From the IMG/VR virus record IMGVR_UViG_3300007775_000014, positions 1 to 45,587 of that record: a stretch of DNA of 45,587 nucleotides; one strand, 5' to 3'. Each line of letters begins with the position of its first letter. The first letter of the stretch is position 1. Source of the DNA: a virus. A program made the translations under genes and the position numbers. The notes beneath the pieces are model-generated. The model worked only from the letters and a program-made list of their open reading frames with translations, was not told the origin of the DNA and searched no databases. Below, one piece after another: positions 1 through 45,587 of the stretch.

Positions 1-2207
1 GCTTCGGGCGACGGGCCGAGCACGCCCTTGAGGATACTGGCGATCCCGCCGAGGCCCGCGATCGCACCACCGACCGGGTCGCCATTGGCAAACGCCATGA
101 TCCCGTCGCCGATCCCCTGGATCCCCTCAAGCACGCTCGTGATCGAGTCGTCGAGGATCCCGAACTGACGGCCCAACGCTTCGAGCGCACCGACGCCCGC
201 CGTAACGTCGCCGACGAGGAGGATCATCGCCTGGTGGTGTTGCCGGGTCGCCTCGTCGGCCGCCTGCTCCTCGAGCGTCTTGCCGTGGAGCGCGACGTTG
301 TACCGATCGAGCGCACCATGCAGGTCGTCGAGCGAGGAGCCGACGAGCTTCGACGTGTCCGTCGTCTGGCGCGACCAGTCGCGCACTTGGGTCAAGTTCT
401 GTTCGGTAAAGTCGGCCCATTTCCGGAGCAGATTGTCCTGCGCGGTCTCCAGGGCGGCGGCCGCGGTCGCCGCATCCTCGCTCCGAATCTCCTTCATCTT
501 GTCGAGGAAATGGGCCGTGAGCTTCTCATACTCCGCCTGATAGGCGTTGACGAGCGCGAGCTCGCTTTCGTTCGCCGCTCGCTGAATCTCTTTCAGGGCC
601 TCGGCCGATTTCTTCCGCGCGGTCTCCTGCTCCTTGAGCGCCTTCTTGATGACCGCCGTCACCTCCGGGCTGAGCGTCTTGGCGGCGAGGGCAAGGTCGC
701 GTTCTCCGTCGGTCAGCTCGGTCGAGGCGAGGACAGCCTCTCGCTGCGCCGCCGTGAGGACCAGCGCCTGGCCGGCGGTGTCCTGCAAGCTCTTCCCCAC
801 ATGGGTCGGCACGCCCTTGGCGGTCTCCATCGTGAGGAGCGCTTTGCCGATTGCCTCAAGCACCGTCTGCGCCTTGGGCCCATAGCCGCCGCCCCCGCCG
901 GTGGCCTCGAGGAAGTCGCGAATGTTCTGAGACAGGGTGGTGAGCTGCGTCTTGTTGAGCCCGTCGAGCACCGGCTTGCCCGCCTCGAGCGCGCGCCAGA
1001 CCTGATAGATCTGCTGCCCATAGGTGATGGCATACTTCTTGTTGAACTCGTCGCCGAGGTCGCGCACCGCCTGCGTGGCCAGCGAGCCGCGGCCCACAAT
1101 GCGATCGAGGAGATCGGACAGCGCCTGCATGGCATTGGCGAGGGGCGGCAGCGCTACCTGGCCGATCTCGATCATCGCGACCTTGAGTTGGTTCCGGAGC
1201 ACCTGCTCGACGTTGACCGCCGTGCTGCGCATTTCGCCGAACTTCTCGCCAGCTAGCCCGGTCGCCTCGCCCATCGCGCGGGTCTCATGCGTCAACTCCT
1301 GTGCTCCCCCCGCGAACACCGTGAGCGCACCGGCCAGCCCCTGCACCCGGCCAAAGAACTTGGTCGTCTTATCGATGTTGCCGTCGAGTTCCTTAGCGAG
1401 ATCGACGAGGAATGTCGACAGCCCCTTGGTCTTGAGGGCCGCGACCCCGAAGTTGGATGCCAGGTCGGGGTAGAGGCTAAGGAGCTGAGAGCTCGGTTTC
1501 AGCACCGCGCGTAGGATCCCCTCGAGCGCCGTGAAAGCGTCGGCCGTGCTGAAGCTATGCTTGGTCAGGACCGTCTGCACGGCCAGCAGGTCACCGAGCG
1601 AGATGCCCAGCGCGCCGGCGACCGCGGCCGCCTTACCGAAATTGCCTGACAGATCCTCGATCTTGTTGACACCGTCTCGGACCGCGACGAACAACTTGTC
1701 GCTCACCGTCGCGGCCGTCTCGCCCTGGACCCCGAACGTATTCACCGCGCCAGTGAGGATCTTGACCGCCGCGTCGACCGACGAGACCCCGGCGACGGAC
1801 AACTTCACGGCCTCGTTGAGGAAGCCGATCGATTCGGCCGCCGGCACCCCGGCGGAGATCACGTTGTAGAGGCCTTTGGTGAGGTCGTCGAGGTTCCGAA
1901 CCGGCAGGCTCGCATACAGCCGTAGGAGGTCGCCGCTCAACTGCCGCATGTCGGTGCTGTTGCGGTCGACGAGGGTGCCGACCTCGGTCATCTGCTGCTC
2001 GAACGCGGCGGCCATCTCGGCCATGCGACCGACCGCGAGCACCGCGGCGGCGCCCAGCCCGGTCAGGGCCGCGACCGGGTTCGCCTTGATGAAGTCGGTG
2101 AGCCGCCCGAAGGAGCGCTGGGACTTGTTGATGTCCGCGTCCAGGCCCTTGGCGTTCATCTCCAGGGTATAGAAGACCCGGGCCAGCTCGACGTTGCGCC
2201 GAGCCAT
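1..2207 (-). CDS. Tail tape measure protein, N-terminal part (runs off the window)
   Basis: Sets tail length and is packed inside the tail tube. The ATG at 2207 starts MARRNVELARVFYTLEMN and the frame stays open for 735 codons to base 1. A hydrophobic stretch near residues 40-60 (ANPVAALTGLGAAAVLAV) is followed by FEQQMTEVGTLVD, the typical entry of the TP901-type tape measure core domain. Gly/Ala-rich helical segments and a Lys/Glu-rich coiled coil (about residues 530-600) follow. The last codons read GLGGIASILKGVLGPSPEA. It begins 3 bases after the stop of the chaperone-position gene. The remaining C-terminus is at 44472-45587, but direct joining of the ends would shift frame, so the full gene is not in the window. 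Confidence 0.93.
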   Translation of the reverse strand, partial: MARRNVELARVFYTLEMNAKGLDADINKSQRSFGRLTDFIKANPVAALTGLGAAAVLAVGRMAEMAAAFEQQMTEVGTLVDRNSTDMRQLSGDLLRLYASLPVRNLDDLTKGLYNVISAGVPAAESIGFLNEAVKLSVAGVSSVDAAVKILTGAVNTFGVQGETAATVSDKLFVAVRDGVNKIEDLSGNFGKAAAVAGALGISLGDLLAVQTVLTKHSFSTADAFTALEGILRAVLKPSSQLLSLYPDLASNFGVAALKTKGLSTFLVDLAKELDGNIDKTTKFFGRVQGLAGALTVFAGGAQELTHETRAMGEATGLAGEKFGEMRSTAVNVEQVLRNQLKVAMIEIGQVALPPLANAMQALSDLLDRIVGRGSLATQAVRDLGDEFNKKYAITYGQQIYQVWRALEAGKPVLDGLNKTQLTTLSQNIRDFLEATGGGGGYGPKAQTVLEAIGKALLTMETAKGVPTHVGKSLQDTAGQALVLTAAQREAVLASTELTDGERDLALAAKTLSPEVTAVIKKALKEQETARKKSAEALKEIQRAANESELALVNAYQAEYEKLTAHFLDKMKEIRSEDAATAAAALETAQDNLLRKWADFTEQNLTQVRDWSRQTTDTSKLVGSSLDDLHGALDRYNVALHGKTLEEQAADEATRQHHQAMILLVGDVTAGVGALEALGRQFGILDDSITSVLEGIQGIGDGIMAFANGDPVGGAIAGLGGIASILKGVLGPSPE

Positions 2208-2210
2208 GGG

Positions 2211-3122
2211 CTAGAACTCCATCGCCGGGCGGCTCTGTGCGGCCGTCCGACGCGCCTCCTCCGCCGCCGCGGCGCGCTCCCGCTCTTCGAGGGCCTGCCG
2301 TTGCGCGTCCCGCGTCAGGGCGAGCTGGGTGACGACGCTCTCGAGCGTCACGTCTCGGGCGAGTGCCCGCGCGGTCATGTGGAGCTCGCCGGCGCCCAGC
2401 GCGATGAGAGTCTCCCAGCTCCCGACCGTCCGGTCCCCGCCCTGGTCGTCCGGCCGCTCCGCCGGGTGCAGCAAGAGCGTCACCAGTTGGATGCGGGCGC
2501 CGTTGACCAGGTGGTGGCACTCCTGCGCCCGGACCAGGTCACCCGGGCTCAGCACGAGCGTCCAGCTCGGGAGCTCCGGCTCCGGCTCGCTATCCGGGTA
2601 GGGCAGGCCCGGCTCCGGGTGCGTGACGATCCACACCGCGAGCCGCTGGAAGTAGTCGCTGGCCTCGAGCACCGCCGGCGCATGGACTGCGTACACGTCG
2701 GCGGGGGCGCCCTCGAGGCGGGCGAAGAGCTGGGCGGAGCGGAGCAGCCGGCCCTGGATGCTGGCGAGCGTGACGAGGGCGTGCCACGATTTCGGATGGA
2801 CGGTGCGGGCCTTGCCGGCGTCGTCGAGAAAGATCTCGGGCGCACCCCGGAGCGCGTCCCGCGCGGCCCGCTCGGCCACCGCCCGCTGGCTGCCTTGCGC
2901 TGGCTTGTTCTCGAGGGCCCGGCGGAGGAACGCGCAATATTGGCCGTAGCACCGGATCCAGGGCCCGAGCCCCCGATGCTTCGGGTTCTTACGACCGCTC
3001 GGCCAATAGTCGGCGAGCTCCGCCGCATCGACCTGGGACGGCATGTCGGCGAGCACGCCCCGGAGTTCCCGGCACCGTGTCCGCATCCCGCGCACGCCCC
3101 ATCCGTCGGCCCTCGTTGCCAT
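2211..3122 (-). CDS. Putative tail assembly chaperone-position protein (303 aa)
   Basis: It lies between the tail tube gene and the tape measure, the slot used for tail assembly chaperones (lambda G/GT type). I do not recognise a family from the sequence itself. The protein is mostly helical and charged. It contains NPKHRGLGPWIRCYGQYCAFLRRALE near residues 47-72 and an Ala/Glu/Arg-rich coiled C-terminus ending SRPAMEF. At 303 aa it is long for a G protein and could combine the G and T parts in one frame. I saw no second overlapping frame that looks like a frameshift product. The function rests on position only. The ATG at 3122 could be preceded or followed by other starts. Confidence 0.6.
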   Translation of the reverse strand: MATRADGWGVRGMRTRCRELRGVLADMPSQVDAAELADYWPSGRKNPKHRGLGPWIRCYGQYCAFLRRALENKPAQGSQRAVAERAARDALRGAPEIFLDDAGKARTVHPKSWHALVTLASIQGRLLRSAQLFARLEGAPADVYAVHAPAVLEASDYFQRLAVWIVTHPEPGLPYPDSEPEPELPSWTLVLSPGDLVRAQECHHLVNGARIQLVTLLLHPAERPDDQGGDRTVGSWETLIALGAGELHMTARALARDVTLESVVTQLALTRDAQRQALEERERAAAAEEARRTAAQSRPAMEF

Positions 3123-3134
3123 GGCCCCCGCCCG

Positions 3135-3869
3135 TCAGCTCCACTGCCGGATGATGACCGACGATGCCTTGACGTTGCAGTTGAGGATCGCCGGCTGATT
3201 CCGCCCGAGCGGGCTGTTGAGGTTGGCCTCGACGAACGCCCGGTTGAAATCGATCTCGAGGTTGACCGCGTCCTCGCGGATGCCCTGGACCCGGAGCACC
3301 TGCTCCGTCTGGTAGCTCTGGCTGGGCAGCCCGGCGATCGACTGGTAGGCCGTGGCGTAGGCCGCGCCGTCCCCGGTCTCCACCTCGGCGTAGCCGCTCA
3401 GGAACTGAACGTTCGGCCCGTTGTAGCCGTAGAGCGAGAAGCTGATGCCGTACTCGATGGAGCCGGTCTTGTAGACGACCGGCGTGTCACCGATCTCCTC
3501 GAACACGGCCTGGAGCGAGCGGTTGGCCGTCCAGCTGACGCTGCCCTCGGCGATCTTGCCAAGGCTTACGGCCACGGCCTCGACCATCCGGGCGCCCGTG
3601 CTCTGCGGCACGAGCGGCGGCGGGGTGACGGGCATCGTCGCGTTGGGCGTGCCGATGACGACGCACTCCATGCCGCCGTCGCCGATGATGAAGACCTTGT
3701 CGGCCGCCGTGAAGTTGGTAATGGCCGAGACCGCAACCGTGGTCTCGGTCCCGTCGCCCGTGACGGCCGCTGTCGTGACGGTATCGCCCGGGCTCGTGGG
3801 CTGGATGCGGATGATCTGGAGCGCGGTGAGTTTCTTCCACAGTTCGCCGGCGTCGTTTTGCCGTGGCAT
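3135..3869 (-). CDS. Major tail tube protein (244 aa)
   Basis: It forms the stacked rings of the tail tube. It starts MPRQNDAGELWKKLTALQ at the ATG at 3869. The middle is rich in Thr, Val and Gly (GDTVTTAAVTGDGTETTVAV), and the C-terminal half is beta-rich, ending NVKASSVIIRQWS, as in siphophage tube proteins. Length and composition are usual for the family. It follows the tail terminator gene and precedes the chaperone-position gene, the canonical order. Assignment rests on composition and gene order, not on a specific motif. Confidence 0.75.
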   Translation of the reverse strand: MPRQNDAGELWKKLTALQIIRIQPTSPGDTVTTAAVTGDGTETTVAVSAITNFTAADKVFIIGDGGMECVVIGTPNATMPVTPPPLVPQSTGARMVEAVAVSLGKIAEGSVSWTANRSLQAVFEEIGDTPVVYKTGSIEYGISFSLYGYNGPNVQFLSGYAEVETGDGAAYATAYQSIAGLPSQSYQTEQVLRVQGIREDAVNLEIDFNRAFVEANLNSPLGRNQPAILNCNVKASSVIIRQWS

Positions 3870-3890
3870 AGGTCGTCGTCCCTTCTGGTG

Positions 3891-4328
3891 TTAGTACGCG
3901 AACAGGAGCACCGGCACCCGCTCGTCCGCCTGGCGGAACGTTTCACCGCCGTCGAAGAACATGAAATCCCGCACGTCGCCCGCGTCCTGAATCGATTCTC
4001 GCGTGCCCGCGCGGGCGACCCCGTCCACCCCTTGGCCACTGAGGGCCGTCGTCGTCAGCGCAGCCGTCGCCGCCTCGAGCAGCGCCCGGCATTTTTCCGC
4101 CGCGTCGGCCCCGTTGGCGAGCGCCGTCACCCGGAGCTCCGCCTCGCCCGTGGCCCGGTCGAGCGTGACGACCTCGGTCGCGAGCGCCGGCAGGGTGATG
4201 GCCGGGGCTGGGCTGTTGCGGTCCACCACGCGGACCGTGCCGCCACAGAGACCTTGCAGCGTGGCGTCGGCCTTCCAGATCACGCCCACCGCCGCGCGGA
4301 GCAGTTGCTCCGCATCGGTGACGGTCAC
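3891..4328 (-). CDS. Tail terminator / minor tail protein (145 aa)
   Basis: It is expected to cap the head-proximal end of the tail tube and dock it to the head (HK97 gp10 / lambda gpU position). The N-terminus MTVTDAEQLLRAAVGVIW is a helix. Alternating strands and helices follow (EVVTLDRATGEAELRVTAL, CRALLEAATAAL), ending VPVLLFAY. This pattern and the 145-aa length suit tail terminators. It overlaps the previous gene by 4 bases (start ATG at 4328, upstream stop at 4325), implying translational coupling. The role comes mainly from gene order. Confidence 0.6.
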   Translation of the reverse strand: MTVTDAEQLLRAAVGVIWKADATLQGLCGGTVRVVDRNSPAPAITLPALATEVVTLDRATGEAELRVTALANGADAAEKCRALLEAATAALTTTALSGQGVDGVARAGTRESIQDAGDVRDFMFFDGGETFRQADERVPVLLFAY

Positions 4329-4804
4329 TGCGCCTCCGTTGGCACGACGCTCCCCCGCGCCAGCGCCGCCGCCTCGTCCCCGCCCCCCTGCACGACCACG
4401 TAGAGCATGGTCGGCCGGGCGAGCTGGAGCGCGCGGTTCATGAATGGGCGCGGCTGGATCACCAGGCGGTAAAGATGACCGCTTCGCCGCCGGGCCATCG
4501 TGTTGACCCCCTCCTCGAACAGCGGTGCCGTGAACCAGCTCGCCCCGACCCGGCGCCCGGTCTCCACCAAGCCTTGGAACGCCGATTTCGCCAGCGACCC
4601 CCGCTGATACTTCGGCACCTCGCCCGGCCGCGAGGGCGGCCCACCGCGCCGAGCGCTGAGGACCGTCTTGATGCTCCGCCGGAAGACCACGGCCGCCCGG
4701 CGGATCTCGGCCGACCGCGCCCCACTCACCTGCTCGGTGAGCTGGCGCAGGTCGCGCGCAATGGCCGCGGCCGGCGAGCGAGCCGTGGCGTTGTAGCGCC
4801 TCAC
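4325..4804 (-). CDS. HK97-gp10-like head-tail/neck protein (159 aa)
   Basis: It probably belongs to the neck or tail-completion group. The protein is basic and helical at the start (RDLRQLTEQVSGARSAEIRRAAVVFRRSIKTVL). It has the Pro/Arg-rich patch PPSRPGEVPKYQRGSLAKSAF near residues 56-76 and RPFMNRAL near residue 120. The combination 'SxPGxxPxxxxGxLxxS' followed by 'RPFMxxAL' is characteristic of HK97-gp10-like proteins. It overlaps both neighbours by 4 bases and sits between the joining protein and the tail terminator, as expected. Confidence 0.72.
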   Translation of the reverse strand: MRRYNATARSPAAAIARDLRQLTEQVSGARSAEIRRAAVVFRRSIKTVLSARRGGPPSRPGEVPKYQRGSLAKSAFQGLVETGRRVGASWFTAPLFEEGVNTMARRRSGHLYRLVIQPRPFMNRALQLARPTMLYVVVQGGGDEAAALARGSVVPTEAQ

Positions 4805-5172
4805 GCGATCGTCTCCGTCGACACGTCTTCGAGCATGACCACGGCGTGGTCGTTGGGCGAGTTCCGCCGATGCTGATGGACCTCGAGCACCCGGAACTGC
4901 TGGCCGGCGTAGTCGCCTGCGGTGATGAGCACCCGGTCGTCCCGCGCGACCGACACCGCGAGCAGCATGAAGCCCTTCGTCGTCGTCACATCCTGGACGC
5001 CCTGCACCTTGCCCACGCCCTCCGTGGTCACGTTCTCGAGACTGACCGGGACCTTGGAGGCGAGCAGCGTGTAGCTCGCGATCTCCCGGCTTCCATCGTC
5101 GTTGCTCTGCCAGGTCGGCCGGTAGAGGCTCGCCAGGGTGCCCTGACGGAGGATCATCGCGCTCACGCTCAT
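4801..5172 (-). CDS. Head-tail joining (stopper) protein (123 aa)
   Basis: A small beta-rich protein in the position of the SPP1 gp16 / HK97 gp7-type stopper that closes the connector after packaging. It starts MSVSAMILRQGTLASLYRP and includes DDRVLITAGDYAGQQFRVLEVHQH near residues 75-98, a strand-turn-strand pattern typical of stopper proteins. It overlaps the gp10-like gene and the connector gene by 4 bases each. Identification is by size, pattern and gene order. Confidence 0.62.
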   Translation of the reverse strand: MSVSAMILRQGTLASLYRPTWQSNDDGSREIASYTLLASKVPVSLENVTTEGVGKVQGVQDVTTTKGFMLLAVSVARDDRVLITAGDYAGQQFRVLEVHQHRRNSPNDHAVVMLEDVSTETIA

Positions 5173-5747
5173 AGGGGCGCCTCTACATGGTTGGCCACCG
5201 CCTGCGGGTAGAGCACCAGCGAGGCCTTGACGTCACCGAGGTGCTGCACGCTATACTCGCCAAGCCGCTCCTGGCTGATCCCGGTCTCCGGCCCGCGGTG
5301 GTAGAGCGCGCCGGCGAGCTCCATGACGGCACCCTTGGCGTCGTCGATGTCGGCGTCGGCTGCCGCCGTGTAGACGACCTGCACGATGTCCGCCTGGCTG
5401 CGCTCGCCGAAGACCCCGCCATCGCGCCGGACCAGCCGGCGGGTCCCGACCTGGTAGGTGAGGACATCCTTGTCGGCCACGGCCAGCGTCTCGTCGGGAT
5501 CCGAGAAGTCGTTGCCGAGCTTGATGCTGGTCAGGCTGGCGACCGGATAGCGGGTGTAGAGCACCTGGCACCCGGTGCCGTCGTAGACCTCGGTCTGCGC
5601 GGCGCCGGTGAGAAGGAACGGCCGGTTCGACCGATTGCAGTCGGCCGCGAACGCCGCTTCGGCCGCGGCCAGGGCGACCCGGGCCCGGTCGGTGTTGGCC
5701 GTGCTGCCGAGGTAGTCGAAGAACTGCTGTTCGAGAACGAGCGTCAT
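5169..5747 (-). CDS. Head-tail connector / adaptor protein (192 aa)
   Basis: It likely forms the ring under the portal (HK97 gp6 / SPP1 gp15 type). The N-terminal part has the helix RARVALAAAEAAFAADCNRS and then YTRYPVASLTSIKLG, the 'P(V/I)xxxxxI' pattern seen in adaptor proteins. The second half is helical again (DAKGAVMELAGALYHR, GDVKASLVLYP). It sits between the capsid-associated genes and the stopper and overlaps the neighbours by 4 bases. The function is inferred from order and pattern. Confidence 0.68.
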   Translation of the reverse strand: MTLVLEQQFFDYLGSTANTDRARVALAAAEAAFAADCNRSNRPFLLTGAAQTEVYDGTGCQVLYTRYPVASLTSIKLGNDFSDPDETLAVADKDVLTYQVGTRRLVRRDGGVFGERSQADIVQVVYTAAADADIDDAKGAVMELAGALYHRGPETGISQERLGEYSVQHLGDVKASLVLYPQAVANHVEAPL

Positions 5748-6106
5748 CGGACGTACACCACCACGGTGCCCTGCTTGGCGGCGCCGGCGTTGGAGACGAC
5801 CAGCGTCAGCGGCGAGTGCGCCACGGCCGCCAGGCTCGCCCGCGCCACGTGTTCGGTATTGGCCGTGTCGCGGTTGGCGAGCGCTCCGAGCGCGACGTCA
5901 TGCCCGTCGGCGTCGTTGAGCACGACGTCATAGTTGTCGGTCGGCGCGGCGGCGACCGACGGGACGGTGGTCACCCCCACGAGCTCGCCGTCGAGGGGCG
6001 CGGTGGTGCTGCCGTCCGCGTCTCCCGAGCCGTCGCTGGTCCAGGCGAACGTGATCTTCTTGACGCTGCCGTAGACCTTCTCGGTGGTGGTGACCGTCCC
6101 AGCCAT
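5744..6106 (-). CDS. Small beta-rich virion-module protein (120 aa)
   Basis: Not recognised as a named family. It is rich in Thr, Val, Ala and Asp, with predicted beta strands throughout (KKITFAWTSDGSG, TLVVSNAGAAKQGTVVVYVR), consistent with an Ig-like or decoration-type virion protein. It lies between the capsid and the connector genes and overlaps the connector start by 4 bases. A role as a head decoration or small structural protein is inference. Confidence 0.7.
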   Translation of the reverse strand: MAGTVTTTEKVYGSVKKITFAWTSDGSGDADGSTTAPLDGELVGVTTVPSVAAAPTDNYDVVLNDADGHDVALGALANRDTANTEHVARASLAAVAHSPLTLVVSNAGAAKQGTVVVYVR

Positions 6107-6124
6107 GGGTGTGCCTCCTGGCGG

Positions 6125-6598
6125 TTAGGCCGCGGCGACGACGGCGCCGTCCGACAACGGCAGCCAGTAGCAATCCCACTTGATCTCGCCGGTGTTGCTA
6201 GCCGCGCAATCGAGATCGAGCGTGCCGACCGGCAGCACGACCGGCCGATGAGGCCACGGGGCCGCGCCGGCGTTCGCCCCGACCAGCGCGTCCGAGAACA
6301 GGCCGGTGATGCCGTAGAGGCACCCGACCTCATCGGCCGTGATGCTTAGCACCGCACAGATGTCGACGCTCGTCCCGGTGGTCGGGTTCGCAGTGAGCTT
6401 GGTGTTGTTGGCCTGGGTTTGGATGATCGTCGTGACCTCCCCGACGATCCCCAGCAAGAGGACCTGGCCGCCGGAGATCGTGAAAAGCGCTTCGGCCGCG
6501 GTCTGCGGAAGAGCCGCCGCGGCGCGGGAGGTCTTGAAGCCGGTGGTGATCGCCGCCAGGAACCGGGCGTCGAGTGCCGCGGGATTCGGCAAGCTCAT
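6125..6598 (-). CDS. Virion-module protein of unknown function (157 aa)
   Basis: No family recognised. The N-terminus MSLPNPAALDARFLAAITTGFK is helical. The rest is hydrophobic and beta-rich (GGQVLLLGIVGEVTTIIQTQANN), and the C-terminal part contains NTGEIKWDCYWLPLSDGAVVAAA. The 'G.I.W..YW.P...GA.V.A' ending and an apparent strand repeat suggest a capsid-surface or head protein. It follows the 153-aa gene by 40 bases with a purine-rich leader, in the head gene cluster. Confidence 0.72.
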   Translation of the reverse strand: MSLPNPAALDARFLAAITTGFKTSRAAAALPQTAAEALFTISGGQVLLLGIVGEVTTIIQTQANNTKLTANPTTGTSVDICAVLSITADEVGCLYGITGLFSDALVGANAGAAPWPHRPVVLPVGTLDLDCAASNTGEIKWDCYWLPLSDGAVVAAA

Positions 6599-6638
6599 AG
6601 TATCCTCTCCTCCTCCGCCGGTCAGGCGGCGCGGCGGG

Positions 6639-7100
6639 TTAGCTGATGAAGTCCGCCGTCAGGTCGGGCGAGACGTAGAGCGGGTCCGCCTGCTCGAAGT
6701 AGACGACGCACTCGTCGCCGGCCGTGACCAGGTCGACCTGGACGCCGACGTGCGTCGCGCCGGCGAGCACCTCGCGGACCTGTTCGACGTTCGCCTCGAG
6801 CCAGATCGTGTCGCCCACGGCGTCCGGCGCGCTCCCGAGCGCGTGGGTCGCGACGATGGTCGCGCCGGTCCCGTCGGCGGCCGTGGCCGCGATGATGCTG
6901 AAGGCGGTGACGCTCCCGGTGCCGACGCTCCGGAACAGGCCCGCCACGAACCGCCGGAACAGCGCGATGGGGAGGCACTTGTTCCCGGCGCCCTGCGGCT
7001 GACCGAGGTCGACCACGTTGAGCGCGCCGTCGATGTCGTAGTCGACGAGCCGGCGCACCCGGTTCGACAGCTCGCGATTGGCAGTGTAGGTGGCGGTCAT
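6639..7100 (-). CDS. Virion-module protein of unknown function (153 aa)
   Basis: No family recognised. It begins MTATYTANRELSNRVRRLVDYDIDGALN. The middle (VGTGSVTAFSIIAATAADGTGATIVATHALG) is Ala/Thr/Gly-rich and probably beta-structured, and it ends YVSPDLTADFIS. A GAGGAG ribosome binding site lies 9 bases before the ATG at 7100. It is the first gene after the major capsid protein, so a decoration, scaffolding-associated or head-completion role is possible but unproven. Confidence 0.72.
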   Translation of the reverse strand: MTATYTANRELSNRVRRLVDYDIDGALNVVDLGQPQGAGNKCLPIALFRRFVAGLFRSVGTGSVTAFSIIAATAADGTGATIVATHALGSAPDAVGDTIWLEANVEQVREVLAGATHVGVQVDLVTAGDECVVYFEQADPLYVSPDLTADFIS

Positions 7101-7151
7101 CCTCTCAAGCTCCTCTCAGTGTAGTGCAGCCCCTCGTGGACGCCCGGGCGG

Positions 7152-8588
7152 TTAGGCCCGTGTGTCGAGGACGACGAATGGCGACAGCGTGGCGGTCGAC
7201 TGATTCGGGGTCAACGCCGTCCGCCACCAGGGCGCGCCGCAGTTCCGCAGCCAGAACTTGAAGGTGCGCTCGTGGTTCAAGAACCGGACGTGCATCGATT
7301 CGGCCGACTGCAGGGGCTGGTAAAGCCCCTCCAGGAACTGCGACCAGTTCGAGCAGATCAGGTCGCCCTGGGTGCCGAGGGTCGATGCGTACTCGGTGTA
7401 GAAGATCGGCCGGCCGAGCAGCATGTCCGGGCGGTCCTCGACCAGCGACTGCTGGTAGACCGCCACGCCCCCGGTGCCGACGGGGATCGTGAGCTTGGCG
7501 AGCTGCGGATAGCAGTCGTGGTTCGCCAACCAGATGGCCTGACCGTAGCCCCAGCACCGCGCCCGCATCTTCAGGGCGTTGTCGGTGACGATGGTCGCGG
7601 CCGCCTGCCCGGTCTCCTTGGCGATGCTGATCGTCGGACCGAGGCTCGACGCCGAGAGCGCCGTCAGGATCCCGAGGTACTGGTCCCCGCCGGTCCCGCG
7701 CAGCCGCTCACCGATCATGTGGTGCGCGAACTGGTCGCGGAAGCCGGCGTCGATGAGGGCGACGAAGGAAATGACGCTGTCGCTCAGGAGCTCTTCGGTC
7801 TCGAACGCCACGCCGAAGAGGCTCGTGGCCCGCAGCTTGATCTTCTCGAGCGTGGACCGAGAGCTCGCCGGCGACACCGTCTCCGGCCGCCGGGTGACGG
7901 TGAAGCCGCCCGCAACGCTCGAGCTGTGGTCCTTGTCGGTCCGCGCCAGAATCTCCACGCTCACCGCGCCCATCGGCACGGCGGTCGTCCGGCCGCTGAT
8001 CGGGTCGTTCTCCATCCCGACGGTGAGCAGGCCCGGGAGGAGCGACGTGCGCTCGGCGTAGCCGCCGATGCTGTCCTGATAGCTCCCCTGCTCGTCCGAG
8101 CCGGCCGCCGCCAGGAACTTCGGGTTCCAGGCCCGCGGCTGCAGGAACGCCAGGGGTCCGCCGCCGGCCGCGGCGTCCGCCGGGTCGCTCTCCCGCGGCA
8201 CCAGAGCGAGGGGCCGCAGCCGCTCGTCGCGGACATCCGGCACGCTGGACGCCTGGCTGTTCTTCATCACCGACAAGAGGTACTCGCGGTGGTTGGGGAA
8301 CCCGTACCGGGGGTCGTCCTCGGCCCGGCTCCGCACGCCGGTCACCCGCGGCGCGGGGCGGCTCGGATCGGCCGGGGCGGCGGCCTGCGCCGGCGCGGCG
8401 CGATCGACCTCGTCCAGCCTGAGTTGGCGGTCGATCTCCGTGTCGAGGGTGGAGAGCTTCTGCTCGAGGGCGTCGTACGCGGCGGCCTGCTCGGTCGGAA
8501 GCGGGGCGTCGCCAGCCTCGGCGAGCATCGCCCGCATGGCGGCGAGGGTCTCGGTGCGCTGCTGCCGGAGCTTGGTAATGCGGTTCAT
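7152..8588 (-). CDS. Major capsid protein, HK97 fold with N-terminal delta domain (478 aa)
   Basis: It builds the icosahedral head. From the ATG at 8588 the first 60 residues form a charged coiled coil (MNRITKLRQQRTETLAAMRAML, LEQKLSTLDTEIDRQLRLDE), the scaffolding delta domain that the adjacent protease would remove. The rest has features of HK97-type capsids: the N-arm (PNHREYLLSVMK), KIKLRATSLFGVAFETEELLSDS in the spine helix region, and the C-terminal stretch LKMRARCWGYGQAIWLANHD. The frame is open further upstream to 8726, but MNRIT has the better start and matches the family. It follows the protease after a 280-base gap. Confidence 0.9.
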   Translation of the reverse strand: MNRITKLRQQRTETLAAMRAMLAEAGDAPLPTEQAAAYDALEQKLSTLDTEIDRQLRLDEVDRAAPAQAAAPADPSRPAPRVTGVRSRAEDDPRYGFPNHREYLLSVMKNSQASSVPDVRDERLRPLALVPRESDPADAAAGGGPLAFLQPRAWNPKFLAAAGSDEQGSYQDSIGGYAERTSLLPGLLTVGMENDPISGRTTAVPMGAVSVEILARTDKDHSSSVAGGFTVTRRPETVSPASSRSTLEKIKLRATSLFGVAFETEELLSDSVISFVALIDAGFRDQFAHHMIGERLRGTGGDQYLGILTALSASSLGPTISIAKETGQAAATIVTDNALKMRARCWGYGQAIWLANHDCYPQLAKLTIPVGTGGVAVYQQSLVEDRPDMLLGRPIFYTEYASTLGTQGDLICSNWSQFLEGLYQPLQSAESMHVRFLNHERTFKFWLRNCGAPWWRTALTPNQSTATLSPFVVLDTRA

Positions 8589-8868
8589 GGCGCGTCCACT
8601 CCCAGGCTGTGCGAGCGAGGGGGTGGTGTAGCCCTTGACCGGGGAAGTACAACGGAGACAGATAGCGGAGTGGGCGGGTAGCCCGAGCCCGTACCGGAAC
8701 GACTGCCGTGACGCAAGTCGAACCATCCGTTAGCCAAGGACTACACCGCCCGCTGCCGCGTGACGAAGTAATCGAATGCGTCCTTCGGTTGTCCGTCCGT
8801 GCCCCCCTCGCCACCTGGTCGCTGCCGCGTGCCGGGCTGCGGCGAGGGCCGGAGCCGTGAGCCCGAAG
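8589..8868. other. Noncoding gap before the capsid gene
   Basis: About 280 bases separate the protease stop from the capsid start. The capsid frame is open through part of it, but without family-like sequence. I see a GGGAG-type ribosome binding sequence just before 8588 and no convincing hairpin. It may hold a capsid promoter or leader. I cannot identify a clear minus-10/minus-35 pair. Confidence 0.5.
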
Positions 8869-9804
8869 CTAGCGCGGCGCGGCCCGCTCGGCAAGAGCAA
8901 GCCGCCGGCGGGCGGCCGTCGTGCTCGGCCGCGCCCCGCGGTTCGCGGTCCGGCCGGCGAGCTTCGCGAGGCGCTGCACCGCCTCCTCGAACGTCCCGAC
9001 CCGGTCGATCAGATTCGCGGCGCGGGCCGCCGGCGCGCTGAGCACGCGCCCCTGCCCGTAGCCGTTCCGCACGGCCGCCGGCGTCACCCCGCGGAACCGC
9101 GCCACGTCCCGGATGAACTGCCCGTAGGCCTCGGCGACCCGCTGCTGCAGGAACGCCCGCGCCTCCTCGCTCAGCGGCGCGAAGGGCATCGTCTCGGTCT
9201 TGTACTTGCCTTCCGAGATGACCGTCACGTCGACGCCCTGCTGCTGCAGCTCCTGGCTGTGGTCCTCGTGAATGGAGTAGACCCCGATGGACCCGATCTC
9301 GCCGCTCGAGATCGACCAGACCTCGGAGGCGGCGGCCGCCAGGTGATAGGCCGCGCTGGCCATGAGGCCGTTGGCGAGCGCCAAGGTCGGCTTGCTGGAC
9401 CGGCCCGCGAAGATCTTCGCGGCGAGCTCGGGCACCCCGGCCGTCGCGCCGCCCGGGCTGTCAACGTTGAGCAGCACGGCCTGGACCTGGGGGCTCGCAT
9501 AGGCCCGCGTGAGCATGCGGTCGAGCGAGGCGGCCGAGGTGCCGAGGCTCTGGGTCTTGTCGCCGATCATGCCCGCTACCTCGACAACGGCGATCCCGAG
9601 CTCGGTTGCCGACTGGCTGCGCTGCTCGGCGCTCGCCTGATCGGGCATCGGCGCATCCATTGCGGCGTGGAGGTCCGGCCCGAAGAAAAGCTGCCCGCTG
9701 GTGAGCCGCGCGGCAAAGATGCTCTTGAGCCGGGCGAGGGTCGCCGGTTCCATCGCCCATGGCTGGTCGACCAGCATCGAAAGCAGGTGCTTCAGTTGGG
9801 ACAT
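8869..9804 (-). CDS. Capsid maturation protease, S49/SppA-like (311 aa)
   Basis: It is expected to cleave the capsid delta domain during prohead maturation. Residues 71-80 read IAVVEVAGMI and 113-118 NVDSPGG, the typical S49 core. Ser150 in ANGLMASAAYHLA is the likely nucleophile. Lys202 in SEGKYKTE is the likely general base; the 52-residue spacing equals that of the Bacillus SppA dyad (S147/K199). ASSGEIGSIGVY-type sequence follows the serine. An AAGGAG ribosome binding site precedes the ATG at 9804, and the start lies inside the end of the portal gene. The basic C-terminal tail is low complexity. Confidence 0.92.
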   Translation of the reverse strand: MSQLKHLLSMLVDQPWAMEPATLARLKSIFAARLTSGQLFFGPDLHAAMDAPMPDQASAEQRSQSATELGIAVVEVAGMIGDKTQSLGTSAASLDRMLTRAYASPQVQAVLLNVDSPGGATAGVPELAAKIFAGRSSKPTLALANGLMASAAYHLAAAASEVWSISSGEIGSIGVYSIHEDHSQELQQQGVDVTVISEGKYKTETMPFAPLSEEARAFLQQRVAEAYGQFIRDVARFRGVTPAAVRNGYGQGRVLSAPAARAANLIDRVGTFEEAVQRLAKLAGRTANRGARPSTTAARRRLALAERAAPR

Positions 9805-11387
9805 GATACGCTCCTTCCCAGGTGGTCGTCCAGCAGCGCCAGTAAGATAGTGGGCCGGCGCTCGAGCCAGGCCATTGGACTGGTCTCGGCTAGCTCACGC
9901 TCGGCGGTCCGGGTCACGGCCTGCACGAGCTGGTGGAACTCATAGCCCGGTAGGTCGACCGTCTCCGCGAAGGGTGCTAGCGTGCGGGCCACGAAATCCT
10001 CCGCCCGGTGGAGCTCCGCCGCCCGACTGCCCACATCCGGGTGCCGGTCGATGACGTTGCGCGCCTCGGCCGCCGCGATCCGCCGCACGGCGTCGGCCAG
10101 GAGCGGCCGCGGGATGGCGCTGGCTTGCGGCGTGGCGCCACGCCGGGGCGGGGGTGGCGCGCTGGCGGCCGCGCCGCCCCCCGCATTCGGCGCCGCCCCC
10201 GGCGTGGTCTCCATGTAAGCGTCGCCCCCCTCCCGCGGCCCCATGTCCTCCTTCTGCCGGATCTCGTTGGGGCTGAGCACGCCCATTTCGCGCCCGGTCT
10301 TGTAGGCGTTGTATCGGTCGAGCAGGTTCCCCTTCACCAGCTCCTCGAAGACGAACCCGACGAAATAGCCGCGGTCGATCTCCTCGGGCGTGAGTAGGGC
10401 CAGCTCGAGCGCGCGGGCCCAGCGGTCGGTCCAGGGTTTCAGGGTGAAGTCGACGAAGGCCTGTTTGAACTCGGCCACGCCGGTACCCCACGCCGTCGTC
10501 TTGTCCTCCATGCCAATAAGGAAGCTGGGCACGCGCCAGTAGCGCGCCACGTCCGAGACCTGGAACTTGCGCGGGTCGACGATGAAATCGCTGTCGCCGT
10601 TCCGGCCGAGCTCCTGCACCTCGACGCCGTGCGTGAGCAGCATGGTTCGACTCTTGTTCCGCCAGCCGGCATAGACCCGGCGGATCCGGTCCTCGAGCTC
10701 GGCCCGCTGCTTGTCGTTGAGGCTGCCGGGATGCTTCATCACCAGCCGGCCGGTGGCGTCGTGCTTGAAGAAACCGCCCACGAATGCCTCGCCCGCGGCC
10801 GCCACGGCGATCGCCTCGCGGGCCAAGCTCGCCCGAGCGAGACCCGTGAAGCCGTCCTCGCTGAGGTCGCGGATGTGCAGCGTCATGTCGTTGAAGCTGA
10901 TGTGCGGCTCGCCACCCTTCGGGTCGCGCTCGGTGTACCGGATCCGGTGGTTCGTAAGTTGCTCGATGAGCGTCCACTCGGGCCGCATCGGGATCAGCTC
11001 GAGCCGGGTCGGGGTTGGCTCCTGCAGTCGGGCCAGCCCGTTGCCCCGGAGACAGAGGTTCATCGTGGTGCCGCTCATGAAGTCGAACGTGCTCATCCAA
11101 CTGTTGGGTCGGTAGCGGAGGGTTCGATAGGCCGGATGCTCCCGGGCCCGGCGCTTCTCGCCGTTGTCGTTCCGTTGGAAGAGCAGGCATGGAAGCGAGG
11201 CCACCGTCTCGGCGATGAGGCTGACGGCCGCGAAGACCGCGCTCACGCGCTTGGCGCTGCTCCCGTCGATCGGGTAGCCCGCGAACGTTTCCGAGAACTC
11301 GTTGACGGCCTGGTACCAGCGCGGGTCGACGGTCGTCCAGGTCACGTCTTCCCGGAGCCGCGGCGTGGCAAGTCGATCGAAGATCAT
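9792..11387 (-). CDS. Portal protein, HK97 family (531 aa)
   Basis: It forms the dodecameric ring through which DNA enters the head. From the ATG at 11387 it reads MIFDRLATPRLREDV. It contains hallmark portal segments: SAVFAAVSLIAETVASLPCLLF near residue 55, HPAYRTLRYRPNSWMSTFDFM, then GNGLARL and HIRDLSEDGFTGLA. Downstream are FIVDPRKFQVSDVARYWRVPSFLIGM and WARALELALLTPEEIDRGYFV. The C-terminal 130 residues carry a Pro/Ala linker and a helical extension. It overlaps the small membrane gene by 4 bases and the protease by 13. Confidence 0.93.
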   Translation of the reverse strand: MIFDRLATPRLREDVTWTTVDPRWYQAVNEFSETFAGYPIDGSSAKRVSAVFAAVSLIAETVASLPCLLFQRNDNGEKRRAREHPAYRTLRYRPNSWMSTFDFMSGTTMNLCLRGNGLARLQEPTPTRLELIPMRPEWTLIEQLTNHRIRYTERDPKGGEPHISFNDMTLHIRDLSEDGFTGLARASLAREAIAVAAAGEAFVGGFFKHDATGRLVMKHPGSLNDKQRAELEDRIRRVYAGWRNKSRTMLLTHGVEVQELGRNGDSDFIVDPRKFQVSDVARYWRVPSFLIGMEDKTTAWGTGVAEFKQAFVDFTLKPWTDRWARALELALLTPEEIDRGYFVGFVFEELVKGNLLDRYNAYKTGREMGVLSPNEIRQKEDMGPREGGDAYMETTPGAAPNAGGGAAASAPPPPRRGATPQASAIPRPLLADAVRRIAAAEARNVIDRHPDVGSRAAELHRAEDFVARTLAPFAETVDLPGYEFHQLVQAVTRTAERELAETSPMAWLERRPTILLALLDDHLGRSVSCPN

Positions 11388-11584
11388 TCCGTCTCCTCCG
11401 GGTGTGGTCGCCCGCCGGCGGCGGGCACGAAGATGCCGAGGGCCGCGACAACCAGGCCCACCACGATGAGCGCCAGCCACCGGAACGCCATCCATCCCGC
11501 CACGCCCGCGAGCGCTAACCCGCCGTAGACGTGGAGGTCTCGCACCGTGGCGGGCTGGCCGAGCCAGGCCAAGAAGCGTTTCAT
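11384..11584 (-). CDS. Small membrane protein between terminase and portal (66 aa)
   Basis: It starts MKRFLAWLGQPATVRDLHV at the ATG at 11584, which overlaps the terminase stop. Two hydrophobic stretches near residues 20-33 and 36-52 (GLALAGVAGWMAF, ALIVVGLVVAALGIFV) predict one or two membrane helices, followed by a short charged tail. ATGA overlaps on both sides make it a coupled member of the packaging operon. Function unknown; I would not call it a holin on this evidence. Confidence 0.8.
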   Translation of the reverse strand: MKRFLAWLGQPATVRDLHVYGGLALAGVAGWMAFRWLALIVVGLVVAALGIFVPAAGGRPHPEETE

Positions 11585-13320
11585 ATCACCGACACTCCCA
11601 GGCCCGTCGAGACGCCGACGACCGCCGCGCGCCCGGTGGCCATGATGGTGGTGATCACGCCGTCGATCCGGTCCCCGCTGGCCTTCTTGTCCGGCTTGAT
11701 GTTGCCCGCCGGGTCTTCTCGTTTGGCCGCGTTCCCGACCATCCACCGGAGCACCGGATGGCCACCGTGCCGCCAGGAGTGGTCGTAGACCAGCCGCTCG
11801 AACTCCTTGCTCGGCTCGTTGAGCGTGGCAAAGCCCTGCCGCATCTCGACCATCGTGAACCCGTCGTCCTCGAGCTCGCCGGCAAACTGCGTGGCGTTCC
11901 ACGGGTCATAGGCCAGCTCCTGGATGTCGTAGATCTCGCGGAGCCGCGTGAGGTGCCGACGGATGGCGCCGTAGTCGATGGTCTCGCCGCGGGTCGCGGT
12001 GAGCCAGCCGGCCCGGGCCCACAGGTCGTATGGCACCCGGTCCCGCCGGGCCCGCTGGAGCAGCCGTTCCTTCGGCACCCAGAACCACGGCAACACCGTC
12101 CAGTGTTCGTCCTCCTCCCACGGCGGGAACACCAGCGACAGCGCCGTCACGTCGATCTTGGTGCTCAGGTCCAGCGCGCCGAAGCACGGCCGCCCGGCGA
12201 ACCCCCGGCGCCATGCCCGGTAGGCCTCCCGGTCCGTCGCCACGCCGGCGCGGTAGCCGGGGTCACATTCGTTCCACTTCTCCACCGGGATCCAGCGCTC
12301 CACCTGCTCGGTCCAGATGTTGAGGTGCAGCCGGAGGAACGTGTTGAGGAACCCCGGCCGTTGCTGCGCCGCGCGGCACTGCTTCTCGAGATAGTCGCGT
12401 TTGACGCTCACGCCGAGGTTCGGGTTGGCTTTCTCCCAGGTGCGGGGGTCGGTCCAGTCGTCCTCGGCGGTCGCCGCGCAGATGAACGCGAAGAACTCGT
12501 CGTCGTCGAGTGAGCCCTCGAGCACCGCCCGCCCGTGGGCGTGGAGCTCCCAGCCAATCGACTCCGGCTCGTACACGCCGGCCGTCGTGATGATCCAGAT
12601 CAGAGGCTGGCGCCGGCTCCCCATGGCGGTGTCGAGCACGTCATAGACTCCCCGATTCTTGTGGGCGTGGAGCTCGTCGATGATCGCGCCGTGCGGATTC
12701 AAGCCGTCGAGCGTCTGGCTATCGGCGCTGAGCGGCTCGAACTTCGAGTGCAGCCGGTCGCAGCTCAGGTTGTTCCGGTACAGCTTCACGTACCGCCGGA
12801 GCGCCGCGTCTTGCGAGACCATCGCCCGGGCCACGTCGTGGGCGATCTTCGCCTGGTCACGCTTGGTGGCCGCACTGTAGACCTCGGCGCCCGGCTCCCC
12901 GTCGCCCACGGTGAGGTAGAGCCCGACGGCGCCGGCCACCTCGGTCTTCCCGTTCTTCCGCGCCACCTCGATGTAGGCCACCCGGTAGAGCCGGCTGCCG
13001 TCCGCCCGCTTCCACCCGAAGACCTGCCGAGCCGGGAAGAGCTCCCACGGCTCGAGCCGGAGGAGCTGGCCCGACCACTCGCCCTTGTGGTGGCGGCAGT
13101 AGCCCTCGATGAACTCGCCCGGGCGGGCGGCGGCGGCCGGGTCGTACCAGTAGCCGGCCGGGTGCGCGCTCGCCCGCTGCCAGGCGGCAGGGTCGTCACC
13201 CGTCGGGAGGCCGGCGGGGTAGGCGGTTTGGCAGAGCAGCTGACTCCGGCGGTAGGCCGCGCCCTCGAGAGGGCCCACGGCTCGGTTCTCAGGAAACGCG
13301 ACGAGGACCGAAGATGCCAC
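11581..13320 (-). CDS. terL: Terminase large subunit, HK97/lambdoid Terminase_1 type (579 aa)
   Basis: The packaging ATPase and DNA-cutting nuclease. The Walker A-like motif VARKNGKT lies at residues 119-126. The Walker B motif AIIDELHAH, with catalytic acid, is at 212-220, followed by the coupling motif IWIITTAG at about 241-248. The nuclease domain begins FGALDLSTKIDVTAL, with Asp384 a likely metal ligand, and includes ELAYDPWNATQ. It starts with GTG at 13320, behind an AGGAG site, and overlaps the small subunit gene by 32 bases. Length fits the family. Confidence 0.95.
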   Translation of the reverse strand: MASSVLVAFPENRAVGPLEGAAYRRSQLLCQTAYPAGLPTGDDPAAWQRASAHPAGYWYDPAAAARPGEFIEGYCRHHKGEWSGQLLRLEPWELFPARQVFGWKRADGSRLYRVAYIEVARKNGKTEVAGAVGLYLTVGDGEPGAEVYSAATKRDQAKIAHDVARAMVSQDAALRRYVKLYRNNLSCDRLHSKFEPLSADSQTLDGLNPHGAIIDELHAHKNRGVYDVLDTAMGSRRQPLIWIITTAGVYEPESIGWELHAHGRAVLEGSLDDDEFFAFICAATAEDDWTDPRTWEKANPNLGVSVKRDYLEKQCRAAQQRPGFLNTFLRLHLNIWTEQVERWIPVEKWNECDPGYRAGVATDREAYRAWRRGFAGRPCFGALDLSTKIDVTALSLVFPPWEEDEHWTVLPWFWVPKERLLQRARRDRVPYDLWARAGWLTATRGETIDYGAIRRHLTRLREIYDIQELAYDPWNATQFAGELEDDGFTMVEMRQGFATLNEPSKEFERLVYDHSWRHGGHPVLRWMVGNAAKREDPAGNIKPDKKASGDRIDGVITTIMATGRAAVVGVSTGLGVSVI

Positions 13321-13798
13321 GCTCGTCCTGCTCCTCCCGGCTCGGGGCCGGCGTGTCGCCGGCGGGTAGCGCCTCGGGCAGATGCACCCGCTGGCGTGCT
13401 GTCGGACTGAGGCCGAGCTCGACGCAATACTTCTTCATTAACTCGCGGAGCCGGTTCAAGATACCTATTTCGGGCCGCTGGGCGATATACCCCTTCGGCG
13501 TGGTGAACGTCACCCCCTCCTTCTCGATGGTCGCCTGGAGCTCGTTGAGTTGGGCGTGGAGCTGGCAATAGCGGAGCAGGAGTTCCCGGTCCGCCGGCGT
13601 CAGGAAGCCCTCCGGGAGGGTCTTGAGCACCCGGCGCCACTCCCGGCGCGCGGCGCCGCGGAGCTTCTTCGGCGGCGCCATGTTGCCGGGCAGCGACTGC
13701 ATCGGCCGACGGGGCTGGCCGCCCTTGCCCCGCGACGGGTTGCCATGCAGCGCCTCGAGCTCCGGCGGCTGGCTCACCGGACCGCGGCGGCCGCTCAT
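13289..13798 (-). CDS. terS: Terminase small subunit, P27-like (169 aa)
   Basis: It recognises phage DNA and regulates the large subunit. The N-terminus is basic and disordered (RGPVSQPPELEALHGNPSRGK). The core LRGAARREWRRVLKTLPEGFLTPADRELLLRYC is the signature of P27-type small terminases. GYIAQRPEIGILNRLRELMKKYCVELGLSPTAR then gives the second conserved segment. It lies directly before the large subunit (32-base overlap) and after a small membrane gene (ATGA overlap). Confidence 0.93.
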   Translation of the reverse strand: MSGRRGPVSQPPELEALHGNPSRGKGGQPRRPMQSLPGNMAPPKKLRGAARREWRRVLKTLPEGFLTPADRELLLRYCQLHAQLNELQATIEKEGVTFTTPKGYIAQRPEIGILNRLRELMKKYCVELGLSPTARQRVHLPEALPAGDTPAPSREEQDERGIFGPRRVS

Positions 13799-14007
13799 TC
13801 CCAGTCCCGGCCCAAGACGGCCGGCTCTTCCAGTCGCCGTTGCAGCATGGCGAGGTCGAACAGAACATCGTTGAGCGAAGCACTCACCTCGGCGGCGCTG
13901 GCCTCGCCCTCCGCTGCGGCGGCTCTACGGCGAGCCAGCCGCCCCCGAGAATAGTCCCAGAACTCGGTGAGTCCCCATGCCAGGAGGAACAACAGCCAGC
14001 CGCTCAT
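13795..14007 (-). CDS. Small membrane-anchored coiled protein (70 aa)
   Basis: MSGWLLFLLAWGLTEFWDYSRGRLARR shows a short N-terminal membrane helix followed by positive charges. It then has an Ala/Glu-rich helical tail (SASLNDVLFDLAMLQRRLEE). It overlaps the methyltransferase and terminase genes by 4 bases each. No family recognised. The orientation would put the coiled tail in the cytoplasm. Confidence 0.75.
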   Translation of the reverse strand: MSGWLLFLLAWGLTEFWDYSRGRLARRRAAAAEGEASAAEVSASLNDVLFDLAMLQRRLEEPAVLGRDWE

Positions 14008-15176
14008 GTTCCCTCCAGGCCGAGGGTCCGCTCTACGCCGCCTACTTCCCGGTACGCTTCGATGAACGCTTGGGCGACTTGCGGGACGATGGCATTGCCG
14101 TAGGCGCGGAGGCGTCCCACGCGGCCGGGAACCCCATCAACCAGCGGCTTAAGGCCGGATTCAATCCGCCGCGCTTTCCCGTCGGCGCAGGGGAGCCAAG
14201 TTGCGTCATTCCAACTTGGTCCTTGAGGTTGACGCAACCGCCCTTGGTCTTTCGTGCTGCGAGGTTGCCCGACGGAAGGTGATCCATCGTGTTCGGTGTC
14301 GCCCATCCCGCTCTCGCCGCAAGACCCGCATCCATCGAGAGTGACTTGCCCGTCATCGCATCCGTGTAATCCCGGCCCGTCTTTCCGTCGCTCGCCGTTG
14401 GGGTCGTCCATCCCGCTCTTGCCGCATCCGCTGGGAGGGCTCCCCCCGACTGGTTCGGGCCGTCCGTGGCCCGCAGGGTGTTCCAGCCCGCCAATCTCGC
14501 CTGCCGATCGAGGTGGACGTTTCCCCCTCCCTCGGTTGCCGTCGTCCGTCCGCCGCTCCCGTCGGTCGCTTTCGGCGTCGCCCAGCCCGCCACTGAGGCC
14601 ACATCCTGAAGCGTCGTCGAATGCCCCCCCGCTTTCCGCTTGTCTGGATGCTGGGGGCCGCCCCGGTCGTAACTGTCCGGCGTCGGCCACCCACCATAGC
14701 CGTTGGCGGATGTGGGGCGCCCCGACGCTCGGAGCGCACAGATCGGCGGCCCCGACGGCATATCCCAGCTCTTCCAGGTCAACGCGTACTCCGGCGAGCC
14801 AGTGGCGTCCAAGCTTCGACGCAACCTGCTCTCCAAAGACCACTGGAGGTCGGCACTCGGCGAGGAGCCGATGAAAAGCGGGCCATAGGTGCCGCTCGTC
14901 GCCCAGCGCGTGAGCTTGGCCCGCCCCGCTGAAGGGTTGACAGGGGCAACTCCCGGTCCAGACGGGTCCGTCCCAGCCGGCCCACCGGAGGGCGAGGGGC
15001 CATCCGCCGATCCCGGCGAAGAAATGGCATTGGTCGTACCCTCGGAGGTCGTCGGGCTGGACTTCGGTGATCGAGCGTTCATCCACGTCCCCTGCCGGGA
15101 GTTCGCCGGCCGCGATCAGGTTTCGGAGCCACTGGGCGGCATAGGGCTCCCACTCGTTGTAGTAGACGGAAATCAC
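14004..15176 (-). CDS. dcm: DNA cytosine-5 methyltransferase (390 aa)
   Basis: It transfers a methyl group from AdoMet to cytosine C5 in phage DNA, probably protecting it from restriction. Motif I is FAGIGGW at residues 53-59 and motif IV is CPCQPFSGAG with catalytic Cys79. Motif VI is FGEQV at 114-118 (Gln replaces the usual Asn), motif VIII is HIRQRLWW at 155-162, and motif X is RAYGNAIVPQVAQ near the end. The segment between VIII and X is Gly/Asp/Arg-rich repeats (GLGDAESDRRER). The GTG at 15176 overlaps the previous stop (GTGA) and gives the family-like start MISVYYNE. A second long frame overlaps it (see findings). Confidence 0.94.
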   Translation of the reverse strand: MISVYYNEWEPYAAQWLRNLIAAGELPAGDVDERSITEVQPDDLRGYDQCHFFAGIGGWPLALRWAGWDGPVWTGSCPCQPFSGAGQAHALGDERHLWPAFHRLLAECRPPVVFGEQVASKLGRHWLAGVRVDLEELGYAVGAADLCAPSVGAPHIRQRLWWVADAGQLRPGRPPASRQAESGGAFDDASGCGLSGGLGDAESDRRERRTDDGNRGRGKRPPRSAGEIGGLEHPAGHGRPEPVGGSPPSGCGKSGMDDPNGERRKDGPGLHGCDDGQVTLDGCGSCGESGMGDTEHDGSPSVGQPRSTKDQGRLRQPQGPSWNDATWLPCADGKARRIESGLKPLVDGVPGRVGRLRAYGNAIVPQVAQAFIEAYREVGGVERTLGLEGT

Positions 15177-15478
15177 GCAGGCGCCTCCTCCCCCTCGGCG
15201 AGCGGGTCCCACCGGCCATGACGCGGCCGCCAGCCAGCCCGGTACAGTCGCGCGAAGGCTGGCAGATGGACCCGCCGGATCCCCGCCGGCGCCTCCCAGA
15301 ACATGTAGCGCAGCACCGCCTCCTGTTCCTTCTCCGTCAGCTCGAGCTCCGGGTGCAGCTCTCGCATCCGACGCCGGAGCCGCCGGAGCTTCTCGGCCAG
15401 CTCCTCGAAGGCCTGCGCCACCGGCCCCGACACCGTTAGCTCCCGTTCCGGTCCCCGATCAGCCGGAACCGCCCTCAT
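15173..15478 (-). CDS. Unknown protein upstream of the methyltransferase (101 aa)
   Basis: From the ATG at 15478 (overlapping the stop of a small upstream gene) it reads MRAVPADRGPERELTVSG. It then has a strongly charged helix, FEELAEKLRRLRRRMRELHPELELTEKEQEAVLRYMFWE. The second half, IRRVHLPAFARLYRAGWRPRHGRW, is basic. No named family recognised. It may bind DNA or act with the methyltransferase, with which it is coupled by a GTGA overlap. Confidence 0.75.
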   Translation of the reverse strand: MRAVPADRGPERELTVSGPVAQAFEELAEKLRRLRRRMRELHPELELTEKEQEAVLRYMFWEAPAGIRRVHLPAFARLYRAGWRPRHGRWDPLAEGEEAPA

Positions 15479-15648
15479 TCCGCCCCCCTGCCGGCCCGCT
15501 GAAGCCCCTTTCGATAGCGGGTCCACTGCCGCCCCGACGCCGGCAGACCAGCCTCGCGCCTCGCCCGCTGCCAAGCCCGTTTCTGCTCACGGGCCGCGTT
15601 ACCAGCCTGCCCTCGCCCCTGCGGGGCCCTCCTGGACGATTCTCGCAT
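15475..15648 (-). CDS. Small basic protein (57 aa)
   Basis: It begins MRESSRRAPQGRGQAGNAAREQKRAWQRARREAG and ends LQRAGRGAE. It is about one third Arg/Lys. The ATG at 15648 follows an AAGGGGGG ribosome binding sequence, and its TGA overlaps the start of the next gene (ATGA). Likely nucleic-acid binding by charge. No family recognised. The coupling and ribosome binding site are the main evidence that it is real. Confidence 0.65.
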   Translation of the reverse strand: MRESSRRAPQGRGQAGNAAREQKRAWQRARREAGLPASGRQWTRYRKGLQRAGRGAE

Positions 15649-15770
15649 GAATTACCCCCCTTGGAATGGTACCCCCCGGCCGCCGGAACCGCCGGACGTG
15701 TATTCGAGGCTGGGGACGCGGCTTGGGAGCATCCCTAGAGCCTTTTGGCCCCCCGGGGGCCGGAGCGCGG
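15649..15770. other. Short noncoding gap with GC-rich palindrome
   Basis: 122 bases between genes. It holds a near-perfect G/C palindrome at 15747-15761 (GGCCCCC/GGGGGCC) without a following T tract on the minus strand, so it is at best a pause or attenuation hairpin. Confidence 0.4.
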
Positions 15771-16187
15771 TCATGGGATGCACCAGCGCTGCACTAGGAT
15801 GGCCGCGCCGAGCCAGGCGGCCGCGCCGAGGAGCGCGGAGCGCCGGCGATGGCGGAGCGCGAGCCATGGTGGCACCGCACCAGCAGCCCATACCCCGTCG
15901 CAGGCCCAGTCCCCGGGGCTCCAGGGCCCCAGGCGGTTTGGCTCGTGTGCGTAAAGTACGGCGTGGCTGAGGACGACCTGACCGGCGGTGCACCCCACCC
16001 CGAGTGTTAGCCGTTTGGCATGCAGGAGCTCGCCGACGCCGAGGCAACCAGCCGCGACAACGAGACGCGCGGCGCGGTGAGGGACGGGGCTGCCGTAGGA
16101 GCGCATCCCTTGGCCACAGCCGACGAGGGCAAGGAGTACTAGCGACAGGAGCGCACGGCCGAGCGGCGCAGCGGGGCGATGGGTCAC
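15771..16187 (-). CDS. Putative lipoprotein or multi-span membrane protein (138 aa)
   Basis: The GTG at 16187 overlaps the TGA of the preceding small lipoprotein gene. It gives MTHRPAAPLGRALLSLVLLALVGCGQG, a positive n-region, a hydrophobic core and a lipobox-like LVGC near residue 24. Further hydrophobic stretches (RLVVAAGCLGVGELL, SALLGAAAWLGAAILV) suggest more membrane segments, so either a lipoprotein or a 3-4 helix membrane protein. A longer GTG start at 16202 is possible. Envelope targeting is likely; the function is unknown. Confidence 0.7.
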   Translation of the reverse strand: MTHRPAAPLGRALLSLVLLALVGCGQGMRSYGSPVPHRAARLVVAAGCLGVGELLHAKRLTLGVGCTAGQVVLSHAVLYAHEPNRLGPWSPGDWACDGVWAAGAVPPWLALRHRRRSALLGAAAWLGAAILVQRWCIP

Positions 16188-16345
16188 GGGGCCGGGACGC
16201 ACTTGAGATGGCCGTTAACGCGCTCGACTCGAGCGCAGTGTACGACATCGCCGAGCGGGCGTGGTGCGGTCGGTAGGCGCGCGCAGCCGGCGATGACAAG
16301 GGTGAGTAGCAAGTAGAGTCCTCGTGCTACCTGAGCGTCCGTCAT
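16184..16345 (-). CDS. Small lipoprotein (53 aa)
   Basis: From the ATG at 16345, MTDAQVARGLYLLLTLVIAGC gives an n-region, a hydrophobic core and the lipobox VIAGC near residue 21. The mature peptide, only about 33 residues, holds two more cysteines (VVHCARVERVNGHLKC). Both ends overlap neighbours (ATGA upstream, GTGA downstream). Short lipoproteins of this size include o-spanins and superinfection exclusion proteins. The location away from the lysis genes makes exclusion at least as plausible. Confidence 0.7.
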   Translation of the reverse strand: MTDAQVARGLYLLLTLVIAGCARLPTAPRPLGDVVHCARVERVNGHLKCVPAP

Positions 16346-16608
16346 AGTCCCTCCTCTGGGGAGACGCCCAACGCTGCACGGCGCATCCGGTCGCGCGTCT
16401 TGAGAAAGGCCCGTAGGGCTAACTCCCCCACGTCGGTCGTCAGACGTTGAGCGTGCGGCGCCATGACTTTGCGCGCTCCAAGGCGGACCGTCCCGGCAAG
16501 CCCGACGGCCGAAGAGCGGCAGGCGGGAACGAAGATCCCCACGGCGATCCAGTTGCGCACCGTCCGCTCGCTAACGCCCGCCCGCCTCGCAGCTTCACGA
16601 ATCGTCAT
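16342..16608 (-). CDS. MerR/excisionase-type HTH protein (88 aa)
   Basis: MTIREAARRAGVSERTVRNWIAVG at residues 1-24 is a clear winged-helix HTH of the MerR/Xis-like helix_turn_helix type. The remaining basic helical tail lacks a sensor domain. It probably binds DNA as a small regulator. The ATG at 16608 follows a GGAGGG site. The frame is open further upstream, but this start matches the HTH. The stop overlaps the small lipoprotein start. Confidence 0.82.
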   Translation of the reverse strand: MTIREAARRAGVSERTVRNWIAVGIFVPACRSSAVGLAGTVRLGARKVMAPHAQRLTTDVGELALRAFLKTRDRMRRAALGVSPEEGL

Positions 16609-16651
16609 TGTTGGGCCCTCCGCCGGGGGGACAGAAACCGAAACCCCTTCT

Positions 16652-16864
16652 TCATCCGGTGCCCTCCCCTGGGGCAACCCCCAGGTCCGCGAGGGCGCAG
16701 TCTTCCGGCATCTCCTCGCCTCCGATTCTGACATAGCCTGGGATATCGATCCGCAGCGCTGCTACGCGCTCCCGGATGATCCGGTTGACGTAGAGCCGCA
16801 CGTCCTCCTCAGCAGCTTCAGGATCAAAGGCTCCCGAGATAGCGACATCAACGAAGTTACCCAT
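16652..16864 (-). CDS. Small acidic protein of unknown function (70 aa)
   Basis: MGNFVDVAISGAFDPEAAEEDVRLYVNRIIRERVAALR is an acidic then helical segment, followed by IDIPGYVRIGGEEMPEDCALADLG. The segment FDPEAAEEDVRLYVNRIIRE could be an oligomerisation helix. It starts within the end of the preceding gene (8-base overlap). Its ribosome binding site GGAGGAGGG is part of the repeated initiation sequence shared with the next gene upstream. No family recognised. Confidence 0.7.
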   Translation of the reverse strand: MGNFVDVAISGAFDPEAAEEDVRLYVNRIIRERVAALRIDIPGYVRIGGEEMPEDCALADLGVAPGEGTG

Positions 16865-17135
16865 CGGTTCCCTCCTCCTCGGCTAACGCTACGGCGCGGG
16901 AGAGGGCACAGAGCGCGATCGTCGCCTCCTCCACACTCACCATGACCTGCGCCATAGCACCCTCGAGCCGGAGCGCGACCCGGGTAAGGCGTTCGCGCTG
17001 AGCTGGGGTGAGATCACGCTCGACGCTCGCGGTCCACGCCGTCGCGGCCCGCGCGCGGCAAGCCAGACCGTGAACAAGCACGCATAGAGCGCCATAGACC
17101 GCCACCCCCATCATCACGCCAATCATCTCACCCAT
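16857..17135 (-). CDS. Small membrane protein (92 aa)
   Basis: The ATG at 17135, preceded by AAGGAGG, gives MGEMIGVMMGVAVYGALCVLVHGLACRA, an N-terminal membrane helix. A helical tail follows (RDLTPAQRERLTRVALRLEGAMAQVMVSVEEATIAL). It ends EGTDG, encoded by the ribosome binding site of the next gene. The overall layout resembles a small inner-membrane protein with a cytoplasmic helix. Function unknown. Confidence 0.72.
   Translation of the reverse strand: MGEMIGVMMGVAVYGALCVLVHGLACRARAATAWTASVERDLTPAQRERLTRVALRLEGAMAQVMVSVEEATIALCALSRAVALAEEEGTDG
16861..16876 (-). repeat. Repeated translation initiation sequence, copy 1 (EGTDG type)
   Basis: On the minus strand this reads GGAGGGAACCGATGGG. 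It serves as ribosome binding site and start of one gene while coding the terminal EGTDG of the gene before it. A second copy lies at 17132-17148. Confidence 0.7.
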
Positions 17136-17688
17136 CGGTTCCCTCCTTCGGGCGCGGGCGGACGGCATCCTCGTCGGCCGCCGTCCATTCATCTGTCACT
17201 GCCGCTTCGTCCCGGATGATGGCGTCGGCAAGAGGTTTCCCTTGCTCGGTTCCCTCCTCGGCGGCACGGTGCAGGACGGTACGCACGGCTTCGCGAATCG
17301 TTCCCTCGTAGTATTCCGCGCCCATGCCGTGACTTTCTTTAACAGCCTTCTCGATGGACCACATCGCCACTCGATGCAGCCTGTCTACGGCGCGGTCGAT
17401 GACGGCGCGGGTGTCTGTCGGTCGGGCCTCGGCGGGAGGCTGGGCGAGCAGGTTACGAATGCGCTGCTCGCACAGAGTGATCGCCTCTGCACGCGACTCG
17501 AAACCTCCCGCTCTCCATGCCGCACCCTCGTCGCGACAAATCTTCGCCGCGTCTTCAAGGGCCTGCGCCCGGACGGCTTGGCGAAGCTGCTCACTGGCCG
17601 CCGCCATCAGACTCCACCGCTCTTGTTTCGACTCCGGCTCACACGCATCAAGCAATGCCGCCAACATAGACTTGAGGGAATCACTCAT
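17128..17688 (-). CDS. Helical early protein of unknown function (186 aa)
   Basis: From the ATG at 17688 behind GAGGAGCC: MSDSLKSMLAALLDACEPESKQERW, then VRAQALEDAAKICRDEGAAWRAGG and LCEQRIRNLLAQPPAEA. Mostly helical with scattered cysteines. The segment from VRAQAL to LAQPPAEA resembles the end of the neighbouring gene, and a 29-base identical DNA repeat underlies it. The protein ends KEGTDG, encoded by the next gene's initiation sequence. No function recognised. Confidence 0.72.
   Translation of the reverse strand: MSDSLKSMLAALLDACEPESKQERWSLMAAASEQLRQAVRAQALEDAAKICRDEGAAWRAGGFESRAEAITLCEQRIRNLLAQPPAEARPTDTRAVIDRAVDRLHRVAMWSIEKAVKESHGMGAEYYEGTIREAVRTVLHRAAEEGTEQGKPLADAIIRDEAAVTDEWTAADEDAVRPRPKEGTDG
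17132..17148 (-). repeat. Repeated translation initiation sequence, copy 2 (EGTDG type)
   Basis: Minus strand AAGGAGGGAACCGATGG, matching copy 1 at 16861-16876. It starts the 92-aa membrane protein and codes the tail of the 186-aa protein. Confidence 0.7.
17424..17452 (-). repeat. 29-base direct repeat, copy 1
   Basis: Identical to 17708-17736 over 29 bases. Codes LLAQPPAEA inside the 186-aa gene. Confidence 0.85.
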
Positions 17689-18140
17689 GGGGTTGGCTCC
17701 TCTGGCGGGGCCTCGGCGGGAGGCTGGGCGAGCAGGGCGATCCGTTCGGCGCAGTCTTCCACCACCTGCTGAAGCGGTTCGGCCACCTGCTTGCTGTAGG
17801 CCACGAGATCGTCGAAGCCCTCTCTGAGGGCCTGCGCCCGGACGGCGGCCACCTGCGGACGACAGTTCCACGCAGCGCTGGCAATCTCCGCGCTTGCAAT
17901 CGTCGGCCCGACGGCGCCGCATTCATCACACTCAACGGCGTATATCACCTGGCTGGCGACTCGCTGGCGTTCGTTGAGGGAAACCTCGCCGCCGCAAAAC
18001 GGGCAGGTTTGTAGCGACTCACTCATGTCGTTGGCTCCTCCGGTGGGGGCGCCAGGCTTGGCCACCTCTTTCCCCTTCTTGAGAGATGCCTTCAGGGCCT
18101 CCATCAGATCGACGACCTTGTTCTCCTTCGGATCACTCAT
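17685..18140 (-). CDS. Lar-like zinc ribbon protein with N-terminal extension (151 aa; internal start 18026)
   Basis: The segment MSESLQTCPFCGGEVSLNERQ, then VECDECGAVGPTIASAEIASAAWNCR, matches the Lar restriction-alleviation / zinc-ribbon pattern (CPFCGG, CxxCGxxGP, AxxxWN). In lambdoid phages Lar modulates host restriction. The same frame extends upstream to an ATG at 18140, adding MSDPKENKVVDLMEALKASL and a Lys-rich linker. Both 18140 and 18026 have strong GGAGGAGCC ribosome binding sites, so a long and a short (113 aa) form may both be made, or an older gene has fused. The C-terminus EEPTP is coded by the next initiation site. Confidence 0.75.
   Translation of the reverse strand: MSDPKENKVVDLMEALKASLKKGKEVAKPGAPTGGANDMSESLQTCPFCGGEVSLNERQRVASQVIYAVECDECGAVGPTIASAEIASAAWNCRPQVAAVRAQALREGFDDLVAYSKQVAEPLQQVVEDCAERIALLAQPPAEAPPEEPTP
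17708..17736 (-). repeat. 29-base direct repeat, copy 2
   Basis: Identical to 17424-17452. Codes LLAQPPAEA at the end of the Lar-like gene; 284 bases from copy 1. Confidence 0.85.
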
Positions 18141-18337
18141 GGGGTTGGCTCCTCCGGAGGTGGCGAGGCGTCGCCCTCCTCCAACGTCACTTCGTAGCTC
18201 ACACCACCACCATAACTCGGCTTGCGCTCCTCTACGCCCGTCACGTTGTGCTTGCCTGTCAATTGCCCATCGAAGTAGGCTTGTAGCGCTACTAGGACGG
18301 TCGCCTTCGTGATCTCTAGCTTCGTCGTGCCTTTCAC
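18137..18337 (-). CDS. Small protein of unknown function (66 aa)
   Basis: The GTG at 18337 overlaps the previous stop. It reads MKGTTKLEITKATVLVALQAYFDGQ, a strand-helix unit, then VTGVEERKPSYGGGVSYEVTLEEG. It ends ASPPPEEPTP, where EEPTP is written by the next ribosome binding site. Compact alpha/beta character. No family recognised. Confidence 0.72.
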   Translation of the reverse strand: MKGTTKLEITKATVLVALQAYFDGQLTGKHNVTGVEERKPSYGGGVSYEVTLEEGDASPPPEEPTP

Positions 18338-18708
18338 GTTTCGTCCTCCGGTGGGGGTGAGGCCAGGCTGGCGAGGATGGCCGACGAGACTTCAGGCGCT
18401 GCATGGGTTGGAAGGACCGGGTTGGGGCCGCCGTCGATCACCAGTCCATCCGCCCGCTGGTGCCAAATTCGGTTGAGCGCCCATTCCAGCGTGTACGCCA
18501 CCAGCGCCTCGTCCGTGGTCCGTTCGTTCTCCTCCCGCAACACGGCGGTGGCGCGGGCGACCTCGGCGGCGATGGCCTCGCGCAACTGCGTCCGTGCCGC
18601 GTCCAGTCGTTGCACCTGCCGAGTCGATGGGCCAACCGTCGCATACGAGGTGCTGAGGGAATGCTGAGCGCCCCCGAATTCGTCGATGGCGGCGTCGATG
18701 GTTGTCAT
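18334..18708 (-). CDS. Helical protein of unknown function (124 aa)
   Basis: The ATG at 18708 behind AGGAGG gives MTTIDAAIDEFGGAQHSLSTSYATVG. A long helix follows (RQVQRLDAARTQLREAIAAEVARATAVLREENERTTDEAL), then ALNRIWHQRADGLVIDGG. The end, LASPPPEDET, resembles the tail of the next gene. Unknown function; probably an early-expressed accessory gene. Confidence 0.72.
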   Translation of the reverse strand: MTTIDAAIDEFGGAQHSLSTSYATVGPSTRQVQRLDAARTQLREAIAAEVARATAVLREENERTTDEALVAYTLEWALNRIWHQRADGLVIDGGPNPVLPTHAAPEVSSAILASLASPPPEDET

Positions 18709-18986
18709 AGTGCCTCCTGCTGGTCGAGCCCGAGGGCGGACCGGACGGCCGGCCACGTGACGTAGCTATACGGGCTGTTGCGCTGCGCCTTCGCTACCAC
18801 CTCCGGGCCGGCTTCGTTGAGGATGGCCCGGACCAGCCGGTCGGCGCATGCACCGCAGGCTCCCGCTTCCTCACACGCCAGTAAATCAGGATCGCGCGAC
18901 ACGTCCTTGCATCCGTGGCAGGCTTCGGTGTGGCAGATCGTTTCCCGCAGTCTCGCGGCGAGCGGGTCCGTGGGTCGCTCACTCAT
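18705..18986 (-). CDS. Cysteine-rich zinc-binding protein (93 aa)
   Basis: From the ATG at 18986, MSERPTDPLAARLRETI leads into CHTEACHGCKDVSRDPDLLACEEAGACGACADR, with eight Cys and two His within about 35 residues. That is enough for two zinc sites. The second half contains SPYSYVTWPAVRSALGLD. No specific family recognised. Its start shares TIR and MSERPT with the adenine methyltransferase gene next to it, suggesting local duplication of the initiation region. Confidence 0.75.
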   Translation of the reverse strand: MSERPTDPLAARLRETICHTEACHGCKDVSRDPDLLACEEAGACGACADRLVRAILNEAGPEVVAKAQRNSPYSYVTWPAVRSALGLDQQEAL

Positions 18987-19516
18987 CGGGGCACGCTCCA
19001 CCCTACAAGTTTCGTTGTGTCCCCCGGATTCGGCGCCCCGTCCCACACGACTACGCACGAATCGCACCCCATCGTGAACCGAGGCCTGGTGCCGTCCGGT
19101 CGCAAGAAGCGAATCCGCTTGCGAACGCACCGTACCTCGGCGGCGTCCCCGATCACGCACTCGTGCCACCATGCTGCCCGGCAACGGAACGGGATTAGGG
19201 CCACCACCAACTTGCCGAGCATCGCTTCGGCGTGCGCCCGCCGGACAAATGGCTCCAGTTGCCGCCCGTAGGGGGGATTTAACCATACCCGAATCCCTGG
19301 CCATTCGACGCCGCGAAGCGCATCCGTGAGATACCTCGGAAGCCGCGCTGTTTCCGCGTCGGCTGCCGCGTCAAGGTCGAAGTCAAACTCGGCGTGGAGT
19401 GGGTCGAAAATCTCTGGTGGCGTGACCCAACGATCCGAGGAAGCCGCAGCGCTGGGCCGGAAACCGGGGCTCAGGGGCTCACGGTCGCCGATCTCAAGCG
19501 TCGGTCGCTCACTCAT
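18983..19516 (-). CDS. dam: Phage Dam-type DNA N6-adenine methyltransferase (177 aa)
   Basis: It methylates adenine in DNA. Residues 30-40 (WVTPPEIFDPL), FDFDLDAAAD at 44-53 and the catalytic NPPY motif at 80-83 (VWLNPPYGRQLEPFVRRA) match the short phage Dam family. VALIPFRCRAAWWHECV and IRFLRPDG follow in the usual order. A complete short enzyme at 177 aa. The start at 19516 is shared in style with the Cys-rich gene next door. It likely protects phage DNA from restriction. Confidence 0.92.
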   Translation of the reverse strand: MSERPTLEIGDREPLSPGFRPSAAASSDRWVTPPEIFDPLHAEFDFDLDAAADAETARLPRYLTDALRGVEWPGIRVWLNPPYGRQLEPFVRRAHAEAMLGKLVVALIPFRCRAAWWHECVIGDAAEVRCVRKRIRFLRPDGTRPRFTMGCDSCVVVWDGAPNPGDTTKLVGWSVPR

Positions 19517-19643
19517 CGGGGGCTCCCGGCTGGCCGTCCCGGTCCTCCCGACGCACACGCCGCCACTCGCTCATGAACAACGCGAGCCCGAGCAGCGCCG
19601 CCAGCACGCTCCGAAGTGGATCATACACCGGGCCGGTCATCAT
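19509..19643 (-). CDS. Tiny membrane protein (44 aa)
   Basis: MMTGPVYDPLRSVLAALLGLALFMSEWRRVRRED has one clear membrane helix followed by a basic stretch. GGAGGAGGG precedes the start. It overlaps RusA by 4 bases and the Dam gene by 8. Function unknown. Confidence 0.65.
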   Translation of the reverse strand: MMTGPVYDPLRSVLAALLGLALFMSEWRRVRREDRDGQPGAPDE

Positions 19644-20110
19644 CTTGGGCCCTCCTCCTGCCCCAATCCGGGCAGGCTCAGGGGCGTTCCGCCGAGGGGC
19701 AGCACCGTCACCGCCACGCTCACACGCACGCCGTAAGTCTTCTCGATCTGCTGCCGGCACACCTGGCTGTCGTCCCGCCACACCACGCCCGTCATCCCAT
19801 CCTCCACGCCGCGGGTCAGCTTGGTGAGATCAGGCTTAACGATGGGCGCCGCCGGCGCATGGCGCCGGAGCTCGCCCCGCGTGGTGACGTGGCTCTTGGG
19901 GCGCACCATCGTAAACAGGAGTCGGAGCTCGAGCGGGCCCTCGAGCAGCGGCCGGCCCGCCATCACCCGGCCCGCCTCCTGCGCCACACGTTTCTTCCAG
20001 TCGCCATAGCCCGGGCGCTCCGGCCGGACGAATGTCGTCCCGTCCTTGCGCCGGCCGATGGTCTTGCTGCCGCCGCTGACGGCGCTTCCGTAGAGCTTGA
20101 AGGCGATCAT
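19640..20110 (-). CDS. rusA: RusA-like Holliday junction resolvase (156 aa)
   Basis: It cuts four-way junctions formed during replication and recombination, which helps packaging. The N-terminus MIAFKLYGSAVSGGSKT matches the RusA opening strand. The conserved active-site region KPDLTKLTRGVEDGMTGVVWRDDSQV (about residues 91-116) carries the three acidic residues of RusA (KPD, EDG, DDS). QIEKTYG closes the fold. The ATG at 20110 overlaps the upstream stop. Basic residues in between fit DNA binding. Confidence 0.93.
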   Translation of the reverse strand: MIAFKLYGSAVSGGSKTIGRRKDGTTFVRPERPGYGDWKKRVAQEAGRVMAGRPLLEGPLELRLLFTMVRPKSHVTTRGELRRHAPAAPIVKPDLTKLTRGVEDGMTGVVWRDDSQVCRQQIEKTYGVRVSVAVTVLPLGGTPLSLPGLGQEEGPR

Positions 20111-20454
20111 GCGGCCGGACCCACAATCGGCGAGGCGGGCGCCGCCTCGGCCGGGGGCTCGATGAGCTGGAAGATCGATTCCCGCGGCACCGGGAGCAGC
20201 TCGAGCGTGCCGTCCTCGTGCTGGCCGACGGCCACGCCCAGCCGGCCCTGGCGCACGAGCTCCATGAACAGGGCGAGCGTCACCCGCGGCGGCGGCGGTT
20301 GCTCGGTCTTCACATAGGCCTCCCGGATGAGTCCGCCCACGCCCGTCCGCCAGCGCATGCGGAGCGCGAGTACCTCGGGGTAGGCGATGTCGCCGGGTAG
20401 ATAGGCGACCAGCGGATACACGGTGGACTTGATGGGTCCAACGGGTGGCGTCAT
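20107..20454 (-). CDS. Protein of unknown function next to RusA (115 aa)
   Basis: MTPPVGPIKSTVYPLVAYLPGDIAYPEVLALRMRWRTG, then VTLALFMELVRQGRLGVAVGQHEDGTLELLPVP and a Pro/Ala-rich end. Alpha/beta in character. It overlaps RusA and HNH genes by 4 bases each. No family recognised. Probably part of the DNA metabolism operon. Confidence 0.72.
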   Translation of the reverse strand: MTPPVGPIKSTVYPLVAYLPGDIAYPEVLALRMRWRTGVGGLIREAYVKTEQPPPPRVTLALFMELVRQGRLGVAVGQHEDGTLELLPVPRESIFQLIEPPAEAAPASPIVGPAA

Positions 20455-20876
20455 GTGAACTCCTTGGAGCCAGCCGGCGGGTTAGCAGGCCGCCGCGGGT
20501 TCCCGAAACCGCCGTCGCAGCTGGCCGTTTTCCGGTCATGGCATGGTTTGCACCGGGACAGGAGGTTGTCCCAGGCGAAGGTGAGCTCGGGATGGGTGCG
20601 CCAGGGGAGGACGTGGTCGACGATCGTCGCGCGGGCCATCCCGCACTCCTGGCACAATGGATCGGCCTTCAGCTTCTTGGCGCGGAGCCCGAGCCAGCGA
20701 CGCGAGCTATACAACCCCCTCCCCGGGTCATTTTGGCGTCGTGCGTCGACGGCCCGCTTCCGGGTCAGCTCGTCGAGCTCGGCATGGCGCGCGTGCGCGG
20801 GACAGTAGCGCCCATGCCGGATGAGCTCGGGGCAGCCTGGCCGGTGGCACGGGTGCAGGGCGCGCTGTCGGCTCAT
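20451..20876 (-). CDS. HNH endonuclease (141 aa)
   Basis: It resembles HK97 gp74-type HNH enzymes that assist terminase. The zinc knuckle is C75xxC78 plus C109xxC112. The HNH core is DHVLPW at 87-92 (Asp87-His88), Asn104 in WDNLLSRC, and CHDRK at 112-116. A basic N-terminal zone (CHRPGCPELIRHGRYCPAH) adds another Cys/His cluster. It is separated from the terminase genes by about 6.5 kb, unlike HK97. The TGATG overlap places it in the same operon as the zinc protein upstream. Confidence 0.9.
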   Translation of the reverse strand: MSRQRALHPCHRPGCPELIRHGRYCPAHARHAELDELTRKRAVDARRQNDPGRGLYSSRRWLGLRAKKLKADPLCQECGMARATIVDHVLPWRTHPELTFAWDNLLSRCKPCHDRKTASCDGGFGNPRRPANPPAGSKEFT

Positions 20877-21112
20877 CAAGCTCTCGAGCGACGGAAGTGA
20901 TCGGCCTCGGGACAGGTGCCATAGTGCGAGACCCCGACCCCCGGCTTGCGCGAGCTCGGTGGCCGGCAGTTCTCGTCGGCTGCGCAGTCGATGGGCATGA
21001 GCTTGCCGTTGCGCCGGGGACTGCTGACGAAGTAGATCGTCGCCGGGCACCGCTCGCACGACCGGCTGAACGTGCCGACCGGCACCTGCACGTACACCGG
21101 GCCGCGCGTCAC
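20876..21112 (-). CDS. Small zinc-binding protein (78 aa)
   Basis: The GTG at 21112 overlaps the upstream TGA. It reads MTRGPVYVQVPVGTFSRSCERCPATIYFV, then RRNGKLMPIDCAADENC and VSHYGTCPEADHFR. The spacing of CxxC, C and C/H suits a zinc ribbon, a type common in phage genomes and often annotated only as hypothetical. Function unknown. Confidence 0.7.
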   Translation of the reverse strand: MTRGPVYVQVPVGTFSRSCERCPATIYFVSSPRRNGKLMPIDCAADENCRPPSSRKPGVGVSHYGTCPEADHFRRSRA

Positions 21113-21297
21113 GACGACCGCACCTGCGGCAGTTCGAACTGGTCGCCCACGAAGACAAGGACGCGGTGGCGGTCCGCCGGCTCCAGGGGGAGCAGCGCCC
21201 CGATCACGTTCACGAGGGCCCGCGTCTCGGGGTGGTCGAGCGCGGTGCGGATGCGGGTCGCTTCCTGGCGATCGGTGACCTCGATGGAGGCTTTCAT
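21109..21297 (-). CDS. Small protein of unknown function (62 aa)
   Basis: MKASIEVTDRQEATRIRTALDHPETRALVNVIGALLPLE is a strand followed by helices, ending FVGDQFELPQVRSS. A GGGAGGTG site precedes the ATG at 21297. It overlaps both neighbours by 4 bases. No function recognised. Confidence 0.72.
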   Translation of the reverse strand: MKASIEVTDRQEATRIRTALDHPETRALVNVIGALLPLEPADRHRVLVFVGDQFELPQVRSS

Positions 21298-21764
21298 GCC
21301 GCACCTCCCGTTGGCGCCAGCTCGCCCTGCGTGGAGCGCGCCGCCGCGAGCCCGAACCGCCGCTGCAGCGTCACGAGGGCCGCCCGCCGCTGGGCGGTGC
21401 TCTCTGTCTGGTGCTCGAGATGCTGTTCCTGGCGTTCGAGCTCCTCGAGCCGACCCGCCAGCAAGCCGATGGCCAGGCGGCAGGTGCGGTGGAGCGACGG
21501 CGCCACCCGGAGCTCCACGGGGACGCCGGCGGTCTGCGGGATGGCCTCCTGCGCCGGGTCGGTCGGCTTCGGCTCGAGCTGCTTGAGCAGCGTCTTGAGC
21601 TCCTCGAGATCGAGGGTGAACTGGTCGAGGTCGGCCGAGTTGCGTTCGAGCGAGGCGTCGAGCCGGCGGGCATTCTTGGCGGTGCCGGCGAGGAGCGGCA
21701 AGGCCAGCCGGAGCTCGAGCGCTTCGGGGAGAGTGAGGACGACAACGGCGAGGGCAGTGGTCAC
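21294..21764 (-). CDS. Coiled-coil early protein (156 aa)
   Basis: The GTG at 21764, behind GAAGGAGCG, gives MTTALAVVVLTLPEALELRLALPLLAG. Long charged helices follow (ERNSADLDQFTLDLEELKTLLKQLE; RLEELERQEQHLEHQTESTAQRRAALVTLQRRFG). An in-frame ATG at 21845 is an alternative start, adding 27 residues. It is the first gene after the dyad-containing noncoding region and may be directly controlled by it. No family recognised. Confidence 0.7.
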   Translation of the reverse strand: MTTALAVVVLTLPEALELRLALPLLAGTAKNARRLDASLERNSADLDQFTLDLEELKTLLKQLEPKPTDPAQEAIPQTAGVPVELRVAPSLHRTCRLAIGLLAGRLEELERQEQHLEHQTESTAQRRAALVTLQRRFGLAAARSTQGELAPTGGAA

Positions 21765-21873
21765 GGACGACGCTCCTTCGAGTGGGATGGTGTGACGAGG
21801 CTTGCGGGAATAGCGGCGTCGGACGCAGCGCGCCGAAGACGGCATGCGCCCTTCTTCTTTAACGTTGAGTTCC

Positions 21874-21919
21874 TCCCCCCTTCTGTTTCCGTCTAGGAAC
21901 TGCGTCCCAGAAGGGGGGA
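21874..21919. repeat. 12-base perfect inverted repeat
   Basis: TCCCCCCTTCTG at 21874-21885 pairs with CAGAAGGGGGGA at 21908-21919 across a 22-base loop. It could form a hairpin in the leader or be a protein site. Confidence 0.6.
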
Positions 21920-22035
21920 AACATTCATTCAACAGCCTCAACTGCTGTATCGGGGAACTACTTTGGATCAGTGAACTTAGCGTAGTACCGGAACCCTCCC
22001 CCCTACCCCCCTCCCGCAAAAGGCAAATCGGCGTG

Positions 22036-22061
22036 GATTGTACGCTCGGCAGCGTAGAATC
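22036..22061. promoter_or_regulatory. 26-base dyad, site 1
   Basis: GATTGTACG, 8-base spacer, CGTAGAATC. One mismatch from perfect symmetry of the arms. Start-to-start distance to site 2 is 35 bases. Confidence 0.75.
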
Positions 22062-22070
22062 CGAGGGCGC

Positions 22071-22096
22071 GATTGTACGTGCTGCAGCGTACAATC
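22071..22096. promoter_or_regulatory. 26-base dyad, site 2 (perfect arms)
   Basis: GATTGTACG, 8-base spacer, CGTACAATC: perfect 9-base inverted arms. The arm contains TACAAT, close to a minus-10 element. Confidence 0.8.
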
Positions 22097-22106
22097 GTGG
22101 GGGCGT

Positions 22107-22132
22107 GATACTACGCCAGGGCGCGTAGAATC
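22107..22132. promoter_or_regulatory. 26-base dyad, site 3
   Basis: GATACTACG, 8-base spacer, CGTAGAATC. Start-to-start distance to site 2 is 36 bases. It ends 6 bases from the stop of the winged-helix gene. Confidence 0.75.
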
Positions 22133-22138
22133 CGGGGC

Positions 22139-22582
22139 TCATCGGGGCCGCCGTCCGATCGTCGCGCCGAGGCGCTGCACCTCGGCCTTTGCTTGCTCGA
22201 CGAACGATGGCGGCTCGGCCGCCGCGGGCTGTTGAAGCAGGGTGTCGAGCCGCCGGGACAAGGCAAGGATGCTCGTGTCTGGAACCCGGCGCCCGGTCGG
22301 CTCGCACCCCGCCGGCAGCCTGACAAACCAAGATACGCCGCGGGTTGCGCCCTCGCTAGCCAGCAGCCCGTACTGCCGCAGCTGCTGCCGGGCCGTCTCC
22401 ACGGTGCGCTCGCTCAACGCGAGCCGAGCGCCCAGGGCCCGCGCCGTCGCGAAGCACCCACGGCCGTCACCCCGGTCGAGGAGCCGGATGCTCTCGTACA
22501 CGAGTTTGTGCACGAGCGTCGGCGTCCGGGCCGCCCACACCACCCGGGTCCAGCTCATCGGCGGTTCCGTGCCTCGGGCCAT
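22139..22582 (-). CDS. Winged-helix DNA-binding protein, possible replication initiator or regulator (147 aa)
   Basis: MSWTRVVWAARTPTLVHKLVYESIRLLDRGDGRGCFATARALGARLALSERTVETARQQLRQYGLLASEG is a helix followed by a winged HTH (recognition segment LSERTVETARQQL). It is similar in style to helix-turn-helix replication or replisome-organiser proteins of phages. VSWFVRLP forms the wing. The C-terminal half is a helical tail. The three dyads lie directly downstream of its stop, so it is the best candidate to bind them. The start may be 22582 or the ATG at 22558. Confidence 0.78.
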   Translation of the reverse strand: MARGTEPPMSWTRVVWAARTPTLVHKLVYESIRLLDRGDGRGCFATARALGARLALSERTVETARQQLRQYGLLASEGATRGVSWFVRLPAGCEPTGRRVPDTSILALSRRLDTLLQQPAAAEPPSFVEQAKAEVQRLGATIGRRPR

Positions 22583-22591
22583 GGCGGCGCG

Positions 22592-22936
22592 CTAGCCGCA
22601 GCTCGAGACGGCCATCCAGCGGATGCGGCGTCGGCCCGCGCGCTGCACCTGCTGGTCGCTCTTCGTGACCAGCCCGGCCTGGCAGAGTTCCCAGCGCCGC
22701 GGGCGCACGGTCGCCTCGCTCAGGCTCAAGACCTCGGCCAGCTCGCAATCGGCCATCGGCCGGGTTCGCAGCAAGGCAAGAACGCGCCGGCGCAGGCGAG
22801 TGGTCGCGCTGTCGGCCGCCGTCCGGCGGTAGCTCTCCCGGCTGGTCTCCCGCGTCCGTTGCGGTCGAGTGGGAGCGGGCGGCACCGCGCGGGCGGAGGT
22901 GGCCGCCGCGAAGTCGAAGGGGAGTTGGCCCGTCAT
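22592..22936 (-). CDS. Winged-helix DNA-binding protein (114 aa)
   Basis: It begins MTGQLPFDFAAATSARAVPP, then an Arg-rich linker. The HTH domain is RRVLALLRTRPMADCELAEVLSLSEATVRPRRWELCQAGLV, typical of small phage winged-helix proteins with TVRPRR in the recognition helix, followed by RRIRWMAV. It overlaps the recombination gene by 4 bases. It probably regulates transcription or recombination. Confidence 0.82.
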   Translation of the reverse strand: MTGQLPFDFAAATSARAVPPAPTRPQRTRETSRESYRRTAADSATTRLRRRVLALLRTRPMADCELAEVLSLSEATVRPRRWELCQAGLVTKSDQQVQRAGRRRIRWMAVSSCG

Positions 22937-23928
22937 GGCGTCGGCGTCCCGCCCAGCGCGTCCTTCACGGCGCCGGCCCCGGTCGGCGGCTTGCTCGGGC
23001 CGCTCGTCGCGGCCGCCGCCGGCTTGCCCTTGGCGGCGAGCACGTCGTCCCATTCCAGGTCTCCTTCCCGCATGGCGGCTCCGAGGCGCCGGAGTTCGTC
23101 GAGCTGCTCCTGACGCATGCGGTCGATCGAGCAACCCAGCCAGGCCTCGAGGGCCTCGGCGTTGACGCCGAGGGCGAACATCATGGTCGCGGCCCGGTGC
23201 CGGGCGGCGAGCGGGTCGCTCTTGTCCTCCTGCTGGAGCGTCGCCGCTATCTGCTCGAGGCACCGGTCCTGGATGTCGCCCGGGAGCACGCGCAACACGC
23301 CCTGCCGGATGGTCTTGCTCGCCCAGGCGCTTTCCTTGGCGAAGAGCTCGTCCTCGCTCGGCCGCACCAGGAACAGCAGGTCGCCCCGGCTGTTGTAGCG
23401 CTGCCCGAGTTCCTCCTGGCCTTTCCGCTTCCGCCGACGCTCGACCAACTTCTCGATCAGGAAGTCACTCTGATAGCTGAGGTTGGTCTCGAGATCGGTG
23501 ACGACGCACCGCACGCTCCGGGCATCGGCGTTGTCCCAGAGCACGATGCGCTCCACGAGCACGTTGGTCATGCGCCGCGCCGCCACCTCGGCGAACCGGA
23601 TGCTGAAGCCGGAGATCTTCGAGCCGTCGCCCATGGGCCGGTTGAACAGCGCCGCCGCGGCGAACGCTGGCCGCTTGCAATCGAGCAACAGTTGGCTCTC
23701 CACGTCGTGCCACCGGCGCGGCCGGTGCAGCGCCATCTGATATCGGGCCTGCACCGCGGCGGTCGCCTGCGCCGTGAGCGCGGCCGCCGCGACGTCACGC
23801 ACCGCCGGCGGCGGGGCCGTCTCCCCCGGTGCGGGTGCCGGGAGGTTGGGCGAGGAGGGCAGGGTCGAAGCCGGGGAGGTCGACCCAGTAGCCGGGGAAG
23901 AGGCTGCGGAACTTCTCGTCTCGGACAT
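22933..23928 (-). CDS. Recombination-associated protein, putative single-strand annealing partner (331 aa)
   Basis: It sits directly after a YqaJ exonuclease, the usual place of a RecT/Bet-type annealing protein. After a disordered Ser/Pro-rich lead of about 50 residues comes YQMALHRPRRWHDVESQLLLDCKRPAFAAAALFNRPMGDGSKISGFSIRFAEVAARRM. That is a conserved phage family with 'RPxxW..V' and 'GxSIRFAE' signatures, usually of unknown function. VTDLETNLSYQSDFLIEKLVERRRKRKGQ and IRQGVLRVLPGDI follow. The ATG at 23928 has an AAGGAG site and lies 134 bases inside the exonuclease gene. Annealing activity is inferred. Confidence 0.85.
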   Translation of the reverse strand: MSETRSSAASSPATGSTSPASTLPSSPNLPAPAPGETAPPPAVRDVAAAALTAQATAAVQARYQMALHRPRRWHDVESQLLLDCKRPAFAAAALFNRPMGDGSKISGFSIRFAEVAARRMTNVLVERIVLWDNADARSVRCVVTDLETNLSYQSDFLIEKLVERRRKRKGQEELGQRYNSRGDLLFLVRPSEDELFAKESAWASKTIRQGVLRVLPGDIQDRCLEQIAATLQQEDKSDPLAARHRAATMMFALGVNAEALEAWLGCSIDRMRQEQLDELRRLGAAMREGDLEWDDVLAAKGKPAAAATSGPSKPPTGAGAVKDALGGTPTP

Positions 23929-24964
23929 AGCGCTCGAGCTCCTTGAACTTCGGGGTGAACCGGAACTGTCGGCTTGGGGTGCGGGTCCGCTGGTGCGTCG
24001 CCACGAGCGCATCGAATGCCTCGACCGGCGCATGCTCGGCGAGGGCGCGGGCGACGGCTTCCCAGTCGGTGGTCGGCTTGTACTGCACGTTGCTCCAGCT
24101 CGCGGTGAACTCGGGGCTGCTCACCCCGTACCGGTCGCCGATGGCCGCCTTGAGCACGTTCATGGCCCGGTCGGCGTACTGCTGCCATTCGTCGAGGCGC
24201 CACCGCGCCAGCGTGAGGGCCGCGGCCGCCTGGCTCTCCGCCTCGGTCGCCGGCGCGCACCGCTTCTCGCCGACGAACTGGGGGTGCTTCGCCGCGAGGG
24301 CCGCCGCGGTCGCCGGGTGCGCGTCGATGGGGGCCGACTCGGACCCGAGCAGGTAGCGCTCGACGTACTCGAGCGCGCGGCGCTCGATCTCCCGGCCGAG
24401 GGTCTCGTCCCAGCGGACGGTGTAGATGCCGGTGTCGCCGCCCGTGCCGAACAGCACGGCCACGTGCCACTCACGGTAGCCGGTGCACAGCATGCCGCCG
24501 TAGCACTGCAGAAACACGTCGGCCGGGACCTCGTCGGTGCCCCGCTCGCCCCACTCGCGCTTGAGGAACTCGCTGCGCCACTTGCACTCGAGGCCAGCGT
24601 GCCGGTCGGGGAAGACGGCCAGTGCGTCCGGCGAGGCGAGCAGCCGCCCGCTCGGGTGCCGCACGCTGTCGGGCCGGTAGAGCACCGTCACCACCTGCGG
24701 GTAGGTCCGCGCAAACCACTGCGCGATGTACGGCTCCACGACCAGGCCGAGGTCCGCCGCGCCGCCGGCGGGGCGCGGGGCGAGCTCGCCCCGCTTCCGG
24801 AGCTGGAGGGCGAGCGGCGAGGTGTACTTGCCGAACCCGAGCGCCGCGGCGAACTCGCTGGCCCCGAGCCGCTCGGCTCGGTAGGTCTTCGGATCCTCGC
24901 CCGGCGGGACGGGGGCCGGGTCGCGCTCGGCGGGGGTCGGGTAGAAGGTGCGCTCGTGACTCAT
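23795..24964 (-). CDS. YqaJ-type exonuclease (lambda exo-like, 389 aa)
   Basis: It resects double-stranded ends for recombination. GASEFAAALGFGKYTSPLALQLRKRGE (residues 34-60) matches the YqaJ N-terminus. LGLVVEP includes the first conserved Glu at 77. Asp113 in SPDALAVF and Glu126-x-Lys128 in LECKWR form the PD-(D/E)xK site. VFLQCYGGMLCTGYREWHVAVLFG gives the Q-motif helix. The C-terminal half (about residues 215-389) is an extra helical region. The start at 24964 overlaps the kinase stop by 4 bases. Confidence 0.9.
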   Translation of the reverse strand: MSHERTFYPTPAERDPAPVPPGEDPKTYRAERLGASEFAAALGFGKYTSPLALQLRKRGELAPRPAGGAADLGLVVEPYIAQWFARTYPQVVTVLYRPDSVRHPSGRLLASPDALAVFPDRHAGLECKWRSEFLKREWGERGTDEVPADVFLQCYGGMLCTGYREWHVAVLFGTGGDTGIYTVRWDETLGREIERRALEYVERYLLGSESAPIDAHPATAAALAAKHPQFVGEKRCAPATEAESQAAAALTLARWRLDEWQQYADRAMNVLKAAIGDRYGVSSPEFTASWSNVQYKPTTDWEAVARALAEHAPVEAFDALVATHQRTRTPSRQFRFTPKFKELERYVRDEKFRSLFPGYWVDLPGFDPALLAQPPGTRTGGDGPAAGGA

Positions 24965-25560
24965 GCGTGCCTCGTGGTGGCGTCGAGCAGGCGGAGGATG
25001 TAGGGCCACGCGTCCTCGGAGGACAGGCGCTGGACGGCGAGACCGGCGGCCTCCGCGCGCACCCGCGCCCGGGTAATGACCTCGTGCCGCCGCGTGGTGT
25101 TGGCCGGATTGAACGGCCGCGTGTCGCCCCGCGTTTGCCGCCGCTCCACGACCCGGGCAAGGCAGAGGGCGAGCGGCGTGTCCAGAAACACATGGACGTA
25201 CTGGTGGCCCGTGACCTGGAGCTCGGCTGCCAGCACCTCGTATCGTCGGAGCTCGCTGGCCAGCAGGCCCTCGAACAGCACGTGATAACCCTCCGCGAGG
25301 TAGCGCCGGATGCGTAAGGCGATCTCGTCCTGGGTGGGGATGGTGTCGCAGCCGCCGCACGTCGGCTCGTAACTTCCCAGCACGATGAGCGGAAGCTCGC
25401 CCGTGCTGCAGTAGGCGATCGGGTCGCGGCGCCGCTTGCCGGCCAGGGTGGGGTCGAGGTACGGATCGCGGATCGCCGTGAAGGGCCACTGGGCGAGCGC
25501 CTTGCGGACGACGGTCGTCTTGCCCGAGCCGGAGTTGCCCCGGAGCTGCACGACGATCAT
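24961..25560 (-). CDS. P-loop kinase, candidate 5-hydroxymethyl-dU DNA kinase (199 aa)
   Basis: MIVVQLRGNSGSGKTTVVRKALAQW contains the Walker A motif GNSGSGKTT at residues 8-16. YHVLFEGLLASELRRYEVLAAEL and YVHVFLDTPLALCLARVVERRQTRG supply Walker B-like strands and an Arg-rich lid. FNPANTTRRHEV follows. The fold is that of small P-loop kinases. In thymidine-hypermodifying phages such an enzyme phosphorylates 5-hmdU in DNA before amino-acid transfer. The neighbours (hydroxymethylase, flavoprotein, transferase-like proteins) support this. An unrelated nucleotide kinase cannot be excluded. Confidence 0.72.
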   Translation of the reverse strand: MIVVQLRGNSGSGKTTVVRKALAQWPFTAIRDPYLDPTLAGKRRRDPIAYCSTGELPLIVLGSYEPTCGGCDTIPTQDEIALRIRRYLAEGYHVLFEGLLASELRRYEVLAAELQVTGHQYVHVFLDTPLALCLARVVERRQTRGDTRPFNPANTTRRHEVITRARVRAEAAGLAVQRLSSEDAWPYILRLLDATTRHA

Positions 25561-26042
25561 CGGATGACCTCCTCTGCCGCCAGGTGCTCGAGGATGAGCC
25601 GCTCGATGCGTCGCGCGACGGCGCGCGCCCGGCCCCGGCCGGTAGCCGCGCCTTGATAGGCCCGGCGGAGGTCCGCCGGCCAGTCTGCGACCAGGAAGAC
25701 AGAATCGATCTCCGTTTCGGTGGCGTAGTCGGCGATGCCGGCGGTGCCTTTCAGCCCGAGCAGCACCGCTGCGACTTCATGGATGTTCGCGTCTCCGCCC
25801 GAGTAGCGGGAGACCGCCGGCACACGCCGCCGGTCGAGAAGGACCGCCCAACCCGCGATGCACGCCGTGGTCCCGCAATGGTCGATGGATCCGGGCGGAA
25901 GCTCATCCAGTAAGAAGATGTCGGGGCGCCGCCGGTCCGGTGGTCTCTCCGGGACTACATAGAAATCCATGTTGAGGCGCTCCGGGTGCTCGAGAATGAC
26001 GTCTCGGACACAGAGCAGCAGCGGCACGTTCAGCTCAGCCAC
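25557..26042 (-). CDS. Conserved 'CGTxxCIAGWA' protein of unknown function (161 aa)
   Basis: It contains HCGTTACIAGWAVLLDRR near residues 55-72. This motif recurs in small proteins of phages, plasmids and actinobacteria, with no known role. GGDANIHEVAAVLLGL and SVFLVADWPADLRRAYQ follow. It lies between the kinase and the next modification-cluster gene, with 4- and 8-base overlaps. Whether it belongs to the modification pathway is unclear. Confidence 0.75.
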   Translation of the reverse strand: MAELNVPLLLCVRDVILEHPERLNMDFYVVPERPPDRRRPDIFLLDELPPGSIDHCGTTACIAGWAVLLDRRRVPAVSRYSGGDANIHEVAAVLLGLKGTAGIADYATETEIDSVFLVADWPADLRRAYQGAATGRGRARAVARRIERLILEHLAAEEVIR

Positions 26043-26397
26043 GGTCCGCCTCCTCGAGATCGAGCTCCCGGAGCATCGCGGCGTACACGGCCGTGTCGGT
26101 GGCGCTGTCGGCGTGGCCGCCGTTGGCGAACTGCGCGGCGTAGCGCATGAGCTTGGTCACCGCGAGCTCGAAGCAGAAATAGCGGCTGAAGTCGGCGGCC
26201 GTCTGCAGCTGCAGGCCGGCCGGGAAGATCGCCTCGAGGGCCCGACCGTGCCGCTTGTAGTGGGCGGCGTAGGTGGTGTTGCGCTCCTCGAAGAGCGCGG
26301 CGGCGCCGCGGAGCACGTCGGCCGCGTCCGGGCGCCGCGTGGTGGGGTCGGCTGCGGGCGCCGACGGGCGAGTGGAAGCACGACGATGACGAGCCAT
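26035..26397 (-). CDS. Helical MazG/Nmad1-like protein (120 aa)
   Basis: After a disordered basic start (residues 1-23) it reads DVLRGAAALFEERNTTYAAHYKRHGRALEAIFP, then AADFSRYFCFELAVTKLMRYAAQFANGGHADSATDTAVYAAMLRELD. Compact four-helix proteins with 'ER..TY', 'K..RY' and 'D...Y..ML' occur in phages. They are related to the nucleotide-modification-associated DUF1599/Nmad1 or MazG-like groups. This could mean hydrolysis or salvage of a modified nucleotide. The family assignment is tentative. Confidence 0.55.
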   Translation of the reverse strand: MARHRRASTRPSAPAADPTTRRPDAADVLRGAAALFEERNTTYAAHYKRHGRALEAIFPAGLQLQTAADFSRYFCFELAVTKLMRYAAQFANGGHADSATDTAVYAAMLRELDLEEADRG

Positions 26398-27473
26398 CAG
26401 GGTATCTCCGGTGAGGGTGGAGCGGGGTCGCGAACCTCGCCCGGGGGCGCGGCTGGTGCGCGCGGAGTAAAGGGGATCTGCACGCCGAACCGCGCGCTCA
26501 GCCAGCCATAGGCGGCGAGGCGCCAGTCATCCGCCTCGATGCGGCTGGCGATCGCGACGGCGGCGGCCGCGCCTGCCACCCGCGCCCGCCAGCACCGCAC
26601 CATGGGCTGGGCAACCTCGAGGAAGAACGGGTTGTGAAAGAGCCGCTCCGCCCCGTCGAGCAGCCACTGCTGGAACGCCACCAGGTCCACGTCGAGCGCG
26701 TCGGGGTTGAGCGCGAGCGGGGTCGGCCGGACCCCGTGCGCGGTGTATGCGTCGGGCAGGGTCGCGTATTCGGTCGCCGAGCGATACCGCCACACCGCCT
26801 CGTAGACATGGGCGTTGGCGACGACCTGGGTGAGCGTGCCGGGCTGGAACTCGGCACGCGCGGCGAGGTACTCGAGCAAGAAACTAAACTGCACGGCGTT
26901 GGCGCCGAGCGTCCCCCACACGAGGTCGCCGCTCCGCTGCAGCACCACGAGGTCGAGGCGGCCGTCCGTCCCGCGCTGGACGGTCACGGTGAGGTTGCAG
27001 GGCAGATCCTTCGGCGCCTCGTACCGGAGCGCCTGGGTGCGTTCGTAGCGGGTGTCCCACATCTGCAGCACCACGCGCCGGGTCGCCGGATTCGCGCGGA
27101 GCTCGCGCACCGCGTCGTCCAGCTGATCGGTGCCGAACGCTCCGCGCCACCGCCAGCCATAGGCCCCGTGCCAGGTGGCGCCGTCGTCACTGAAGTCGTC
27201 CACCCGAGGTAGGAACTCGCGCAACGGCGCGATGCGCCGGCCGCCGCCGAGCATCCACAGGCTTTCGGCCAGGTGGAAGAACGGGTTCGCACGGCGCGTC
27301 GGGCTGAGGAGGATCCGCTCACGGGGGCACAGCGTGTGGATGACCAGCGGGCCGGGCAACTGGCGCACCCGGCCGCCGCGGGTCTCCACGGGAACGCCGA
27401 GCGCTTCGACGAACTCCACGGCCTGCGCCCAAGCATCGTTGACGTTGCGGGCGCGGATGACGTGTAGGGTCAT
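26397..27473 (-). CDS. Thymidylate synthase-family enzyme, likely dUMP hydroxymethylase (358 aa)
   Basis: It would convert dUMP to 5-hydroxymethyl-dUMP with methylene-tetrahydrofolate. ANPFFHLAESLWMLGG (62-76), DDGATWHGAYGWRWR (96-110) and RRVVLQMWD (132-140) are thymidylate synthase-family segments. Cys159 in KDLPCNLTV is the nucleophile, and QRSGDLVWGTLGAN (179-192) the phosphate/base motif. Asn192 aligns with the uracil-recognising Asn rather than the Asp of dCMP hydroxymethylases. The usual His after the catalytic Cys is replaced by Asn, a change fitting hydroxymethylase-type relatives. The start at 27473 overlaps the flavoprotein stop. Confidence 0.85.
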   Translation of the reverse strand: MTLHVIRARNVNDAWAQAVEFVEALGVPVETRGGRVRQLPGPLVIHTLCPRERILLSPTRRANPFFHLAESLWMLGGGRRIAPLREFLPRVDDFSDDGATWHGAYGWRWRGAFGTDQLDDAVRELRANPATRRVVLQMWDTRYERTQALRYEAPKDLPCNLTVTVQRGTDGRLDLVVLQRSGDLVWGTLGANAVQFSFLLEYLAARAEFQPGTLTQVVANAHVYEAVWRYRSATEYATLPDAYTAHGVRPTPLALNPDALDVDLVAFQQWLLDGAERLFHNPFFLEVAQPMVRCWRARVAGAAAAVAIASRIEADDWRLAAYGWLSARFGVQIPFTPRAPAAPPGEVRDPAPPSPEIP

Positions 27474-28285
27474 GCAATGAACCTCCCCCGCTCTCGGCGG
27501 AGCTGCTGGCGCAGCCTGAGGGCCCAGTGGGCCGCGAGGACCGTGGTGCTCTTGTTGCCCCCGGTGGCGACCATGAGGCCGCGCTCGAGCCGTTGGAAGA
27601 TGCCCAGTTTCGCGCCCACGGCCGTCGGACACGGAGCGGCGGTGTGGCCCAGGTAGCCGCGAGCGCCGGCGAGCTCGAGCCGGGTACGCGCGGCGGCCCA
27701 GCGCGCCGGGTCGTTGGCCTTGTAGGAGCCGCCGTCCCCACCCCACCAGTACCCATCCGCGTGTTGCGCGAGCACCAGGTGGCGGAACGGGGCCCACATC
27801 TTGAGGACCGGGCCCGGCGCTTCCTGGAACCGGAAGGCGGCGCCCCACCGCGGCGCCACGCGACACCGTACCAGCTCCGCCGACCAGGCCCCCGCCGCCA
27901 CGATGACGAGGTGCGCCGTTGCCTCGGTCTCCGCCTCGCCCTGCTTGACGTAGCGGACCTGACCAGGACCGACGGTCCGGACCCGCGCCGGGATGATGAA
28001 CTCGGCCGGGGTCGCCTCGAGCACGCGGCTGCCCTCCAACTGCGGCACCCGCCGACCGCGAAGCTCGGCGCCGAGGAAGCCGTAGCGCTCGTCGAGCGAG
28101 GCAAGCACGTCCCGGACCGTCGGCACGAAGGGTGTGATCCAGCTCTCCACGAGCAGGCCGATGGAGAGCGGCGAGGCGCCCGGCCGCCCGGGGTCCGCGA
28201 ACCAGCGCACCTCCCAGCCGTCATCCAGCAGCATGTGGCCCAGCTGGGCGCCGGCGAGGCCGTGCCCCACGATGAGGGCGCGCAT
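27470..28285 (-). CDS. FAD-dependent DAO/glycine oxidase-like enzyme, candidate flavin lyase of DNA modification (271 aa)
   Basis: MRALIVGHGLAGAQLGHML shows the GxGxxG dinucleotide motif at residues 7-12. HLVIVAAGAWSAEL is the second FAD-contact strand (cf. 'V..AAG.W'). LMVATGGNKSTTVLAAHWAL is the C-terminal FAD motif of the DAO family. At 271 aa it is shorter than typical glycine oxidases. In phages such as M6 and PaMx11, flavin-dependent lyases cut a glycyl group on thymidine to aminomethyl-dU. The adjacent kinase, ThyA-like and transferase-like genes make this the favoured role. Confidence 0.75.
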   Translation of the reverse strand: MRALIVGHGLAGAQLGHMLLDDGWEVRWFADPGRPGASPLSIGLLVESWITPFVPTVRDVLASLDERYGFLGAELRGRRVPQLEGSRVLEATPAEFIIPARVRTVGPGQVRYVKQGEAETEATAHLVIVAAGAWSAELVRCRVAPRWGAAFRFQEAPGPVLKMWAPFRHLVLAQHADGYWWGGDGGSYKANDPARWAAARTRLELAGARGYLGHTAAPCPTAVGAKLGIFQRLERGLMVATGGNKSTTVLAAHWALRLRQQLRRERGRFIA

Positions 28286-28755
28286 CAGGTAGTGCCGGCC
28301 CGGAGTTGCTGCGCGGCGGCCGTCGCGGCGGTCCACACCAGCTCGAGCACCGACGGCCGCGCCGCCGGCGTGAGGAACATGGGGTCGGGCACCCGGGTCT
28401 CCCCGGCGTAGGTCGCGAGACAGATGAGCCGCTCGTCCCGGTCGCCGCGGGGCAGCAGGCCAGCCAGCCGGCGGCGGTTCCCGCTGTCCATGTAGAAGAT
28501 GTGCGTCGCCTCGGCCAACTCGGCTGGCTCGACCAAGCGGCTCCGGTGCGGGTCGAGCGCCTGCTGGGGCGGCGAGCTCGCGCCCTCGGCGAGCACCTTG
28601 AGCCGGGCGAAGGCCCGCACCCAGGGCGGGGCCCGGCGGCCCGCGGTGACGAAGCCGCCTTGGCGGACCTCAACCCCGGCGCACGCGAACGCGAGGGCCG
28701 CCAAGGGACTCCGGCACACGTTCCCGTGGCACACGACGTAGACAGACGGCGTCAT
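28285..28755 (-). CDS. Low-molecular-weight phosphotyrosine phosphatase-like protein (156 aa)
   Basis: MTPSVYVVCHGNVCRSPLAALAF contains the CX5R(S/T) phosphate loop with Cys9 and Arg15. DPHRSRLVEPAELAEATHIFYMD and VPDPMF (general-acid Asp about residue 126) complete the LMW-PTP fold. Such enzymes remove phosphate from tyrosine, arsenate reductase relatives reduce arsenate, and in this cluster a phosphate or pyrophosphate on a modified nucleotide is another possible substrate. It overlaps the flavoprotein by one base (TGATG) and the next small gene by 4. Confidence 0.85.
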   Translation of the reverse strand: MTPSVYVVCHGNVCRSPLAALAFACAGVEVRQGGFVTAGRRAPPWVRAFARLKVLAEGASSPPQQALDPHRSRLVEPAELAEATHIFYMDSGNRRRLAGLLPRGDRDERLICLATYAGETRVPDPMFLTPAARPSVLELVWTAATAAAQQLRAGTT

Positions 28756-28868
28756 CCGACACTCTCCTCTCCGGCCAGCAGCCGGGCAATGTTCTCGCGG
28801 GCGCGAGGGTGGTCGCGTCGGGTAGCGCGATAGCGCCGCTCGAGGCGGTGATATTGTGGCTTGCTCAT
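28752..28868 (-). CDS. Tiny basic protein (38 aa)
   Basis: MSKPQYHRLERRYRATRRDHPRARENIARLLAG is very basic. Its ATG at 28868 and TGA at 28752 overlap the neighbours by 4 bases (ATGA both sides), so it is probably real. No function recognised. Confidence 0.6.
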   Translation of the reverse strand: MSKPQYHRLERRYRATRRDHPRARENIARLLAGEESVG

Positions 28869-29830
28869 GCCGGCACTTCGTCCCGGGCGAGCACCGCCCC
28901 GGTATCGACGTAGACCCGCCGGCGCAGGAGCTCGATCCCGTGCCAGCCGCGCGCTTCGCCGAGGTAGGCGGCCGGGAGCGCCGCCGCGCGGGCGCGCCAC
29001 CAGAGCCGGAATCGCCCCTCCTCGCGGAGCCGCGCCCCCCAGTGCGGTTCGCCCGGGCGGATGATCGGCTCGGCCTCGAGGAACCGCTCGAGCATCTCGT
29101 CGATGTCGTTCCCGACGTAGTACTTGCCCCCGTGGAGCCCCTTGAAGTTGCAGCAGACCGTCTCCAACTCGTCCCAGGTCCACGTCTCGCCCTGGGCGCT
29201 GACCCACGTCTGGAGCTCGTCGGCCGCGCCGAGGAGGTGCCGCACTGGCGCTCGCGGATCGACGCCGGTCACCAGCGCCAGGCCCTGAACCGGGTAGCTG
29301 CCGGGTTCGGGTAGCATGCTCGGGAACTCGGCGTTGAGCCCGTGCACGTGGATCAGCAGGTCCATCCACTTGAAGGCCGCCCAGTTACCGATGCTGTAGA
29401 GGCCGCGGAGTGCCCGATAGATCACGCGGAACCGCTCGGTGGGGGTCCGGACGCCCACCGCTTCCGAGTGCAGCCAGCGGTGGAACCCGCCCGCCAGCGC
29501 GAGCGCCGTCGCGTAGCCCAGACAGGCGCGGGTGAGTAGCTTGCCGCGGCGGGCATGCCGACGCTCCGAGCCGTAAGGCTGCAGCTGACACGCCTCGCAT
29601 GGCACCTCGCCAGGTTCGGGGTGGTGCTGCCAGGCGATGATGGCGCTGGGGAGGTGGTAGAACTGGACGTAGAGGAACGTGAGCCAGTGGGCCGACTCCG
29701 GGTCGAGCGCCGCGTCCCGGTAGGCGGTGCGTAGGACGTCATAGACGGGGTCGAGGTCCCGGCTCCGGTGCATGAGCTGGCCAAACCGGAGGAACGCCCC
29801 CCGTCGGCCCTCAACGGTCGCTCGGCTCAC
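28865..29830 (-). CDS. Putative amino acid:DNA transferase-group protein, first of pair (321 aa)
   Basis: Helical protein with aromatic-rich motifs: FLYVQFYHLPSAIIAWQHHP, then CEACQLQPYGSERRHARRGKLL, GGFHRWLHSE, GLYSIGNWAAFKWMDLLIHVHGLN and CNFKGLHGGKYYVGNDIDEML. This style resembles the aGPT-Pplase/HMUDK-helical proteins that install amino acids on 5-hmdU. The four Cys in the CEAC region could bind metal. The GTG start at 29830 forms a GTGA overlap with the second member of the pair. Family placement is by pattern and neighbours. Confidence 0.62.
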   Translation of the reverse strand: MSRATVEGRRGAFLRFGQLMHRSRDLDPVYDVLRTAYRDAALDPESAHWLTFLYVQFYHLPSAIIAWQHHPEPGEVPCEACQLQPYGSERRHARRGKLLTRACLGYATALALAGGFHRWLHSEAVGVRTPTERFRVIYRALRGLYSIGNWAAFKWMDLLIHVHGLNAEFPSMLPEPGSYPVQGLALVTGVDPRAPVRHLLGAADELQTWVSAQGETWTWDELETVCCNFKGLHGGKYYVGNDIDEMLERFLEAEPIIRPGEPHWGARLREEGRFRLWWRARAAALPAAYLGEARGWHGIELLRRRVYVDTGAVLARDEVPA

Positions 29831-30717
29831 GTGGGCGCTCCCTGGTAGCGGCGCCGGTAGGGATTGACCCCTAACCGGGCGCGCTCGTACTTGTAGAACT
29901 CGCAGAGGCTGTGCTCCACGTCCCGCGCCAGCAGGGGGCGAGTGGTCGGCTGGTCCCCCGTGATCGCCGCCAGGAGCGCCTCGAACAACGGATATGGTTT
30001 CCGGCCGGCCGCGAGCGGCCCGAAGACGAGTTTGAGCCCACGCAAGGCACCGGGCCCGAGGTTGGCGTAGGTCGCCCGGTCCGGGGCCTCGGCCAGGAGC
30101 GGGAGATAGGTGAGGTCGCTGGCGATCTCGTAAGCGAGGAACCCGCCGACCCACGCATGTTGCTGCAGCCGCTCTACCGTGCGCGCTACCGTGACCCGTT
30201 CCCCGTCGGTGCCGCTCCAGTAATGGCGCCAGTGGTGGCGATAGTCCCACATCGGGCCCCACACGTTCCGCACGAGGTGGCCAGGTTTGTCACTGCCCTC
30301 GGCTGCCGCGATCACATAGGCCGGTGCGAAGACCTTCTCCTTGCGGGCCGCCCGCGCGCGCAGCAGGTCGAGCGCGGTGAGCGGCTCCCAGGCATCCGGC
30401 GAGGCAAACAGCCCCGCCTGCTCGAGCTCGTCAAGCGTCTCCGGGAGGTTGAGGAACCGCACGATGGCCGCGAGGAACCAGCTGTCCACGCCCCAGCTCG
30501 GCCAGGCGCGGCCGTAGAGCGCGATGGCGTGCACGCTGCCCCGGTCGAGCTCGCGGAAGACGTTGCAGAAGTGCAGCTCGCGGAAGAGTGGGTCGGTCGT
30601 CCACGGCCAGCGCGCGCCGACCCGGCGCAGCTCGGTGATCTGGTGGCGCTCGCTGATCCAGCGCCGGAACCCGGCATAGCCCGGCCACTCGGTCGGCACC
30701 GGCAAGGCGCTGGTCAT
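29827..30717 (-). CDS. Putative amino acid:DNA transferase / HMUDK-helical-domain protein (296 aa)
   Basis: FRRWISERHQITELRRVGARWPWTTDPLFRELHFCNVFRELDRG (residues 17-60) has the ERHxI...RR.G...PWT.DP......F.NV(F/Y)RE.DR pattern of the alpha-glutamyl/putrescinyl thymine pyrophosphorylase and HMUDK-helical group. The end DVEHSLCEFYKYERARLGVNPYR also matches. In hypermodifying phages these act on 5-hmdU in DNA with the kinase. The start at 30717 and GTGA/ATGA overlaps couple it to the cluster. The exact step is inferred. Confidence 0.75.
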   Translation of the reverse strand: MTSALPVPTEWPGYAGFRRWISERHQITELRRVGARWPWTTDPLFRELHFCNVFRELDRGSVHAIALYGRAWPSWGVDSWFLAAIVRFLNLPETLDELEQAGLFASPDAWEPLTALDLLRARAARKEKVFAPAYVIAAAEGSDKPGHLVRNVWGPMWDYRHHWRHYWSGTDGERVTVARTVERLQQHAWVGGFLAYEIASDLTYLPLLAEAPDRATYANLGPGALRGLKLVFGPLAAGRKPYPLFEALLAAITGDQPTTRPLLARDVEHSLCEFYKYERARLGVNPYRRRYQGAPT

Positions 30718-30914
30718 GGCGCCTCCCGCGTCACGGTCGCGAGGCCGACGCTGTCCCACCGGCCGCGGTCGATCTCCTCGCGGACCTGGGGCAGCGGTTT
30801 CGCCTGGACCCCGACGAGCTGCTCGCCGTCGCGCCAGACCGCCAGCCACTCGGCCATGTCCTTCAGCCCGCGTCGGTAGATCTCGAGCTCGCGATTACTC
30901 ACATGCGGATTCAC
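30714..30914 (-). CDS. Small protein in the modification cluster (66 aa)
   Basis: The GTG at 30914, behind AGGAG, gives MNPHVSNRELEIYRRGLKDMAEWLAVWRDGEQLVGVQAKPLPQVREEIDRG. It has one helix and a short beta segment. No family recognised. Coupled on both sides (GTGA and ATGA). A subunit or regulator role is possible. Confidence 0.68.
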   Translation of the reverse strand: MNPHVSNRELEIYRRGLKDMAEWLAVWRDGEQLVGVQAKPLPQVREEIDRGRWDSVGLATVTREAP

Positions 30915-31444
30915 GAATAGCTCCAGGAAAAAGGGGTGTGGCCCCGCCGCCGCACGACCGCGGTGCGGAGTTCCGCCATAAACCGCCGACCCGCCGGGCG
31001 ACCCCAGGCCCGGGCTATGTAGATTCGGAACTCGCGGCCGCCGCCGCGTTCCCGGCTCCGGTCGCAGATCACCGCCTCGCGACACTCGACTGGCTTGATC
31101 GCATGAATGGCGCAGGCGCCGGTCGGACGGTCGTAGAACGTGCAGCCCATACGCTCCGCGTCGGAGAAGCCTCGCGGGAAGAGCTCCCCCGGCGGGAGCG
31201 ACGCGGCCGCCGGCAGCACGACCCACACGGTGCTGTCGTCGCGCAGCCCGCCCAGCTCGTATCCTCCGAACCAGCGGTCGAACGCGAGGTGCGTGTCGAA
31301 CAGCGCCGCCGGCGGCTGCTCCAGCATCGCGGCGAGGAGCCGCACATCTCCCGGGCTCATCCAGCCCGGGAACCGCTCGCAGGCCGAGCGGCACACGCCG
31401 CACCCGCACTCCGGGCCGGACCAGCACCGCGCGGGCGCCGTCAC
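30911..31444 (-). CDS. YkgJ-like cysteine cluster protein (177 aa)
   Basis: CWSGPECGCGVCRSACERFPGWMSPGDV (residues 7-34) carries five cysteines and a PGW motif. Downstream, CTFYDRPTGACAIHAIKPVECREAVICD supplies the second cluster with the 'P.ECR..IC' signature of YkgJ-type zinc or iron-chelating proteins. The metal may be iron or an Fe-S cluster, suited to oxygenation or radical chemistry. The GTG start at 31444 overlaps the upstream gene. Its place beside the modification genes suggests involvement, but this is inference. Confidence 0.72.
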   Translation of the reverse strand: MTAPARCWSGPECGCGVCRSACERFPGWMSPGDVRLLAAMLEQPPAALFDTHLAFDRWFGGYELGGLRDDSTVWVVLPAAASLPPGELFPRGFSDAERMGCTFYDRPTGACAIHAIKPVECREAVICDRSRERGGGREFRIYIARAWGRPAGRRFMAELRTAVVRRRGHTPFSWSYS

Positions 31445-32010
31445 GGGCGGTCCTCCCGGCGCCGGCTGGACACCTCGCCACGCGCCTCCTCGTCCAGATG
31501 CTTGCGGACCGCGAGCCCGAGCGTGATCAGGGCGTACTCGAGCCAGGCGACCACGCTGCGCGGCGTCGACGGCGCCGGCGGCCCGCGGTGCAGGATGAGC
31601 GCCGTGAAGCAGCCCGCAAACGACCGCGCGGCCCAGGCCCCCGAGCCGCGCCAGGCGGCCGCGCGGCGGAACCCGGCCACCTGGTATCGGCTTGCCAGAT
31701 CGAGCTCGAAGACGCCGAGCGCGGGGTCGAGGGCCGCCTCGAGGTACCGGCCGCCGCCGGCCACCCAGTCGGGATCCTGCCAGGTGCCGGGAACCTGCTC
31801 GCGGCCCGCGTAGAGCACGTGCGGAAGGAGCGCGAGCACCGCCGGGTAACACCACAGCAGCCCGTCACCCAGCCGGGTGAGCCCCGGCTCCGGGCGGGTG
31901 GCCAGGAGCTCCTGCGCGGCGAGCCGTTCCATCTCCACGACGGTGAGATACGGGGCGGCCCCTTCGGCGCGGAGCGCCGCGAACCCGAAGCCGAGCGTCG
32001 GGCCCGTCAC
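31441..32010 (-). CDS. Protein of unknown function (189 aa)
   Basis: The GTG at 32010 gives MTGPTLGFGFAALRAEGAAPYLTVVEMERL, then LLWCYPAVLALLPHVLYAG and VFELDLASRYQVAGFRRAAAW. The last third is helical and basic. It is hydrophobic in part but has no clear membrane helix. No family recognised. Joined by GTGA overlaps to the YkgJ-like gene and the zinc ribbon gene. Confidence 0.7.
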   Translation of the reverse strand: MTGPTLGFGFAALRAEGAAPYLTVVEMERLAAQELLATRPEPGLTRLGDGLLWCYPAVLALLPHVLYAGREQVPGTWQDPDWVAGGGRYLEAALDPALGVFELDLASRYQVAGFRRAAAWRGSGAWAARSFAGCFTALILHRGPPAPSTPRSVVAWLEYALITLGLAVRKHLDEEARGEVSSRRREDRP

Positions 32011-32246
32011 GTCTCCACCTCCGCCTGCTCTGCCTGGTCGTTCATCCAGGCCTGGAGCTGCTCGGCCACTCGCTTGGTACACGTATCGCATACGACACCG
32101 AGCGGGGTCGCGCTACGCCCTTGCGGGATGGCTCGGAAACCGATGAGCGGGTCGACCTGGGCCGCCTCCATCGACAGCACTATCACGACGACCGGCGTGT
32201 TGGCCGGGAGGAGCCGTCCACAGCGACCGCACTTGACCTCAACCAT
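32007..32246 (-). CDS. Zinc ribbon protein (79 aa)
   Basis: MVEVKCGRCGRLLPANTPVVV has the first CxxC, and LGVVCDTCTKRVAEQLQAWM the second: a CxxC-CxxC zinc ribbon of about 45-residue spacing with a helical tail. Likely nucleic-acid or protein binding. No specific family. It overlaps neighbours by 4-8 bases. Confidence 0.75.
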   Translation of the reverse strand: MVEVKCGRCGRLLPANTPVVVIVLSMEAAQVDPLIGFRAIPQGRSATPLGVVCDTCTKRVAEQLQAWMNDQAEQAEVET

Positions 32247-32550
32247 CGGCGCCTCCGGCAGGGGTGGTGCCGGTCACGAGCCGGGCCACGCCCTCGAGGT
32301 AGGCAGCGCCCCGGAGCCTGTGGGCCGTCGTGCTCGGCTCGGCCTCGGCCGCCGCCCGGACCGCGACGAGCTCGGGCAGGAGCTGGCGCCACTCGCCGAG
32401 CGTCGCCGTGAAGAAGGGCGCCCGGTTGTTGAGCGCCTCCGCGAGCCGGCGAGCGACCGGCACCTCACGGGCCCAGAGGGCCCGCGCGACCGCCTCACGC
32501 TCCTCCGTGACGAGGAACAGCTTGCGTTTCAGCGGCCGGCGGGCCGTCAC
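32239..32550 (-). CDS. Helical protein of unknown function (103 aa)
   Basis: The GTG at 32550 gives MTARRPLKRKLFLVTEEREAVARALWAREVPVARRLAEALNNRA, then FTATLGEWRQLLPELVAVRAAAEAE. All-helical, basic start. A longer upstream reading is possible, but the GTGA overlap supports this start. No family recognised. Confidence 0.7.
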   Translation of the reverse strand: MTARRPLKRKLFLVTEEREAVARALWAREVPVARRLAEALNNRAPFFTATLGEWRQLLPELVAVRAAAEAEPSTTAHRLRGAAYLEGVARLVTGTTPAGGADG

Positions 32551-32798
32551 TGGACGAGCTCCGGCGCGGGTCTGAGCCACCGGGCCCACACGCGCTGGCC
32601 GCAGGGCCAGCAGAAGCGTTCTCCGGAGCCGTAGACCGGCGCCTCCCCGAGATACTCCATGTAGCGCTCTCCTGGCGCGATCGCGCCCGTGCAGCCGGGC
32701 CGGTCGGGGTAGGCCGTCGGTCGGCGGGCACACGCGCACTGGTAGGTCTTCCGCGCGGTACGCTCTACCAGTAGATGGTCGGCGTCGAGGAACTTCAC
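32547..32798 (-). CDS. Cysteine-rich small protein (83 aa)
   Basis: MKFLDADHLLVERTARKTYQCACARRP, GCTGAIAPGERYMEYLG and RFCWPCGQRVW carry CxC, C and CxxC motifs, enough for one zinc site. The 'GERYxxY' segment resembles phage zinc-ribbon-like proteins. Overlaps both neighbours by 4 bases. Function unknown. Confidence 0.72.
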   Translation of the reverse strand: MKFLDADHLLVERTARKTYQCACARRPTAYPDRPGCTGAIAPGERYMEYLGEAPVYGSGERFCWPCGQRVWARWLRPAPELVQ

Positions 32799-32998
32799 GA
32801 GCCGCTCCCGCTCCCGTAGGCGCGGTGCACGGCCGGGTCGCGGAACTCGCCCGCCTTGGGATTGCGTCGGGCTAGGGCGAACGTGGCAGACCGCTCCGGG
32901 TACTCAGCGGCGTAGCAGTCCTCACACAGCCCGACGAGCTGCCGATTGCTGAGGGCCGAGTACTTCGCCGGGGCGCCGCAGTCGCAGGTCTTGGTCAT
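32795..32998 (-). CDS. Cysteine-rich small protein (67 aa)
   Basis: MTKTCDCGAPAKYSALSNRQLVGLCEDCYAAEY carries CxC and CxxC, a short zinc ribbon pattern, followed by a basic and Gly/Ser-rich tail. The ATG at 32998 has a purine-rich leader. No family recognised. Confidence 0.72.
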   Translation of the reverse strand: MTKTCDCGAPAKYSALSNRQLVGLCEDCYAAEYPERSATFALARRNPKAGEFRDPAVHRAYGSGSGS

Positions 32999-33028
32999 GG
33001 GTCGGGCTCCTGTGGGGCGACGGGCCGG

Positions 33029-33226
33029 TTAGTCTGAGGCCGGGTGGATGGACTTCTGCAAGGCCAGAGCGCGCGCCTCGTATTCCGCCGCGTTCTGCTC
33101 ATGGAGCTGGCTGCTCTCGACGGAACCGTACCGTCGCCGCCGGTCGTCCTGGGCAAAGGCCCGCTCTGACCTGGCGCGACTCAACCAGTATTCGGGGTCA
33201 TCGAAGGGCGACGGTCGTTTGGTCAT
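33029..33226 (-). CDS. Small helical protein (65 aa)
   Basis: MTKRPSPFDDPEYWLSRARSERAFAQDDRRRRYG, then SSQLHEQNAAEYEARALALQKS. The 'DPEYWxxRAxxxR' start and following helix occur in small phage proteins. Charged helical hairpin. Function unknown. It overlaps the next gene upstream by 4 bases. Confidence 0.7.
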   Translation of the reverse strand: MTKRPSPFDDPEYWLSRARSERAFAQDDRRRRYGSVESSQLHEQNAAEYEARALALQKSIHPASD

Positions 33227-33417
33227 GGTGTGTCATTCCTTTCGGGCGACGGGCCGGCGCTCACGGCGTGGAACCAGCGGGTGCGGCCGGAGTCGAGCCG
33301 GACGAGCACGATGCTCCGGCCCGCCTTGGTGACCCGGCCGACCAGGAGCCCGTCGTGCACCGTCGGGATCGTAACCCGGGTGCCGACCGGGGGTGGCGTG
33401 GGCTGCGTCGTTGCCAT
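33223..33417 (-). CDS. Small SH3/KOW-like protein (64 aa)
   Basis: MATTQPTPPPVGTRVTIPTVHDGLLVGRVTKAGRSIVLVRLDSGRTRWFHAVSAG has the strand pattern of a small beta barrel ('VGTxVxIP...G.V......I.V.LDSG.....') such as KOW/SH3-like modules. The start at 33417 has a GGAGGG site. Possibly a nucleic-acid or protein adaptor. Confidence 0.68.
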   Translation of the reverse strand: MATTQPTPPPVGTRVTIPTVHDGLLVGRVTKAGRSIVLVRLDSGRTRWFHAVSAGPSPERNDTP

Positions 33418-33421
33418 GGCG

Positions 33422-34156
33422 TCAGCCCTCCCGGCGCGGCGCGGCAAAAGGCCCCGCGGCGAGCTCGGCCGCGGCCCGGTCGGCCTCGGCGGCCGCGCGG
33501 AGGATCAGGCGAGCGTAGGCCCGCGCCACCGTCGTGGAGACGGACCCGATGGCTGACCAGTTGACGGTCCCTCGGGGCGGGAGGTCCGGCATGACGGTCT
33601 CGCGCTCCGCCCGGGCCTCAACCTTGATGCGGTCGTGGTAAAGGCGGTCGCGAGAGTCGCGCCGCTCCGGGCCCTCCTGCGCCACCACGGCGCCCCAGCG
33701 GCGTTCCTCGACCGAGATCCATTGGTCCGGGGTGACCGTCACCTCGGCGGCGGCGAGCGCGGCGTCCGCCATCTCGTCGGCCGCTCGCCGGGCCTGGTTG
33801 CGCTCTCGCCGCTCGCGCTTCCACTCCCACTCCGCGTCGGCCTCGAGCGCGTCGGCATGGAGCGCCGCGCGCTCCAGCGCGGCCCACTCCGCCTCCTGTA
33901 CCTCGGCGGTGCGGAGGAAGCTACCGTCGCGGCGCTCGAGCGGCCGGCCGGGGTGCGGCCCGCTCTTCGGCTTCCCGGTGGCCTCGTCGGTGGTGTCGAG
34001 CTCGATGAAGTAGGTACCGAGCTTCCGGCTGTAGCGGGCGATGGTGCCGACCCGGCCGTACCAGCGATCGGCGGTGTCGGTGAGGACGACCCGGGCGCCC
34101 TTGCGAGGCGCGCGGGTCCGGGGCAGGCGGGTCGAGTCGTTGATGGCGGCAGTCAC
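33422..34156 (-). CDS. Beta-barrel plus coiled-coil early protein (244 aa)
   Basis: The GTG at 34156 behind AGGAGG starts MTAAINDSTRLPRTRAPRKGARVVLTDTADRWYGRVGTIARYS, an SH3/KOW-like barrel. A long charged helix follows (ALERAALHADALEADAEWEWKRERRERNQARRAADEMADAALAAAE). A C-terminal part follows with STTVARAYARLILRAAAEADRAAAEL. The first module resembles the small gene downstream. Its leader is duplicated before the next two upstream genes. Function unknown. Confidence 0.72.
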   Translation of the reverse strand: MTAAINDSTRLPRTRAPRKGARVVLTDTADRWYGRVGTIARYSRKLGTYFIELDTTDEATGKPKSGPHPGRPLERRDGSFLRTAEVQEAEWAALERAALHADALEADAEWEWKRERRERNQARRAADEMADAALAAAEVTVTPDQWISVEERRWGAVVAQEGPERRDSRDRLYHDRIKVEARAERETVMPDLPPRGTVNWSAIGSVSTTVARAYARLILRAAAEADRAAAELAAGPFAAPRREG

Positions 34157-34205
34157 GGGTGCCTCCTGGGCGGAAGAAAGAAGGGAGCGGGAGCGCTAGA
34201 TGGTG
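34148..34205 (-). repeat. Duplicated gene-junction leader, copy 1
   Basis: From the TAG of the 160-aa gene to the GTG of the 244-aa gene. It shares AGCGCT, CTTTCTTCCG and CCAGGAGGCACCCGTGACTG with copy 2. Confidence 0.8.
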
Positions 34206-34678
34206 AGCGAGCGAGCGATGGCGGCGGAGCAGCGCCGGTGCGACCGGGCGAACGCCCGGGCCCGGCCCGACTCCGGCGGCGCGGCGTCTCGGAGCTCGAG
34301 CGGGTCGGCCTCGCTGCCCGGCTCGCCGCAGTATTCGCAGACGTCAGCAGGCACGCGGGGGTCGCGGTCGAAGGCCGGGATGTCCTCGTTGGGCGCCGGA
34401 ACCTCGGCGTGGGCCGCGCGGAGCGTCGCGCCGAACAGGTAGTTGCCATCGGCGTCGTACACGCCAAGCTCGGAGCCGTCCAGCACCCAGACGAGATCGA
34501 CCCGTTCGCCGATCATCGGCTCGGCGCTCTCGCAGCCAGCGAACCCGTACCAGTCGGTTTTGGTGAAGGGGCGGAACTCCACGTGCGGCAGGTGCGCCAC
34601 GACCTTGGCGACGGACCCGGGCTGGGCGTTGTGGATCTCGGCAAGCTGCTCAGGGGTGATGCGGGCGGTGGCAGTCAC
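34196..34678 (-). CDS. Protein of unknown function (160 aa)
   Basis: The GTG at 34678 behind the repeated AGGAGG leader gives MTATARITPEQLAEIHNAQPGSVAKVVAHL. The middle, TKTDWYGFAGCESAEPMIGERVDLVWVLDGSELGVYDADGNYLFG, is beta-rich. ADVCEYCGEPGSEADP gives a CxxC. The N-terminal segment resembles that of the 70-aa gene upstream only through the shared leader and MTAT start. No family recognised. Confidence 0.72.
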   Translation of the reverse strand: MTATARITPEQLAEIHNAQPGSVAKVVAHLPHVEFRPFTKTDWYGFAGCESAEPMIGERVDLVWVLDGSELGVYDADGNYLFGATLRAAHAEVPAPNEDIPAFDRDPRVPADVCEYCGEPGSEADPLELRDAAPPESGRARAFARSHRRCSAAIARSLTI

Positions 34679-34735
34679 GGGTGCCTCCTGGCGGAAGAAA
34701 GAAAAGGGGGGGAGCGGGGGGAGCGCTAGACGGTG
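34670..34735 (-). repeat. Duplicated gene-junction leader, copy 2
   Basis: Between the stop of the 70-aa gene and the GTG of the 160-aa gene. It matches copy 1 apart from extra G bases in the middle. Confidence 0.8.
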
Positions 34736-34938
34736 TAGCAGAACGTACCGTTCTGCTTGGCGAGGCGGATCTTGCCGAGGCGCAGGGCGATCCGGCAGGC
34801 CTCGACGGCGTTCAGCACCGGGAGCCCCGTCCGCGCGGCCAGCGTAGCCCGGTCGGCCACGGCAATGGGCCCGGCGGTTACCGCCGCTTGGGCGAGGTCG
34901 GAGAGGGTTGCGGGAGCGGTGCGGTCGGTGGCGGTCAC
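34726..34938 (-). CDS. Small HTH-like protein (70 aa)
   Basis: The GTG at 34938 gives MTATDRTAPATLSDLAQAAVTAGPIAVADRATLAARTGLPVLNAVEACRIALRLGKIRL. The pattern of short helices around ATLAARTGLPVLNAVEAC could be a degenerate winged helix. First gene of the early-direction unit after the noncoding gap, so it may be immediate early. Function uncertain. Confidence 0.65.
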   Translation of the reverse strand: MTATDRTAPATLSDLAQAAVTAGPIAVADRATLAARTGLPVLNAVEACRIALRLGKIRLAKQNGTFCYTV

Positions 34939-34951
34939 GGGCGCCTCCTAG
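34930..34951 (-). repeat. Leader repeat, copy 3 (ribosome binding part only)
   Basis: Minus strand reads CTAGGAGGCGCCCGTGACCGCC, matching the ribosome binding site and start of copies 1 and 2, without the upstream part. Confidence 0.75.
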
Positions 34952-35040
34952 CTTGGGTGGGTCTCTCGGTAGACGCCCCTAAGATAGTGCCTAGTGCGCG
35001 ATCGCGCTAGCCCTATGCTAAGTTGCGGTGCCGCGGACGG
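34939..35040. promoter_or_regulatory. Noncoding gap with palindrome, candidate early promoter
   Basis: 102 bases between the spanin-like gene and the first early gene. It includes the perfect 12-base palindrome GCGCGATCGCGC at 34996-35007. On the minus strand TATCTT at 34986-34981 could be a minus-10 element, with the palindrome falling in the spacer. No good minus-35 match (TAGCGC at the expected place), so this is a weak call. Confidence 0.35.
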
Positions 35041-35712
35041 TTAGAAGAACCGGAGTGGCAGGCGGGCCTCGACCGCCAGGGCGGTCCCGGCGCTCCCGCC
35101 CCCGAGACCGAGCCCCGCGAGCGCCCGGAGCTCCACCGGCCCTAGCCGAAGGTCGAGCGTTGGCCCGAGCGCTAGGCGCCCCGTAGGCCCATCGACCAGG
35201 AGCAGGGCGCTTACCCCTAGCCGACCCGGCCGCGGGAGCGGCGGCGGGGCCAGAGGCCGCGGGCAAGGGGCCTTGGCGAGCTCCCGCCGGAGGGAGGCCG
35301 CCGTCTCCCCCAGCTCGAGCCGGACCGCCGCCAGGGTGTCCTGGGCCTGGGCAAGCCGGGCGTCGGCGGCCTGCATGGCCCTGGTCGCCTGCTCGAGTGC
35401 CCGGTCCCGCCCGGCGAGGAGCCGCCGGAGTTCCGGCTCCGCCCCGGCGCTCCCGACCGGCGGGGCCGGCGGCAGCGCGGTCGGCACGGCGGCGGCGAGC
35501 TCGGCCCGGGCGCCCGCCAGCTCGCCCTCGAGGCCTGCCAGCCGCCCCCCTTGGTCGGCGAGCGCTCGGCTCGCGGCCGCGCCGTAGCGAGCCAGCCGCG
35601 CGTTGGCGCTGTCGGCCGCGACCGCCGCCGCGCGACTCGCCCGGTACCAGCCGACGCCGACCAGGCCGCCAGCGAGGAGGGCCACCAGCAGGTAGCCCAG
35701 CGCTCGGCTCAC
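35041..35712 (-). CDS. Membrane/coiled-coil/beta protein, spanin candidate (223 aa)
   Basis: The GTG at 35712 gives MSRALGYLLVALLAGGLVGVGWYRAS, an N-terminal membrane helix (about residues 5-22). A long coiled coil follows (RALADQGGRLAGLEGELAGARAELAAAV; LEQATRAMQAADARLAQAQDTLAAVRLELGETAASLRREL), then a Pro-rich hinge. The C-terminal 60 residues have beta-strand character, ending LAVEARLPLRFF. Inner-membrane anchor plus periplasmic coil fits an i-spanin. The aromatic-ended beta part is unusual. No partner o-spanin is evident nearby. Confidence 0.68.
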   Translation of the reverse strand: MSRALGYLLVALLAGGLVGVGWYRASRAAAVAADSANARLARYGAAASRALADQGGRLAGLEGELAGARAELAAAVPTALPPAPPVGSAGAEPELRRLLAGRDRALEQATRAMQAADARLAQAQDTLAAVRLELGETAASLRRELAKAPCPRPLAPPPLPRPGRLGVSALLLVDGPTGRLALGPTLDLRLGPVELRALAGLGLGGGSAGTALAVEARLPLRFF

Positions 35713-36095
35713 CGCGAGTCGTGCGGAACGCCGCGGACCGCGTGCATGGCGTCGAACAGCGCCCGGCGCCGAGCCTTGTGCTCGACGATCCGTGCCGACC
35801 GCTCCTTCCCCTTGCCGAGCTTCTGCTGGTCGGCTTCGAGCGCCAGGATGGCCTGGCTCTGCACCTGCACCGCCGCGGTGAGCTCGGCCTGGATGGGCGC
35901 CCGATCCTCGGCGACGAGTTCGGCCGCCTGGGTGCGGAGCGCAGTGAGCACAGCGTCCCGCCGCACTTGCAGCGCGGGCAACGGGGTCTTCGGTTCCCTC
36001 CCCTCGCGGGTAGCGATGCGGGCGGTGGCCTCCTCGCCGACGATGAGCTGCAGCGTCTCGAGGCACTGCGGGATGGTCTGCGTGATGTCGGTCAT
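35709..36095 (-). CDS. Coiled-coil protein of unknown function (128 aa)
   Basis: MTDITQTIPQCLETLQLIVGEEATARIAT, then long helices (VRRDAVLTALRTQAAELVAEDRAPIQAELTAAVQVQSQAILALEADQQKLGKGKERSARIVEHKARRRALFD). Soluble. It overlaps the spanin-like gene by a GTGA. It could be a late accessory or virion-associated protein. Confidence 0.72.
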   Translation of the reverse strand: MTDITQTIPQCLETLQLIVGEEATARIATREGREPKTPLPALQVRRDAVLTALRTQAAELVAEDRAPIQAELTAAVQVQSQAILALEADQQKLGKGKERSARIVEHKARRRALFDAMHAVRGVPHDSR

Positions 36096-36114
36096 GGTAT
36101 GCGCCTCCCCCGGG

Positions 36115-36507
36115 TTACATCGTTGGTGCGAAGGTGGACATCGTCACGGTCTGCCCCGCCGCGATGACGGCATTGTCGAGCTCGATGTCGCCACCGCCGC
36201 CCGAGCCGCTCACGGTCCCGTCGAGCCGCTTGGTGTCGCCCGCGTTCCGGAGGCGGAACCAGCCCGCCGTGCCGGAGCCGTCGGCCGACGAGTCGCTCCA
36301 GGTGTTGGCCTTGGCCTTCGACCCGCCCGAGGCCGACGCCCAGGGGCTCGAGGGCAAGGTGATGGAGGCGAGCAGCGTGCCCGAGGCGGCATTCTCGGCG
36401 CCCGGGGGCGACCCGCTGTAGATCTCCAGCACGGCCCCGGCGGGGAAGTCGGTGTCGAACTGGTCGAGCAACCCGTCCGCCTCGGTGTTGTTCAGGTCGA
36501 CTGTCAT
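36115..36507 (-). CDS. Beta-rich tail-associated protein (130 aa)
   Basis: From the ATG at 36507: MTVDLNNTEADGLLDQFDTDFPAGAVLEIYSGSPPGAENAASGTLLASITLPSSPW, then WFRLRNAGDTKRLDGTVSGSGGGGDIELDNAVIAAGQTVTMSTF. This Ser/Gly/Thr-rich all-beta pattern ('FPAGAVLEIYSGSPPGxxxAxxGTLLA') recurs in tail appendage modules of siphophages. Likely part of the tail tip. The function is inferred from composition and place. Confidence 0.75.
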   Translation of the reverse strand: MTVDLNNTEADGLLDQFDTDFPAGAVLEIYSGSPPGAENAASGTLLASITLPSSPWASASGGSKAKANTWSDSSADGSGTAGWFRLRNAGDTKRLDGTVSGSGGGGDIELDNAVIAAGQTVTMSTFAPTM

Positions 36508-36532
36508 GGCCGGCGTTCCTCCACCCAAAAGG

Positions 36533-36889
36533 TTAGGCGATCACTGTGCGATCCGACACCAGGAACGGGCGCACCAGGTAGTCCGCCGTCCCGGTCTTGT
36601 ACCATACCTCATAAGCCATCGCGCCCACGCCGAGCGGGAGGACGTGCGTCTGCATCAGGCTCTGGCTCACCAGCACGTAGAACGTACCCACCTCCCCCGC
36701 TTCTTCGCTCGCCGCGAGATCCTCCACGTTCGCATGGATCGCGGCGAGCGTCGTCGGATCGCTGGCGAGCCGGAGCAATAGCCCCGTCACGGCGCCAGCC
36801 GCCGACGGGGTGGCGAGGGCCCCCGTGCTATCCGGCACCCGGGCCTTCGCCCGGAATCGCTGCTCTTGGTTGCAGTTGCGTTCGATCAT
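36533..36889 (-). CDS. Tail-associated protein (118 aa)
   Basis: MIERNCNQEQRFRAKARVPDSTGALATPSAAGAVTGLLLRLASDPTTLAAIHANVEDLAASEEAGEVGTFYVLVSQSLMQTHVLP, ending YLVRPFLVSDRTVIA. The composition resembles the other small beta-rich proteins of the tail region ('GTFYVLV', 'VWYKTG'). It overlaps the large lectin-like gene by 4 bases. Probably structural. No specific motif. Confidence 0.72.
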   Translation of the reverse strand: MIERNCNQEQRFRAKARVPDSTGALATPSAAGAVTGLLLRLASDPTTLAAIHANVEDLAASEEAGEVGTFYVLVSQSLMQTHVLPLGVGAMAYEVWYKTGTADYLVRPFLVSDRTVIA

Positions 36890-38286
36890 GGCAGGCTCGC
36901 ATCCCGGAGCTCAAGGGAGGCTACGGTGGCGCTTCGCAGCTCCAGCGTAGGCACCGTCGCCGACAGCAAAGATAGCGTGAACGTGGCGGTCACCCCGGTC
37001 GCCGTCAGGCTAAGGGCGATCGGCAACGACCCGACCCCCACGATCGCCACCGCGCCCGTGGCGGCGAGACCGACCAGGACGGCTGGCGCCGCGCTGCCGC
37101 TGATCGCCGCCACCGCCGCCCCCGCCAGGCCGATCGGCACCGCAGGCGCCCCGGTCCCCGTCGCGACGACGACGCCCGTCCCCGTCAGGCCGAGCGAGAT
37201 CGCCGGGGTCCCGGTCCCATAGGCGGCCCCGGTCGTGGTGCCAGTGGCGGCCAGCCCGACGGCGAGGAGCGGCGCGGCCGTCCCGGCGCTCGGAGCCGTC
37301 GCCGTGGCGGCGAGGCCGAGCGCGATGGCTGGCGTCCCGGCGCCAGCTGCCAGCACGGCTCCCGTGCCAGCCACCTCCAGCGCGATGGCCGGGGTACCGA
37401 CTCCCGTCACGCCGCCGGCGCCGCCTGCGGCGGTGAGGCCGACCATAATGGCCGGGGCGCTCGAGCCGTGCACGAGCACCGTGCCGGTCGCGCCGAGGCC
37501 GATCGGCATCGCCGGCGAGGCGGTGCCCGCTGCCGGGGCGGTCCCGGTCGCCGATAGCCCGACCCCGATGCCCGGGGTGCCGGTGCCGGTCGCCGGCACG
37601 CTCGGCGCCGCCGCGAGATCGGTCACACTCGTCGGCGTTCCGTCGTTCCCGTTGCCGGTCTGGTCCGTCTGGGTGCCCGTTCCGGAGAGATACCAGACTG
37701 CCACCGGCGTGACCGACCAGGTGGCCGGGTCGCTCTCATGCGCCATCTCGATCGTGAGCGCGTCGATCTGGGTCGGCGTCAGCGCGACGTTGAAGAGCGC
37801 GAACGAATGGATGTCGTCGCCCCACCCCTTGTTGAAGGTCGTCTCGTTGCCGATCAGCCCATTCGCGGCGGCGTCGCCGGTGAAGGCCCCGGCGCCCACC
37901 TGCTGGAGGCTGTAGGAGGACGGAGCCGCGGGCGCCGTGCTCTCGTCGCCGACGTAGAGGATCTGGCTGCTGTCACCCGCCGCGCTGTCCCAGACGCACG
38001 CCACCCGACACCATTTCGCGGTCCCGAAGGCCGCGAAGTTGGAAAGGAGCGCCTCGATGTGGAGGTTCGACGATCCGCGAGCCTGGAGGAACCAGAGCCC
38101 CCCCACGGTCGACATCGAGGCCCGGAACCCGGCATCGTTCTTCGCCCAGAGCGTGGCCCTCGTGCTCGGGGTCGAGTCTGACGTCCGCGTCCACGCGAGC
38201 AGCGTGCCGGTATGGAGATCGTCGATCCCACTCCCGGAGCCCACATCCGTGCGGGCCGCGCTGGCGATGCCGTAGGTGTGCGACAC
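36886..38286 (-). CDS. Lectin-like (LamG/ConA-fold) tail protein with ten 20-residue repeats (466 aa)
   Basis: The first 225 residues resemble a LamG/concanavalin-type domain (GTLLAWTRTSDS near 27-38, DDIHSFALFNVALTPTQIDAL near 157-176, TQTDQTGNGNDGTPT near 205-219). Residues 232-434 form ten repeats of period 20-22 with consensus GTGTPAIALGLAATG, the Pro recurring at 238, 258, 278, 299, 319, 339, 361, 381, 401 and 422. The end holds SATVPTLELR/SATVASLELR. Such a protein would bind host glycans, with the repeats as a stalk or adhesion segment. Probably a tail fibre or receptor-binding protein. Confidence 0.8.
   Translation of the reverse strand: MSHTYGIASAARTDVGSGSGIDDLHTGTLLAWTRTSDSTPSTRATLWAKNDAGFRASMSTVGGLWFLQARGSSNLHIEALLSNFAAFGTAKWCRVACVWDSAAGDSSQILYVGDESTAPAAPSSYSLQQVGAGAFTGDAAANGLIGNETTFNKGWGDDIHSFALFNVALTPTQIDALTIEMAHESDPATWSVTPVAVWYLSGTGTQTDQTGNGNDGTPTSVTDLAAAPSVPATGTGTPGIGVGLSATGTAPAAGTASPAMPIGLGATGTVLVHGSSAPAIMVGLTAAGGAGGVTGVGTPAIALEVAGTGAVLAAGAGTPAIALGLAATATAPSAGTAAPLLAVGLAATGTTTGAAYGTGTPAISLGLTGTGVVVATGTGAPAVPIGLAGAAVAAISGSAAPAVLVGLAATGAVAIVGVGSLPIALSLTATGVTATFTLSLLSATVPTLELRSATVASLELRDASLP
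36985..37593 (-). repeat. Ten degenerate about 60-base coding repeats
   Basis: They code the consensus GTGTPAIALGLAATG with variable 3-7 residue linkers. Codon choice differs between units, so the repeats are old or under protein-level selection rather than recently copied. Confidence 0.85.
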
Positions 38287-38288
38287 GG

Positions 38289-38396
38289 TTAGGCGATCTC
38301 GCTATCGTCGTCGAGCGCGACCGTCCCGCGCCCGGCGGTCAGGGCGGTCCACCGGGCGTCAAGCGACGACCCGTCGAAGTGGTCGAAAAAGCTCAT
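38289..38396 (-). CDS. Tiny protein or remnant resembling a tail-lectin N-terminus (35 aa)
   Basis: MSFFDHFDGSSLDARWTAL is the typical opening of phage ConA/glucanase-like tail proteins ('F.D.FDGSSLD.RW'). The frame stops after 35 residues (TAA at 38291-38289), two bases before the lectin-like gene. The ATG at 38396 overlaps the HTH gene stop. Either a genuine micro-gene or the truncated leftover of a larger domain. Confidence 0.6.
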   Translation of the reverse strand: MSFFDHFDGSSLDARWTALTAGRGTVALDDDSEIA

Positions 38397-38767
38397 GAGG
38401 CCCGGAGGCGCGCGACGACCGCGCGGTGAATCGCCCCGGCGAGCGCGGGATCCTCGGCCCCGTCCCGGAGCGTGGCGGTCTTGAGTGCCAGGCGCTCCTC
38501 GGGAGGCAAGCCCGGGTCAATCGTCCCCGCCTGGGCGGGGACCATCTCCAGCCGTCGCCGCTGGGCCCGCGCGATCCGCGCCACGGCGCTCCGCACCGGC
38601 ACCCGCCGTTGGAGCTCGGCGGGCGAGCGGCGCACGATCCCATAGACCCGGTCGCGGGAGATCTCCAGCGCCCGCGCCGCCTGGGCCACGTTCCCTCGCG
38701 ACCATTCAAGGGCCGCGAGGACGTGCTCCTCGATCATCCGCTCGAGCGGAACCGGCTGCTCGGTCAC
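38393..38767 (-). CDS. Fis-type HTH protein (124 aa)
   Basis: The GTG at 38767 gives MTEQPVPLERMIEEHVLAALEWSRGNVAQAARALEISRDRVYGIVRRSPAELQRR. The helix 'RMIEEHVLAALEWSRGNVAQAARALEISRDRVYGIVRR' is the Fis/NtrC C-terminal DNA-binding domain with recognition helix around ISRDRVYGIVRR. The rest is a basic helical tail. It sits among tail and lysis genes and may regulate late transcription. Confidence 0.82.
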   Translation of the reverse strand: MTEQPVPLERMIEEHVLAALEWSRGNVAQAARALEISRDRVYGIVRRSPAELQRRVPVRSAVARIARAQRRRLEMVPAQAGTIDPGLPPEERLALKTATLRDGAEDPALAGAIHRAVVARLRAS

Positions 38768-39594
38768 GGCACCGAAACCCGATCGCACGGCTGCTGCGGC
38801 AGCACGAACCGCGCGGTGCCGGTCGCGCCCGGCACCTTGGTAATCGTGAGGTCCAGGCAGCGCGCATCGGCCACGACCTGCTGCGCCGCCGTCGCCCGCA
38901 AGGATGGGTCGATCGGCACCATGTAGTGGCATGCAGCCGGGTCCGCCGCCCGGAGCGCTTGGTGACCGTCACCGAACGTGATCCGGGTACAGACCACGAG
39001 CGTCCGCCCATCCGCCACCACGGCATTCCGGACGCCCGAGATAAGCCCCTCCACCCTAACGACGCCTAACTCCGTCCCGCCGTAGGGTTCAAACGAGAAG
39101 CGCGAGGTATCGGCACGTCCGGCCGCGTCGGTCACGATCAGGGCCCAGGTCATCGTTCCCACCGTCGTACTGGCCCAATGATGCGTAAGCTGCGGGGTCG
39201 TGCCGACCTGCTCGCCGGCGCCAGCGTTGGCGCGCCAACTGTAGGCTATAGCGCCGGTCGAGGCGCGGCCGTCGAATTGGCATGTCCCGGCGCCATCACA
39301 GCTCACCGAGGCCATAGCCCGGAGCGAAGACGAAGGCGGAGGGGGCGGAGGGGGCGTGCCGCCGCCATTCGTCGCCGACACGTCCAGGTCCGCCCTGAGC
39401 CGATAGTGTGCCCCCGGATTCGCGAGCGCCTGATTGCTCGCCGCCTCGAGGCCGACGTGGTAGCTGGTATGCCGGCTCACGGTGTCGCCGGCGGGGCTCA
39501 CGACGTAGTAGTACCCCTGGATGTTCACCGCCGGCGGAGTAGCCCAGGCCAGCAGCGCCACGACCGCGAGCGCGGCCCCGATCCGCTTCAGCAT
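38764..39594 (-). CDS. Secreted protein with Ig/PKD-like domain (276 aa)
   Basis: MLKRIGAALAVVALLAWATPPA is a signal peptide (positive start, hydrophobic core, AxA-like site). Then NIQGYYYVVSPAGDTVSRHTSYHVG, a poly-Pro linker near residue 80 and MASVSCDGAGTCQFDGRASTGAIAYSWRANAG, a PKD/Ig-type segment ('FDGxxSxGxxxxYxWxxxxG'). The second half has paired cysteines. Likely exported to the periplasm or surface. It may be an adhesin or a superinfection-exclusion factor. Starting at MRLSK (39639) is possible but less convincing. Confidence 0.75.
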   Translation of the reverse strand: MLKRIGAALAVVALLAWATPPAVNIQGYYYVVSPAGDTVSRHTSYHVGLEAASNQALANPGAHYRLRADLDVSATNGGGTPPPPPPPSSSLRAMASVSCDGAGTCQFDGRASTGAIAYSWRANAGAGEQVGTTPQLTHHWASTTVGTMTWALIVTDAAGRADTSRFSFEPYGGTELGVVRVEGLISGVRNAVVADGRTLVVCTRITFGDGHQALRAADPAACHYMVPIDPSLRATAAQQVVADARCLDLTITKVPGATGTARFVLPQQPCDRVSVP

Positions 39595-39595
39595 C

Positions 39596-39970
39596 TCAGA
39601 CCTCCTCGAACTGCGGGTAAGCGGCTTGCTCAGCCGCATGGGCTTCCGCCTCGCGCGTCCGTGGATGGGTCCAGACCCAGAGCCATCCCCGCTCGGCGTA
39701 CTGGCGGACGTGGGTCGCCTCGTGGCGGAGCGTCGGGTCGTTGATCCCGGCGGACCCGCCTTCGTAGACCGTGTCGCCGAAAGTGACGTTCGTCGACGGC
39801 CACGGGAACCGGCGGCGCTTGACCCGGACGTGGAACGCCTTGCCGTCCGCGAAGGTCGCGGTCAGGCTACGGGTGACCGAAGCCCAGGAGGCGAGGGCGG
39901 CGATCACGAGACCAGCGAAAAACAGCAGCGCCAGGAGAAGCTGGAGGATGGTGAAGAGCGTGCCGATCAT
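39596..39970 (-). CDS. Membrane-anchored HExxH protein (124 aa)
   Basis: MIGTLFTILQLLLALLFFAGLVIAALASWASVTRS is an N-terminal membrane helix. The soluble part contains DPTLRHEATHVRQYAERGW, a zinc-binding HExxH motif (His83-Glu84-x-x-His87). EAEAHAAEQAA follows, offering a third acidic ligand, as in gluzincin peptidases. It lies next to the endolysin. A peptidase acting at the envelope or on phage/host proteins is possible. Confidence 0.78.
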   Translation of the reverse strand: MIGTLFTILQLLLALLFFAGLVIAALASWASVTRSLTATFADGKAFHVRVKRRRFPWPSTNVTFGDTVYEGGSAGINDPTLRHEATHVRQYAERGWLWVWTHPRTREAEAHAAEQAAYPQFEEV

Positions 39971-39976
39971 GAGTCC

Positions 39977-40366
39977 CTACCTCGCGAAGAGGGTAGCAGC
40001 GTGGGGTGCCGGCCAAAGCCCGACGTGGATGTGCGGCCCGCCGGGGGCACCGGGCTCGAGGCCCAACTCGATGCCGCCCTCGCCCGCCGGAACAGGGGTA
40101 TCGACCAGGCACCGCACCAGGCGATAGCGAGCCTCACGGTCAGCGATCCACCGGAGATCGACCGCGCGACCCCGGAGATGCAGCGACCCATCGGACCCAC
40201 CAGTCGGGACGTAGTCGCGTCCGTCGGAGGTGAGCTCGAGCGCCGCGCCGAACGACTCCCGCACCTGGTCGAGGAACTGGAGCAAGGGGAAATGCATCGC
40301 GGCCGGGTGGCGAAATTCCTCCCAGCTAAAATGTCTGAGCGTGGCGATCTCCTCGCGACTTGCCAT
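39977..40366 (-). CDS. Endolysin, M15 D-Ala-D-Ala/L-Ala-D-Glu peptidase type (129 aa)
   Basis: It cleaves peptidoglycan cross-links at lysis. LRHFSWEEFRHPAAM is the M15A entry. SLHLRGRAVDLRW with His63 and Asp70, and GGIELGLEPGAPGGPHIHVGL with His112/His114, supply the zinc ligands and catalytic site. A GGGGGAGGAC site precedes the ATG at 40366. It is coupled after the holin candidates. Small single-domain enzymes of this length are usual for phages of diderm bacteria. Confidence 0.9.
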   Translation of the reverse strand: MASREEIATLRHFSWEEFRHPAAMHFPLLQFLDQVRESFGAALELTSDGRDYVPTGGSDGSLHLRGRAVDLRWIADREARYRLVRCLVDTPVPAGEGGIELGLEPGAPGGPHIHVGLWPAPHAATLFAR

Positions 40367-40370
40367 TGCG

Positions 40371-40733
40371 CTAGTCCTCCCCCGGCCCAGCCGGTCGGCC
40401 GCGGCCCACGAGTTTTCCCAGGCCAGCGCTGACGCCACCGCCGAGCGCCTCCCAGACCCGGCCGGCGGTCGCCTTCCCAAGCATCTTCGGTGCGATCAAG
40501 AGGACGACGCTCGCGGCGAACGCCCAGGGGATGCCCTTGTGGTCGGCCAGCGGGGCCCAGTGGCCGGTTTCGTGCGCGAGCTCGACGACGACCCGCGCGA
40601 GGATCGAGAGAATGCCGACCGCGAACGCGATGTCCTCGAGCAGCCGGCTCGGGTTGAACCGGTAGTGGTCGATCGCATCGGCGGATCGGCTGGGTCGTCC
40701 GGGTGACGGCGGCGGCGCGCTCGGATCCGTCAT
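40371..40733 (-). CDS. Holin-like membrane protein (120 aa)
   Basis: MTDPSAPPPSPGRPSRSADAIDHYRFNPSRLLEDIAFAVGILSILARVVVELAHETGHW contains a first hydrophobic segment. IPWAFAASVVLLIAPKMLGKA gives a second. Two membrane helices with charged ends, next to the endolysin, fit a class II-type holin. The signature is not family-specific. The start at 40733 overlaps the next gene's stop. Confidence 0.7.
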   Translation of the reverse strand: MTDPSAPPPSPGRPSRSADAIDHYRFNPSRLLEDIAFAVGILSILARVVVELAHETGHWAPLADHKGIPWAFAASVVLLIAPKMLGKATAGRVWEALGGGVSAGLGKLVGRGRPAGPGED

Positions 40734-41053
40734 CGGAACCTCCGAGGTTGCGAGGGTGGGACGCGGCAATCGAGGAGGTCGGCCGCCTCCTCGTTATGCT
40801 GGCGGACGATGTCGCGGCACCGGAGCCGCAGGAGCTTCGTCTGGATCGCCACGGCCGAGTCGGTGGCGGTGGAGAGCCGGGTCACGGCGGCGGTCAGCGT
40901 CGTGATTTGCTGCTCGGCGGCGTCCAGCCGCGCCGGCGCCCGGAGCATCCCAGTTGTGAGCCCGAGGACGATGGGCACGGCCGAGCCGATGGCGCTGGCG
41001 GCCAACATCCGCCAGAGCTCGCCGCGGAGAGTCGGGGTGTCGACGGTCGTCAT
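40730..41053 (-). CDS. Membrane-anchored coiled-coil protein, lysis or neck accessory (107 aa)
   Basis: MTTVDTPTLRGELWRMLAASAIGSAVPIVLGLTTGML has one membrane helix near residues 18-37. A coiled segment follows (RLDAAEQQITTLTAAVTRLSTATDSAVAIQTKLL) and a basic end. It could be a second holin or an anchoring subunit of the lysis apparatus. Overlaps the tail protein and holin candidate by 4 bases. Confidence 0.7.
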   Translation of the reverse strand: MTTVDTPTLRGELWRMLAASAIGSAVPIVLGLTTGMLRAPARLDAAEQQITTLTAAVTRLSTATDSAVAIQTKLLRLRCRDIVRQHNEEAADLLDCRVPPSQPRRFR

Positions 41054-42933
41054 GCGGCGGCCACCTCGCGAGACAATCGACCGGGCAGCGTGCCGAGCGT
41101 GAGGCTCGGAGCGAAGGGGTTAGCGCTGGTGCGTTTGCAGTCGACAATCCGCAGCATCTTCCGCTCCGCCCCGGTCACCGGTTCGGTAATCGCGAGCGTG
41201 ATCCCGACATCCATGCCATCCGCGCTGTAGGTCGACGGGTCGAGCCCAAACAGGTCGAGTGCTGAAACTTCATAGCTGACGATGGGCATCGCATTGCTGT
41301 CGAAGTAGTCGTTGATCGCCGCGATGTTCTTGGCCGCGCCGGAGCCTCGGAAGAAGTCGGCCGGAATGCTAAGATCGCTAGGTGCGATCACGATCATAAC
41401 AGCATCGAGGTCCCACGCCGAGCCGGAGCCGCCCCACAGGGGCTGAACCCCGATGGTCTTGACCCCCGCGCTATTCACGGTGTAGGCCACGGCCACCGTC
41501 TTATAGGTGCCGACCGGGATGTTCTGGGTCGCGCCGACTGCACCCGTGTTCGGATCGTAGAAGGCTAACCCGCCCGTGTTTCCGCCGCCGGCCGCGCTGT
41601 GGAGGTATGCCACGTAGGTCACTAGCCAGCCCGCCGGGATATAGACCGAGCGGGTCTGCTCCATCGCCTCGCCGGACCCGCCCGTCGTCCCGTCGAACCG
41701 CGCCACGATGCCCCCCTGGTGCGAGACCCCGGCGGTCGTAACCTTGGTGGGCGCATTGTAGCTGCCGACCGCCACCCAGTCGTCGGGATAGCTGCCGCTC
41801 CAGGTCCGGAGGTCGGGAGTAAGGCCGTGGTTCGTCACGGGGCTCACCAGGTTCGGGAGGACGCCGACCTTGACGCCTACATCAGTGGCCTGCCCCGCCG
41901 GCGAGTCGAGATATTCGAGCTCGTCGGGCGTGCTGTTCTTGGCGAGGTAGATCCGGTCGCCCGTCGAGATCCCGGTCGTGCTCGCCATCGCGAGTCGCGT
42001 GGTGAAGTAGTCAATCAGCGTTACGTCCGTGATCGCATGCGCGGTGTTGTTCTTATCCTCCACAGCATAGAGGCCGTTCAGCTGATCGTCCTCACGCGCG
42101 GGGCCGCGGGCCCCGAACAAGCCCTGCACTTCGATGTAGGCACCAGCACTGACGGCCGACACTGCGTAGTAGGGTCGCCAGAGGCCGTGAGCGATCTGCG
42201 GATAGGCTCGGGTCGTCTGTTCGGCGCCCTGCTCGTCCACGACGTAGTCGGCCAAGTTCTTCGCCGTCCGCACATCGGGGGTGCTGGCGCTGGCTTGGTA
42301 GATCGCTAGGTCGATGTAATAGCCGGTCGTCCCGTTGCGCCGGACGCTCACCTCATAGCGCACTCCGGTCGTCGCGTGGACGGCGGCCGCGATCTTGAGC
42401 GCTGCCGAGAGCGGCGTGTCGGGACCGCTGTACTTCACGTCGACCGTATCAGTCGGGGTCACCGTCCCCAAGGCGAAATGGCTCGGGGCAAAGGCCAGCA
42501 CCCGGTTGGTGAGCGCCGTCAAGGGCGTGATCGCGAAGTCGGAAACCTCGGTCGTGAACAAACCGCTCGCGGTCTCGCCGACAACGGTGTCCTTAGACCC
42601 GAGGTCGAACTCGACGCCGGCGCCTTCACACACGAGGATACCGGAGCCGACCGACCGCCGCACTCGGCGACTGATGCGGTATTCGACGATCTCCTCGGTG
42701 CCAGCGTTGTCATAGACGAATTCGAGCACTCGCCCGACCAGGACCTCGGCGGCCAGCTCCGAAACGAGCGGGAGGTTGATCGAACACCGCCGCGCCACCA
42801 GATAGTTTTCGATCGTCGCCGTGGTCGACCATACAGTTGCCACGTTCGGAAAGAGCGTGGCGAGCCGGGTCGACCCGCTCACACAACTGAGATCGTCCCG
42901 GAGCCAGATCCCGACGAGGCGGCCGGTCGGCAT
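41050..42933 (-). CDS. Tail tip / tail-associated protein (627 aa)
   Basis: It begins MPTGRLVGIWLRDDLSCVSGSTRLATLF. The first 300 residues are beta-rich with baseplate-like motifs (ENYLVARRCSINLPLVSELAAEVLVGRVLEFVYDN). Residues about 380-530 form a separable beta-domain (IVARFDGTTGGSGEAMEQTRSVYIPAGWLVTYVAYLHSAAG, GLAFYDPNTGAVGATQNIPVG) resembling carbohydrate-binding modules. The C-terminus (MLRIVDCKRTSANPFAPSLTLG) returns to tail sequence. The modular design suits a receptor- or peptidoglycan-contacting tip protein. Confidence 0.72.
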   Translation of the reverse strand: MPTGRLVGIWLRDDLSCVSGSTRLATLFPNVATVWSTTATIENYLVARRCSINLPLVSELAAEVLVGRVLEFVYDNAGTEEIVEYRISRRVRRSVGSGILVCEGAGVEFDLGSKDTVVGETASGLFTTEVSDFAITPLTALTNRVLAFAPSHFALGTVTPTDTVDVKYSGPDTPLSAALKIAAAVHATTGVRYEVSVRRNGTTGYYIDLAIYQASASTPDVRTAKNLADYVVDEQGAEQTTRAYPQIAHGLWRPYYAVSAVSAGAYIEVQGLFGARGPAREDDQLNGLYAVEDKNNTAHAITDVTLIDYFTTRLAMASTTGISTGDRIYLAKNSTPDELEYLDSPAGQATDVGVKVGVLPNLVSPVTNHGLTPDLRTWSGSYPDDWVAVGSYNAPTKVTTAGVSHQGGIVARFDGTTGGSGEAMEQTRSVYIPAGWLVTYVAYLHSAAGGGNTGGLAFYDPNTGAVGATQNIPVGTYKTVAVAYTVNSAGVKTIGVQPLWGGSGSAWDLDAVMIVIAPSDLSIPADFFRGSGAAKNIAAINDYFDSNAMPIVSYEVSALDLFGLDPSTYSADGMDVGITLAITEPVTGAERKMLRIVDCKRTSANPFAPSLTLGTLPGRLSREVAAA

Positions 42934-43667
42934 CAGTCCAACACCTCGAGGAGCAGATCCCGCGACTGGTCGCCGAGCATGAGCGCTAGCCCGATGGCAT
43001 CCACCGTGCCGAAGGTATCGAGGCCGTTGCTGTTGAGGTACAGCGTGGGCGTCCCGGCCCAGGCCGACGCCAGCGCCAGGGCGGAGCTCGCCGTGGATGA
43101 AGTCTCGCCCGCGCCGTTGAGCGACTGGTGGAGTTGGACAACGCCGGTCGCGGAGAGCGTCAGGCGCAGGCGGACCCGGTCGTTCACGCTCGGGCCGGCG
43201 CCCAGCGACGACGACACGAAGGTCGTCCCGTTGTGGTGCTGGGCGACGTAAGCCGAGCCGTTGCTAATGATGCTTAGGACCGGCGTGCTTGCCGCGTCGT
43301 CCGTCAGCGACAACAGGGGAAGCGACCCGGAGAGGGCGCCGTTCTCCATGAAATCGAGCAGCAGGCAGATCGACCGCGGCAGCAAGGGCAGTGCCCATTT
43401 GAGCGACTCGTCGACACCACCCCCCATGCGCAGCGCCACGAGGTCCTCGCCGCTGAACGTGGCGATCGTCCAGCGCGGGAGATAGTAGGGCAGCGTCAGG
43501 GCGACCGCGTCGGAGTCGAACGCGTTCCCGGCAGCCGCCCGGACGAGCGTGCCAGTCTGGCCGCTGCGGGCGTCGAGGCTCAGCTCGCGGGCCCGCCAGA
43601 CAAACGGGTAGCGCCACCGCCGCGCGAGCGGATCGCGGACATCCAGGCCGAGCGGAGGCAAGGTCAT
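42933..43667 (-). CDS. Tail protein (244 aa)
   Basis: MTLPPLGLDVRDPLARRWRYPFVWRARELSLDARSGQTGTLVRAA, later FSGEDLVALRMGGGVDESLKWALPLLPRSICLLLDFMENG. All-beta with jelly-roll character (RVRLRLTLSATGVVQLHQSLNG). Located between the distal tail protein and the tip protein and joined by a TGATG overlap, it is probably a baseplate or adaptor component. Confidence 0.7.
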   Translation of the reverse strand: MTLPPLGLDVRDPLARRWRYPFVWRARELSLDARSGQTGTLVRAAAGNAFDSDAVALTLPYYLPRWTIATFSGEDLVALRMGGGVDESLKWALPLLPRSICLLLDFMENGALSGSLPLLSLTDDAASTPVLSIISNGSAYVAQHHNGTTFVSSSLGAGPSVNDRVRLRLTLSATGVVQLHQSLNGAGETSSTASSALALASAWAGTPTLYLNSNGLDTFGTVDAIGLALMLGDQSRDLLLEVLD

Positions 43668-44470
43668 GGTTCGGTCTCATAGAACGCGAGGCGCGCGGTG
43701 CCGCTGCTCACCTCGAGCGTCGGGTACTGCGCCGTCTCGATGTCGCCATCATAGGGATTCAACGGCCGCGGGAAGTCGCCCTGCCCAGCCACCAGGAGCT
43801 CCACCGCATCGGCGACCGTGCCGTCGTCGGAGTAGCTGACGGCCCGGTCCCGGGCGTTGACCCGCAGATAATCCTCCGAGGCGGTGATCGTCGTGCCGGT
43901 GAAGTCGAGCTCCCAGACGACGGCACCGCCGGCCGTCCGGTAGGTCACGACCGGATCGGTCCCACCGATGAGGTCGAGGATCCAGGAGCAGGGTGCCCGA
44001 CCCAGCGCGAGCGGAAACCGCTCGCCGGCGGTGTCGAGGTGGAGCAGCGTCGGCTCGGGCGCCTCCCAGAGCGGCACCGGACACAGGAAGGTCAGAGTGG
44101 CGGCGATGCTCCCGCTCGAGAAGTCGGCCACGCCCGGCTCGAACTCGAGCTGCGGCGCGTAGCCGTAGGTGCGGCGCGTGAGGACGCCGTCGCTTGCCAC
44201 GAGGGTAAGCAGCCCGGCCCCGACCAGGTACTTGAGCCGCTGCTCAGCCGCCACTCGGTCGCTGTAGGTCGCCGTGTCGACGAGGACCCGGAACGGGAGT
44301 TCGCGCGGCTCGCCCATGGTCGCCAGGAGGGGCACGACACCGATGCCGCCGAGCACCGGCGCCGTCGCCAGTCGTCGCGGCGATGGCGCTCGGAAGTTCG
44401 ACCGGCCGACCACGCGGACCCCGAGGCGCCCATAGGTCAGTGCGACCCCGTTGACGGTCAGGCTCGGCAT
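43664..44470 (-). CDS. Distal tail protein (Dit-like, 268 aa)
   Basis: It caps the tail after the tape measure. MPSLTVNGVALTYGRLGVRVVGRSNFRAPSPRR, then GVVPLLATMGEPRELPFRVLVDTATYSDRVAAEQRLKYLVGAGLLTLVASDG and IAATLTFLCPVPLWEAPEP. The N-terminal strand set and 'ATLTFxCPxPxW' match distal tail proteins (Dit/Sipho_tail). The ATG at 44470 follows the tape measure stop by 1 base. Good fit by order and length. Confidence 0.8.
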   Translation of the reverse strand: MPSLTVNGVALTYGRLGVRVVGRSNFRAPSPRRLATAPVLGGIGVVPLLATMGEPRELPFRVLVDTATYSDRVAAEQRLKYLVGAGLLTLVASDGVLTRRTYGYAPQLEFEPGVADFSSGSIAATLTFLCPVPLWEAPEPTLLHLDTAGERFPLALGRAPCSWILDLIGGTDPVVTYRTAGGAVVWELDFTGTTITASEDYLRVNARDRAVSYSDDGTVADAVELLVAGQGDFPRPLNPYDGDIETAQYPTLEVSSGTARLAFYETEP

Positions 44471-44471
44471 C

Positions 44472-45587
44472 TCAGTTAAACCACTGCGGGTTGGGGTTGC
44501 GGATGATACGCACCGGGTTTCCGGCGACCTCCTTCGAGGCCTGGGTGTTGTCGCTCAGGCCCTGGTCGATCTGGTCGACGAGGCTCTGCAGTTGGCTCTG
44601 GATGGTCGCCGTGAGCGTTTGCGGCGAGATCGTGCCGCCGCCGGTGTTGATGTTGAACGCCGCGTTCACCGTGACAGAGCGGCTCCCGCCACCGCCTCCC
44701 GGCCCGCTAGCTACCCCGGCGATCGGCGGCGGCGCCACGAGCGACCCCGTGTTCCGGGCGATCTCGGCCAGCAGGTCGGTCACCGTCGAGTCGGCGCCGA
44801 AGAAACTGTCGAGCGAATCCGAGAATGCCGTTGCGAGGTCCGGTCCGGCCCCGGCCGGCGTCGGGCCCGCGACCGGCGTGCCGAGCGAGCCGTCCGCGCC
44901 GACTACCACCGTGCCGCCATCACCGCCGATCGGGATCACGTTCCCCGTGATCTGACGGCTCGGATCGGACAGGATCGCAATCAGGTCCTGGAGCAGCTGT
45001 AAAAACTCCGAGCTCGTCGCCTTCCCGAAATCGCCGGGCGAGAGGCCACCGTTGTTGGCGTTCAGGAGGACATCGCGTAACGCGGCGAGTCCCTGCTCCC
45101 GGCCGCCGGCGCTCGAGAAGTCAATCCCTTGGAGCGCGTTCGTGATCCCGGTGACGCCGAACTGGCCCGCGAGGCCGAGGAGACGCGCGAACTCCTGATC
45201 CGGTGAGATCGCCCCGGCCTGAATGCCGGCCGTTAGAAATTCGCGCTGGCCCGAGAACGACTGCCCGAAGGGCCCGGTTCCCGCCTGCTTGAGCCGCGTA
45301 TCGAGCTGGCTTAGCGTGGCGAGGAGCCGCGGCAGGGTCGACGTATCGAGCGTGATCCCGACCGATTTCGCAATGTCCTCCAGCTGGCTGAGGGTTAGAC
45401 CATAGGTGGCGAGGACATTACGGAGGCCAGCCTCGACGTTCGGCCCGCTCGCGTTCCCCGCCTTGATCGCCGCCGCCCCGAGCTCGCCGGCCAGCGAGCT
45501 ACTGCCGAGGAACCGCCCGGCCGACTCGAGCTGCGCTCCCGGCGTGTTCTTGAGCACCGCCTCGGTGTTGGCCGCGATGACGTCGGA
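44472..45587 (-). CDS. Tail tape measure protein, C-terminal part (runs off the window)
   Basis: Open from the window end (SDVIAANTEAVLKNT) for 371 codons to the TGA at 44472. Helical Ala/Leu-rich segments (LAGELGAAAIKAGN, FARLLGLAGQFGVTGITNAL) lead to GFlex-type GGGGGSRSVTVNAAFNINTGGG and the closing SLVDQIDQGLSDN. That is the usual C-terminal strand and coil of tape measure proteins. The first complete codon begins at 45587, while the N-terminal half ends with two unpaired bases, so the direct joint is out of frame by one. Confidence 0.9.
   Translation of the reverse strand, partial: SDVIAANTEAVLKNTPGAQLESAGRFLGSSSLAGELGAAAIKAGNASGPNVEAGLRNVLATYGLTLSQLEDIAKSVGITLDTSTLPRLLATLSQLDTRLKQAGTGPFGQSFSGQREFLTAGIQAGAISPDQEFARLLGLAGQFGVTGITNALQGIDFSSAGGREQGLAALRDVLLNANNGGLSPGDFGKATSSEFLQLLQDLIAILSDPSRQITGNVIPIGGDGGTVVVGADGSLGTPVAGPTPAGAGPDLATAFSDSLDSFFGADSTVTDLLAEIARNTGSLVAPPPIAGVASGPGGGGGSRSVTVNAAFNINTGGGTISPQTLTATIQSQLQSLVDQIDQGLSDNTQASKEVAGNPVRIIRNPNPQWFN

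What the first reader, a model, noticed from the sequence alone, without database searches (positions are those of the whole stretch)
24961..31444. Predicted thymidine hypermodification pathway in a siphophage
A single minus-strand operon encodes a thymidylate-synthase-like enzyme with dUMP-type base recognition, a small P-loop kinase, two helical proteins of the amino acid:DNA transferase (aGPT-Pplase / HMUDK-helical) style, and a DAO/glycine-oxidase-like flavoprotein. Established work on Pseudomonas phage M6, PaMx11 and Salmonella phage ViI shows that thymidine hypermodification runs 5-hmdU, phosphorylated 5-hmdU in DNA, amino-acid transfer (e.g. glycine), then trimming by flavin lyases, PLP enzymes or radical SAM enzymes. 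The set here matches the glycine plus flavin-lyase branch, predicting glycylthymidine or 5-aminomethyl-dU. No radical SAM, PLP or acetyltransferase gene is seen. Extra members (LMW phosphatase-like, YkgJ-like, Nmad-like) may give a new variant.
Basis: partly seen in the sequence, partly recalled or inferred. Interest (0 to 1): 0.88.

Follow-up and report, generated by a model that had tools for sequence, protein, structure and literature searches.

The report
Phage gene set for hypermodified thymine
This phage carries a compact gene set that very probably turns part of the thymine in its DNA into an amino-acid-derived, restriction-resistant base, and it keeps a short remnant of a lost ligase gene that points to a further, possibly undescribed step in the wider pathway.

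Summary
The reading is largely right. Window 24961-31444 (-) is a tightly overlapping operon. Its products match, above curated cut-offs, the 5-hmdU DNA kinase (PF18748), the kinase helical domain (PF18723), amino acid:DNA transferase (PF18724) and a dUMP-type thymidylate-synthase homologue; a fifth matches the Pseudomonas phage PaMx11 gp47 FAD lyase. The transferase model's best solved match is PaMx11 gp46 (5-PmdU glycinyltransferase), the flavoprotein's is gp47. Radical SAM, PLP and acetyltransferase genes are absent. This is the glycine/flavin-lyase branch, predicting N-alpha-glycinylthymidine or 5-aminomethyl-dU.

The novelty lies in the 'extra' genes. The LMW-phosphatase recurs in other phages' hypermodification clusters, almost always beside (once fused to) a putative amidoligase. 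The window has no amidoligase, but a 38-codon ORF between transferase and phosphatase matches amidoligase C-termini (0 of 20,000 shuffles as good): the cluster seems to have lost it. The window's lyase lacks an Arg present in 37 of 37 relatives, so the trimming step is uncertain. YkgJ-like and Nmad-like extras found no comparative support. Product and activities are untested.

The parts
24961..25560 (-). P-loop 5-hmdU DNA kinase (199 aa)
   Evidence: PF18748 9e-7, AAA_33 3e-9; 40% identical to PaMx11 gp49; all 11 conserved residues kept
25557..26042 (-). 161-aa protein of unknown function, in the operon; pathway role not supported
   Evidence: PHROG 889, 1e-9; no relative in 267 related loci
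26035..26397 (-). 120-aa 'Nmad-like' protein; pathway role not supported
   Evidence: PHROG 4889 C-terminal part 4e-15; PF19905 only at 0.09; no relative in 267 loci
26397..27473 (-). Thymidylate-synthase homologue, predicted dUMP hydroxymethylase (358 aa)
   Evidence: PF00303 1.2e-19; PHROG 5131 9e-83; 42% to PaMx11 gp51, Cys159 and Asn192 kept
27470..28285 (-). DAO-fold flavoprotein of the N-alpha-GlyT lyase family (271 aa)
   Evidence: 8z2o 1.3e-9; model matches 8z79/8z2o best, TM 0.80; but Arg invariant in 37/37 relatives is Cys219
28285..28755 (-). LMW-phosphatase-like protein (156 aa)
   Evidence: PF01451 7e-8; C-X5-R-S and DP motifs kept; homologues linked to amidoligase and hypermodification genes
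28752..28868 (-). 38-codon ORF, remnant of an amidoligase C-terminus
   Evidence: 17.8 bits to profile of 59 amidoligase C-termini; best of 20,000 shuffles 12.5; top of 906 window ORFs; same gene position as the full ligase in L132, L140, L145
28865..29830 (-). Amino acid:DNA transferase (321 aa)
   Evidence: PF18724 8.7e-17; model pLDDT 92.7 matches PaMx11 gp46 glycinyltransferase 8z2m
29827..30717 (-). 5-hmdU DNA kinase helical-domain protein (296 aa)
   Evidence: PF18723 4e-36; 34-38% to M6 gp55 and PaMx11 gp50; differs at 7 of 43 conserved sites
30714..30914 (-). 66-aa ORF in the operon, unknown
   Evidence: overlapping frame, GC3 0.89; no match to PaMx11 or M6 proteins
30911..31444 (-). 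YkgJ-like Cys-rich protein (177 aa); pathway role not supported
   Evidence: PF03692 0.0077, below cut-off; no phage match; only the sister contig in IMG/VR
31441..32010 (-). 189-aa protein, same operon, unknown; just outside the finding
   Evidence: overlapping frame, GC3 0.93; no family, no relative in 267 loci

Best explanation
A thymidine hypermodification operon of the PaMx11 (glycine, flavin-lyase) type that has lost a later amidoligase step. Inferred order: the TS homologue makes 5-hydroxymethyl-dUMP, which is raised to the triphosphate and enters DNA; the P-loop kinase, with the helical-domain protein, phosphorylates 5-hmdU in DNA; the transferase replaces the phosphate by an amino acid, most likely glycine, giving N-alpha-glycinylthymidine; the FAD lyase trims it toward 5-aminomethyl-dU. 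The LMW phosphatase is the surviving half of an amidoligase-phosphatase pair found in many such clusters; my guess is that it removes a phosphate left by the kinase or ligase step. Shown here: gene families, predicted folds, key residues, gene order, the amidoligase remnant. Inferred: every reaction and the final base. The confidence given is for the pathway class; I put glycine as the amino acid at about 0.65 and 5-aminomethyl-dU as the final base at about 0.45.
For: Profile matches above curated cut-offs for kinase, helical domain, transferase and TS. Lyase matches solved gp47 chains by sequence and fold (TM 0.80). Transferase model matches solved gp46 glycinyltransferase, the only significant PDB hits. 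PaMx11 has the same five genes side by side. No radical SAM, PLP or acetyltransferase gene. Catalytic residues kept in TS, kinase and phosphatase. Amidoligase remnant in the expected place.
Against: The transferase is only 22% identical to gp46 and lies outside the PaMx11/M6-type clade, so its amino acid may not be glycine. The lyase lacks an Arg invariant in relatives. No phage DNA polymerase was recognised, though the known hypermodified phages have been predicted to use their own (PMC6449724). Both structure models were built from family alignments, so they do not test family membership independently.
Confidence: 0.82

Rival explanations
1. Hypermodification stops at the amino-acid stage (N-alpha-glycinylthymidine or another aminoacyl thymidine), because the window's FAD protein no longer works as a lyase or has taken another substrate.
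For: Arg present in 37 of 37 relatives is Cys219, and two near-invariant Gly are changed; most relatives deviate at no such position.
Against: FAD-binding glycines and most TS-type lyase residues are kept; the frame is open with GC3 0.91; the model still matches gp47 best.
Confidence: 0.3
2. The operon is decaying and makes no hypermodified base, or only 5-hmdU.
For: Amidoligase reduced to a stub; unusual residues in lyase and helical-domain protein.
Against: All other frames are open, coupled and of high GC3; kinase and phosphatase keep every conserved residue, TS and transferase nearly all.
Confidence: 0.1
3. The phosphatase has nothing to do with DNA bases and acts on host proteins; its place in the operon is chance.
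For: LMW phosphatases mostly act on proteins (general knowledge); 11 of 39 phosphatase loci found by the phosphatase scan have no hypermodification gene in view.
Against: 27 of those 39 have the amidoligase and 27 have two or more hypermodification genes; ligase and phosphatase are fused in L015.
Confidence: 0.12
4. The 38-codon ORF is not an amidoligase remnant but an unrelated or chance ORF.
For: It is short, with lower GC3 (0.71); the score (17.8 bits) is modest and the window-wide E is 0.0048.
Against: 0 of 20,000 shuffles as good, about 45% identity over some 35 residues to two ligase C-termini, and it sits exactly where related clusters have the ligase.
Confidence: 0.1

Closest known systems
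Pseudomonas phage PaMx11 pathway (gp46 glycinyltransferase, gp47 FAD lyase, gp48 acetyltransferase, gp49 kinase, gp50 helical domain, gp51 TS homologue)
   Same: All five core families present; best structural matches of transferase and lyase are gp46 and gp47
   Different: No acetyltransferase or HD protein; LMW phosphatase and amidoligase stub added; transferase of another clade; lyase Arg changed; other gene order
Pseudomonas phage M6 pathway (5-NedU)
   Same: TS homologue, kinase, helical domain and transferase families
   Different: M6 has radical SAM and PLP genes in place of the lyase; none in the window
Tet/JBP-type actinophage-like clusters (Mycobacterium phage Phelemich, Gordonia phage Wooper; L132, L140, L145)
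   Same: Transferase with a like C-terminal extension; order transferase-ligase-phosphatase-lyase in L132, L140, L145
   Different: They carry a Tet/JBP-like gene; the window has a TS homologue and the helical-domain protein
TS-type clusters with full amidoligase and phosphatase (L044, L169 = phage Simon, L171)
   Same: TS, kinase, helical domain, transferase, lyase and phosphatase
   Different: Full amidoligase and often an Nmad5 gene; the window has only a stub and other unlinked extras

Membership tests
Thymidine hypermodification via 5-hmdU | TS-type dUMP hydroxymethylase homologue | tested here: met
   PHROG 5131 9e-83; Cys159, Asn192 kept; activity not tested
Thymidine hypermodification via 5-hmdU | 5-hmdU DNA kinase plus helical-domain protein | tested here: met
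   PF18748 9e-7 and PF18723 4e-36, both above cut-off
Thymidine hypermodification via 5-hmdU | Amino acid:DNA transferase | tested here: met
   PF18724 8.7e-17; fold match 8z2m
Thymidine hypermodification via 5-hmdU | Hypermodified thymidine in virion DNA | not testable with these tools
   Needs nucleoside mass spectrometry
Glycine/flavin-lyase (PaMx11) branch | FAD lyase homologous to gp47 | tested here: met
   8z2o 1.3e-9; TM 0.80
Glycine/flavin-lyase (PaMx11) branch | Conserved lyase residues (Arg at window position 219) | tested here: not met
   Cys219 where 37 of 37 relatives have Arg; the role of this Arg is not known to me from an experiment
Glycine/flavin-lyase (PaMx11) branch | Transferase specific for glycine | tested here: inconclusive
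   Fold as gp46 but 22% identity and other clade
M6 (radical SAM/PLP) branch | Radical SAM and PLP genes | tested here: not met
   No match
LMW phosphatase (PF01451) | C-X5-R-S loop and DP motif | tested here: met
   Pfam 7e-8
Amidoligase-phosphatase module | Full amidoligase gene beside the phosphatase | tested here: not met
   Only a 38-codon C-terminal stub

The most novel reading that the evidence does not exclude
Many phages cap or extend the amine-bearing hypermodified thymidine with an amino acid through a DNA-acting amidoligase and a partner LMW phosphatase, as an alternative to acetylation. The window is a derivative that has shed the ligase and kept the phosphatase.
Probability: 0.45. 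Interest if true: 0.8.

Novelty: new variant of a known kind. Interest (0 to 1): 0.6.

Why it matters
The core pathway is known, so the window alone adds one more phage, without near relatives, whose DNA chemistry can be predicted. The wider result matters more: a ligase-phosphatase pair linked to hypermodification genes in dozens of viral contigs predicts DNA bases carrying an amide-linked amino acid, a chemistry testable on cultured or cloned clusters. It also gives a use for phosphatase genes that would otherwise be taken for host-signalling enzymes. Whether others have already reported this pair I could not settle: the key papers (Iyer 2013, Lee 2018 and 2022, Wen 2024) were not readable here (the three looked up are not held; Lee 2018 was not tried).

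Tried and rejected
Near DNA matches among phages: none. tblastn of the lyase against phages: none. YkgJ-like, 189-aa, 120-aa and 161-aa proteins as pathway members: no relatives in 267 related loci, so not supported. A divergent full amidoligase in the window: rejected (best E 0.88). gp47 Lys249, which differs between the two solved chains, as a catalytic mark: rejected, since only 11 of 19 TS-type relatives have it. An alignment that gave the window the invariant Arg: replaced by two further alignments that put Cys219 there. Papers on amidoligases and phage DNA modification: nothing relevant in the held library. Assembly error as the cause of the stub: a second contig is 100% identical over 18,701 bases, though the two may stem from related samples. 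Linkage counts as frequencies: not claimed, because the loci were fetched with queries from these clusters and some are near-copies.

Full report
Setting. The window is a 45.6-kb IMG/VR virus record of 70% GC with no near relative among 50,697 phage records. It encodes tape measure, major head protein, protease, portal, TerL, Dit, RusA, a RecE-like exonuclease and a DNA methyltransferase. One end lies in the tape-measure gene and Dit lies near the other, so the record may be almost a whole circular genome (inference). The nearest phage TerL proteins listed are about 44% identical at most. The nearest transferases in cellular genomes lie in actinobacterial contigs, which with the GC content suggests, but does not show, such a host.

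The operon. From 32246 down to 24961 the genes run on the minus strand, mostly with overlapping stops and starts, and with high GC3. Five form the known core. (1) The TS homologue matches the phage TS family (9e-83), is 40-42% identical to those of PaMx11 and M6, and keeps the catalytic Cys and the Asn that reads dUMP. (2) The P-loop protein is a 5-hmdU DNA kinase. (3) The 296-aa helical protein is PF18723 (4e-36) and (4) the 321-aa helical protein is PF18724 (8.7e-17). (5) The flavoprotein matches the solved 'Flavin-dependent lyase' chains (1.3e-9), which are PaMx11 gp47. PaMx11 has the same five plus an acetyltransferase; M6 has radical SAM and PLP genes instead of the lyase. Profiles for those three extra classes find nothing in the window.

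Structure. With 42 family members the transferase model reaches pLDDT 92.7. Its only significant PDB matches are 8z2m/8z2n, the PaMx11 gp46 5-PmdU glycinyltransferase (E 7.5e-5, probability 1.00, TM 0.54-0.62); DNA glycosylases and others follow at E of 0.25 and above. The lyase model (pLDDT 86.4) matches gp47 best (E 3.8e-19, TM 0.80), then glycine and sarcosine oxidases and other DAO-fold enzymes at lower TM. Both models used family alignments, so the fold match is not independent of the family assignment.

Departures. The transferase is 22% identical to gp46 and 30-32% to actinophage ones, and a well-supported branch keeps it out of the PaMx11/M6-type clade, though on a long branch. The lyase falls in a supported set of mainly TS-type lyases, again on a long branch. 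In the lyase an Arg found in 37 of 37 relatives is Cys219, and two near-invariant Gly are changed. By analogy with glycine oxidase and D-amino acid oxidase, where an Arg binds the substrate carboxylate (my knowledge, not tested here), this could change the substrate or stop the reaction. The kinase and the phosphatase keep all residues conserved at 95% or more.

The phosphatase and the missing ligase. Among 78 loci fetched by the helical domain and 79 fetched by the transferase, the LMW phosphatase occurs in 3 and 6, and a putative amidoligase (PF12224-like) in 4 and 6; all six transferase-fetched loci with the ligase also have the phosphatase. A scan starting from the ligase gave 80 loci, 71 with the phosphatase and 73 with at least two hypermodification genes; a scan starting from the phosphatase gave 39 foreign loci, 27 with the ligase. 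Over all 267 loci 92 carry both, mostly within 300 bases of each other, and one contig has them fused (L015, seen again as L183). The loci were fetched with queries from these clusters and some are near-copies, so the counts show linkage, not frequency. The pair occurs in TS-type and Tet/JBP-type clusters and with either trimming route.

The stub. Between transferase and phosphatase the window has only a 38-codon ORF. It scores 17.8 bits against a profile of 59 amidoligase C-termini; the best of 20,000 shuffles scores 12.5, and its frame is the top of 906 window ORFs (E 0.0048). L132, L140 and L145 have the full ligase at just this place. A second contig, 100% identical over 18,701 bases, has the same stub. 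The simplest account is a deletion of most of the ligase gene.

Function of the pair (inference). Twelve loci have the acetyltransferase, nine of them with the lyase; none has the ligase (chance about 0.014 among lyase loci, not corrected for relatedness). In PaMx11 the acetyltransferase is thought to act on the amine left by the lyase (recalled from the literature, not read here). So the ligase may cap that amine with an amino acid instead. The phosphatase's substrate is open: a leftover 5-phosphomethyl group, or a phosphate from the ligase step. Many ligase clusters lack both lyase and radical SAM genes, so the ligase may also act on the transferred amino acid itself.

Verdict. The other extras named (YkgJ-like, Nmad-like) have no comparative support. 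The core is a new member of a known pathway; the lost ligase, the kept phosphatase and the changed lyase make it a new variant.

Noticed in passing
window 17685-18404 (-): Protein with a Lar-type restriction-alleviation domain (PF14354, 3.6e-9): a second likely anti-restriction gene in this phage.
   Followed up: no
window 14042-15082 (-): DNA methyltransferase-like protein (PHROGs 31772 and 1008, about 1e-19), a further possible DNA modification.
   Followed up: no
window 1-2210 and 43664-45587 (-): Tape-measure gene runs off the left end while Dit lies near the right end, so the record may be a nearly complete circular genome.
   Followed up: partly
L015:8034-9398: Amidoligase and LMW phosphatase fused in one reading frame, in a radical SAM/PLP-type cluster.
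   Followed up: yes
L199, L205, L209, L214: Two amidoligase genes in tandem in Tet/JBP-type or like clusters.
   Followed up: no
L186, L197: Two or three 5-hmdU-kinase-like genes in one cluster.
   Followed up: no
helical-domain loci: 47 of the loci carry only the helical-domain protein and the TS homologue by my profiles, without a recognised transferase or kinase.
   Followed up: no
L044:2111-2680 and 6878-7495: A NADAR-domain gene and an Nmad5 gene inside a full lyase-ligase-phosphatase cluster.
   Followed up: no
L258:5718-10601: Helical-domain protein, phosphatase and kinase-like ORFs but no amidoligase or PF18724 transferase found: the one other phosphatase-without-ligase case with pathway genes.
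   Followed up: partly
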